IMG/VR virus record: IMGVR_UViG_3300036770_001924
Location: 1 to 37,418 of that record
Origin: a virus
Reading direction: 5' to 3' (one strand)
Length of the DNA stretch: 37,418 nt
This document shows positions 1-37,418 of the stretch, in pieces. The notes under the pieces were generated by a model. It was not told the origin of the DNA. It was given only the letters and a program-made list of their open reading frames with translations, and searched no databases. Both the position numbers and the translations under genes were made by a program. Numbering within the stretch: position 1 is the stretch's first letter; every line of letters begins with the position of its first letter.

Positions 1-269
1 CGATGTCGGCACTCGCCACCATCGAGCGGATGCTGCTGGCGAAGGAGCAGATCAAGTCAGCGGAAGCGGTTGAGGACGCAGCGAAGGCTGAACTCTGCGC
101 CATTCTCGGTGACGCCGAGTACGGCCTTATCCAAGACCAACTCGTCTGCACCTGGAAAACGACGCAACGCGAATCGTTCGATACCAAAAAGTTCCAGAAA
201 GAACACCCTGCCTTGTATGAGAAGTTCTTGAAGACGACACCGGTACGCACATTCAGGGTGTCCAAGTGA
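1..269 (+). CDS. YqaJ-like viral recombinase/exonuclease, C-terminal fragment
   Basis: The reading frame is open to the left edge of the window, so this is probably the 3' end of a longer gene; the ATG at 3 is only an internal candidate start. What remains is a helical, Glu/Ala/Lys-rich stretch followed by a short beta-like tail with a TWK motif and a YEKFLKTTPVRTFRV-type ending. That arrangement matches the C-terminal tail of phage YqaJ-family (lambda-exonuclease-like) recombinases, which resect dsDNA ends during recombination. The catalytic core would lie upstream and cannot be checked. The next gene starts at a GTGA overlap, and an annealing-type protein follows two genes on, as expected for an exonuclease/annealase pair. 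The identification rests on tail similarity and context. Confidence 0.55.
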   Translation, partial: MSALATIERMLLAKEQIKSAEAVEDAAKAELCAILGDAEYGLIQDQLVCTWKTTQRESFDTKKFQKEHPALYEKFLKTTPVRTFRVSK

Positions 270-439
270 CTACCTACAACAAGGCTTACTATGACACACC
301 CGCAGGTAAGGCTAAACAGAAGCGGGCAAACCAGCGGCTCCAGAACAAGCGCAAGCTTGCGTGGCTGTGGCTGGTGGAGAACCGTCCAGATGTAATCCAA
401 GAAATCAACAACCAAATCAACAAGGAGAACCAGCAATGA
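266..439 (+). CDS. small basic hypothetical protein (57 aa)
   Basis: GTG start overlapping the stop of the exonuclease gene (GTGA), and stop overlapping the start of the annealing-protein gene, so translation is probably coupled on both sides. The protein is rich in Lys, Arg, Gln and Asn, begins with a Tyr-rich segment (TTYNKAYYDTPAG) and continues as one long amphipathic helix with a WLWLVENRPDV segment. It could bind DNA or act as a partner of the flanking recombination proteins, but no family is recognised. Its reality is supported by exact overlap at both ends. Confidence 0.6.
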   Translation: MTTYNKAYYDTPAGKAKQKRANQRLQNKRKLAWLWLVENRPDVIQEINNQINKENQQ

Positions 440-1287
440 ACCTGCAAGACATCCTCGGCAAGTACGGGGTACCTGATCCGTCTATCGTCGGCAAACTGCC
501 TCGCGGTGGAATCACCCTTGACTTCGTGGGGCACGCTGAGATTACGAAGATTCTGATTGAGGTGGACCCGCAGTGGTCGTGGGAACCTGTCGCTTGGACT
601 ACTGAAGGCAGACCGGCTATCAACGTGGTCAACGGCATGGCTGTGATGTGGGGCAAGTTGACGGTGCTTGGGCAGTCACGCCTGGGTGTCGGCTCTGCGC
701 GCCACGACAAACCAGACCTCGACAAAGAACTGATTGGAGACTTCCTGCGTAACGCAGCCATGAGGTTCGGCATCAGCCTGTCGCTGTGGTCAAAGTCGGA
801 GTGGGAGGAGCAGCAGGCTGCACCTCGTAAGCCTGCGGAGCCGAAGCCTGTCGGTCAGGATTTCGTAGCCAAGTTCCGTGAGGCGTGCGACAAGAAGGGC
901 ATCAACCCTGATGAGGTGGCGAAAGCTGCTGGTGTGAATCTGGCTGAGGTGACTGATGCTGACGCACCGAAGTTGCGTGACGCCTTCAAGCAGGCAGAAG
1001 CCAAGCCTGTTGACATTGAGGCCGTCAAGCACGCCTTCGGTGAGCAGGTAAAGGTGGTGGCCGAGTCGAAGCCTGATAATCCTACGCCGAAGAATCCTGG
1101 TGAGCCGGCAACAAAAGCACAGATCGGCAAGATTCGTGCGTTGCTCAACGCCAAAGGCATCCAGTCGTTCACCGAGAAGACTGAGGTGTGCGCCGATCTC
1201 ATCAACCGCCCGATCAACAAGTTGGAACAGATGACTCAGGGCGAGGCATCGCAGTGCATCGACATCCTTGACGCGAGGGTGTCGTGA
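436..1287 (+). CDS. Rad52/Sak-like single-strand annealing recombination protein
   Basis: 283 aa from ATG 436, which overlaps the previous stop; this start fits better than an upstream in-frame ATG lying inside the previous gene. The N-terminal half contains LDFVGHAEITKILIEVDPQW followed by WSWEP, and later LIGDFLRNAAMRFGI. This resembles the Rad52/Sak arrangement of a duplex-opening domain followed by a DALKRALRxFG-type helix. The middle is a Lys/Pro/Ala-rich linker. The last 60 residues (TKAQIGKIRALLNAKGI onward) form a small helical domain seen at the C-terminus of other phage annealing proteins. The family role is to anneal complementary ssDNA produced by the exonuclease encoded just upstream. 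An alternative is an Erf-like protein with the same role. The assignment is by remembered family pattern, not a search. Confidence 0.6.
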   Translation: MNLQDILGKYGVPDPSIVGKLPRGGITLDFVGHAEITKILIEVDPQWSWEPVAWTTEGRPAINVVNGMAVMWGKLTVLGQSRLGVGSARHDKPDLDKELIGDFLRNAAMRFGISLSLWSKSEWEEQQAAPRKPAEPKPVGQDFVAKFREACDKKGINPDEVAKAAGVNLAEVTDADAPKLRDAFKQAEAKPVDIEAVKHAFGEQVKVVAESKPDNPTPKNPGEPATKAQIGKIRALLNAKGIQSFTEKTEVCADLINRPINKLEQMTQGEASQCIDILDARVS

Positions 1288-1730
1288 CCGATGAACGCAA
1301 AGGAGAATGTCAAGGCAATAAGGACAGATGTACCCTGGACAACTGCCCGCTGTTTGGCACTTTGGGAAGAGCCGACCGACGTGGCGTACGCCGAGTTAGA
1401 GGGTGTGCCGATCCTGCCGCTCGCGGTCGTAGAAATCGGACTAAAGGGGATGCGAAGGCGCGTCGTGCCCGTAAGAAGTTGGGGTTGGGCGGTCACCTTA
1501 CACGTCACGAGGAGAATTGGGGTGGTGCTTTTCGTACCGAAATCAAAGCCGGCTTACAGGTCGGTCCGATTGCTACCCGTTTCGAAGCCGCTAAAGCCCA
1601 GTCTGATGCGGCGAAGGCGTTGGGCGACATTCGACCGTTCGTAATGGTAGCGATGCCTGACGGTACGACTCGTGGCATTGTGCTTATGGACCTTGATGAG
1701 TTCAGTGAACTTGTTAGTCTCTTGACGTGA
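1284..1730 (+). CDS. conserved phage protein, possible PD-(D/E)XK-like nuclease
   Basis: 148 aa with a GTG start at 1284 in a GTGA overlap, and a stop that again forms a GTGA overlap with the next gene. The N-terminus has a Cys-rich stretch (CTLDNCPLFG and a later GC) and then an Arg/Lys-rich patch (RNRTKGDAKARRARKKLG). The centre has FRTEIKAGLQVGP, where the E-I-K triplet could be the E-x-K part of a PD-(D/E)XK nuclease. The C-terminal strand-rich part ends MPDGTTRGIVLMDLDEF. Similar small proteins sit beside recombination genes in other actinophages. A role as resolvase or nuclease is an inference from E-I-K and neighbourhood; it could equally be non-catalytic. Confidence 0.55.
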   Translation: MTDERKGECQGNKDRCTLDNCPLFGTLGRADRRGVRRVRGCADPAARGRRNRTKGDAKARRARKKLGLGGHLTRHEENWGGAFRTEIKAGLQVGPIATRFEAAKAQSDAAKALGDIRPFVMVAMPDGTTRGIVLMDLDEFSELVSLLT

Positions 1731-1975
1731 GATTGTTTTTCGGGCGTAGCCCCGACGACGGTACCGAGATAGACGAACAAGTCACCGACTTCGAGGCGGC
1801 TGCCTGCGTGATCGGGATGGCTGCCCTCGTTGCCGCGTCAGGGCCAGAAGGGTTTGATGACGAGGAGTTGGATGCGGTGATGATTGGGGCGGCTCCGGCG
1901 GAAGTTACGAAGATGGTGTTGCAAGCGTTGACGAAGCTGGTAGAAAGGGCTTGGCCGTCTCACGACTGGTCTTGA
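1727..1975 (+). CDS. hypothetical acidic protein (82 aa)
   Basis: GTG start in a GTGA overlap with the previous gene. The N-terminus is short and basic (MRLFFGRSPDD); the rest is predicted helical, rich in Ala and acidic residues, with FDDEELDAVMIGAAPAEV near the middle. No signal peptide, metal-binding motif or recognised family is seen. It is the last gene of the tightly overlapped recombination run; a 21-base gap with a GGGG-containing ribosome binding site follows before the transglycosylase gene. Confidence 0.55.
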   Translation: MRLFFGRSPDDGTEIDEQVTDFEAAACVIGMAALVAASGPEGFDDEELDAVMIGAAPAEVTKMVLQALTKLVERAWPSHDWS

Positions 1976-1996
1976 ACTAGGGTAAAGGGGAACACA

Positions 1997-2524
1997 ATGG
2001 ATTGGGTTGTACGCCTGTTCGCAGGTTTGACCGCGACGTTCGCAGTAGTGGGATTCTGGGGGGTATCTGAGCCGACCCCTGCCACCCCTACCCCCACCCC
2101 TGTAACGGCTCTCATAACGCTTCCTATTGCGTCTGAGACGATCCCTACCACCACCCTGCCGGTACCCCCAGATGCCAGATGCCCCCAATGGTGGGTGCTG
2201 GCGGTTGAGGCTGGCTGGACACCCGACCTACTCCCCACCCTCGACTATGTGATGTGGAAGGAATCCAGATGCGATCCCACCCAACACAACACCACCCTCA
2301 ACCGTGACGGATCAGCCGACGTCGGCCTCACCCAAATCAACGACCGCAGCTGGTGTCTGGGAACGAAGTGGTATCCGAAGGGATACTTGCAAACAATCGG
2401 CGCATTGCCTACTGTTGGATGCGAACAACTGTTCGACCCATACCTCAACCTCGTCTCAGCGAAAGCCATCTACGACTATGCCCAACAACACAACGGAAAC
2501 GGATGGCAGCCGTGGAAACTCTAG
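1997..2524 (+). CDS. SLT-type lytic transglycosylase, secreted or membrane-anchored
   Basis: 175 aa. A strong ribosome binding site (AAAGGGG) precedes ATG 1997. Residues 1-23 form a hydrophobic signal or anchor segment, followed by a Pro/Thr-rich linker (about 24-58) suited to spanning the wall. The catalytic domain starts near residue 63. It has the family's catalytic Glu in WKESRCDP (E89) and the GLTQIN motif (110-115) after a DGSADVG segment, as in soluble lytic transglycosylase/goose-lysozyme folds. Four Cys residues (C62, C92, C120, C142) could form disulfides. The enzyme would cleave the glycan strand of peptidoglycan. Its place among early genes, far from the endolysin region, suggests a role in wall remodelling or virion entry, or an auxiliary lysin; which one is not shown. 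Confidence 0.75.
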   Translation: MDWVVRLFAGLTATFAVVGFWGVSEPTPATPTPTPVTALITLPIASETIPTTTLPVPPDARCPQWWVLAVEAGWTPDLLPTLDYVMWKESRCDPTQHNTTLNRDGSADVGLTQINDRSWCLGTKWYPKGYLQTIGALPTVGCEQLFDPYLNLVSAKAIYDYAQQHNGNGWQPWKL

Positions 2525-2534
2525 GTACACGTAC

Positions 2535-2789
2535 ATGGAGCTGCTAAGCGAGTGGGCGCTGGCCGACAAATACCAAGACTGGAAAGACGACGCCGCCTGC
2601 CGAGGAGTCGAGGGTGACCTGTTCTTTCCAGGTGAGAACAACCACTACAACCCGAAAGCGTTCGCCATCTGCAAAACGTGTCCGGTGCGTGAACGCTGTT
2701 TGATGTTTGCAATCAACAACGAAATCATCTACGGTATTTGGGGTGGCATGACACCACCAGAACGACAACGATACAAGAGGAGCTTATGA
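2535..2789 (+). CDS. WhiB-family Fe-S transcriptional regulator
   Basis: 84 aa from ATG 2535. An in-frame ATG at 2478 inside the previous gene would add 19 residues, but the later start matches small WhiB proteins. The four cluster-ligand cysteines are C22, C46, C49 and C55, with CKTCPVRERC spanning the last three. They are followed by the GIWGG turn (67-71) and a short basic tail (PERQRYKR) that in this family contacts DNA. WhiB proteins bind a [4Fe-4S] cluster and usually act with the primary sigma factor. Phage-encoded members can redirect host transcription or block host WhiB proteins. This is the clearest evidence for an actinobacterial host. The gene lies 10 bases after the transglycosylase and overlaps the next gene (ATGA). 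Confidence 0.92.
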   Translation: MELLSEWALADKYQDWKDDAACRGVEGDLFFPGENNHYNPKAFAICKTCPVRERCLMFAINNEIIYGIWGGMTPPERQRYKRSL

Positions 2790-2962
2790 GCGACAACCAA
2801 AACATCTTCTACGAAGCATGGATCAGCGACCTGCAACGCGACCTTGATAGTCTGCGTGAAGACAAGCGGGAACTTCTCCGCAAAGTTGCGCAACTAGAGC
2901 AGCAGCTGGCAGAATACGGTGTCAAAATAACCAACCTCATCCAACAAAGGGGAGATGAATAA
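2786..2962 (+). CDS. small coiled-coil protein (58 aa)
   Basis: ATG 2786 overlaps the whiB stop and has a good ribosome binding site (AGAGGAG) inside whiB. The protein is almost entirely one amphipathic helix with heptad spacing: ISDLQRDLDSLREDKRELL then VAQLEQQLAEYGVKITNLI. It is probably a dimeric coiled coil. Coupling to whiB makes an accessory role to that regulator possible, but nothing in the sequence shows it. The stop overlaps the next start by one base. Confidence 0.6.
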   Translation: MSDNQNIFYEAWISDLQRDLDSLREDKRELLRKVAQLEQQLAEYGVKITNLIQQRGDE

Positions 2963-3183
2963 TGGCAACAGCAACTTGGTACAAACTGAAGGGCGGAAAT
3001 TGGGCGGTCAAGGTACGCCACGACGCACAAGCCGGCGAGCAGGTAGAGGTCACCAACAAAAAAGGTGAAACCAAAACCGTGTTCTTGGACAAATGCGAAG
3101 TCAAGTTCGATGATGCGCAACTCTGGTCATTCACCGATGAAGCACCGGCGGCTAAGGAAGAAGCCGTCGAAGAACCGTTCTAA
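2962..3183 (+). CDS. conserved small phage protein (73 aa), SH3-like
   Basis: TAATG overlap with the coiled-coil gene and ribosome binding site AAAGGGGAG. The N-terminal 45 residues look like a small beta-barrel (WYKLKGGNWAVKV, then EQVEVTNKKGETKTVFLDK), followed by an acidic, Ala/Glu-rich tail (APAAKEEAVEEPF). A short barrel with an acidic tail recalls small nucleic-acid-associated phage proteins, but no defined function is known to me. Similar K(L)K-G-W...KKGETK proteins occur in many actinophages. Confidence 0.6.
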   Translation: MATATWYKLKGGNWAVKVRHDAQAGEQVEVTNKKGETKTVFLDKCEVKFDDAQLWSFTDEAPAAKEEAVEEPF

Positions 3184-3187
3184 CACC

Positions 3188-3430
3188 ATGAACAAAGGGG
3201 GCTACCGATACCCGACAGCGCCACTGCTGGCCGAGTTCGCTGACCTGTCCGCCGCACAGATAGCAGGCAGGTTCGGGGTGCATCGCTCACAAATCGTGCG
3301 CTGGCGCAGAACAGGTGCGACACTCAACCAGTGGGACGCCGACCGCTACGCAGTAATGATCGGCAAACACCCAGGCGAAATCTGGGCCGACTGGTTCGAC
3401 GTCGCAAAGAAAGACACCGTTGGCGTGTGA
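3188..3430 (+). CDS. small helix-turn-helix DNA-binding protein (80 aa)
   Basis: ATG 3188 lies four bases after the previous stop. Residues about 20-45 fit a helix-turn-helix: LSAAQIAGRFGVHRSQIVRW, with the usual Ala, Gly and Ile/Val spacing, followed by RRTGATLNQWDADRYAVMIG and HPGEIW. This looks like a Cro- or MerR-like single-domain DNA-binding protein. It could repress early promoters or regulate phage genes. No dimerisation region is obvious. The 3' end overlaps the next, TTG-started frame by 11 bases. Confidence 0.7.
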   Translation: MNKGGYRYPTAPLLAEFADLSAAQIAGRFGVHRSQIVRWRRTGATLNQWDADRYAVMIGKHPGEIWADWFDVAKKDTVGV

Positions 3431-3593
3431 CCACTGCGGGACCGTCGAGCGAGCGCTCGCCAAATACCCGCAACACATACACGACACCTGCCCCTGCCCC
3501 TGCCACGCATACCGCATGGGCAAACTCACCGCATCCGACAACAACTGGAAGAAAAAGAAAACCGATGGCAAACGAAACAAAAATCAGATGTAA
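3420..3593 (+). CDS. putative zinc-binding micro-protein with TTG start (57 aa)
   Basis: Too short and unusually started for routine calling. From TTG 3420 the frame encodes a CDHCGTV motif, then a closely spaced C-P-C-P-C-H cluster (residues about 24-29) and a basic tail (NNWKKKKTDGKRNKNQM). The CxxC pair plus the later cluster could bind one zinc ion. It overlaps the HTH gene by 11 bases and the next gene by 29. The following gene also begins with a CNHCGTV motif, which suggests duplication of a zinc-knuckle module. No strong ribosome binding site is seen, so the start is uncertain. Confidence 0.45.
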   Translation: MACDHCGTVERALAKYPQHIHDTCPCPCHAYRMGKLTASDNNWKKKKTDGKRNKNQM

Positions 3594-3735
3594 CCACTGC
3601 GGCACCGTCGTCGTCCACGACCGACGCAACAACGCCGGCTGCAACTGCGACCCCGACGCCCCACAATGGTGCTACATCCAACCCGACGGCAAAATACAAG
3701 GATTCAGCCAAGCAAGTTGGGAAGTCCTGCCGTGA
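3565..3735 (+). CDS. small zinc-ribbon-like protein (56 aa)
   Basis: ATG 3565 to TGA 3735; the stop overlaps the methyltransferase GTG (GTGA). It begins IRCNHCGTVVVHDRRN and then has CNCDPD, giving a C-x2-C...C-x-C zinc site, followed by a short strand-rich tail (WCYIQPDGKIQGFSQASWEV). This resembles small phage zinc-ribbon proteins. Translational coupling to the methyltransferase suggests shared expression; a functional link is not shown. Its CNHCGTV motif repeats that of the preceding micro-protein. Confidence 0.6.
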   Translation: MANETKIRCNHCGTVVVHDRRNNAGCNCDPDAPQWCYIQPDGKIQGFSQASWEVLP

Positions 3736-5309
3736 AAGTCCTTTCACTGTTCAGCGGTGTCGGCGGCTTCGACCTCGGCCTAGAAAACGCAGGTATGGAA
3801 ACCGTGTTCCAATGCGAATGGGACAAACACGCAACCAAAATCCTTGAACGCCACTGGCCGCACGTCCCACGCTGGGACGACGTATCCACCCTCACTGGTG
3901 AACACATCCTGCGACACGCACCAGTCATCGACGTCGTGGCATGGGGATCACCATGCCAAGACTTATCAGTCGCAGGAAAACGGGCAGGACTGCAAGGCGC
4001 ACGGTCAGGCCTGTTCCATGAAGGCGTCAGAATCATCAAAGAACTCAGGAGCTTGACTAATGGAAAATACCCAAGAATCTCTATTTGGGAAAACGTCGCA
4101 GGAGCCTTATCGTCCGGAGCAGGTGCCGACTTCGGGCAAGTCCTCACCGAAATGGATGAAGCAGGGGCGTGTTTCTCGGAATGGCGCATCCTGGATGCGC
4201 AATACTTCGGAGTCCCACAACGGCGTCGAAGAGTGTTCCTCATCTCTGTCTTCGATACTGCAACCGCAGCACGATGTCCCGACCCGCTACTACCTGTCAG
4301 CGAAGGCGTGCAGTGGCATCCTCAGACGAGCAACCAGGCGAGGCAAACAGTTACCGGCGAGACTCCAACAAGCACTAGAAGCCGTGGTGCAATCATCGGC
4401 TCAGACATCGTAGGACCATTGGCCGCCTCTGATTGGAAGTTTCCACAGCAACAGCAAGTTCACGAAAACAAATGCGTAGTGGAGACGTTCACCAAAGGCA
4501 AACGCCCACAAACCTCAACCGATGACGAAACATGGGACGAGAATCGACCAGCACCAACCATCAACGCCTTTGACCAGGGCGACACACGCGCCACCACCGT
4601 GATTGTGGAAGAGCCTGTGTTGTTGACGATGAGGGAAGGCAAACCAGGTGGCGGCAAAGGACCGCTACTGTCCACCGACAAATCGTTGAGCCTGCGAACC
4701 GGCAACGAACAAACCTTGTTTCAACCGAACGAAGAACCTGTGTTGTTGGATGGCACGCGAGTAGATGATGTGCGCGTCTACGACCCACCAGTGCAAACAT
4801 TGAAATCAAGAATGGGGACAGGTGGAAACAACGTGCCAGTCATCGGCTTCAGCCATACGCAAGGACTCTCAGCGCAACCCTCGGAAGATGCTTGGCCGAC
4901 ACTACGCACTGAAGGCAACGGCATGGCAGTCGCTTACGACGAATACAACGACAGTCTCGGCGGCGAAGTCCACCATGCGCTACGAGCAGGCACTAAACAA
5001 TCCACAGGCGTGATGGTCGAACCCGTAGAACCAGTTATGCCCACGCTATTGGCTGGAATGTCGCATCTCACCGGCACCACACAAGACGCATACATCAAAA
5101 CCATAAACTCCGTGTCACCCACGATGGCGGTGCGTCGCCTCACCCCACTCGAATGTGAACGGTTGATGGGCTGGCCTGATGACTGGACCGCAGGACAATC
5201 AGACACCCACCGCTACAAACAATGCGGCAACGGCGTCGCATCACCCGTCGCACAATGGATTGGGGAAATCCTTATCGCTACCGATAGCGCTACCGCTACC
5301 GACGCATGA
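3732..5309 (+). CDS. dcm: DNA cytosine-5 methyltransferase (Dcm-type)
   Basis: 525 aa from GTG 3732. C5-methyltransferase motifs appear in order: motif I LFSGVGGFDLGLENAG (SAM binding, residues 6-21), motif IV GSPCQDLS with catalytic C75, motif VI ENV (120-122), motif VIII QRRRRVFLI (163-171), and the motif IX/X region RRLTPLECERLMGWPDDW to KQCGNGVASPV near the C-terminus. Between motifs VIII and IX lies a long target-recognition region of about 270 residues made of degenerate P-T/L...G...V-type segments, much larger than in bacterial Dcm. The enzyme transfers a methyl group from SAM to cytosine C5 and would protect phage DNA from host restriction. No cognate endonuclease is in the window, so it is probably an orphan methyltransferase. 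Confidence 0.93.
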   Translation: MKVLSLFSGVGGFDLGLENAGMETVFQCEWDKHATKILERHWPHVPRWDDVSTLTGEHILRHAPVIDVVAWGSPCQDLSVAGKRAGLQGARSGLFHEGVRIIKELRSLTNGKYPRISIWENVAGALSSGAGADFGQVLTEMDEAGACFSEWRILDAQYFGVPQRRRRVFLISVFDTATAARCPDPLLPVSEGVQWHPQTSNQARQTVTGETPTSTRSRGAIIGSDIVGPLAASDWKFPQQQQVHENKCVVETFTKGKRPQTSTDDETWDENRPAPTINAFDQGDTRATTVIVEEPVLLTMREGKPGGGKGPLLSTDKSLSLRTGNEQTLFQPNEEPVLLDGTRVDDVRVYDPPVQTLKSRMGTGGNNVPVIGFSHTQGLSAQPSEDAWPTLRTEGNGMAVAYDEYNDSLGGEVHHALRAGTKQSTGVMVEPVEPVMPTLLAGMSHLTGTTQDAYIKTINSVSPTMAVRRLTPLECERLMGWPDDWTAGQSDTHRYKQCGNGVASPVAQWIGEILIATDSATATDA

Positions 5310-5440
5310 GGCGACCAGTGACCTACCGATGCCCGCGTTGTGGGCAGACGGTCGTGCTTCATGTGCGGCCTTCGACACCGCCGATCTGTCGGAACCCGCA
5401 GCGTCACGGCTCGACGCCGGTGGAAATGACCGCCAAGTGA
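5306..5440 (+). CDS. zinc-ribbon micro-protein (44 aa)
   Basis: ATG 5306 overlaps the methyltransferase stop (ATGA) and the stop overlaps the next GTG (GTGA). The protein is a minimal zinc ribbon: YRCPRCGQTVVLHV, then PICRN with a single third Cys and a nearby His (QRHG) as possible fourth ligand. Such short CPxCG proteins are common in actinobacterial genomes and phages and usually mediate protein or nucleic-acid contacts. The exact role is unknown. Confidence 0.6.
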   Translation: MRRPVTYRCPRCGQTVVLHVRPSTPPICRNPQRHGSTPVEMTAK

Positions 5441-5547
5441 GTGACGAGCCTCGCCAGGTCGAGTTGCCGTTGGAGTGGTTCAGTGATGACGAGCTGGTCG
5501 TGATCGTGGCGGAGTGGCGGCGCGAGTTGGGGCTTGACGAAAAGTAA
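5437..5547 (+). CDS. acidic micro-protein (36 aa)
   Basis: GTG 5437 in a GTGA overlap. The short product is acidic and helical with DDELVVIVAEWRRELGLDEK at its end. It closes the left gene run; a promoter-like sequence begins 13 bases after its stop. A related LAMLDEK ending occurs in the micro-protein at 7188-7325, also just before a promoter. Function unknown; it is accepted because of the overlap and coding-like codon use. Confidence 0.45.
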   Translation: MSDEPRQVELPLEWFSDDELVVIVAEWRRELGLDEK

Positions 5548-5559
5548 AACGTTCGGTAC

Positions 5560-5589
5560 TTGACAACACCCCGACGATACCCTTATCCT
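5560..5589 (+). promoter_or_regulatory. sigma70-type promoter for the 5.6-7.2 kb cassette
   Basis: A consensus -35 box TTGACA (5560-5565) is followed after 18 bases by TATCCT (5584-5589), which matches four of six -10 consensus positions. It lies in a short intergenic gap. The first gene downstream has ribosome binding site AAGGAG (5617-5622) and ATG at 5633. All genes to 7154 follow with overlaps, so this is probably the promoter of that operon. Confidence 0.65.
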
Positions 5590-5632
5590 TGATAGTGCCG
5601 GCAACGGCACAACAACAAGGAGACAACAACCC

Positions 5633-6247
5633 ATGAAAGTAACAGCAACCCGCGACGTCTACACCTACGACGAGCTACCACCCGACGCACAGCAACGAGC
5701 GTTGGAGAAACTCACCGAAAACGCCTGGGAGTCACTCGACTCAGACATGGTGACCGAGGACCTCAACGCCTACCTAGTAGAACTCGGCACCGGTAAAGGG
5801 CACGGCGTACTTACCCGAAAAGAACTATTCGACAAGTACGACGTGCGCATCTATTGGCAGGTCGCATACACGCAGGGCGACTTCGCAGCCGTCGAGGGAT
5901 ACTTGCGCCGATCCGACTTGCCGAAGTTGGCGTGGCCCAACAACGTCGAAGCAATCCGAGTCGTCACGACAGGACACGGCACAACCAGCTACCCGTCGCA
6001 CGTAATCGTCGGAGACGACGACGAAACCTACGAAGGTGCCACGTTCGAGGCCGCAGCCAACATGATCCAGGGACTCAACCGCAAGTTGTACCGGTTCGCC
6101 CAACAACAATGCGAAGCGTACACGAGCGCCAGCTACGTGCTTGACGCATACCGCGAGTGCTACGAACTAACTCGCCGGTTCACCATTGACGGCGACTACG
6201 CACCCGCCGCGTTCTGGTGCGACGACACCGAAGGAGACAACCAATGA
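5633..6247 (+). CDS. hypothetical phage protein (204 aa), first gene of promoter-driven cassette
   Basis: Start chosen at ATG 5633 behind AAGGAG. The N-terminus (YTYDELPPDAQQRALEKL) resembles the opening helix of a family of uncharacterised phage proteins that begin with a FDELS-x-A-x-x-x-A-type motif. The rest is mixed alpha/beta, rich in Asp/Glu, with VIVGDDDETYEGATFEAA and several aromatic residues. The end is acidic (WCDDTEGDNQ). No catalytic motif is recognised. Position directly behind a strong promoter and among small acidic genes suggests early expression and perhaps a host-takeover or DNA-mimic role; that is inference. Confidence 0.65.
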   Translation: MKVTATRDVYTYDELPPDAQQRALEKLTENAWESLDSDMVTEDLNAYLVELGTGKGHGVLTRKELFDKYDVRIYWQVAYTQGDFAAVEGYLRRSDLPKLAWPNNVEAIRVVTTGHGTTSYPSHVIVGDDDETYEGATFEAAANMIQGLNRKLYRFAQQQCEAYTSASYVLDAYRECYELTRRFTIDGDYAPAAFWCDDTEGDNQ

Positions 6248-6254
6248 CCACCGA
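6232..6254 (+). repeat. gene-junction direct repeat, copy 1
   Basis: A 23-base sequence is identical at 6232-6254 and 6435-6457. Each copy holds the ribosome binding site (GGAG), the last codons of one gene (ending D-N-Q) and the first codons of the next (M-T-T). A 15-base partial copy (CAACCAATGACCACC) occurs at 7976-7990, again at a stop-start overlap. The repeat may be a conserved coupling signal or a site where gene cassettes are joined by recombination. Confidence 0.75.
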
Positions 6255-6450
6255 AACAAACCAGCGAACCTATTGGAACGTGTCGTTTAGCCACGACTTC
6301 GCAACGATCACCACACGTGTCGCAGCACTCAACGCCGACGACGCAATAGTGCTCGCCATGAACCTAATCAGGGATTACTACGACCTCGACGTGAGCCGAT
6401 GGTGGTCCGACACCGACGACACCACCGAACCCGCAGGAGACAACCAATGA
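6244..6450 (+). CDS. hypothetical small protein (68 aa)
   Basis: ATG 6244 overlaps the previous stop (ATGA) and is preceded by AAGGAG. The N-terminal half looks like a beta hairpin (TYWNVSFSHDFATITTRV), then a helix (LNADDAIVLAMNLIRDYY), then an acidic tail (WWSDTDDTTEP) ending GDNQ. The beta-alpha layout with A-L-N-A-D-D-A-I recalls small phage proteins of unknown function that open with an aspartate-rich turn before a helix. Both ends lie in the 23-base junction repeat. Confidence 0.6.
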   Translation: MTTETNQRTYWNVSFSHDFATITTRVAALNADDAIVLAMNLIRDYYDLDVSRWWSDTDDTTEPAGDNQ

Positions 6451-6457
6451 CCACCGA
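6435..6457 (+). repeat. gene-junction direct repeat, copy 2
   Basis: Second exact copy of the 23-base junction sequence found at 6232-6254. Here it joins the 68-aa and 116-aa genes with the same GDNQ ending, ribosome binding site and MTT start. Confidence 0.75.
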
Positions 6458-6797
6458 CACACCGACCCGCGCCGAGATAGAACACATGGCGTACAACTAC
6501 GGCACCGAGGCCGCGCACCACTACTGGCAGCTCGACCGCCCCGACTACGACACGGCTACCGAATGGGTACGCAACGCCGAGGCCGGCACACTCCACGACT
6601 ACGCCATACCTGGCCCGTTCGATGAGATACCTGCCGATCTCAACACCGAAGGCTGGTCGTGGTCCGATTTCTGGTACTACGAGAAAGCTTGGGAGTCTGG
6701 CTACCTTGATGAAACAACGAAACTATGCCGAAAAGAAATCGCCAGCCTCGAACACGCCTACGAAACCCGACTAGAACAGGACCACTACCGTGAATAG
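6447..6797 (+). CDS. acidic hypothetical protein (116 aa)
   Basis: ATG 6447 in an ATGA overlap with the GGAG site upstream. By count it has 25 Asp/Glu against 9 Lys/Arg, and many aromatic residues (HHYWQLDRPDY, WSWSDFWYYEKAW). There is no signal peptide, membrane segment or metal motif. The strong acidity and aromatic content fit a protein-binding or DNA-mimicking early protein, but this is not demonstrated. The 3' end overlaps the next gene by eight bases. Confidence 0.6.
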   Translation: MTTDTPTRAEIEHMAYNYGTEAAHHYWQLDRPDYDTATEWVRNAEAGTLHDYAIPGPFDEIPADLNTEGWSWSDFWYYEKAWESGYLDETTKLCRKEIASLEHAYETRLEQDHYRE

Positions 6798-6951
6798 CAC
6801 CGACACCCGCGTCTACTCAGTGTGGGTAGGTGGCATAGAAATCAACGACTACCTACTCTCATGGTCCGACGCCCACACCCTCGCCGCTGGATACATCGAC
6901 GAAGGCTACGACGACGTGGCAATCACCAGCCGCAACGAGATTGTGGCATGA
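6790..6951 (+). CDS. hypothetical small protein (53 aa)
   Basis: GTG 6790 overlaps the end of the previous gene by eight bases; the stop overlaps the next ATG (ATGA). The product is a short beta-alpha-beta protein: RVYSVWVGGIEINDYLLSW, a helix with SDAHTLAAGYIDEGY, then DDVAITSR. This compact pattern is shared by many phage micro-proteins of unknown function. Confidence 0.55.
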   Translation: MNSTDTRVYSVWVGGIEINDYLLSWSDAHTLAAGYIDEGYDDVAITSRNEIVA

Positions 6952-7154
6952 ACGGCAGGACAGCGTTCAGCGATGCCGCTACCACCACCTTTATCGCAAC
7001 ACTCGCATTAGGTATCGTCACCGGCGACCCTACCGACGGCTACGGTATCTGGGCCGCCAGGTTCGCCGGCTCGCTCGCAGTCAGCTACTTGGCATGGTCC
7101 TACCACTACCGACGCCGCCAGGCACGCACCGCTACCAAGAGCGACGCCGACTAA
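6948..7154 (+). CDS. small membrane protein, two predicted TM segments (68 aa)
   Basis: ATG 6948 in an ATGA overlap. Two hydrophobic stretches (FIATLALGIV around residues 15-24, and WAARFAGSLAVSYLAWSY around 35-52) are separated by a GDPTDGYG loop, and the C-terminus is strongly basic (HYRRRQARTATKSDAD). The positive-inside rule would place the tail in the cytoplasm. It may be an early membrane protein, for example for superinfection exclusion; the lysis genes are elsewhere. Function unknown. Confidence 0.55.
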   Translation: MNGRTAFSDAATTTFIATLALGIVTGDPTDGYGIWAARFAGSLAVSYLAWSYHYRRRQARTATKSDAD

Positions 7155-7187
7155 CCCGCCACGCGAGCAAGCTCAACGCCGCGCCAC

Positions 7188-7325
7188 GTGCTGCGGCTCG
7201 CGCTCGGCCACGTTGGCGACACTGGCCGCGCCCGATCATGCCCCGAACCCCTCGGACCATGCTCGGCCCGCGATCTGATCCACGCCACGTATGCCGAGAT
7301 TCTGGCCATGCTTGACGAAAAATAA
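7188..7325 (+). CDS. putative micro-protein (45 aa), GTG start
   Basis: Candidate gene in the gap between 7154 and the next promoter, in the same frame as the preceding gene and after its stop. From GTG 7188 it encodes two cysteines (SCPEPLGPCSARDLI) and ends TYAEILAMLDEK, echoing the LGLDEK end of the micro-protein at 5437-5547. No clear ribosome binding site is present, so it may not be translated. If it is not a gene, this stretch holds only spacer sequence. Confidence 0.3.
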   Translation: MLRLALGHVGDTGRARSCPEPLGPCSARDLIHATYAEILAMLDEK

Positions 7326-7338
7326 ATGCCGGCAACCC

Positions 7339-7367
7339 TTGACTATTAGCCCCGCATACCCCATAAT
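7339..7367 (+). promoter_or_regulatory. sigma70-type promoter for the 7.4-8.9 kb cassette
   Basis: TTGACT (7339-7344) and CATAAT (7362-7367), separated by exactly 17 bases; each differs from consensus at one position. It is the best promoter match I noticed in the window. The next ATG is at 7396, behind a GAAAGG ribosome binding site. The operon below runs to the sliding-clamp-like gene and ends at the hairpin near 8.9 kb. Confidence 0.75.
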
Positions 7368-7395
7368 GTTAGAACCAACTCGAAAGGATCAACCC

Positions 7396-7824
7396 ATGAC
7401 CCTAGAAACCCGCACCTATTCGCAACTAATCGCCGGCGAGGTTCTCGCCGTCGAGACGCTGCTACAAGGCCGCCCCAAGTATTACTTCGACGACGAACCC
7501 GACGACGAAGTAATCGCATACCGCGCCGCCCTCAACGAACTCGAACTCGATCCGGACTACGACACAGACAAAAACGACCCACTCGCGGACTACCTCAACA
7601 ACACTTGCCTAGACGTCACCTGGTACAAGTCCGGCACCAAAACCCGCGCCGAGATACTGCGCACGTGCGGCGGCCCCCGCTGCGAGATCACCCGCGACAG
7701 CATCGACGGCAGCATGATAGAAATACGCACCTACGAAACCGGCGCACCCGTAGACACGATCCGAGTGTGGGCCCCGATCATGGCCGACACCCTCGACATG
7801 CTCGCAAGCGAGCTCGCACAATGA
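7396..7824 (+). CDS. acidic hypothetical protein (142 aa)
   Basis: ATG 7396 behind GAAAGG, first gene after the 7339-7367 promoter. By count it has 28 Asp/Glu against 13 Lys/Arg, concentrated in residues 30-66 (YYFDDEPDDEVIAYRAALN, then ELELDPDYDTD). The C-terminal half is more beta-like (RCEITRDSIDGSMIEIRTY). Two cysteines lie close together in TCGGPRC. No family is recognised. An early, strongly expressed acidic protein could antagonise a host nucleic-acid-binding enzyme; this is inference only. Confidence 0.65.
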   Translation: MTLETRTYSQLIAGEVLAVETLLQGRPKYYFDDEPDDEVIAYRAALNELELDPDYDTDKNDPLADYLNNTCLDVTWYKSGTKTRAEILRTCGGPRCEITRDSIDGSMIEIRTYETGAPVDTIRVWAPIMADTLDMLASELAQ

Positions 7825-7985
7825 ACCCCGACGCGTACGTAATGAACCTCACCGGCGTGCTACTACTGAGCGCCCTCATCGTCGCCGCCTACTACCTCGG
7901 AAAAGACGAAGGTAGAGACGAGGAACGCCGACGCAACAACCGCCGACGCGCCCACAACCACACCCGAAAGGCTAACAACCAATGA
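7821..7985 (+). CDS. single-pass membrane micro-protein (54 aa)
   Basis: ATG 7821 in an ATGA overlap. One hydrophobic segment (GVLLLSALIVAAYYLG, about residues 12-27) is followed by a highly charged tail (KDEGRDEERRRNNRRRAHNH), so a cytoplasmic C-terminus is likely. It may be an early membrane protein. The stop overlaps the next ATG inside the partial junction repeat. Confidence 0.55.
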   Translation: MNPDAYVMNLTGVLLLSALIVAAYYLGKDEGRDEERRRNNRRRAHNHTRKANNQ

Positions 7986-8185
7986 CCACCTACACCCGTA
8001 AAGCATGGTCCATAGTCGCTTACACCTGGCAAGGCTCGATCTACTGCCTCGAATGTTCAGCGCGAGGCCTCATGAACCTCGAATTAACACGCGAAGCCGG
8101 CACCGATCAGCCCGCGCCCGTATTCGCCAGCGACGAACACACCTTGAACACGTGCGACACGTGCCGCAACCCGATCCAGCAATAA
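7982..8185 (+). CDS. zinc-ribbon protein (67 aa)
   Basis: ATG 7982 within the CAACCAATGACCACC junction repeat. Two CxxC pairs (YCLEC near residue 22 and TCDTC near residue 58) are separated by about 33 residues, a classic zinc-ribbon layout. N-terminal aromatic residues (KAWSIVAYTWQGSIY) form the first strand. Small proteins of this shape occur in many actinophages as single-domain zinc ribbons of unknown partner. Confidence 0.65.
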   Translation: MTTYTRKAWSIVAYTWQGSIYCLECSARGLMNLELTREAGTDQPAPVFASDEHTLNTCDTCRNPIQQ

Positions 8186-8213
8186 CAACCAACAACCCCG
8201 AAAGGTAAAACCC

Positions 8214-8864
8214 ATGAACACCCAAACCACAACCACCACCGCCACACTCACGGCACCACCCGACACCCTGCGCACAATCCTCACAGCCCTCGACCTTTAC
8301 ACGTCGAGCGACAAACACCGCGCCGCCCTCACCCTGACACGCGTGACGCCCGTGATCGTCGAACAACGCGACGCCGGCACACCACGCCCCACAGCGCTCA
8401 GGTTCGAGGCCACCAACAGCACCGAGCTTGTCGAAATCACCTGCGAGATCGGGCACACTCTCACCGAGCCGGCACTAATCGACCCCGCCGCGATCCTCGC
8501 CGCCATGCCCAAACGCACCGAGACAAAACACCACGCCGAGAGCGTGCTAACCCTGACGCCGGAAGCCTGGCACCTCACGCACGGAGTACGAACGAGCAAA
8601 GGCCCCGCAGCCGGCTCGCACACCTGGCCCAACACCTACGCCCTATGGCAAGACCAGCGCAGCAACCTCGCCCCGCACCTAATCGGCGCCCCAATGCTCG
8701 CACGCCTCGCCAAGCTCGCAAAGCACCTCGACACCGATCACGTCGAAGCCGCCAGCATGGCCCACACCGACGACAAACCAGACCCACGCCGGCCAATCGT
8801 CTACACCCTCAACACCGAAACACTTTCAGCCCGCGTGCTCATAATGCCACGCCGCCGCCACTAA
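8214..8864 (+). CDS. sliding-clamp-like protein (DnaN-related)
   Basis: 216 aa from ATG 8214 behind GAAAGG. The layout matches short phage relatives of the DNA polymerase III beta clamp: an N-terminal Thr-rich stretch, internal strands (ALRFEATNSTELVEITCEIG), DPAAILAAMPKR, a WPNTYALW segment, a helix (PMLARLAKLAKHL), and the ending RRPIVYTLNTETLSARVLIM. The ending resembles the clamp C-terminus (KPLxF...LLMPVR), where partner proteins bind. At 216 residues it is shorter than a bacterial clamp of about 370, so it probably has two domains rather than three. It may recruit the host or a phage polymerase to phage DNA. No polymerase gene is in the window. Confidence 0.55.
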   Translation: MNTQTTTTTATLTAPPDTLRTILTALDLYTSSDKHRAALTLTRVTPVIVEQRDAGTPRPTALRFEATNSTELVEITCEIGHTLTEPALIDPAAILAAMPKRTETKHHAESVLTLTPEAWHLTHGVRTSKGPAAGSHTWPNTYALWQDQRSNLAPHLIGAPMLARLAKLAKHLDTDHVEAASMAHTDDKPDPRRPIVYTLNTETLSARVLIMPRRRH

Positions 8865-8888
8865 CACCACAACACCCAACCCCCACGC

Positions 8889-8916
8889 AGGCCACCGGTG
8901 GCAACGCCGGTGGCCT
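8889..8916 (+). terminator. GC-rich hairpin, probable end of early operon
   Basis: A 10-bp perfect stem (AGGCCACCGG / CCGGTGGCCT) with an eight-base loop, starting 25 bases after the clamp-like gene. No T-run follows, which is common for intrinsic terminators in GC-rich genomes. It probably ends the transcript started near 7339. Confidence 0.55.
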
Positions 8917-9215
8917 TGCCGTACCCAGCCACACCCACACCCGCACGCGATAGGCGACACCAACACCGCGCCACCGTTGCCGCCGACCGTGGCCTACCGT
9001 GAGGCCTCATCGATCTAGCACCCTGCCACGTTGAGAGGTTGGCCGTATCGATCACGTCGCAACACCGCGCACACACAGCCGGCACACTGCCCCACGTCAC
9101 CACCCCACACCCCGAGGGTATGCCGACGCCAGGGGTCCAGAGAGTATGTATTAGTTGTTTTCTGTGTGGTCATTTTTGTGGGTGGCGGGTTGGTGGGCGC
9201 CGTGTATCGCACAGA

Positions 9216-9237
9216 GGGAGGTGGGGGAGGGAGGGGG
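9216..9237 (+). other. G-quadruplex motif
   Basis: Four G-runs (9216-9218, 9223-9227, 9229-9231, 9233-9237) with loops of four, one and one bases meet the usual G3+N1-7 rule. It lies in the G-rich half of the noncoding region. Folding in DNA or in a transcript is possible but not shown. Confidence 0.6.
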
Positions 9238-9311
9238 AGGTGAACGTTATCTTTTGTGCTGCGGTGACCTGGGCCTGTTCTCGAAGTCGTGTGTGTGGCA
9301 CCGGTAGCAAC

Positions 9312-9351
9312 CGAGCGCAGCGAGGGCGCTAGGACAACGAGCGTAGCGAGG
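9312..9351 (+). repeat. two 14-base direct repeats (iteron-like)
   Basis: CGAGCGCAGCGAGG (9312-9325) and CGAGCGTAGCGAGG (9338-9351) differ at one base and start 26 bases apart. The first overlaps a small hairpin (AGCGC...GCGCT, 9314-9330). They could be protein-binding iterons of an origin. Related GAGCGnAGCGAGG repeats are common in bacterial intergenic DNA, so specificity is uncertain. Confidence 0.55.
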
Positions 9352-9421
9352 CGTCAGGTATTTATTTAGCCCCCCAAGTTCTGTTTTACGCCTGAACCCG
9401 TCTGTCTTGATACCGAAAGAA

Positions 9422-9445
9422 GGCGACCACCTCCGGTCCCCTTTT
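9422..9445 (+). terminator. weak terminator-like hairpin
   Basis: An imperfect stem (GGcGACC / GGTCcCC, one C-C mismatch, six-base loop) runs directly into TTTT at 9442-9445. Stability is modest. It could stop transcripts crossing the noncoding region before the late operon. Confidence 0.35.
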
Positions 9446-9479
9446 CAGGCCACTATCGCGTGCGATCTAACCATGCTGC

Positions 9480-9502
9480 CCCAACCGATGATTGTGGTTG
9501 GG
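9480..9502. repeat. 7-bp inverted repeat
   Basis: CCCAACC (9480-9486) and GGTTGGG (9496-9502) flank a nine-base spacer. It may be a hairpin in RNA or a protein-binding dyad in the region between early and late genes. Confidence 0.4.
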
Positions 9503-9581
9503 AGGAATGTAATCGTTTAGCGTGCCGTATTCTTGGGGTGTTGTGCGCGTCTCTCGACGTGGCGATGAGAGTGTAGCAGGT

Positions 9582-9638
9582 GCCGGTCGGTGCCAACAAC
9601 CCGTTCGCAGGAACCCGTCTGCGATTACACCGACCGGC
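9582..9638. repeat. nested inverted repeats upstream of the late operon
   Basis: An 11-bp perfect outer stem (GCCGGTCGGTG 9582-9592 / CACCGACCGGC 9628-9638) encloses an inner 6-bp stem (TCGCAG 9605-9610 / CTGCGA 9619-9624). A third pairing, GTCTGC (9617-9622) with GCAGAC (9652-9657), competes with the inner stem. The element lies immediately before the first late-gene promoter-like box and start codon, so it may be an operator or a structured regulatory element. Confidence 0.5.
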
Positions 9639-9639
9639 G

Positions 9640-9650
9640 TGTGTTATCGT
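9640..9650 (+). promoter_or_regulatory. extended -10 promoter-like box, late operon
   Basis: TGTGTTATCGT contains the extended -10 form TG-T-TATCGT with no good -35. The last base lies 11 bases before ATG 9661, so a transcript would start at or very near the start codon. An almost identical box with the same spacing lies at 12144-12154. Confidence 0.5.
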
Positions 9651-9660
9651 AGCAGACACA

Positions 9661-10167
9661 ATGGCGCCTCGTAAGACGAATCGTAAGCCGAGTATGAGTG
9701 AGCAGCAGATTGACACTGGTGGCGGTAATCCGTTGAAGGGTTGGATTGCTTCTGGGAAAAAGGTTGTTACTCGTACGGTGAATAACGCGGCTCGTGATGT
9801 GGGTCGTTGGGTTGCTCCGACTCCTAATGCGCCGACGATGCCGAAATCGGGTGGTGGTTTGAAGTCGGTTCGTGGCGAGGTGTACACCCCTGGTGGCGTG
9901 TATCAGGGTCGTCAGGTGTTTGTTCGTAAGCCTGCTTTGACGGAGAATCAGATCGAGGGTATTTTGCGGGCGCAGCAAACGAAAGCGATGAAGCAGTTCA
10001 GTCGTGATGTTGGTACTGGTGCGCGTGCAGCGAAGATTGCTGGTGCTGTTGGTGCGTTGGGTGGTTCTGCTGCGACGTTGCAGGCTCAGAACATTGCTTC
10101 TGGTGTGAAAGCTGCTGTGTCGGCTGCGAAGAAGAAGGCTCGCGGAGGCGGAAAGAACAAGAAGTAG
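9661..10167 (+). CDS. basic hypothetical protein, first gene of late block (168 aa)
   Basis: Start at ATG 9661. An in-frame GTG at 9580 would run through the inverted repeats and is rejected. No ribosome binding site precedes the ATG, consistent with a leaderless message. The protein is basic throughout, with Gly/Pro-rich segments (GGGLKSVRGEVYTPGGVYQG), a helical region (LTENQIEGILRAQQTKAMKQ) and an Ala-rich C-terminus ending KKKARGGGKNKK. The position just before terminase is where a small terminase subunit often lies, but no HTH is evident here and the large subunit carries its own. A DNA-binding packaging partner or a virion protein are both possible. Confidence 0.6.
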   Translation: MAPRKTNRKPSMSEQQIDTGGGNPLKGWIASGKKVVTRTVNNAARDVGRWVAPTPNAPTMPKSGGGLKSVRGEVYTPGGVYQGRQVFVRKPALTENQIEGILRAQQTKAMKQFSRDVGTGARAAKIAGAVGALGGSAATLQAQNIASGVKAAVSAAKKKARGGGKNKK

Positions 10168-12143
10168 TGCCTGCTGGTCGTTCGGGGAGACGCCAAATCC
10201 CGCCACAAGACGTGGCCCGCTACTGGCAATCAAGGGCTGCCGGTATGTCGATGCAGGATGCCTCGAAGATTGCTGGGGTGCATGTCAATACTGCTTCGAA
10301 GTGGGAAGCTAAGCGGCGCAAGGCGCAGGCTGAGATGCAGCTTGCTGATGTGGAGTTGGGGAAAGCGAAGTCTAAGGGTGGTGGCCGTCAGGCTGAGGCG
10401 TGGAAAGCGACGATGGATGTCGCTGATCTGCCACCAGTTATCCCGTATGAGCGCCTGTCGCCGGAGGCTCAGCGTGGTTTGGAGGATTTTGATTTTTTTC
10501 GGCGCCGCTATTTGGGGCGTGTACCGTCTCCGTGGCAGGTTGATGCCGCGTACAAGATTGTGAAGATGTTGGAGTCGCCGGAAAAGGAGTTTATTTGCAT
10601 CAACTGTCCCCCAGGTGCAGGTAAGTCAACGTTGTTTCATGATTTTGCGGTGTGGATGATTTGCCGAAACCGCAAGATTCGTGTGCTTATCGGCTCGGCT
10701 ACACAGACGTTGGCGAAAATGTACAGCCGTCGTATCCGTGAAACGCTAGAAAGACCGTTTCCGTTGAATCCTGACCCAATCCTCGTGGAAAAAGGACTAG
10801 CACTCAACGCTGAGGGGTGTTTGTCTATCGACTACGGACGCTTCAAGCCGTCATCGAGTGGTGCGTTGTGGCGTGCCGAGGAGTTCATCGTCGAACAAGA
10901 AGACTTATCGGGCCTCGACAACAAGGAGCCGACTGTTTCGTCGTACGGTATTGACTCAGAGTTCATCGGACATCGTGCCGATCTCTGTTTGTTCGATGAC
11001 GTCGCAACCCCAGAGAACGCCAAAGAGTCCGTTGCACGTGACAAACTTTTGGAACGGTGGGATACCGTGGCTGAGGCACGCGTCGACCCAGGCGGCCTGC
11101 TCGCTGTCATCGGGCAGCGTTTGGGGCCAGGTGACCTCTACGCCCACTGTCTCGCCAAAGTGACCTACGAGGAAGACCCTGATGCGTATGACGGGTCCGA
11201 CGTCACCGACATTTCCGACGTCAAGGAACCAGAAAAAAAATCCAAGTACACCCACTTTATTTACAAGGCTTACTACGACGAGTTGGATACAGGTAGGGAA
11301 TCTCGTAAGACTACGGCACCACCGTGGCCCAACGGACCACTACTAGACCCGTACCGTTTGTCGTGGAAAGACTTGTCGTACCTGAAGCACTCCACGCCTG
11401 CGAAGTTTCAGGTGATTTATCAGCAGGAGGATTTGGCGCAAGGCCAATACCTGATTGAACGCGTCTGGGCGACAGGCGGCATGGGGAATGACGGCGTGTT
11501 GTATCCAGGGTGTATTGACGGTGACCGTAAAGCCGGATACATCCCAGGCGGTCTAGAGCCACCGATTATCTCTATTGCCTCGGTTGACCCAAGCCCCACA
11601 AACTTTTGGGCTGTCCAATGGTGGCTGTTCCAACCGTCCACGAATCTGCGGTATCTGATTGACGTTGAGCGCACACGGCTCACCGCTGAGGAGTTATTGG
11701 GGTTTGATACCAGCTCTCGACAGTACGGCGGCGTGATGGAGGTTTGGCAGAACCGTTCTTTCGAGATGGGCTACCCGATCTCCCACTGGATTGTTGAGGT
11801 CAACGCCGCCCAACGTTTCCTTCTTGCCCACGACTTCGTTCGCAAGTGGCAGGCGCTCCACGGGGTTCTGGTTGTTCCTCATACGACCTCCCGCAACAAA
11901 CTAGACGAAAACCTGGGCGTGGAAGCGTTGCTGCCTCCACTGTGGCGGGCTGGTCAGGTTCGCCTGCCGACGATGCGGGAGAACTGGAAGACGTTGGCTT
12001 TCATCGAGGAAATGTCCTCGTGGACTAGAAACAAAAAGAACGGTACGGACTTGGTAATGGCGCACTGGTTTGCAGAGTTGCACATGCCTCAGCTTGGTCC
12101 AGTGAAGCGTCCGCCGCGCATGTGGCGCCCTTCCTGGATTTGA
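10167..12143 (+). CDS. terL: terminase large subunit with N-terminal HTH
   Basis: 658 aa from GTG 10167, overlapping the previous stop by one base. An N-terminal helix-turn-helix-like segment (MSMQDASKIAGVHVNTASKW, about residues 27-46) is unusual for TerL and resembles a small-subunit DNA-binding domain. The ATPase follows: Walker A CPPGAGKST (147-155), the IGSATQTLAKM segment, Walker B LCLFDD (273-278) and a coupling-type QRLGPGDLY segment. The nuclease domain begins around SIASVDPSPTNFW (D474) with an RNase H-like first strand. The protein packages DNA into the prohead through the portal and cuts it. It lies in the usual place, two genes before the portal. Confidence 0.92.
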   Translation: MPAGRSGRRQIPPQDVARYWQSRAAGMSMQDASKIAGVHVNTASKWEAKRRKAQAEMQLADVELGKAKSKGGGRQAEAWKATMDVADLPPVIPYERLSPEAQRGLEDFDFFRRRYLGRVPSPWQVDAAYKIVKMLESPEKEFICINCPPGAGKSTLFHDFAVWMICRNRKIRVLIGSATQTLAKMYSRRIRETLERPFPLNPDPILVEKGLALNAEGCLSIDYGRFKPSSSGALWRAEEFIVEQEDLSGLDNKEPTVSSYGIDSEFIGHRADLCLFDDVATPENAKESVARDKLLERWDTVAEARVDPGGLLAVIGQRLGPGDLYAHCLAKVTYEEDPDAYDGSDVTDISDVKEPEKKSKYTHFIYKAYYDELDTGRESRKTTAPPWPNGPLLDPYRLSWKDLSYLKHSTPAKFQVIYQQEDLAQGQYLIERVWATGGMGNDGVLYPGCIDGDRKAGYIPGGLEPPIISIASVDPSPTNFWAVQWWLFQPSTNLRYLIDVERTRLTAEELLGFDTSSRQYGGVMEVWQNRSFEMGYPISHWIVEVNAAQRFLLAHDFVRKWQALHGVLVVPHTTSRNKLDENLGVEALLPPLWRAGQVRLPTMRENWKTLAFIEEMSSWTRNKKNGTDLVMAHWFAELHMPQLGPVKRPPRMWRPSWI

Positions 12144-12154
12144 TGTGTTATCCT
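12144..12154 (+). promoter_or_regulatory. extended -10 promoter-like box after terminase
   Basis: TGTGTTATCCT (TG-T-TATCCT) starts one base after the terminase stop and ends 11 bases before ATG 12165. It matches the box at 9640-9650 at 10 of 11 positions with identical spacing to the start codon. No -35 is visible. A GAGAAG sequence before the ATG could serve as a weak ribosome binding site. Confidence 0.5.
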
Positions 12155-12164
12155 GAGAAGCACT

Positions 12165-12491
12165 ATGGCCAAGAAGCGCAATGAGGACCAAGACATCCTC
12201 AAGTATTTGAAGCAGCAGCAAAAAGAAGCGCAGCGCAATGTGACGATGACTCAAAAAGCGATGCGCAAAGGACCAGCACCCGAAATGGGTTCTTGGAACC
12301 GAAGCGAGTTGCAGGGAATGAACAAGTTTTACAAAGAACAACGAGCCGCACAATCCCAAGCTCAAAAACTTATTCGTGCGCAAACCGATGTTATGGCTGG
12401 CCGAACTGTGGAATCAGGTACGCGTTCAATGTTGCAAGGTCTTCGCTCTTGGATTCGTGGCGGTGGCGGTAGCATCCTCCGCGGACGCTAG
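12165..12491 (+). CDS. basic Gln-rich hypothetical protein (108 aa)
   Basis: ATG 12165 behind the 12144 box. The product is very basic and Gln-rich, mostly helical (LKYLKQQQKEAQRNVTMTQK, FYKEQRAAQSQAQKLIRAQ), with a glycine-rich end (WIRGGGGSILRGR). It lies between terminase and portal. A small virion or packaging-accessory protein is possible. No family recognised. Confidence 0.6.
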   Translation: MAKKRNEDQDILKYLKQQQKEAQRNVTMTQKAMRKGPAPEMGSWNRSELQGMNKFYKEQRAAQSQAQKLIRAQTDVMAGRTVESGTRSMLQGLRSWIRGGGGSILRGR

Positions 12492-12502
12492 GGGGCAGAC
12501 CG

Positions 12503-14257
12503 TTGCGGTCGCTTGACGAAATCGTAGAACTGTACCACCAGCGCAGGCTGGCGGCTGGACCTGTTCATGAGCAGATGCGCCGTGTGCGCGACCTCGCCAA
12601 CGGTGACGTCGTGGTGCCGCTCAACGAGTTGGACCGCAATGCCAAAACGAACGTAGCGAACCTGCTCGTACAAGGGCTGGATCAGATGTCGATGCGCGTG
12701 TCCTCCACGATGCCATCCCCCTACTTCCCTCCCGTGAAAGAGGGTTCTGAGAACGCTAAGAAGATGGCGCGTATGCGCAAAAAGGCGATGCTTGGTTTCT
12801 GGGATGAGAACAAGATGCAGATGAAACTGCGTCGCCGCGCCCGACACCTCCTCGCCTACTCGTCCGCACCAGTGTTCATCAAACCCGATTTCGCCACGTT
12901 GACTCCGAAATGGGTGGTGCGTAATCCGTTGGACACGTTCGCTGCCCCGATGGAAGACGACGATGTAGTTCCAGAGAACTGCATCTTCACTTCCCGTGTC
13001 ACCGCATCATGGCTGTTGAAGAACTATGGGCCGATGGTTGCGGACCAGTTGCGTTTCGGTCGCGTTGACTCCGACTCCCGCTACACGCTTCTGGAATACG
13101 TGTGCGCAGACTCAATGCAACTCGTCGTTCTCGGCGCAGAAGACAACCCAGAACTGTCAGCATCCGAGCGTGCAGGTTTGGAAGCGATTCTTCTTGAAGC
13201 GATCCCGAATCGTGCCGGTATCCCACTCGCAGTGGTTCCGCAGCGCATTACTCTTGATAAGCCGCGAGGCCAGTTCGATGGCGTGCTTGGCATGTACTAC
13301 ACGCGTGCGCGTTTGCAAGCGTTGACGGAGATTGCGATTGAGCGCGGCATTTTCCCTGAGGAATACTTGGTTGCTCGCCCTGGCGAGAACCCTGAGATTC
13401 TTCAACTTGCTGATGGCAAGTCGGGAATCCTCGGTGTCGTCAAAGGTGGCGACATCCAGCAGCTGCAACTAAATCCTGGCTACAAAACCGACACAGCCCT
13501 TGACCGTTTGGAACGCCAAGAACGTCTTGAAGGCGCGATACCTGCCGAGTTCGGCGGCGAGTCCGCAACCAACATCCGAACCGGTCGACGAGGCGAAGCC
13601 GTCCTGTCTGCGACGGTGGATTACCGTGTGCAAGAAGCACAAGAAACCTTCGCCAACTCGTTACTGCATGAAGATAAAATCGCAATCGCACTAGAGAAAG
13701 CGTATTGGGGAGAACAGCCCAAAACGTTCTTTTTGAGTGGTCGTACGACACAGGGACAGGAAACGTACACGCCGAACAAGGTGTGGCAAACCGACTTCCA
13801 CTACGTCGCATACTCGGCTGCTGGCTCCGACGTGAACTCGCTCATCATCGGCTTAGGTCAACGCCTCGGTGTTGGTTTGATGTCGAAAGAGTCAGCTCGT
13901 GAAGCAGACCCACTTATCTCCGACCCTGACTTGGAGCATGATCGCATCATCGCAGAAGGCGTCGAATCTGCGCTCCTGCAATCCATTCAGCAGCAGGCCG
14001 CTAACCCTGAAGGTCCGTACCAGCCAGACGATCTCGCATACCTCACCAAACTCGTTGTCGAGCAAGATGTTCCGCTGTTTGAGGCGGTGGCTAAGACTGA
14101 TGAGCGTGCCCGCCAACGTCAAGCTGAGGCGATGCCTGCTGGTTCGCCTGAGACGATGCCAGGGTTGGCGATGCCAGGTATGGGTGCTGAGGCACCAGTC
14201 GCAGCACCAGCAGGCCCGCCACCTATTGAGGCTCTACTAGCGCAACTGGGGGCGTAA
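12503..14257 (+). CDS. portal protein
   Basis: 584 aa from TTG 12503, with an AGGGGG ribosome binding site upstream. The N-terminal region is typical of phage portals: a helix (LDEIVELYHQRRLAAGPVHE), RDLANGDVVVPLNELDR, then NLLVQGLDQMSMRVSSTMP. The middle has the NPLDTFAAPMEDDD and LAVVPQRITLD segments. The later part is helical (AIPAEFGGESATNIRTGRRG) and the C-terminus is Met/Pro/Ala-rich. The dodecameric portal forms the DNA channel and docks terminase and the tail. Gene order (TerL, small gene, portal) supports the call. The TTG start is accepted because no ATG or GTG fits the conserved N-terminus. Confidence 0.82.
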   Translation: MRSLDEIVELYHQRRLAAGPVHEQMRRVRDLANGDVVVPLNELDRNAKTNVANLLVQGLDQMSMRVSSTMPSPYFPPVKEGSENAKKMARMRKKAMLGFWDENKMQMKLRRRARHLLAYSSAPVFIKPDFATLTPKWVVRNPLDTFAAPMEDDDVVPENCIFTSRVTASWLLKNYGPMVADQLRFGRVDSDSRYTLLEYVCADSMQLVVLGAEDNPELSASERAGLEAILLEAIPNRAGIPLAVVPQRITLDKPRGQFDGVLGMYYTRARLQALTEIAIERGIFPEEYLVARPGENPEILQLADGKSGILGVVKGGDIQQLQLNPGYKTDTALDRLERQERLEGAIPAEFGGESATNIRTGRRGEAVLSATVDYRVQEAQETFANSLLHEDKIAIALEKAYWGEQPKTFFLSGRTTQGQETYTPNKVWQTDFHYVAYSAAGSDVNSLIIGLGQRLGVGLMSKESAREADPLISDPDLEHDRIIAEGVESALLQSIQQQAANPEGPYQPDDLAYLTKLVVEQDVPLFEAVAKTDERARQRQAEAMPAGSPETMPGLAMPGMGAEAPVAAPAGPPPIEALLAQLGA

Positions 14258-14632
14258 ATGAGTGACACTGCATACAACCAGGGACCAGCGATGATGGCTG
14301 CCCGCGGACAAACATACGGCAAACGCCAAGAACAGATGCAAGCACAGCAGGCTGTTCCGATGCGTCGAGCGCAAGGCGACACTTCTGCTGCGCAGGCAGC
14401 GAAAGAGTTTGCTCGCCCGATGCCGTCTGGTTCTCTGTTTGCGCCAACGGCACGCCCAACCGAACCGATCACTGCTGGCGCACCGTTCGGGCCTGGCCCT
14501 GGCCCCGCTGCGGCTGGTATCCCAATGATTACACCGGAACAGCAGGCGGTTCAGCAGTTGCGTCAGATTGCGGTCGTGTACCAGTTGGATGATTTGTTGG
14601 ATGCGGTTGACGCGTACGGAGACGAACTGTGA
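14258..14632 (+). CDS. hypothetical structural-block protein (124 aa)
   Basis: ATG 14258 follows the portal stop directly, and its stop overlaps the next GTG (GTGA). The protein starts with Gln/Met/Ala-rich low-complexity sequence (AMMAARGQTYGKRQEQMQAQ), has a Pro/Gly-rich middle (APFGPGPGPAAAG) and ends with a short helix (QQAVQQLRQIAVVYQLDDLL). The end resembles short helical tails of head-associated proteins. It could be a partner of the giant protein it overlaps. Confidence 0.55.
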   Translation: MSDTAYNQGPAMMAARGQTYGKRQEQMQAQQAVPMRRAQGDTSAAQAAKEFARPMPSGSLFAPTARPTEPITAGAPFGPGPGPAAAGIPMITPEQQAVQQLRQIAVVYQLDDLLDAVDAYGDEL

Positions 14633-17600
14633 GATGGGAAGCGAACCTAGACCCGCTTTCTAACGACGTCTACCTCAAAAAGAATCAGGGTGCCGCGCCC
14701 GATGCGTTTGTTGCACCTGATGTTGCTTCGAATCTTGCGCGAGTAAAACAGCGTGCCGGCTGGTTGTCGCCGCAGACGCAGATGGCTTTGGCGAAAGTCA
14801 ACGCTACGAACGAAGTGATTGATGCTGCTGGACGTTTGAAGGCTAAGCAGATTGCGGAGGCGCAGGTTGCACCGGATACTCGGTCGATCAAAACGAAGAT
14901 TTATGACAATGTGAAAGCGACGTCGCGGTGGGCTACTGCGGCTTTGAACTTCCTGCCCGAAACAACGCAAGGTGCGCTGGCGCAGTTGTTTGATGAGAAC
15001 GATGACATTGACGGATGGTTTATTCAGACGTCGTTGGGCACGATGATTGAGAACCCAGAGTTGCGTGGCGAAGGATTTTTCCTTTCCGAGGAAGGCATGA
15101 AGAAGCAGGCGGAACGCGCCCGCCGATACCGCGGCACCATCAACGGCTCAGCATGGACCGTGGGACGTGGCGCAGCAAACCTCGTCAACCTGCAACCAAA
15201 CACAAAACCGTACAACATCCTGTCCGGTGTCCTCGATGCGATGGTGATGATAAAAGCCGATCCGACAGGCCCAGTCACCAAAACAATTAGCCGCATCAAC
15301 AAGTCAAAAAACATGGTGCCGCTACTCACGAAAGCAGACATCGCACCAGAAATCACGAACTTGATGGAAGAAGCTGGTGTTGCACAGAACTCGCTTGGTG
15401 TCACCGTCAACGGCCAAAAGTTTTTGCAGTTCTGGGAACAGAACAAGCGGGCATCCGCCCTCGTTGACCGTCTGGTTAGCGAAAAGTCGGCGGTGAAAAT
15501 CGCTGACGAAATCTTTGACGGGCAACTTGACAACGAGATTGTGGCTCGTCTCGCTGACGCCGGCAACAGGGAAGAAGTGATTGACGCTTTGGCTGGCGGA
15601 TGGGTGATGGAGGACGGCGCTTTGTTCCGAGACATCCGCCGCTACCAGCGACCTGTGGCCCGCGCACTTGCCCCTGTGCAAGCGGTTGGTGACATCGTGC
15701 AAAAGATTCCTATGGTGGACGGAATCCGCAAATCACGCTGGTTCACCCAGATGCCCGACAACACCATCGTCGTCAACGGTACTGATGAAGACAACCGTAA
15801 AGCGGCAACAAACATCATTCGTTTCCTGCGCACCGCAAACGTGGACCAGGAAACTGTGGACATTCTTGGCGACCGAGCAATCCGCACGTTCCGTCAGGGG
15901 GCGACTGCTGCCGACAAAAAAGAAGTACTTGATCTGTTCAATACCACCGTGAGGTCTGCGTTGACCGCAAACGGCATGGATGTCGCGCTTGCGGACGACA
16001 TGATAAAGAAAGCCAACGAAGGTATTGACAGCATCCGCGCATACATGTTGAACCGCGAAGGTCGGGTCACCGACAACAAGATGTTCTCATTCCTTGCCAA
16101 CACCAACCACGATTATCTGCCAGCTGAAGAAATTGAGGCAATGGTCGAAGCCTTCGGCAACCCGCAGAACCTTGTCATCAACGGCCCGTTGGAGTTGTCT
16201 GAACTGTTGAACCGAGTCCATTTCCTGCCTGATGTGCGCGAGATTCGCCGCGCCACCAGCAACCCGTGGCTTTCGCGGATTACCAACGTTCGAGTGGCAT
16301 CCAAGTCAACTAAACGCGCTTTCACGGTCATCAAACCAGAACTGAAAGACGCCCACGACCAAGCAGTCGCCCGTCTCGCCGCGATAGCAGACCAGTATCC
16401 GCGCAAGTCCACGATGCCGCAAACCATCGCAGAAGAAGTTGTCACTCTCCAAAAAACGGTTGAGGACTCGAAGACGACGGTGATGCGCCGAGTCAACACA
16501 GGCGAACAGCGTGCAGCAATACAAGCGATTGAGCAGATACAGAACAGGATTTGGAAACCGCTTGCACTCGCCACCGGTGGATACGTGATGCGAAACAGCA
16601 TGGACGCCCAAGTTCGAATGGCGTTCGGCGGACTCAATTCGGCAATCACCCACCCATTTGAATACATCATGTTGGTGTTAGGCCAGTCGCAGCGTCGCAC
16701 AATCCGAGGCGACGTCATGGTCGGCTATGGGCAGACAGGCAAAATCTGGAACCGTATCGTCAACGGAACCAGCCGACTGTTAGGCGGCGACAAACTCGAT
16801 CTCATCGCGGAAGCCGACCAAACGACGATTGAACAAGCGTTGCGCCAAAACCTTCGTTTCGGTCTACGCGAACAAGGCATTGACGCACCTGACGCAGGTG
16901 AAATCTTGCGCAAATCAGGCGCTTGGCAACGCGCTACCCGCGCAGACGTCAACGGTTTGGAGTTCCACACCGACGGTGTGATGAACAACGGCGCCCTCAT
17001 TTTCGGTGACGAACTACAGAAGATTGCCGCGGAACATCTGTCATCTGGCGGTGACGCCAACGGTGCGGTTGCCCGACTCGTTGCGTACGCCAAATCCCGC
17101 CAAGACCTCCTTGACGAAATTGAATCTATTTACCAAAAAGGGTTGTCGGTCGTTGATCCTGCTACCGCCGAGAAATACAAGGTGCAAGGTTTCAAGCCGT
17201 TCAACCAGATGAACCGCGACGAACTCGATACTTTCTTGCAACAGCACATGCGCCGCATCGTCGTCGGCAACGTAGAAGTCCAGACAGGGAACCTGCCGGA
17301 CATGTTGTTTATGTCGGCGTTCAATCAGATACCTGTGACGACCGTGGAGAACGGTGTCGTCAAGCGTGTGCCGACTCTGGAACGCGCTGTAGACGATTTG
17401 GTGCTAGTCGGCAAAGAGGAAACCCCGCGTGTCGGTTCACTGGTGCAGATTGGTGAAGAACAGGTCGGCGTGGTAACAGCTTTCCGTGACGAGGTTGGCA
17501 CGATGCTTGACCCGTTCGCGGACGATTTGCCAGAAGTCCGCAACACTCTGGCCGTTATCACCCCAGTCACAGGTGAACTTGCGTTCGGCACGAATAGTCA

Positions 17601-19545
17601 GGGCGTCGGCGCGTCACGCCGCCTCGTGCGCAACATGCCGCTATGGGATGACGTCTCAAAGACAGGTTTGCCGCCAGTCGTAAAACGCGAAATCATGAAA
17701 CGGGAAGCCGACGAAAAAGAAGCCCTCTTTTCGTTCGCCACAAAAGAAATGGACAAGTTCACCAACTGGTTCTTCGGGGAACTTTACGCCAAAGCCACCA
17801 ATGTCCTTGACCGATCACCAACCTTCCGCCAGTTCTACGCACAAATCATCGCTGAACAAGCAGACATGCTCAGCCCAGAAGAAGCCGAAAAACTCGTCTC
17901 ACAAATCAGCAAGAGTGCAAAAGCATTGGGCATCAACGAAGCCCAGTATCTCGGCAGCAAGGAAACATGGAACGCGCTCAAAGCATCCCGCATGACCCCA
18001 GGCACCGCCACCGCACAAGAACTCGATGACTACGCCCGCTTCATGGCACTCGAAGAAACCAAAGGACTGCTGTTTGACGCATCAAACCGCACCAACCTTG
18101 AGGACGCGTTGCGCATCATCATGCCGTTCGCCCCAGCTTGGCGCGAAGTGTTGGGCACCTACATCGGCTTCCTCAAAGGAAACCCAATCGGTACCGCCCG
18201 ATCCTTCCAACGCGTCTACACCGGTGCCCTCGGCGCCGACGTCGATAACGACGGTCGCGGGTTCTTCTACTCGGACCCGACGACTGGCCAAAAGATGTTC
18301 GCCTTCCCAGGGTCGGGTACGCTCGCCAAGATTTTTACTGGCGTGAACGCACCGCTGGAAGCACCAGTGAAACGATTCTCGCAGGGCATCAACGCGTATC
18401 CGTCGCTTGGACCGATGATGCAGGTCGCCGCATCAGCTTTGCCTGACCGCCCCGAACTTGACGAAGTGAAAGAGTTCCTGTTGCCTTACGGCGAAAAAGG
18501 TTTAGGTACTGCGTTCAATCCTGTGCCGCAGTGGACCGACAAGTTCATCCAAGCAATCCGCGCCGACACCGGCAAACTCGACAACGTATTCGGCAACACC
18601 TACGTCGAGACGCTTAGGGCATTGTCGGCGTCAGGCGACTACGACCTAGATGACCCGAACTCGCTCAACCAGTTGTATGCCGACGCTAAATCGAAAGCCC
18701 GAATCTTGACGCTGATGCGTGCCGCATCACAGTTCTTGGGACCAACCGCCGGTGCGACCGAGTTCAAGATTCCCACCGAACAGGGCGACATGTTCGTGTC
18801 GGCGCTCGTCAAAGAGTTCTACGACCTGCAAGCCAAAGACTATGACACGGCTGTGCCGAAGTTCTTGGAGTTGTACGGCGACGAAGTAACCCTCTATGTG
18901 GCGTCTAAGACCCGTTCGTTGCAGGAAGGTTTGGAGGCGACCGAGGAGTTCTCTGATTGGGAACGCCGCAACGGTGACCTGTTGGCTCAATACTCCAACA
19001 CCGCCGCCTATCTCGCCCCAGCAGGCTCAGAGTTCAATTTCACTGTTTGGCAGCGCCAGTTGCAGCAAGGGAAACGTGAGCGTTTGACGGATCGAGAAAT
19101 CGTTGAGATTGCCCAGCAGCGCATCGGTTCATCCAAGTTCCGTGCCGCCCGTCGACTCGTCGGCCCGTACCCGAATGAAACCCAAAAGAACCTGTTGCGC
19201 CAGTACCGCGAATACCTGCACAGCCAGTATCCAGGTTTCCCGCTGAAAGCAGAGTTCACGGTCGGCAAGTTTGAGAACGATGTTGAAGAACTTCGCAACC
19301 TGATAGCGGACCCGCGTGTCGCAGACAACCCAACAGCTAAAGCAGTCAGCGAGTATTTGCAGTATCTCGATCAGGCTGTCGGCATCTATGTGTCGCGTGG
19401 CGGGCAGCCGTCGGGTTTCGCTACGGCGAAGTCTGCGGCAGCTCTGAGGGACGCTATGGCTAGTATTGGTGAAGCGTTGGCGCAACGGGAGCCAGGATTC
19501 TCCCGCGTGTGGCAGCGCCTATTGGCACAACAGGTTGAGGACTGA
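14629..19545 (+). CDS. giant virion-type protein (1638 aa), candidate internal/ejected protein
   Basis: The longest gene in the window, with a GTG start in a GTGA overlap. Mostly helical and Ala/Asn/Asp-rich. No transglycosylase, peptidase or polymerase motif is visible. The C-terminal third has distinctive segments (IIMPFAPAWREVLGTYIGFL, DVDNDGRGFFYSDPTTGQ, LLPYGEKGLGTAFNPVPQW) and ends with charged helices. Proteins above 1000 residues in a podovirus-like head block are usually internal virion proteins ejected into the host, or large polyvalent proteins. A tape measure is less likely because no major tail genes flank it. The place between portal and scaffold is unusual for T7-like internal proteins. 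The first third uses many G/T-ending codons and the rest more C/A, so composition changes inside the gene. Confidence 0.6.
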   Translation: MRWEANLDPLSNDVYLKKNQGAAPDAFVAPDVASNLARVKQRAGWLSPQTQMALAKVNATNEVIDAAGRLKAKQIAEAQVAPDTRSIKTKIYDNVKATSRWATAALNFLPETTQGALAQLFDENDDIDGWFIQTSLGTMIENPELRGEGFFLSEEGMKKQAERARRYRGTINGSAWTVGRGAANLVNLQPNTKPYNILSGVLDAMVMIKADPTGPVTKTISRINKSKNMVPLLTKADIAPEITNLMEEAGVAQNSLGVTVNGQKFLQFWEQNKRASALVDRLVSEKSAVKIADEIFDGQLDNEIVARLADAGNREEVIDALAGGWVMEDGALFRDIRRYQRPVARALAPVQAVGDIVQKIPMVDGIRKSRWFTQMPDNTIVVNGTDEDNRKAATNIIRFLRTANVDQETVDILGDRAIRTFRQGATAADKKEVLDLFNTTVRSALTANGMDVALADDMIKKANEGIDSIRAYMLNREGRVTDNKMFSFLANTNHDYLPAEEIEAMVEAFGNPQNLVINGPLELSELLNRVHFLPDVREIRRATSNPWLSRITNVRVASKSTKRAFTVIKPELKDAHDQAVARLAAIADQYPRKSTMPQTIAEEVVTLQKTVEDSKTTVMRRVNTGEQRAAIQAIEQIQNRIWKPLALATGGYVMRNSMDAQVRMAFGGLNSAITHPFEYIMLVLGQSQRRTIRGDVMVGYGQTGKIWNRIVNGTSRLLGGDKLDLIAEADQTTIEQALRQNLRFGLREQGIDAPDAGEILRKSGAWQRATRADVNGLEFHTDGVMNNGALIFGDELQKIAAEHLSSGGDANGAVARLVAYAKSRQDLLDEIESIYQKGLSVVDPATAEKYKVQGFKPFNQMNRDELDTFLQQHMRRIVVGNVEVQTGNLPDMLFMSAFNQIPVTTVENGVVKRVPTLERAVDDLVLVGKEETPRVGSLVQIGEEQVGVVTAFRDEVGTMLDPFADDLPEVRNTLAVITPVTGELAFGTNSQGVGASRRLVRNMPLWDDVSKTGLPPVVKREIMKREADEKEALFSFATKEMDKFTNWFFGELYAKATNVLDRSPTFRQFYAQIIAEQADMLSPEEAEKLVSQISKSAKALGINEAQYLGSKETWNALKASRMTPGTATAQELDDYARFMALEETKGLLFDASNRTNLEDALRIIMPFAPAWREVLGTYIGFLKGNPIGTARSFQRVYTGALGADVDNDGRGFFYSDPTTGQKMFAFPGSGTLAKIFTGVNAPLEAPVKRFSQGINAYPSLGPMMQVAASALPDRPELDEVKEFLLPYGEKGLGTAFNPVPQWTDKFIQAIRADTGKLDNVFGNTYVETLRALSASGDYDLDDPNSLNQLYADAKSKARILTLMRAASQFLGPTAGATEFKIPTEQGDMFVSALVKEFYDLQAKDYDTAVPKFLELYGDEVTLYVASKTRSLQEGLEATEEFSDWERRNGDLLAQYSNTAAYLAPAGSEFNFTVWQRQLQQGKRERLTDREIVEIAQQRIGSSKFRAARRLVGPYPNETQKNLLRQYREYLHSQYPGFPLKAEFTVGKFENDVEELRNLIADPRVADNPTAKAVSEYLQYLDQAVGIYVSRGGQPSGFATAKSAAALRDAMASIGEALAQREPGFSRVWQRLLAQQVED

Positions 19546-20342
19546 TGACAGACACGGCAAATCAAGGTACTGAGCCAGTAGACCAAGATTTCGCAGCCAT
19601 CCTGCAAGCAGCCGGCCAGCAGCAGGATGACAAGAACATCCTCGGCAAAGACTTCCCATACGCAACTCGCACAGTTACCGGCATCAAGCCTGGCTTGGAA
19701 CAGATCGCGTTCCCCGACATCAAACGTACTGGCAGTGTTGACCGCCCGATGCGTTACGGCGGGCATCTTTTGGTTGACCAGAACGGCAACATTGCCCGCA
19801 ACCCGTACGATCCTGTGAAGGAGTCGCGGGTTGAGTTGACGAAGATTGCTGGTACTGCGGTTGGTTCGTCGGTGTTGAATCTGTTGGCTTCACGCGGCTA
19901 TTACGGGGTGAACGGGAAACCTTCGCAGTCGGCTTTGGCTGGTACGCGTTTTGAGCAGAAGGATTTGCAGGCGATGGAAGACCTGCTGTATTACGCGAAC
20001 TCTCGCGGTTCGACGTGGGAGCCGTTGATTGCTGAGCTTGCGGTGATGCCGGCGGTGCAGGGCACTGGTGGCGGTACACGGGTTCGTGTCACATCGGCTG
20101 AAGATTTGGGTGTGTATTTGCGTGAGGAGTCGTTCCGACAGTTGGGTCGCAATTTGACGAAATCGGAGTTGCAGCAGGCGATTAGCAACATTCAGAATCA
20201 GCAGCGTCAGCGTGCGGTGTCTGCGCAGGATGCGCCAGCCGTGCAAACTGCCGCCCAGATGCAGGTGGCTGGTGTTGACCCAAATCGTGCGGCTGCGATG
20301 CGTCTTGGTCGAGCGCTTGAGTTGCTGGTGAGTGGGCAGTAA
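19545..20342 (+). CDS. hypothetical head-block protein (265 aa)
   Basis: ATG 19545 overlaps the giant gene's stop (TGATG). Residues 10-60 are Gln/Asp-rich. The middle has FEQKDLQAMEDLLYYANSRG, and the C-terminal half is helical with EESFRQLGRNLTKSELQQAI and a Gln/Ala-rich tail. The TKSEL/SNIQNQQR helices resemble the helical C-termini of virion-internal proteins. It probably forms a complex with the neighbouring long proteins. No enzymatic motif seen. Confidence 0.6.
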   Translation: MTDTANQGTEPVDQDFAAILQAAGQQQDDKNILGKDFPYATRTVTGIKPGLEQIAFPDIKRTGSVDRPMRYGGHLLVDQNGNIARNPYDPVKESRVELTKIAGTAVGSSVLNLLASRGYYGVNGKPSQSALAGTRFEQKDLQAMEDLLYYANSRGSTWEPLIAELAVMPAVQGTGGGTRVRVTSAEDLGVYLREESFRQLGRNLTKSELQQAISNIQNQQRQRAVSAQDAPAVQTAAQMQVAGVDPNRAAAMRLGRALELLVSGQ

Positions 20343-21838
20343 TGGCGTTGCAGGACGATCTCAAGAAGGCTGAGGCGGCGCTCGCTGACCCGAAAGTCAA
20401 GTCGTTCACCTATCAAGGCAAGCGTTACACGCTTACCCAGTTGCGTGACGAACTAATTCCGAGCCTCAAGAAAGCAATCCAGGCCGAGCAGGAAGCCGAA
20501 ACGCAAGCCGGAAGAATTATTGCAGGTAATCAAGCCGAGGTCGATCGGGCACGCAACCGTGTTCAGGATGCCCAAGAAATCGTTACCCGTGACCGAAACG
20601 CGTTCGCCAAAAACAACCTGAGCGAACAAGAACTTACCGCGAGTGAGCAGCGTTTGGCGCAAGCACAAGCAGCCCTCAACGCCTTGACTGGCGCAGCCAC
20701 TGTTCCAACGGTTTCAGCAACAAACGTCGCTGGACCGAACGTGCGTGTCGGAGTTGGCAGAACCGCCACCCCACGCGTCACAAGCACACAGACCGGCGCA
20801 GTCACAACCACCACCGAAACCGAACCAACTACAACCACCCCAACAACCACCACTGGCGCAACTACTGGCGCCGCACCTGCAAAGACCAAGAAGAAAAAGA
20901 AGGCCGCCGCACCAGCAGGCACTGGCCCAATGGGAATCACCGACGCGTTGCGAGCAGAAATCCGTACCCTGTTCCCGCAGTTCGCATCCAGTTTTGATGG
21001 CGGCGAAAACGAACAACAGTTCGTTGACTTCTTCGGCAGCGACCTCGTAACAGTTCTGGTCAAAGCCGCCTCAGAGGACGCGTACGGACAGTTGGAAACC
21101 GATGCCGAGGTTGCGGCGTTCAAACGCGACGTCGAGAACACGGCTTACGGTCAGCGCACCAACCAGTTTGAGCAGGACTTTGATTTCAGCCCAGGGACAC
21201 AGGCCGAAAAGATTCGCGTCAAAAAGAACGAGATAACCAAGCAGTATGCCGATCTTCAGTTGGACATGCAGCAGTTGGACACGATTGCCCGCGATGCCGC
21301 CCGCAAAGGTTGGAGTGGAGACGACCTCAAGTTCGCTGTCTACTCCTACGCTTATGGCGCTAAACCGACGACTGCGATGCAATCAGAACTTGCGGACCGT
21401 ATCCGCAACGCCGGTCGAGCCTACGGCTACGTCGTGTCGGATGCCGAGTTGAAAGCCGCTTTGACGAACACCCCATACAACGGAATGATGGTCACCGAAG
21501 CCTCTATCTTGCAGAAGGCGCAACGTACCGCCAAAGGCCAGTATGCGCATCTCGCGGACCAGATTGACGCAGGCGTTTCGCTTGATGACATCTTCTACAA
21601 CTACAAGGCTTATGCCGCCCGCACGCTAGGTGTTGACCCGTCGGAGATTGACTTCGTGAATGATCCGAAGTGGGCTGAGGCGTTCGGTAGCAAAGAGCAG
21701 GGCCAGTTGTCGTTGAATGATTGGTTGTTCAAAATCAAGTCGGATAAACGGTACGGGTATCAGTTCACGCCGCAGGCGCAGGAAGAAGTGTCCAGTATTG
21801 TTTCTTCTCTGGAAAAGGCTTTCGGGTTCCGTAAATGA
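20342..21838 (+). CDS. coiled-coil / Thr-linker virion-type protein (498 aa)
   Basis: ATG 20342 in a TAATG overlap. Residues 1-120 form a coiled coil (LKKAEAALADPKVK..., QAEVDRARNRVQDAQEIV). Then comes a low-complexity Thr/Ala/Pro linker with TTTTETEPTTTTPTTTTG and a basic patch (KTKKKKKAAAP), about residues 155-195. A C-terminal folded region of about 300 residues includes YADLQLDMQQLDTIARDAA, HLADQIDAGVSLDDIFYNY and FGSKEQGQLSLNDWLFKIKS. The layout of coil, flexible Thr linker and helical domain fits an internal or ejected virion protein. The Thr-rich linker could also be an O-glycosylation target given the glycosyltransferases downstream; that is speculative. Confidence 0.6.
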   Translation: MALQDDLKKAEAALADPKVKSFTYQGKRYTLTQLRDELIPSLKKAIQAEQEAETQAGRIIAGNQAEVDRARNRVQDAQEIVTRDRNAFAKNNLSEQELTASEQRLAQAQAALNALTGAATVPTVSATNVAGPNVRVGVGRTATPRVTSTQTGAVTTTTETEPTTTTPTTTTGATTGAAPAKTKKKKKAAAPAGTGPMGITDALRAEIRTLFPQFASSFDGGENEQQFVDFFGSDLVTVLVKAASEDAYGQLETDAEVAAFKRDVENTAYGQRTNQFEQDFDFSPGTQAEKIRVKKNEITKQYADLQLDMQQLDTIARDAARKGWSGDDLKFAVYSYAYGAKPTTAMQSELADRIRNAGRAYGYVVSDAELKAALTNTPYNGMMVTEASILQKAQRTAKGQYAHLADQIDAGVSLDDIFYNYKAYAARTLGVDPSEIDFVNDPKWAEAFGSKEQGQLSLNDWLFKIKSDKRYGYQFTPQAQEEVSSIVSSLEKAFGFRK

Positions 21839-22929
21839 GCATGGCATTTCTCCCAGAAGAAGACGTAGCAACAATTCCATTAGAGCAGCGCACGGCGCTC
21901 GTTGAGGCTGGCGTTCTGGCACCAGATCAGCCAGGGTTGGAGGCTCCGTACACGCCACCACCGCAAGAACCTGTCCCCACAGAACCGACCCCAACCCCTA
22001 CTGAAACACCGTCCACGGTCGTCACCCCGCCGGCTCAACCGACGTTGCCGACGGATGAAGAAATTGAGAACGACATGGCGGCAGAGATGCGCCGTGTTGA
22101 CGCGTTCGCCCAACTCCAAGTCCTACTCAACCGCTACGGTTTGGGCGGCTTAGAAGGCAACGTCCGCGACCTAATCGCCAGAGGCATCACCGACGGCGAA
22201 GCCATCCTGTTCCAGTTACGAGACACCGAACAGTTCCGTACACGCTTCAAAGCCAACACAGCCCGCGCCAAAGCCGGACTCCCAGAACTAGACCCAGCCA
22301 CCTACATCGGGCTAGAAGAACAGTATCGAGAAATCCTTCGCCGCAACCTCGGCCCCGAAATGTTCTCCGTCTACGACGAACCAGACGACTTCCGCCGACT
22401 CATCGAAGGCGACGTATCCGCAGCAGAACTACAAGAACGCGTCAACCAGGGATACCGCCTCGTAGCTGAAGCCGACCCCGAAGTAAAACGACAGATGCAA
22501 ACCCTCTACAACGTCGGAGAACGCGAACTCGTTGGCTATTTCCTCGACCCCGCCAAAGGCGCCCCAGTCCTCACCCGCCAAGCCCAAGCCGCCCAAGTCG
22601 CCGCACGCGCCCGCGAACAAGCAGGCTTCCAGCTTGGTGTCACCACCGCAGAAGACCTGATCGCCCGCGGCTACAGCCCGTCACAAGCCCAGCAAGTGTT
22701 CCAAGAAGTCGGCCAACTCGCAGGTTTGTACAGCGAAATGACCGGCGAACAGATGCTCACCCAAGAACAGAAGATTGGCGCCGCTTTCGGCTTTGACGTT
22801 CAGGCACAACAGGAACTTGAACGCCGCAAACGTCAACGCATCGCAGAGTTCGCAGGCGGCGGCGGCTTCGCCCGCACCACAGGCGCCACATCTGGCACCG
22901 TTGAAACCGGTGTCGGCACCGCCCAATAG
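21835..22929 (+). CDS. helical virion-type protein (364 aa)
   Basis: ATG 21835 in an ATGA overlap. An N-terminal Pro/Thr linker (PPPQEPVPTEPTPTPTETPS) precedes a helical domain from about residue 80 (MAAEMRRVDAFAQLQVLLNR). The helical domain has an ARGITDGEAILFQLRDTEQF segment that resembles the corresponding part of the 498-aa neighbour (both have an E-x-ILF/Q-x-A-type helix with an acidic turn). The C-terminus is Gly/Thr-rich. Together with the two preceding genes it forms a block of long helical proteins between portal and scaffold. The gene is notably C-rich on the coding strand compared with genes downstream. Confidence 0.6.
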   Translation: MSMAFLPEEDVATIPLEQRTALVEAGVLAPDQPGLEAPYTPPPQEPVPTEPTPTPTETPSTVVTPPAQPTLPTDEEIENDMAAEMRRVDAFAQLQVLLNRYGLGGLEGNVRDLIARGITDGEAILFQLRDTEQFRTRFKANTARAKAGLPELDPATYIGLEEQYREILRRNLGPEMFSVYDEPDDFRRLIEGDVSAAELQERVNQGYRLVAEADPEVKRQMQTLYNVGERELVGYFLDPAKGAPVLTRQAQAAQVAARAREQAGFQLGVTTAEDLIARGYSPSQAQQVFQEVGQLAGLYSEMTGEQMLTQEQKIGAAFGFDVQAQQELERRKRQRIAEFAGGGGFARTTGATSGTVETGVGTAQ

Positions 22930-22936
22930 CACCCCC

Positions 22937-22964
22937 TTGACAAAAGTAGCCATACTGCTACTCT
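22937..22964 (+). promoter_or_regulatory. promoter for scaffold/capsid genes
   Basis: Consensus -35 TTGACA (22937-22942) and extended -10 TGC-TACTCT (22956-22964), with 16 bases between the hexamers. It lies in the 101-base gap before the scaffold gene. This would give capsid genes their own transcript within the late block. Confidence 0.6.
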
Positions 22965-22988
22965 GGTAGTCGTCACATAAGACACAGC

Positions 22989-23011
22989 CACCAGGAACCT
23001 CCAACCTGGTG
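22989..23011 (+). other. 5'-leader hairpin upstream of scaffold
   Basis: A 7-bp stem (CACCAGG / CCTGGTG) with a nine-base loop, between the promoter and the AAAGGAG ribosome binding site (23017-23023). It may protect the capsid message or tune its translation. Confidence 0.45.
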
Positions 23012-23030
23012 TGGGTAAAGGAGTGAGCCA

Positions 23031-23483
23031 ATGTCAAACGTCCACGATTTCGAAGACGATTCTGTTGACGAGGCACCGAAAGACCCCGTGCGGGCACGGA
23101 TGCGTCTACTGGAAAAGGAAGCCGCAGAGCTGAAGAAACAGCTTGCGGAAGCCGAATCAGTCAAACGCGAGATGGCTTTCATCAAGGCTGGAGTCCCTAT
23201 GGACAACCCTGTTGCAAAGTATTTCGTGAAAGGCTACGACGGCGAAGTCACTCCAGAAGCGATCCGTCAAGCGGCGGAGGAAGCGAATCTCATCGCTAAA
23301 GCGGCGGAGTCGGCGCAAGCCAAATCCGAGGCTGATGCGTGGAGCCGGATTACGAAGGCTCAACGTGCGGGCGAGACAAGCGAACCTTTGGTCGATTGGA
23401 ACTCCAAAATCAACCAGGCTCGTAACTCGGATGAAGTGATGCAGATACTGGCCCAAGCAAGGCAAGAAGCAGAAAACATCTAG
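23031..23483 (+). CDS. scaffolding protein
   Basis: 150 aa behind AAAGGAG. Short acidic N-terminus (FEDDSVDEAPKDP), then a coiled coil (MRLLEKEAAELKKQLAEAES), then the AFIKAGVPMDNPVAKYFVK segment and EVTPEAIRQAAEEANLIAK that recur in short phage scaffolds, and a helical basic C-terminus. Scaffolds guide capsid assembly and leave before maturation. The position directly before the major capsid gene is standard. No protease motif is seen, so removal by a protease encoded here is not indicated. Confidence 0.75.
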   Translation: MSNVHDFEDDSVDEAPKDPVRARMRLLEKEAAELKKQLAEAESVKREMAFIKAGVPMDNPVAKYFVKGYDGEVTPEAIRQAAEEANLIAKAAESAQAKSEADAWSRITKAQRAGETSEPLVDWNSKINQARNSDEVMQILAQARQEAENI

Positions 23484-23507
23484 CCCGCAGGCCCCGCGCC
23501 TGTCGGG
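23484..23507 (+). other. intergenic hairpin between scaffold and capsid genes
   Basis: A nine-pair stem with one bulged T (CCCGCAGGC / GCCTG-T-CGGG) and a five-base loop lies directly after the scaffold stop and before the capsid ribosome binding site (GAGAAGGA). Such elements can change the ratio of capsid to scaffold by partial termination or RNA processing. Confidence 0.45.
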
Positions 23508-23522
23508 AGAAGGAAACAGGCA

Positions 23523-24497
23523 ATGTCCAAGACACAACAGAGCAGCCTGCTCACAGACCAGGTTGCATTTGACAGGATTGCGTACTTCGCACTCCGCAGC
23601 GAACTTCTGTTCGACGCGGTTGCAGACGTGATGCCGGTCGCACAAGCAATGCCAGGCTCATCGGTCAAGTTCACGATCTTCAACGATCTGAGCGAGAAGA
23701 CCTCGACCCTGACGGAAGACACCGATGTCACCCCAGTGGTGATGGGTGACTCTCAGGTCGAAGTGACCCTTGAGGAGTACGGCAATGCTGTCAACACCAC
23801 CGCCAAGTTGCGTGGAACTTCGTTCCTTGACGTGGATTCGGCAGCCGCCAACCTGGTTGGTTACAACGCCGGCATCTCCATTGACGGAGTTATCCGCGAA
23901 GTGCTGTCGGCTGGTACCCACGTCGTCTACGGTTCGGGTGGCGCAGACCTCCCGTCCTCGCGTGCGACCGTCGGTTCCGATGACAAGATCAAGGCGAACG
24001 ACGTCCGCAAGGTTGTCGCCGCTCTCCGCAAGGCCAACGCAGTGTCGTTCAACGGCATGTACATGGGCTACATTCACCCCGACGTGAGCTACGACCTCCG
24101 TTCGGAGACTGGTGTTGCTTCGTGGCGTGACCCGCACGTGTACAGCGATCCAGCCAACATCTACAACGGCGAAATCGGAGCCTTCGAAGGTGTGCGTTTC
24201 ATTGAGACGCCGCGTGCGAAGATTTTCGAGAACGCCTCGGATGGCTCTGGTTCTTCGACGGGTTCGTCGGCAACGGTGGACGTGTACTGCACGCACATCG
24301 CAGGCCGTCAGGCTCTGGCGAAGGCGCACAGCATCGTGGATGGCAACGGCGCGTTCCCGCGTGTCGTTCGCGGTCCGGTGGTGGACGTCCTCCAGCGCTT
24401 CCAGCCGGTCGGCTGGTACTGGCTCGGTGGCTACGCCCGATTCCGCGAGGCTTCGCTGCGTCGCATCGAGTCGGCGTCAAGCATCGGCGCAAACTGA
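23523..24497 (+). CDS. major capsid protein, N4-gp56 family
   Basis: 324 aa from ATG 23523. The N-terminal arm leads into LTDQVAFDRIAYFALRSEL, then MPGSSVKFTIFNDLSEKTST and VEVTLEEYGNAVNTTAKLRG, a pattern characteristic of N4-gp56-type HK97-fold capsid proteins. The P-domain-like part contains GMYMGYIHPDVSYDL and GEIGAFEGVRFIETP. The C-terminus has VGWYWLGGYARFREASLRRI. It follows the scaffold and precedes a strong terminator, so high expression of a short transcript is likely. A Ser/Gly loop (SDGSGSSTGSSA, about residues 240-251) could be surface exposed. Confidence 0.9.
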   Translation: MSKTQQSSLLTDQVAFDRIAYFALRSELLFDAVADVMPVAQAMPGSSVKFTIFNDLSEKTSTLTEDTDVTPVVMGDSQVEVTLEEYGNAVNTTAKLRGTSFLDVDSAAANLVGYNAGISIDGVIREVLSAGTHVVYGSGGADLPSSRATVGSDDKIKANDVRKVVAALRKANAVSFNGMYMGYIHPDVSYDLRSETGVASWRDPHVYSDPANIYNGEIGAFEGVRFIETPRAKIFENASDGSGSSTGSSATVDVYCTHIAGRQALAKAHSIVDGNGAFPRVVRGPVVDVLQRFQPVGWYWLGGYARFREASLRRIESASSIGAN

Positions 24498-24512
24498 ACT
24501 AACTAGTTCAGT
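24493..24512. repeat. 9-bp palindrome at the capsid stop codon
   Basis: ACTGAACTA (24493-24501) and TAGTTCAGT (24504-24512) are perfectly complementary around a two-base centre, and the dyad includes the TGA stop codon. It may be an operator-type dyad, or form the first part of a two-hairpin terminator with the stem at 24523-24553. Confidence 0.5.
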
Positions 24513-24522
24513 CAAAGAGTGT

Positions 24523-24564
24523 GGGGGTCGGGCTTTCCCCTGGCCCGACCCCCGCTTCTTTTCT
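24523..24564 (+). terminator. strong rho-independent terminator after major capsid gene
   Basis: A 10-bp perfect GC-rich stem (GGGGGTCGGG 24523-24532 / CCCGACCCCC 24544-24553), extended by one C-G pair, is followed by a T-rich tract (GCTTCTTTTCT). This is the clearest intrinsic terminator in the window and probably ends the scaffold-capsid transcript. Confidence 0.85.
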
Positions 24565-24572
24565 GCTATCAT
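24564..24572 (+). promoter_or_regulatory. extended -10 promoter box after capsid terminator
   Basis: TGC-TATCAT is an extended -10 (four to five of six hexamer positions match TATAAT, plus TG). It starts within the T-tract of the capsid terminator and lies 17 bases before ATG 24590, which has a CGAGG ribosome binding site. It would restart transcription for the downstream tail and glycan genes. Confidence 0.5.
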
Positions 24573-24589
24573 CTGTCACGAGGTAACTG

Positions 24590-24955
24590 ATGTCCGGTAT
24601 TTCTAACTACGCCGAAAACAAACTTCTTGACACGCTCCGTGCCCAGTCGTTTTCGGTGAGCAACGTCTACGTCAAACTGCACACCGGTGATCCTGGTGAG
24701 GACGGCACATCCAATGCTGCGACGGAGACGACCCGCGAGGAAGTCACGTTCTCTGCTGCGTCGAGCGGTTCAATGGCGTCGTCTGCGACGGTTGAGTGGA
24801 CGAACGTGTCTACGACTGAGACGTACACGCATTTCTCGTTGTGGGACAACGTTTCGGCTGGTAACTGTTTGTGGAAGGGTGCGTTGTCGTCTTCTGCTGC
24901 TGTCACTGCTGGCGACACTTTTCAGATCACGTCGCTTACGCTGACGCTTGACTAA
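24590..24955 (+). CDS. small beta-rich virion-type protein (121 aa)
   Basis: ATG 24590 behind a CGAGG site. The protein starts ISNYAENKLLDTLR, then VYVKLHTGDPGEDGTSNAA, followed by Ser/Thr-rich strands and FSLWDNVSAGNCLWKGAL and FQITSLTLTLD. This pattern (N-terminal helix plus YVxLxTxDPGEDG plus jelly-roll-like strands) recurs in phage virion proteins located near capsid or tail genes. The exact role (decoration, neck or fibre base) is not known to me. Confidence 0.65.
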   Translation: MSGISNYAENKLLDTLRAQSFSVSNVYVKLHTGDPGEDGTSNAATETTREEVTFSAASSGSMASSATVEWTNVSTTETYTHFSLWDNVSAGNCLWKGALSSSAAVTAGDTFQITSLTLTLD

Positions 24956-24968
24956 CTAAGGTAGCCAC

Positions 24969-26051
24969 ATGGCTACTGGAGTAACCGACTTCACGTTCGG
25001 TTTCGTTGATACTCCTGGCTTTCGGGAGTTTGAGGAAGTACCGAACTATGCGCCTCGCAAGGTCGTCTATTTTGCTTCGCCGTACAAGACGACGCAGGGG
25101 TTTTATCGCGGCCTAGTCGTCGTTGACCGTACTGCTTCAGCAGCAGGTACAGGGTCGTCAACTGCGCAACGTCTAGTTCTATCGTTGCGTACTGCCACAG
25201 GTTCAGGGTCAGGTTCGTCATCGACCACTACTGTGCTGGTGGCGAAGCGGACGGCAATCGCCGCTGGTGCGGGTGGTTCGTCGGCTGATGGTGAGCGGGT
25301 CGTTCCACGGTCGGCTACTGCGAGTGGTCAGGGCACCACGGATGGTGGTGCGGTCGGGTTGCACATTGCGCCACGAACAGCAACCGCTGGCGGTGTCGGG
25401 GCGTCAACTGCTGATGGTGTGGTCACACGCGCCTTCACAGCGTCTGGGTCAGGCACAGGGTCATCTAGTGCCACACCGCTTCGCATCGTGCCTCGTAGCG
25501 CATCTGAAGCAGGCTCAGGGGCATCCAGCGCTGACGGTGAAGTCACCCGCGCCCGCACAGCCACCGCATCGGGGGCAGGCGCATCAAGCGTCACCCAGTT
25601 GCACATCGCCCCACGCACCGCCACCAGCCCAGGCACAGGCTCATCGCTGGTCGTCAAGGTCATCACCCGTTTCCGTACCGCCACAGGTTCAGGCACTGGC
25701 GGCAGAACCATTGTGTCGGCTCGCGTCTGCCAACGCACCGCCTCAGCATCGGGTACAGGTGGACAGTCGAACACGGTCGTCAAACTTCTGTTGTTCCGCA
25801 CCCCGTCTACGACCGAGATACGGGCAGCGGATCGTAACGATCTCAGCATTTCAGGCCGTTTGTTCCGTTACGCCGAACCGTCTTACGCCGGTGTCAACGT
25901 GTACAAGCTTGTGGATGGAACGTTCACCGAGGTTGAGCAGCGTGACTACACGCAGATTGCGAAGGTGTATCACGGCGGTTCAAAGAACTTTGTGACGCAA
26001 GCGGAGAAGGATGATTTGATTGCGGCAGGCTACGGTAGTTACGTCACATGA
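24969..26051 (+). CDS. Ser/Thr/Gly repeat virion protein with fibre-type C-terminal domain (360 aa)
   Basis: ATG 24969. Residues 1-53 form an N-terminal region. Residues 54-276 consist of 11 imperfect repeats of about 20 residues of the form R-T-A-T/S-A-S-G-x-G-x-S-S...L-x-I-x-P (starts near R54, R74, R94, R114, R136, R154, R176, R194, R216, R234, R256). The last 60 residues (VNVYKLVDGTFTEVEQRDY, KVYHGG, AAGYGSYVT) form a domain also found in the next gene. Short regular repeats with hydrophobic positions suggest a beta-solenoid or stalk, so a tail fibre or capsid appendage is likely. The many exposed Ser/Thr residues and the glycosyltransferases nearby make glycosylation plausible. Composition shifts from G/T-rich to C/A-rich along the gene. 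Confidence 0.65.
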   Translation: MATGVTDFTFGFVDTPGFREFEEVPNYAPRKVVYFASPYKTTQGFYRGLVVVDRTASAAGTGSSTAQRLVLSLRTATGSGSGSSSTTTVLVAKRTAIAAGAGGSSADGERVVPRSATASGQGTTDGGAVGLHIAPRTATAGGVGASTADGVVTRAFTASGSGTGSSSATPLRIVPRSASEAGSGASSADGEVTRARTATASGAGASSVTQLHIAPRTATSPGTGSSLVVKVITRFRTATGSGTGGRTIVSARVCQRTASASGTGGQSNTVVKLLLFRTPSTTEIRAADRNDLSISGRLFRYAEPSYAGVNVYKLVDGTFTEVEQRDYTQIAKVYHGGSKNFVTQAEKDDLIAAGYGSYVT

Positions 26052-26332
26052 GCATTTTTAGACCACCGACCGACGACTTCATGGTGTTGGGTATTCCACC
26101 GAAGGAGTTCGATTCCCAAGAGGTACGGCTCGCCTATTCGTTGTTCAAGCATTTTGATGCCGAACCGCGAGGACGCAACGTGTTCCTGTTGACGAACGGT
26201 ATTTACACAGAGAATGAACCGAACGACATTACGACAATCTCAAAGGTGTATTGGGGTGGGACGGATAACGAAGTGACGGCTGATGAGGTTGCTAGTCTTA
26301 CTGCGGCAGGTTACGGCGCATACATCTCGTAG
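26048..26332 (+). CDS. small paralogue of the fibre C-terminal domain (94 aa)
   Basis: ATG 26048 in an ATGA overlap. The last 50 residues (NVFLLTNGIYTENEPNDITT, KVYWGG, LTAAGYGAYIS) align without gaps with the C-terminus of the preceding protein; shared positions include N-V, G-x-x-T-E-x-E, D-x-T-x-I-x-K-V-Y-x-G-G, V-T-x-x-E and A-A-G-Y-G-x-Y. The domain probably mediates assembly on the virion. It may be a free copy used as a cap, or a duplicate from recombination. Confidence 0.65.
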   Translation: MSIFRPPTDDFMVLGIPPKEFDSQEVRLAYSLFKHFDAEPRGRNVFLLTNGIYTENEPNDITTISKVYWGGTDNEVTADEVASLTAAGYGAYIS

Positions 26333-26338
26333 GGGACC

Positions 26339-26572
26339 ATGAAGCATCAAGAGACACACCCTGGCCTTGACGTTGAAGGCTGTTTCGCTTGCCGTATCAG
26401 CCATGTGCGCATGTCTGGGGCGGCGATGCCAACCCGCCACAATGTTTCGGCGTTGAACGCAAAAGAGAAACAGTGGGGCAAAGACATGGACGCCTACAAG
26501 CGGATACGCAAATCCGGTGGGCAACCAACGAAGATTGACGGATCGGACCGTATTGAAAAAACGGTTGACTGA
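26339..26572 (+). CDS. conserved small phage protein with CxxC (77 aa)
   Basis: ATG 26339 seven bases after the previous stop; the last base overlaps the next start (TGATG). It contains HPGLDVEGCFACRISHVRM, giving one CxxC pair, and a basic second half (NAKEKQWGKDMDAYKRIRKSG, QPTKIDGSDRIEK). Similar HPG...CxxC...KQWxxDMxAYKRLR proteins are widespread in actinophage structural regions, without known function. Single CxxC plus nearby His could bind zinc. Confidence 0.65.
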   Translation: MKHQETHPGLDVEGCFACRISHVRMSGAAMPTRHNVSALNAKEKQWGKDMDAYKRIRKSGGQPTKIDGSDRIEKTVD

Positions 26573-27273
26573 TGCGTCTCACCATCTACATTCCGACATT
26601 TCAACGCCCCGAACTCGCCACCTGTCTTGAATCCATTTTGCCTCAGTTGACTGAGGAGTGCCGCCTACTTGTTTCCGACAATGACCCAGAACAGTCTGCG
26701 CGGCCACTTTGCCAAGATGCCCGCATCATCTATTCGCATAACTTCTTGAACGTTGGCGCTGACGGCAACTGTCTGCGTTCTTTGACTTCAACGACCGACG
26801 ACTACCTGTGGGTGTTCGGGGATGACGACATCATGTTGGAAGGTGCGATAGATGAGACGTTGAAGCTGATGCGCGGGCAGGACAGGATCATTCATGTCGG
26901 TGACCGCCACGGCGAAGTACCGTTCGGGTTTGACGGTTCAACAGCCGAATGGGTTGACGGTCTTGCCGACAAGTCGATGGTTGTTGCGTCAACGCTGTGT
27001 TCAATGAATGTTTGGCGGACGCAGGCGTTGGATGCCATGCAAGGTATTCGGGGTCTTGATTCAAGGAATGTGATGTGTTGGGCTGGGGTTGGGGCTGCGT
27101 CGGTGACGGTTGCGTCACGTCCGCTGGTGCGTGTTGGTCGCAGCCACCCGTACCCGTTCCCGTGGTTCACGCGCTCAATGGACCACTATCTGATGGCGTT
27201 GCGGGTACACCACGGCTGCCAGTCACGGTTCACGATGCGCGAAACAAACCATTGGAACTACACCAACGCATGA
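26572..27273 (+). CDS. glycosyltransferase family 2 (GT-A fold)
   Basis: 233 aa; ATG 26572 overlaps the previous stop. N-terminal TIYIPTFQRPELATCLESIL and the LLVSDNDPEQSA segment are typical of GT2 enzymes. The metal-binding D-x-D region is FGDDDIMLEG (D84-D86), after LNVGADGNCLRSL. The C-terminal part (WFTRSMDHYLMALRVHHGC) holds the acceptor-side helices. GT2 enzymes transfer sugar from a nucleotide donor to an acceptor. No membrane segment is present, so it is probably a soluble enzyme modifying a phage protein or a host glycan precursor. It is the first gene of a three-gene glycan cassette. Confidence 0.85.
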   Translation: MRLTIYIPTFQRPELATCLESILPQLTEECRLLVSDNDPEQSARPLCQDARIIYSHNFLNVGADGNCLRSLTSTTDDYLWVFGDDDIMLEGAIDETLKLMRGQDRIIHVGDRHGEVPFGFDGSTAEWVDGLADKSMVVASTLCSMNVWRTQALDAMQGIRGLDSRNVMCWAGVGAASVTVASRPLVRVGRSHPYPFPWFTRSMDHYLMALRVHHGCQSRFTMRETNHWNYTNA

Positions 27274-27728
27274 CAGAAAATTTTCATTCGGGTGCCTGGT
27301 CACCACGCCATTTCGATGTGTACACGGGTGGAACGTTCGACTTGTTCCATTTGGGGCACGTCAACCTGTTGCGCCAATGCCGAGACATCGCCGGTACAGG
27401 TACGGTGACGGTTGGGTTGAATACGGATTCGTTTGCGGCGTCGTACAAACGGAAACCTATCTGTACGTTGGAGGAACGTTTCGCTGTCGTTGAAGCGTGC
27501 CGCTACGTGGATGAGGTTGTCATCAACTGGGGTGGCGCGGACTCTCGAATGGTTGTGGATTCGGTGCGCCCGAACTTTGTCGTGGTCGGTGACGATTGGC
27601 AGCGGCGGGATTACAACATGCAGATGGGTTGGGATGACGCGTGGCTTCGTGACCGAGACATCCAAGTCATCTATGTGCCGTACACGAAAGAGATTTCAAC
27701 GACGATGCTCACCCTGCGGATGCCGTGA
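27270..27728 (+). CDS. cytidylyltransferase, glycerol-3-phosphate type (TagD-like)
   Basis: 152 aa from ATG 27270 (ATGA overlap). The nucleotidyltransferase signature is clear: YTGGTFDLFHLGHVNLLRQC with the catalytic HxGH (H27-H30), TVGLNTDSFAASYKRKP, LEERFAVVEACRYVDEV, FVVVGDDWQ, and STTMLTLR replacing the usual ISTT-type C-terminal motif. The family joins CTP to glycerol phosphate or similar alcohol phosphates, giving CDP-activated donors for teichoic acids or capsules. Between two glycosyltransferases, it probably makes the activated donor used by this cassette. Substrate (glycerol, ribitol-like, ethanolamine or a sugar) cannot be read from sequence. Confidence 0.87.
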   Translation: MTENFHSGAWSPRHFDVYTGGTFDLFHLGHVNLLRQCRDIAGTGTVTVGLNTDSFAASYKRKPICTLEERFAVVEACRYVDEVVINWGGADSRMVVDSVRPNFVVVGDDWQRRDYNMQMGWDDAWLRDRDIQVIYVPYTKEISTTMLTLRMP

Positions 27729-28822
27729 ACTATCAGCATTGGCACGGTTTGACCGACGGCAAGTTCGGATACGGGGCTATGGTCAACGGATTCTTGGACC
27801 ACATACCGAAGGGTGTTGCGCTGCATGAGCGGGCGTCGGTCGCAGTCCACATGGGGGTGCCGTTCGCAACGAAAGGTTTCTTGGAAGGCCAGTGGAAAGT
27901 CAACTTTACGATGTGGGAAACCGATGTGTTGCACCACAGGTTCGTGGCGTGGATACCGCAATACGACCAGATAATCGTCCCCTGCGAACACAACGTCGAA
28001 CTGTTCTCAAAGCATCACCCGAACGTGTCGTATGTGCCGCTAGGGGTGAACGGGAACGTGTGGCGTCCTGTGGCGACTGAGCCGAATAAACGGTTCCGCA
28101 TCCACGGCGGCGGATCATTGTGGAAACGGAAAGGGTTGGACATTCTTGTTGAGGCGTGCCGCCTCCTAAAGTTCGACCACGAGTTGCACATCAAGCTCGC
28201 CCCGCACGCCCGCGATAACCCGCCACTAAGCACGATGCCCGAAGTCCAGTTTCACCGTTATTGGATGAGCCAAGACGACCAGTTGAAGTTCTTCAACCAA
28301 GCCGACCTGTGGGTCTGCCCATCGAGAGGTGAGGGGTTCGGGCTGATTCCGTTGCAAGCCATCGCTTGCGGCAAACCCACGATCATTACCGCTACGTCTG
28401 GGCAGGCACAGTTCGCCCACCACGCCCTTGATGTTGTGCCGCATTGGAAGTCTGCGTCGGGTGGCCCTGGGCGCTGGGACGAGTCCGATCCGCACGCCCT
28501 AGCGGAAATGATTACCTATCACTACAACCATTTTGGGGAAGCGAAACGGGTGGCGGCAGCGAAGCGGGATGCGGCGGTCACCGAGTTTTCGTGGCTCAAA
28601 GCGTCCCAGAAACTTGCCGCCGCCGTACCGCAAGGCAACCTACTGGAAGACCGCAAGTTCGTGCCTATTGACTGCAAGGTTGAGTTCACGGTGAACCGTG
28701 CGACTGAGGCGTCGGTCAACGGCAAGGAGTTCCGTTTCTCCCCTGGGGTCAAGTATGTTGAATCCGAAGGCGTGTTTGAGGTATTGTGGCACGCAGGCTA
28801 CATCAACAAAGGACAACCGTGA
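27725..28822 (+). CDS. glycosyltransferase family 4 (GT-B fold)
   Basis: 365 aa from GTG 27725 (GTGA overlap). The C-terminal Rossmann domain has the usual features: FRIHGGGSLWKRKGLDILVE, LKFFNQADLWVCPSRGEGFG and LIPLQAIACGKPTIITATSG. In the E-x7-E motif the first Glu is present (E203) but the second position is Gln (Q211); family members usually have Glu there. The N-terminal domain (GYGAMVNGFLDHIPKG, WETDVLHHRFVAWIPQYD) starts shorter than in many GT4 enzymes. A C-terminal extension of about 60 residues (VEFTVNRATEASVNGKEFRF) is beta-rich and may bind the target protein. Together with the GT2 and TagD-like enzymes it would build or attach a glycan. Confidence 0.87.
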   Translation: MNYQHWHGLTDGKFGYGAMVNGFLDHIPKGVALHERASVAVHMGVPFATKGFLEGQWKVNFTMWETDVLHHRFVAWIPQYDQIIVPCEHNVELFSKHHPNVSYVPLGVNGNVWRPVATEPNKRFRIHGGGSLWKRKGLDILVEACRLLKFDHELHIKLAPHARDNPPLSTMPEVQFHRYWMSQDDQLKFFNQADLWVCPSRGEGFGLIPLQAIACGKPTIITATSGQAQFAHHALDVVPHWKSASGGPGRWDESDPHALAEMITYHYNHFGEAKRVAAAKRDAAVTEFSWLKASQKLAAAVPQGNLLEDRKFVPIDCKVEFTVNRATEASVNGKEFRFSPGVKYVESEGVFEVLWHAGYINKGQP

Positions 28823-28959
28823 AAAACAACAAAGTCAAAAAAGTTATGGGCGAATACAAGCGTGGGACGTTGAAGTCTTCGTCTGGGAAGAAAGTGAAGT
28901 CACGCAAGCAGGCGGTGGCTATCGCCATGTCGGAGGCTCGTCGTGCAAAGAAAAAGTAA
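28819..28959 (+). CDS. DUF6496-type small basic protein (46 aa)
   Basis: GTG 28819 in a GTGA overlap with the GT4 gene. The sequence KKVMGEYKRGTLKSSSGKKV followed by KSRKQAVAIAMSEARR matches the DUF6496 pattern (VMxEFKxGxLxSGSG...VKSRKQAIAIALSEA) found in many phages and bacteria. It is strongly basic and probably helical at the C-terminus. Function of the family is unknown. It opens a run of five tiny basic genes. Confidence 0.75.
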   Translation: MKNNKVKKVMGEYKRGTLKSSSGKKVKSRKQAVAIAMSEARRAKKK

Positions 28960-29104
28960 AAAGGCGTTCTGGGATAAAAAGAACCCGAACAAGAAATCCA
29001 AGCCACTGACTCCGAAGCAGAAGGCTGCTGCTAAGCGTCGTGCCGCCGACGCTGGACGCCGATACCCGAACCTTGTCGATAACGCTTGGGCGAAACGCCA
29101 ATGA
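28943..29104 (+). CDS. small basic protein with PKQKAAAKRRA...YPNLVDN motif (53 aa)
   Basis: GTG 28943 lies inside the previous gene; the two overlap by 17 bases. The protein is Lys/Arg-rich: FWDKKNPNKKSKPLTPKQKA then AAKRRAADAGRRYPNLVDN. This LTPKQKAAAK...GRxYPNLVDN pattern is common in phage genomes, usually near structural genes, without known function. Charge suggests nucleic-acid binding. Confidence 0.65.
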   Translation: MQRKSKKAFWDKKNPNKKSKPLTPKQKAAAKRRAADAGRRYPNLVDNAWAKRQ

Positions 29105-29226
29105 AACGATTGACCGCCGCGCAGAAGTATGCGCAACTCAAAAAGCAAACCGAGCGAGCAGGCATGACCGTACGCGAAAAAGCAGGCAAGATTGTGGTAT
29201 CCCGCAAGCGGAGGAAACGTGGCTAA
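29101..29226 (+). CDS. small basic protein (41 aa)
   Basis: ATG 29101 in an ATGA overlap. A short helix (TAAQKYAQLKKQTERAG) is followed by VREKAGKIVVSRKRRKRG. It is very basic and ends in an Arg/Lys cluster. The next gene starts at a GTG inside its last codons, an eight-base overlap. No family known. Confidence 0.55.
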   Translation: MKRLTAAQKYAQLKKQTERAGMTVREKAGKIVVSRKRRKRG

Positions 29227-29479
29227 GACACCGGCGTGGCAACGCAAGGAAGGTAAAGACCCGAAGGGCGGGTTGAACGCTAAAGGTCGAGCCTCAGCCA
29301 AACGGCAGGGCATGAATCTGAAGCCACCTGTTTCGGCTGCCCAAGCGAAGCGGTCACCTAAAGCTGCCGCCCGCCGCCGATCTTTCTGCGCACGCATGTC
29401 GGGGATGCCTGGTCCGATGAAGGACAAGAAGGGTAGACCGACTCGTAAGGCTTTGGCTTTGCGTAAATGGGACTGCTAG
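29219..29479 (+). CDS. DUF6321-type small basic protein (86 aa)
   Basis: GTG 29219, overlapping the previous gene by eight bases. The sequence AWQRKEGKDPKGGLNAKGRA, then NLKPPVSAAQAKRSPKAAAR, then SFCARMSGMPGPMKD, then KGRPTRKALALRKWDC, matches the DUF6321 pattern recurrent in marine and soil phages. It is highly conserved and highly basic. Two conserved Cys, one near the middle and one at the very end, could be structural. Function unknown; presence in virions is plausible but not shown here. Confidence 0.8.
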   Translation: MAKTPAWQRKEGKDPKGGLNAKGRASAKRQGMNLKPPVSAAQAKRSPKAAARRRSFCARMSGMPGPMKDKKGRPTRKALALRKWDC

Positions 29480-29498
29480 TGTTGCTGGGGAGGTATCT

Positions 29499-29669
29499 AT
29501 GCCGTTGCCAAAAATGAACAAGAACAATCCCAATGCGCCGATGCGTGGCAAAAAGTCAGCCAAGATGCGTGCCGCCACCCCGAAAACGAAGAAGGGTAAG
29601 CGCACCCGTAAGACTTCAGCCAAAGCGCAGGCAGGTTCGTTTCCTGGCTACGGAGGGTACACGTACTAA
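29499..29669 (+). CDS. small basic protein with Tyr/Gly-rich tail (56 aa)
   Basis: ATG 29499 behind GGGGAGG. Lys/Arg-rich with Asn/Pro at the start (LPKMNKNNPNAPMRGKKSAK), a middle basic stretch (TPKTKKGKRTRKTSAK) and a tail AGSFPGYGGYTY. It ends directly before the next ATG. Together with its four upstream neighbours it forms a basic micro-protein cassette. A protamine-like DNA-condensing role is possible. Confidence 0.6.
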   Translation: MPLPKMNKNNPNAPMRGKKSAKMRAATPKTKKGKRTRKTSAKAQAGSFPGYGGYTY

Positions 29670-30554
29670 ATGACGACGGTTGCGACGGTCCTGAACAGGG
29701 CGTCGCGGCAGATGTTGGCAGGGGTCGTTGAAGAACGCAACAAGCTGGCTGCGAGCCTCACGAGTGGTGACACGAGTGTTGTCACTACTTACGATTTGGG
29801 CGGCCTTCGCACTGGTTCTGTATTCGAAATCGAATCAGAACTCTTTTACGTTTGGGATGCGAACCCTGCGACGAAGACGCTTACGGTCGAGCGCGGTTAT
29901 GCGGGCACGACTGCGGCATCCCACACTTCGGGAGCGATAGTCACGCTCAACCCACGGTTCCCGCGGGCACAGATGTTGGATGCGTTGAACGCCGATCTCG
30001 ATGACTTGTCGTCAACAGCGAACGGTTTGTTCCGTGTGGTGACTGTTGATTTGACGTACAACGGGTCTGACCGTCAAATCAACATTACGAACTCTGGCAC
30101 GATTCTGGAGTTGTTGGATGTGCGGCTGCGTTATTTGGCTGACGATCATCCGGTGATTCACACGGTTCGTTTGCAGACTGGTTTGCCGACCACCGATTTT
30201 GCGTCAGGGAACACGTTGGTTTTGGATGAGCCGATTATGGCTGGCAGTCTGCGGGTGCGTTACAAGGCACCGTTTGTTCGCGCCACATCAGAATCATCTG
30301 ACCTGACCACCGACTGCTTCCTGGCCGCCACTTGTGATGACATCGTGGAGATGGGTGTCGTTATGCGGATGATGGCTGGCCGCGAAATCAAACGGAACTT
30401 CACCGAAGCACAGGGCGATACTCGCCGCCCAGATGAGGTGCAGGCTGGCGCTATCGCCAACTCGATTGCCAACATTCAGCGTCTGCGCCGCGAGCGTGTG
30501 ATTGCTGAGGCTGGGCGTTTGAAGGCGCAGTATCCAATCAAGTTTAGGAAGTAG
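29670..30554 (+). CDS. head-tail connector / tail tubular-like protein (294 aa)
   Basis: ATG 29670 directly after the previous stop. The N-terminal half has a beta module (LASSLTSGDTS... with FEIESELFYVWDANPATKTL and VERGYAGTTAASHTSGAIV) that recurs in phage structural proteins. Then come helix-containing MLDALNADLDDLSSTANGLF, strands, and a basic helical C-terminus (NIQRLRRERVIAEAGRLKAQ). Placement just before a large beta-rich protein resembles the tail tubular A / nozzle gene pair of podoviruses. The call is positional and moderate. Confidence 0.5.
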   Translation: MTTVATVLNRASRQMLAGVVEERNKLAASLTSGDTSVVTTYDLGGLRTGSVFEIESELFYVWDANPATKTLTVERGYAGTTAASHTSGAIVTLNPRFPRAQMLDALNADLDDLSSTANGLFRVVTVDLTYNGSDRQINITNSGTILELLDVRLRYLADDHPVIHTVRLQTGLPTTDFASGNTLVLDEPIMAGSLRVRYKAPFVRATSESSDLTTDCFLAATCDDIVEMGVVMRMMAGREIKRNFTEAQGDTRRPDEVQAGAIANSIANIQRLRRERVIAEAGRLKAQYPIKFRK

Positions 30555-30557
30555 CCG

Positions 30558-32411
30558 ATGGCTACGCTGACGCGTTTCAAAGACGCCTTCAAACCGGCGG
30601 CAAGTTTCTACACCGGTACAGGTGCCACTCAGCTTGTTCCTGACGTGTTTCCTGTGGCGATCAACGGTCGCCCGTACATGTTGGACATGAAATCGAATCA
30701 GTTCACGCGCCAGTTTGATGCGCGTGTGCGTGACTCGGTTGACCAGTCGACGGAGCCTGGTGAGTCGGCGTTGAACCCGCAGGGGTTGTGGCGTCGTTCG
30801 CAGTCGTCTTGGCATTATGGTGCGGGGCAGCAGTATTCGGATACGGCTGATGCCGAGAACTACAGGTTCTACACAAGCAAGGGTGTTGATCCGTGGACTA
30901 AGGGCCGCTTGTCGCTTCTGCGTGATACGACGAATGTGTATCCGACTTCGGGTACGAATCTGTATGCGGTGACCGCCGATGGGCGCTTGTATGGGACTGA
31001 TGGGCAGAACGTCAAGTACACGACGGATTTCGTGACGGTAACAACGGTGACTGGTACTGCGGCGTCACCGCTGTATTCAATTACGTCGGACGGCTACAAC
31101 GTGTTCTACTCGTACGACAACGGCGACATCGACCAGACGAACGCGGGCATCTCCACGTCGTCGGCGTACATCACCGGCATCGAGGCTGGCGTGCTGGCGT
31201 ATGTGCGTGGGCGTCTGATGGTCGCAGGGCAGGGTACGGATAAGCGCAAGATTTGGAACATCACCACCGCAGCAGGCTCCTCAGCCAACAACCCATCAGC
31301 CCTTTACACGCACCCGAATACAAACTGGAACTGGGTCGGATTCGCTGCAGGACAAACCCACATCTATTGCGCTGGCTACGGCGGCAATACGAGCATCATT
31401 TACAAGACGCAAATCAAAGCCGACGGTACGGCGCTTGACATTCCTACTGCTGCGGCTGAGTTGCCGCTCGGAGAGATTGTGCGCTCCATCTACGGCTATC
31501 TCGGCTACGTCATTCTCGGTACGGACGCAGGGTTTCGTTTCTGTTCAACGGACACCGACGGCAACCTCACCGTCGGCCCACTTGTTGAGACTGGGGCTGC
31601 GGTTGGGGCGATGGCAGGCATCGGCAAGTACGTCTACTTCTCGTGGTCCAACTTCGACTCCACCTCCACAGGTGTCGGACGTATGGACATCTCGGTGTTC
31701 ATCTCCCCGAACCAGCCAGCGTACGCAACCGACCTCATGGCTACCGCCCAGGGTACGGTGCAAGCGATACATGAGTTCCAGAACGATGTGCTGTTCACAG
31801 TGTCTGGCGTCGGCGTGTTCCAGCCGCACGCCACGAACCTCGTGTCGTCGGGTTATCTGCGCTCAGGTATCTATCGGTGGGGTGTGCCGGACGCGAAGTT
31901 CATCCCGAAGTTGGACATCCGTTGTTTGCCGTTGTCTGGGTCGGTCACGATGGCGGTTGCCTCGGATGGTGGCGACTTCTACGACTTCGCCACGTTCTCA
32001 ACCGCGAACGCTAAAGAGAAAACGTTTGACGGTTTAGAGGACAAGATTTTTGAGGCAGAAATCAAGGTGACCCTCACCCGTGCCGCCAGTGCCACGACAG
32101 GCCCAACCCTGACCCGTTGGATGGCCCGCGCCTACGCCGCCCCGCTGCGCTCCCAAATCTTCTCGGTCCCACTCATCATGCACCACAAGCTCTCGATCAA
32201 CGGGCGCGAGTATTGGCAGGACGTGGACGCTGAACTTGCCTATTTGCGTGACTTGGTGGAAACCCCCAGGGTTGTGACCTATCAGGAGAACGAGGAGACG
32301 TTTGCGGTGGTGGTGGAGAATGTGCAGATGCAGATTGCCCAGTTGGTGAACGCCCACCGTACGAACGATTTTGAGGGGACGGCTATCGTGGTGATGCGTA
32401 GTGTACGATAG
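30558..32411 (+). CDS. large beta-rich tail protein, nozzle / propeller type (617 aa)
   Basis: ATG 30558. After an N-terminal segment mentioning VFPVAINGRPYMLDMKSNQF, the centre consists of repeated strand-rich units with G-x-L/Y-Y-x-x-D/T patterns (TNLYAVTADGRLYGTDGQNV, SPLYSITSDGYNVFYSYDNG, GIEAGVLAYVRGRLMVAGQG, GYLGYVILGTDAGFRFCSTD), as in beta-propellers. The C-terminal 150 residues (SVPLIMHHKLSINGREYWQD) are mixed. Proteins of this size and fold downstream of a connector are tail nozzle or tubular B proteins in podoviruses and minor tail proteins in siphoviruses. No lysin motif seen. Confidence 0.5.
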   Translation: MATLTRFKDAFKPAASFYTGTGATQLVPDVFPVAINGRPYMLDMKSNQFTRQFDARVRDSVDQSTEPGESALNPQGLWRRSQSSWHYGAGQQYSDTADAENYRFYTSKGVDPWTKGRLSLLRDTTNVYPTSGTNLYAVTADGRLYGTDGQNVKYTTDFVTVTTVTGTAASPLYSITSDGYNVFYSYDNGDIDQTNAGISTSSAYITGIEAGVLAYVRGRLMVAGQGTDKRKIWNITTAAGSSANNPSALYTHPNTNWNWVGFAAGQTHIYCAGYGGNTSIIYKTQIKADGTALDIPTAAAELPLGEIVRSIYGYLGYVILGTDAGFRFCSTDTDGNLTVGPLVETGAAVGAMAGIGKYVYFSWSNFDSTSTGVGRMDISVFISPNQPAYATDLMATAQGTVQAIHEFQNDVLFTVSGVGVFQPHATNLVSSGYLRSGIYRWGVPDAKFIPKLDIRCLPLSGSVTMAVASDGGDFYDFATFSTANAKEKTFDGLEDKIFEAEIKVTLTRAASATTGPTLTRWMARAYAAPLRSQIFSVPLIMHHKLSINGREYWQDVDAELAYLRDLVETPRVVTYQENEETFAVVVENVQMQIAQLVNAHRTNDFEGTAIVVMRSVR

Positions 32412-32420
32412 GAGACTGAA

Positions 32421-32918
32421 ATGGCAGCAGTAACTCGTAGACAGTACAAGGGCGCAGCCGCCCAGACCACGATCACGAACGCTTTGGCGTCGGGTGATAC
32501 GTCGGCTACGTTGGCGGCAACAACGGGTTGGCCGTCGACGGCAGCTGTTCCGTTCTATGTTGTCATTAGTCCTGGGACTGCGAGCGAGGAGAAGTGCCTC
32601 GCTACCATCTCAGGCTCCGTGCTGACCCTCACCCGTGCGCAGGACGATACGACCGCCCAGTCTCATGCTTCGGGTGCCACGATCTATCCGGTGTTCTCGG
32701 CGGATGACGCTGATGAGGCGAACTTTCTGGCTTCGCGTTACACGACGAAGGGTGACATCGTTGTTTTCAACGGTTCGGATGTGGCTCGTCTTGGGGTGGG
32801 TACTAACGACTACGTGTTGACGGCTGCGTCTGGTGAGTCGACTGGGCTAAAGTGGGCGCAGGCGCTTTCGTCGGGTGACACTGACCAAATCGTTATCGCA
32901 GTACAGGTCTTCAGTTAG
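32421..32918 (+). CDS. small fibre-associated protein (165 aa)
   Basis: ATG 32421 behind GATAGGAGA. The first 90 residues have the SGDTSATLAATTGWPSTAAV, FYVVISPGTASEEKCLATIS and LTRAQDDTTAQSHASGATIY module, similar to the one in the 294-aa protein at 29670. The second half has RYTTKGDIVVFNGSDVARLG and VLTAASGESTGLKWA, a pattern common at the ends of phage tail-fibre proteins. It probably forms part of the fibre base or an adaptor. Confidence 0.6.
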   Translation: MAAVTRRQYKGAAAQTTITNALASGDTSATLAATTGWPSTAAVPFYVVISPGTASEEKCLATISGSVLTLTRAQDDTTAQSHASGATIYPVFSADDADEANFLASRYTTKGDIVVFNGSDVARLGVGTNDYVLTAASGESTGLKWAQALSSGDTDQIVIAVQVFS

Positions 32919-32929
32919 GATAAGGACAC

Positions 32930-33292
32930 ATGGCAACATTCAGCAAACAACTTCTCAGCGGTTCAACGGGTGGCCGTCTCATCAAGGTCGCTGCTACTGC
33001 GACGACTGGTACGACGATTCATGCGACTGGCACTTCGTCAAGCATCGTTGACGAGATTTGGTTGTATGCGGTCAACAGCGACACGACTGCCCGCAAATTG
33101 ACCATCGAGTTCGGTGGCACGACTGCACCTGATGATTTGATTGAGTTGACGGTTGCGGCTGAGTCTGGTCTTGTGTTGGTGGTGCCTGGGTTGACGTTGG
33201 TTGGTACTGGGTCTGCTGCTCGTACGGTGACTGCGTTTGCTGCTACGGCGAACGTCATCTCTATCGGTGGTTACGTCAACCGCGTTTCCTGA
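32930..33292 (+). CDS. small beta-rich virion-type protein (120 aa)
   Basis: ATG 32930 behind AAGGA. Thr/Ala/Ser/Val-rich and strand-like throughout (IKVAATATTGTTIHATGTSS, ARKLTIEFGGTTAPDDLIEL, SGLVLVVPGLTLVGTGSAA). Likely a single beta-sandwich structural protein, as is common in aquatic phage tail regions. No further function can be read. Confidence 0.55.
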   Translation: MATFSKQLLSGSTGGRLIKVAATATTGTTIHATGTSSSIVDEIWLYAVNSDTTARKLTIEFGGTTAPDDLIELTVAAESGLVLVVPGLTLVGTGSAARTVTAFAATANVISIGGYVNRVS

Positions 33293-33300
33293 GGTAGCGC

Positions 33301-34212
33301 GTGACTTTGCGTTGGGGTCAGCGTGAGCGTGTGGGGGAGTACACGGCTAACTGGTTGTCGCCCAACATCCCTGTCGAGTATTTGATTGTCGCTGGTGGCG
33401 GTGGTGGCGGAAAATACGACTCTAACAATGCTGCGGGCGGCGGCGGCGCTGGCGGCTATCGTTCGTCGGTGGGTGGCGAAAACTCTGGTGGTGGCGCATC
33501 GGCGGAAAATAATAGCGCCATAACTATCGGAACATACACAGTTACCGTTGGCGGTGGCGGCGCGGGTGCAACAACCGCAGCCAATGGAACCACTGGAAGC
33601 GATTCCGTATTTGCGACCATTACGTCGTCTGGTGGCGGCGGCGGCGGTGGTTTGGGGGCAGGTAGCAACGGTGGTAGTGGCGGCGGTGGTAGTGGTGCCG
33701 ACGGCGCAGCCTGGTCTGGTGGCAGTGGTACAAGCAATCAAGGTTATGCGGGCGGCAGCACTGTTTCTGGTGGTTCGTTCCCTGGCAATCGTCAAGGTGC
33801 AGGTGGCGGTGGTGCTGGAGCAGTTGGGACAAACGAAGTGAACCAGACGTCAGCAGGTAACGGTGGCGATGGTGTTTCTTCGTCAATAAACGGTTCCGCA
33901 ACGACACGCGCGGGCGGTGGTGGTGGCGGGAAAGAAGGTTCTGTTACTTCTGGTGGTTCTGCTGGTTCTGGTGGTGGTGGCGCTGGTGGTGCCGCGAGCG
34001 GTAACGGTTCGGCTGGTACCGCCAACACTGGTGGCGGTGGCGGTGGTGCTGGTGCTGGTGGCAATGGTGGTGCTGGCGGCAAAGGTGTAGTCATTGTCCG
34101 TTACCGTACCGACATCGCCAAAGGCCGCAGCATCACAGGCGGAACTATTACGACGTCTGGGGATTGGACGATTCATACGTTCAATGACACGGGTAGTTTG
34201 GTGGTCGCATGA
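33301..34212 (+). CDS. glycine-rich tail fibre / adhesin, copy 1 (303 aa)
   Basis: GTG 33301. N-terminal anchor (TLRWGQRERVGEYTANWLSP), then VEYLIVAGGGGGG, then about 220 residues dominated by Gly runs of 3-7 with Ala/Ser/Asn, then KGVVIVRY, ending with GGTITTSGDWTIHTFNDTGS. Glycine-rich fibre domains of this kind can fold as polyglycine-II sandwiches and act as receptor-binding tips (known for T4-like gp38-type adhesins); here that is inference. The gene overlaps the next, paralogous gene. Repetitive Gly codons make assembly errors possible. Confidence 0.75.
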   Translation: MTLRWGQRERVGEYTANWLSPNIPVEYLIVAGGGGGGKYDSNNAAGGGGAGGYRSSVGGENSGGGASAENNSAITIGTYTVTVGGGGAGATTAANGTTGSDSVFATITSSGGGGGGGLGAGSNGGSGGGGSGADGAAWSGGSGTSNQGYAGGSTVSGGSFPGNRQGAGGGGAGAVGTNEVNQTSAGNGGDGVSSSINGSATTRAGGGGGGKEGSVTSGGSAGSGGGGAGGAASGNGSAGTANTGGGGGGAGAGGNGGAGGKGVVIVRYRTDIAKGRSITGGTITTSGDWTIHTFNDTGSLVVA

Positions 34213-35141
34213 GCCGCGGAGGACAACGCACAAGGCCATCGACACGCGTTGGGTCATGGCAAGGTGCGGGATTAGCGAAAGTACTAAACGTTGAGTATCT
34301 CGTTATCGCTGGTGGCGGCGGCGCAGGCTACGCTCTCAGCGGCGGCGGCGGCGCAGGCGGTTACAGAACCAATGTTCCTGGCGAAACATCTGGTGGAGGC
34401 GCATCCGCCGAAGCAGTAAGCCTTTTTGCTAGCGGCACTTACACGGTCACCGTTGGTGGCGGTGGTGCAGGCAATTCAACCGACGGTGCTGGAACCAAAG
34501 GAAGTGACAGTTCAATTTCTGGCTCTGGGGCAACTGCTATTACTTCCACTGGTGGCGGTTACGGAGGCGGACAAAATGACCGACCAGGTGGTTCAGGTGG
34601 TTCTGGTGGTGGTGCTGGAACAGCAAACTTTGGTGCAGCCAACGGAGGTTCTGGTACAGCAAATCAAGGTTATGGCGGTGGCAACAGTAGCGGCAGCGCA
34701 AACTATCCAACTATTGCAGCAGGCGGCGGTGGTGGTGCTGGCGGAGTAGGTGCGGCAGGAAGCAGCAACAATGCTGGTAACGGTGGTGCCGGTGTTTCTT
34801 CATCTATCACTGGTTCATCTGTTGCTCGCGGTGGTGGTGGTGGTGGTGGTACGGGTACTGGCACTGCTGGAACTGCATCTGCTGGTGGTGGTGCTGGCGC
34901 TACTGGCGCCAGCGGTCAATCTGGTACTGCTGGGTCGGCAAACACTGGCGGTGGTGGTGGCGGTGGAGCGGCCAGCGGCGGGCCTGGAGCAGCAGGCGGT
35001 AAAGGTGTTGTCATTGTCCGCTACCTGACTTCAAGCCTTGCGGGGCAAGGACTTTCCTCAGTCACTGGCGGAACCATCACCACCAGCGGCAACTACACCA
35101 TCCACACCTTCAACGACACAGGCTCACTGGTAATCTCGTAA
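34209..35141 (+). CDS. glycine-rich tail fibre / adhesin, copy 2 (310 aa)
   Basis: ATG 34209 in an ATGA overlap. It has a distinct short N-terminus (MSRGGQRTRPSTRVGSWQGA) but repeats the features of copy 1: NVEYLVIAGGGG, GGAGGYR, ETSGGGASAE, GTYTVTVGGGGAG, ANQGYGGG, VSSSITGSS, ANTGGGGGGG, KGVVIVRY and TIHTFNDTGSLV. The two are tandem paralogues. Differences concentrate in the Gly-rich core, where host-range variation would be expected. A duplicated adhesin could allow two receptor specificities. Confidence 0.75.
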   Translation: MSRGGQRTRPSTRVGSWQGAGLAKVLNVEYLVIAGGGGAGYALSGGGGAGGYRTNVPGETSGGGASAEAVSLFASGTYTVTVGGGGAGNSTDGAGTKGSDSSISGSGATAITSTGGGYGGGQNDRPGGSGGSGGGAGTANFGAANGGSGTANQGYGGGNSSGSANYPTIAAGGGGGAGGVGAAGSSNNAGNGGAGVSSSITGSSVARGGGGGGGTGTGTAGTASAGGGAGATGASGQSGTAGSANTGGGGGGGAASGGPGAAGGKGVVIVRYLTSSLAGQGLSSVTGGTITTSGNYTIHTFNDTGSLVIS

Positions 35142-35151
35142 GGAGACTCTT

Positions 35152-35511
35152 ATGGCGTACATGGCACAACTCGACAACAACAACACGGTCCTCCGCGTCC
35201 TGTCTGTATCCAACAGCGACTGCCCCGACCCCGCACCCGCAAACGAAGCACAAGGCGCAGCGTTCCTTGAATCACTCGGACTTGGCGGCAACTGGAAGCA
35301 AACCAGTTTCAACGCATCATTCCGCAAAAACTACGCAGGCATCGGCTACACCTACGACGCTGTGCGTGACGCGTTCATCGCACCACAACCATTCCCATCA
35401 TGGGAACTGAACGAAGACACATGCCGCTGGGAAGCCCCAGTCCCATACCCCACAGACGACAAACCGTACCGTTGGGATGAAGACACAACCTCGTGGGTTG
35501 AAATCGCCTAA
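35152..35511 (+). CDS. conserved tail-fibre accessory protein of aquatic phages (119 aa)
   Basis: ATG 35152 behind AAGGAG. MAYMAQLDNNNTVLRVLSVS at the start, then FRKNYAGIGYTYDAVRDAFI, APQPFPSWELNEDTCRWEAP and VPYPTDDKPYRWDED. This FRKNYAGIGYTYD...FIxPQPxPSW...PxPYPxD pattern is common in tail regions of marine and freshwater phages. Its role is unknown, but the location after fibre genes suggests an appendage or chaperone. It supports an aquatic origin. Confidence 0.7.
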   Translation: MAYMAQLDNNNTVLRVLSVSNSDCPDPAPANEAQGAAFLESLGLGGNWKQTSFNASFRKNYAGIGYTYDAVRDAFIAPQPFPSWELNEDTCRWEAPVPYPTDDKPYRWDEDTTSWVEIA

Positions 35512-35633
35512 TCGAGAGGCGTGTCGTCGTCACCCCACGACGACAACACCCACAACAGTAACGCAATCGGCACGAACAACACCAACCCGATAGCGACCAA
35601 AGATACTAGGAACCAGTCGCGCACATCTAGCAT
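35508..35633 (-). CDS. possible minus-strand membrane micro-protein (41 aa)
   Basis: The only minus-strand frame with a protein-like product. ATG at 35633 (complement) to TAG, filling the gap between two plus-strand genes. It encodes a short N-terminus (MLDVRDWF), one hydrophobic segment (LVSLVAIGLVLFVPIALLLW) and an acidic end (SSWGDDDTPLD). Orientation against the rest of the block and the lack of a ribosome binding site argue against it; the clean TM profile argues for it. If not a gene, this 128-base gap holds nothing recognised. Confidence 0.35.
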   Translation of the reverse strand: MLDVRDWFLVSLVAIGLVLFVPIALLLWVLSSWGDDDTPLD

Positions 35634-35639
35634 CGTAGC

Positions 35640-35879
35640 GTGCTGACCCTGCTTGCGCTCTTGTTCCCGCTCACCCCAGTCCACTGCTGGACCACGGGCG
35701 AGCGCTGGGAGGACACCCGCAGCATGGAAGAACTCCTGGAAATAGGGGCTGTTGAACTCTGCAACGGCGGCGGCATCCGGCAAGGCTCAAAGATCACCGA
35801 CGAACAACGCCAAGTCGTCAACACCATTATCGTCGTCACGGTTGTGGCCGCCGCTGCGAGTAGTATTCGACGCAAATGA
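35640..35879 (+). CDS. small secreted/membrane protein of lysis region (79 aa)
   Basis: GTG 35640. A short N-terminal signal-like segment (LTLLALLFPLTPVHCW) is followed by a charged middle (TTGERWEDTRSMEELLEIGA) and a C-terminal hydrophobic stretch (TIIVVTVVAAAASSI) before RRK. A spanin-like or holin-accessory role is possible because the stop overlaps a two-TM gene and the endolysin follows. No definite family. The start lies six bases from the divergent candidate at 35633. Confidence 0.5.
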   Translation: MLTLLALLFPLTPVHCWTTGERWEDTRSMEELLEIGAVELCNGGGIRQGSKITDEQRQVVNTIIVVTVVAAAASSIRRK

Positions 35880-36043
35880 AACGCCTGCTTGACTACGTGA
35901 AAGAGAACTCGTGGACCGTCGCTGGCATCGGCCTTGTACTCATCACCCTCTCAGGCCCGACCCTGCGCCAAGCATTATGGATCAGCGGCGTAGCCCTAGT
36001 GTTACACTCAGTCCTAACCTTCACAGGGGGGAAAGATGACTGA
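35876..36043 (+). CDS. two-TM holin-like protein (55 aa)
   Basis: ATG 35876 in an ATGA overlap. Two hydrophobic helices (TVAGIGLVLITLSG around residues 14-27 and ALWISGVALVLHSVLTF around 33-49) are separated by PTLRQ, with a basic N-terminus and charged end (GGKDD). Size and layout match small holins of actinophages, which make holes in the inner membrane to release or activate endolysin. It overlaps the next membrane gene by eight bases and lies two genes before the endolysin. Confidence 0.6.
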   Translation: MKRLLDYVKENSWTVAGIGLVLITLSGPTLRQALWISGVALVLHSVLTFTGGKDD

Positions 36044-36290
36044 CATCATGCTCAAAGCCAACGCCACGGTAGCCAAGTTCCTAGACCTGGGGCAGCGCCT
36101 GTTCTCCCTGTTCCTCGCCAACGCCCTGCCTGCTGTCACCGGTGGCGCAGTGATCGGCGTGTCGGTCGCCAAGTCCGCGATGCTCGCTGGTTTCATGGCT
36201 TGCGTCCAAGTCATCCAGAAGCTTGCCGCTGCCTCGACTGATGGCGAGTTGACCAAAGAGGAAATCCAAGAGGCGTTCGGGAAGAAGTAA
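36036..36290 (+). CDS. second holin-like membrane protein (84 aa)
   Basis: ATG 36036, overlapping the previous gene by eight bases. An N-terminal amphipathic helix (KANATVAKFLDLGQRLFSLF) leads into a hydrophobic region (LANALPAVTGGAVIGVSVAK, SAMLAGFMACVQVIQKL) and an acidic tail (DGELTKEEIQEAFGKK). It could be a holin, an antiholin or a pinholin partner of the 55-aa protein. The stop overlaps the endolysin start (TAATG). Confidence 0.55.
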   Translation: MTDIMLKANATVAKFLDLGQRLFSLFLANALPAVTGGAVIGVSVAKSAMLAGFMACVQVIQKLAAASTDGELTKEEIQEAFGKK

Positions 36291-36889
36291 TGCCCGACAA
36301 ATACCCAGTCGTCAAAGTCACCCTATGCACCCACTTGAAAGGGGTAAAACCTGGTGAACTCGCTCCCGAACTTCTTCGCGGCATTGAAGGCAAAGGCAAA
36401 CTCCATCATTGTGCGGCTGACGCATACGAAGCAATGGACGCCGCAGCCAACGCCGAAGGAATCGACCTCGCCCCAACCAGCCAAGCCGACACGTACCGCT
36501 CCATTGAAACGCAAGAGTACGGCTTCTACCAAAGGTACACAGACAAACCGAACAAGAAGCAAGCCAAAACCACGCCGCGCATCTACAAAGGCAAAGCCTG
36601 GTACCTGAAGTCCCCGAAACTGGCGCCGATGGCGGTGCCTGGTACCTCTCAGCACAACCTCGGAATCGCCATCGACATCGCCCACGCCTCAGGCAAACGC
36701 TTAGAGTGGTTGCTCAAACACGCACAGTCATTCGGTTTCTCGTGGGAAGTTCAGAGCGAGCCGTGGCATCTGCGTTATGTCACCGGCGACACTGTGCCAG
36801 AACGGGTCAAGGAATGGTTGGCAAAGAAGTCACTGACCCCAGAGGAATCAAAACCGTCGGCTTGCCCGACTTGCAACAGGGCCTTCTAA
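36290..36889 (+). CDS. M15/VanY-type D-Ala-D-Ala peptidase endolysin
   Basis: 199 aa, ATG 36290. The LAS-peptidase zinc site is complete: SQHNLGIAID gives H122 and D129 as ligands with the S-x-H-x-x-G-x-A-x-D motif, and EPWH gives catalytic E157 and ligand H160. The upstream ADTYRSIETQ segment provides the substrate-binding Arg region. The enzyme cuts peptide bonds in peptidoglycan stems or cross-links. The C-terminus (ACPTCNRAF) adds a CxxC that might hold a small zinc knuckle in place of a wall-binding domain. Location after two holin-like genes confirms a lysis role. Confidence 0.88.
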   Translation: MPDKYPVVKVTLCTHLKGVKPGELAPELLRGIEGKGKLHHCAADAYEAMDAAANAEGIDLAPTSQADTYRSIETQEYGFYQRYTDKPNKKQAKTTPRIYKGKAWYLKSPKLAPMAVPGTSQHNLGIAIDIAHASGKRLEWLLKHAQSFGFSWEVQSEPWHLRYVTGDTVPERVKEWLAKKSLTPEESKPSACPTCNRAF

Positions 36890-36890
36890 C

Positions 36891-37175
36891 GTGGACGGAG
36901 GTTGGGCGCTGGTCCTCGCTGCCGTCGTCACGGCAGTCGGCGGGATCATCGTCGCCCTCCTCCAACAGTTCAAGAAAGAAAACTCCCAAGACCACGCCTA
37001 CGTCCGCGGGATGCTAACCATGCTCTACAAATCCCAGTCGCGGATCGAGGGCAAGGTCGACAAGGTTGACGACAGGCTCAGCGACCACCTAGAGTCTCAT
37101 GCCTCGGAGGGGATGCTTGACAATGAGCGAACAGTTCACCAAAATGGAGTTGAAACAACTAGCAAGATTTCTTAG
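36891..37175 (+). CDS. membrane-anchored coiled-coil protein (94 aa), holin-like
   Basis: GTG 36891, one base after the endolysin stop. One N-terminal hydrophobic helix (WALVLAAVVTAVGGIIVALL) is followed by a soluble coiled-coil region (MLYKSQSRIEGKVDKVDDRL, SDHLESHASEGMLD). This resembles DUF2746-type membrane proteins near actinophage lysis genes. It may be a holin or regulator. The 3' end overlaps the next gene by 53 bases, so either its last 15 or so residues or the next gene's start need confirming. Confidence 0.55.
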   Translation: MDGGWALVLAAVVTAVGGIIVALLQQFKKENSQDHAYVRGMLTMLYKSQSRIEGKVDKVDDRLSDHLESHASEGMLDNERTVHQNGVETTSKIS

Positions 37176-37317
37176 GAAGGTCTACCCAGGCGTCGGAGAT
37201 CAAGACGAGCTGTGGAACCTGATTGAGAAAATCGAACAACTCACGAAGGGGAAACATGGAACCAGCAACCGCAGGCGCGGAGATCATCAGCGAGGCATAC
37301 AACCTCATCACCGGTGA
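37123..37317 (+). CDS. small hypothetical protein (64 aa)
   Basis: ATG 37123, inside the 3' end of the previous gene. The first 44 residues look coding (EQFTKMELKQLARFLRKVYP, ELWNLIEKIEQLTKGK), mostly helical and charged. The remainder, which overlaps the start of the next gene, is Arg/His-rich and probably has no conserved function. No family recognised. Confidence 0.45.
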   Translation: MSEQFTKMELKQLARFLRKVYPGVGDQDELWNLIEKIEQLTKGKHGTSNRRRGDHQRGIQPHHR

Positions 37318-37418
37318 CCGCCAGAATGATTACGACCACCCGCTAGACGACTACTCGCGCACGGTAGACATCTTCCGTGCCATCACAGGAATCGTCCTCA
37401 CCGCAGAAGAAGGCATCC
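37256..37418 (+). CDS. DUF6378-type phage protein, N-terminal part (runs off window)
   Basis: ATG 37256 behind AAGGGG. The frame is open to the right edge. The sequence IISEAYNLITGDRQNDYDHP then LDDYSRTVDIFRAITG matches the DUF6378 start (ILxEAxxLVxGDRQxxYGHPxDNFxRTA), found in many phages. The family is uncharacterised; members often lie near nucleotide-metabolism genes. The C-terminus is missing because the window ends. Confidence 0.8.
   Translation, partial: MEPATAGAEIISEAYNLITGDRQNDYDHPLDDYSRTVDIFRAITGIVLTAEEGI

Follow-up and report, generated by a model that had tools for sequence, protein, structure and literature searches.

Many uncultured phages carry a previously uncatalogued RNA at the start of their virion-gene block. 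In the phages that carry it, the RNA is 170-220 nt long and lies at the late-operon head, and we have hardly any doubt that it is real and structured. It constitutes a new RNA family with strong covariation support, in a phage group whose members in this analysis all come from metagenomes and which is apparently of Actinobacteria. We observed it in a virus record of IMG/VR (37,418 bases, no end repeat), analysed at its full length and hereafter called the window. The RNA lies in a gap (8865-9580) without a gene of ordinary size, part of a region that a sequence-only reading had called noncoding. That reading had singled out the gap for a sharp reversal of base composition and had proposed an origin or a transcription boundary; spotting a composition flip by eye can uncover a functional element missed by gene-finding.

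Gene blocks on the two sides of the gap

The features of the window are collected in Table 1. The main genes all run rightward, with small early-type genes likewise on the left of the gap and tail-side proteins also on its right. This split into an early and a late block is kept in nearly all relatives, and the gap contains a promoter-like stretch, a conserved motif and the structured RNA, which reads into the late genes. Because of these two observations, the gap is very probably the junction between early and late transcription, so that the boundary part of the earlier proposal is well supported.

Table 1. Positions of the features in the window
Feature	Position	Strand	Remarks
RecT-like annealing protein	361-1287		left of gap, early block
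C5 cytosine methyltransferase	3666-5309		left of gap, early block
Final early-block gene, 216 aa, C/A-rich	8214-8864	+	no PHROG or Pfam match
C/A-rich noncoding left flank	8865-9113		poorly conserved in most relatives
Motif AGGGTATGCCG, family GGGGTMTGCC[GT]	9115-9125	+	at the skew minimum, ~250 nt left of the RNA
G/T-rich noncoding block	9144-9260		sequence conservation among near relatives starts abruptly at ~9144
TATGTAT, -10-like stretch	9145-9151	+	picked by eye
Structured RNA, type A	9366-9535	+	covariance model R1, 192 bits
RNA helix 1	9389-9393 pairs with 9421-9425	+	alignment columns 24-28/57-61
RNA long imperfect hairpin	9457-9522	+	four paired segments: 9457-9459/9520-9522, 9463-9466/9512-9515, 9472-9477/9504-9509, 9480-9486/9496-9502
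168-aa protein	9661-10167	+	no family match
Large terminase (TerL), T7-maturase-B-like, 658 aa	10167-12143	+	N-terminal helix-turn-helix-like segment
Portal	12503-14257		late block
Major capsid	23523-24497		late block
VanY-type endolysin	36290-36889		late block

No DNA match to the window was found among 50,697 phage records, and a search of phage isolates and plasmids gave no DNA similarity of value. By TerL protein, the nearest isolates are the Streptomyces Beephvirinae, at ~27% identity. The window TerL matches T7 maturase B and one phage TerL in the PDB; its predicted structure had a mean pLDDT of 48.6, which is too low for use. A small terminase subunit was not recognised in the window, and the helix-turn-helix-like segment of TerL (10167-10360, residues ~13-62) could perhaps replace one. 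There is no space for a counterpart of the 168-aa gene in those relatives where the RNA lies only 38-150 nt before TerL. A 1638-aa protein encoded after the portal region (14629-19545) has no PHROG or Pfam match and is possibly a large virion or ejection protein.

A structured RNA in two phage groups

The region of the gap is strongly conserved in relatives, which speaks for the sequence-only reading by one of its own yardsticks; its conserved part consists of the RNA and the motif, both of which that reading had passed over. When the gap was compared by BLAST with the terminase relatives, 9365-9580 was far better conserved than its flanks, the wider conserved stretch around the RNA being 9361-9582. 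The form present in the window (type A) was detected by nhmmer in 30 loci besides the window. An exact-core scan returned 53 IMG/VR stretches and none in the collection of bacterial and archaeal genomes. A prophage context was likewise rejected, as the genome collection gave one weak terminase match and no type A core.

Among 43 unique type A sequences, the strongest covarying column pairs showed 2-4 pair types and were Watson-Crick throughout, or almost throughout, the rows. The structure was built on 42 of the 43 unique cores (40 of them distinct); L095 was omitted for its missing end pattern, and the cores of L002, L075 and L093 were left out as too short or incomplete. It comprises 24 pairs, with 97.8% of the cells paired. 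Changes on both sides were observed at 11 pairs (129 cells), and this cell count dropped to at most 13 when the partners were slid by 1-3 columns. RNAalifold had paired columns 57-63 with 112-118 of alignment A1; we adopted columns 24-28 with 57-61 of alignment A4 in its place because the changes there match. Coding was rejected, as stops occur in 35-42 of the 42 rows in five frames and in 21 of 42 in the sixth; the core length, varying from 166 to 170, also counts against it. Single-sequence folding was unremarkable (z of -1.0 on the plus strand and -0.8 on the minus strand), so the argument for structure is one of covariation.

The hairpins reported by the sequence-only reading are indeed present in the gap. 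Its two 14-base repeats found weak support: a repeat search gave a 28-nt pair (9389-9416 and 9606-9633; 75%) having GAACCCGTCTG in common.

Relatives without type A have another conserved block in the same place (type B), which starts with CCCCCCACG and includes UUUAGCCGACACC. For type B1, 27 of the 31 unique sequences were aligned, with L033, L041, L050 and L074 omitted by choice. We observed 30 pairs (97.2% paired), of which 20 had changed on both sides (141 cells, reduced to at most 18 with slid partners). Each type has a single invariant U-G or G-U pair (40/40 in type A, 27/27 in type B1) with G-U variants elsewhere, which argues for RNA rather than DNA. Type B2 is intermediate, and the type A model gives weak matches (E 0.09 to 3.8). 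Since types A and B share little sequence, their homology is argued from their place, the common start UUUAGCC and these weak model matches, the best of which has an E of 0.09.

An RNA of type A, B1 or B2 was found upstream of TerL in 76 of the 80 terminase relatives (29 A, 39 B1 and 8 B2), in all cases on the TerL strand; two of the four relatives without it have just 52 and 120 bases in front of TerL. Scanning with the type B core gave at least 120 IMG/VR stretches, of which 80 loci were taken. Among those listed, TerL lay downstream of the RNA in 72 of the 80 further type B loci, and on the opposite strand in none. Eight had no match to the window TerL: five of these end within 900 nt, L217 and L258 carry another terminase, and L237 lies on a contig having that terminase (L345). 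The distance from the RNA to TerL varied from 38 to 1891 nt (some contigs being counted twice), and several relatives have no gene in between (gaps of 38-150 nt). In Rfam 15 the window region had no match up to E 1 and locus L076 none up to E 5, while L040 matched only below the gathering scores. Our search of open-licence papers found no report of such an RNA upstream of the terminase in these phages.

The RNA is not confined to one terminase. In L217 and L258, the type B RNA goes together with a Terminase_3/6C terminase and a P22-like portal, in the order RNA, SSB, WhiB, a small gene and terminase, with the portal in the same operon. A search with this terminase gave 37 loci, including L345. 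Type B2 RNA was present in 14 of them, 2.5-3.5 kb before the terminase and on the same strand; of the 23 loci without it, six are genuine misses with over 3.6 kb of upstream sequence, and the others are too short to judge. The occurrence of the same RNA type with unrelated terminases suggests a shared RNA-based step in late expression or genome handling, which is testable with cultured actinophages. WhiB points to actinobacterial hosts. Being encoded near the operon head of this second group, the phage WhiB could itself be a late regulator there.

The composition switch and the conserved motif

The base counts of the sequence-only reading were exact (15 G and 29 C in 8881-8940, 37 G and 7 C in 9181-9240), and the reversal that it described is the strongest switch in the window. 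Cumulated along the window, the GC skew is lowest at 9113, the global extremum by which that reading had proposed to judge the switch. The 1-kb left/right skew jump at this point was 359, followed by a next peak of 140, and none of 500 block shuffles reached it (block sizes 100, 300 and 600; top shuffled value 347). As also claimed, the flanking genes are C/A-rich on the left and G/T-rich on the right on the coding strand. We observed the same at third codon positions, with GC and TA skews of -0.52 and -0.80 for the ORF 8214-8864, and of +0.56 and +0.66 for the ORF 9580-10167.

The cumulative maximum is at 35010, inside two adjacent glycine-rich paralogues (33301-35141, PF21722, 50% identical). 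As the third-position GC skew of these genes is negative, the maximum is an effect of amino-acid content and therefore not a terminus partner for an origin.

We compared the switch in 28 near-complete records, comprising the window and 27 relatives; of the 31 records listed, G002 and G009 were left out, and in G021 no RNA was mapped. Of the 28 records, 17 have the top GC-skew jump of their genome no more than 300 nt from the motif, and 11 have the cumulative minimum there. Nine records represent the distant clade (G022-G030), and just one of these has its top jump near the motif, although the motif and the RNA are kept. For the second terminase group, eight loci were compared: the jump close to the RNA was the largest of its locus at four of them and ranked in the top 5% at the remaining four. 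From this distribution, the flip tracks the junction rather than the motif, and neither the motif nor the RNA needs it. The skew was thus rejected as a functional feature, the distant clade being mostly without the flip.

The motif belongs to a partly symmetric family and keeps a constrained distance of 115-567 nt to the left of the RNA. At 105 of 115 loci it scored higher than any shuffled sequence, and the same was true at 63 of 75 further type B loci. With the first matrix, the window copy scored 9.1, slightly below the shuffled maximum of 9.4; a matrix rebuilt from the first-matrix matches gave it 16.2. Copies with one mismatch are present elsewhere in the genomes, so the motif is distinctive by its place and not by its letters alone. 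As a DNA hairpin, it was no better than shuffles in the window, and this candidate was dropped.

The motif goes with the terminase family, occurring mostly at T7-like TerL loci. None of the 14 RNA-bearing loci of the second group had a motif score above the shuffled maximum (best 6.7 versus 9.1), at least four of them having less than 410 nt left of the RNA, which shortened the search there. Hence, the motif accompanies the T7-like terminase, whereas the RNA does not depend on it. Most likely, the motif would be either a site recognised or cut by its accompanying terminase or an operator of the late promoter; we lean slightly towards the terminase site.

We also considered contig ends as proof of a cos site. 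In 26 of the 80 relatives the contig ends less than 2.4 kb before TerL, but these ends are scattered, and they cluster in or near the RNA and not at the motif; seven (L002, L004, L017, L033, L060, L075 and L078) lie within ~100 nt of the RNA start. Because of the scatter and of the ends inside the RNA, which fit assembly breaks at sequence shared between strains, they were rejected as termini. Five records (G010, G015, G022, G024 and G028) have identical ends of 123-127 nt that look like assembly overlaps. Since this end repeat equals the assembly k-mer size, these are probably complete circular maps of ~38-40 kb. The break of G022 lies ~10 nt from a motif copy in that record's own coordinates. 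In the distant clade, the early block is closed directly left of the motif by terminator hairpins that are very strong (to -36 kcal/mol) and carry T-runs; they were seen in L073, L080 and L081, ~150-170 nt left of the RNA.

Possible roles of the RNA

The reading that we favour, with about even confidence, is that of a cis-acting late leader resembling an antiterminator. The gap would then comprise, from left to right, the end of the early block, the motif, a promoter-like stretch and, at the late-operon head, the structured RNA. The RNA would be the 5' leader of the late transcript and would act in cis, keeping the host RNA polymerase from pausing or terminating, with read-through of some 25 kb of late genes as the result; the composition flip would be a by-product of the junction, retained in part of the lineage only. 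Transcription of the RNA, its action in cis and the role of the motif are what we infer from comparing sequences. A plus-strand intrinsic terminator between the RNA and TerL was found neither in the window nor in 62 of 71 loci. A cis leader is the simplest terminase-independent role, given this lack of a terminator, the late-strand position at the operon head and the variable distance to TerL. By eye, many relatives show TAT-rich strings like TATGTAT at 20-30 nt to the right of the motif. Against a leader, the sigma-70 scan gave no promoter, and the RNA of the second group is remote, at 2.5-3.5 kb before its terminase.

The terminator-like sites found between the RNA and TerL in the remaining 9 of 71 loci would fit a free small RNA equally well. 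Such an independent, trans-acting RNA at the late switch, targeting for example the host RNA polymerase or mRNAs, would agree with a self-contained and highly conserved fold whose distance to the next gene varies. The RNA invariably occupies the operon head on the strand of the late genes, and most loci have no terminator right behind it; we regard this explanation as improbable. Compensatory changes taken alone fit single-stranded DNA as well as RNA, and the place adjoins a possible terminus; thus a purely DNA element (terminase site or origin) with hairpins acting as single strands might be imagined, having no RNA function. The invariant U-G and G-U pairs and the additional G-U variants in both types, together with a strand fixed relative to the late genes, make it very improbable indeed. 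For a replication origin, at which the RNA or its transcript would prime or control bidirectional replication and leave the skew minimum behind, the skew sign fits on both sides, as do the minima and top jumps near the motif (11 and 17 of 28 records) and, in the second group, which lacks the motif, the jump beside the RNA (locus maximum in 4/8). Nevertheless, the skew fades within ~2-6 kb in both directions, the counterpart extremum at 35010 reflects amino-acid content, and eight of the nine distant-clade records keep the RNA without the flip as their top jump. The origin half of the sequence-only proposal is therefore retained only as an unlikely explanation.

The RNA might instead act in trans in the DNA-packaging motor, as the pRNA of phi29 does, with the motif marking an adjoining genome end. 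The likeness is one of place: an RNA of ~170 nt lies near a possible genome end and packaging genes and starts 115-567 nt right of a conserved site, and the phi29 pRNA is put at 147-320 from the left end, and called unique to those phages, in one account (PMC11476376). Also in favour are the several relatives without a gene between the RNA and TerL, the failure to recognise a small terminase subunit, and the arrangement in the Streptomyces Beephvirinae, in which a repeated genome end and a leader with covarying hairpins precede TerL as the first gene. However, the type B RNA also accompanies the unrelated Terminase_3/6C terminase with its P22-like portal, and the window TerL resembles T7 maturase B, for which we know of no RNA part. 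The partner is thus not a phi29-type packaging ATPase in either group, the RNA adjoins TerL in one group and is 2.5-3.5 kb off in the other, and Rfam gave no pRNA match. We give this reading little weight. A broader proposition, that in at least two uncultured phage lineages with unrelated terminases the RNA is indispensable as a component either of a packaging motor or of an RNA-based late-gene switch, is possible and is offered tentatively. If true, RNA-dependent packaging would extend beyond phi29-like phages, or actinobacterial phages would possess an RNA antiterminator.

GOLLD and ROOL are structured noncoding RNAs found in environmental phages. Compared with these and other large phage RNAs, the RNA described here is much smaller, is tied to the head of the late operon and has no Rfam match. 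The put RNA of HK022, a processive antitermination leader of ~70 nt, is likewise a structured RNA at a phage operon head on the strand of the operon, the cis action on RNA polymerase being in our case a proposal. The window RNA differs from put in its larger size, in heading the late operon and in belonging to phages with actinobacterial signs (WhiB). The genes on which put acts are early ones, in a lambdoid phage (PMC9378689).

In the Streptomyces Beephvirinae (Immanuel3, Abafar and others), a TATAAT-like promoter and covarying hairpins are followed by a related terminase as the first gene, and by eye this leader lies behind a repeated genome end. Model R1 did not match it. Loci L198 and L200 are the first 700 bases of Immanuel3 and Abafar, and L198 had no Rfam match above threshold. 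The covariation comes from 10 sequences, in which most predicted pairs are invariant. It is apparently an undescribed structured leader; the leaders of these Streptomyces phages are possible structural analogues of the window RNA, and they offer a cultured test case.
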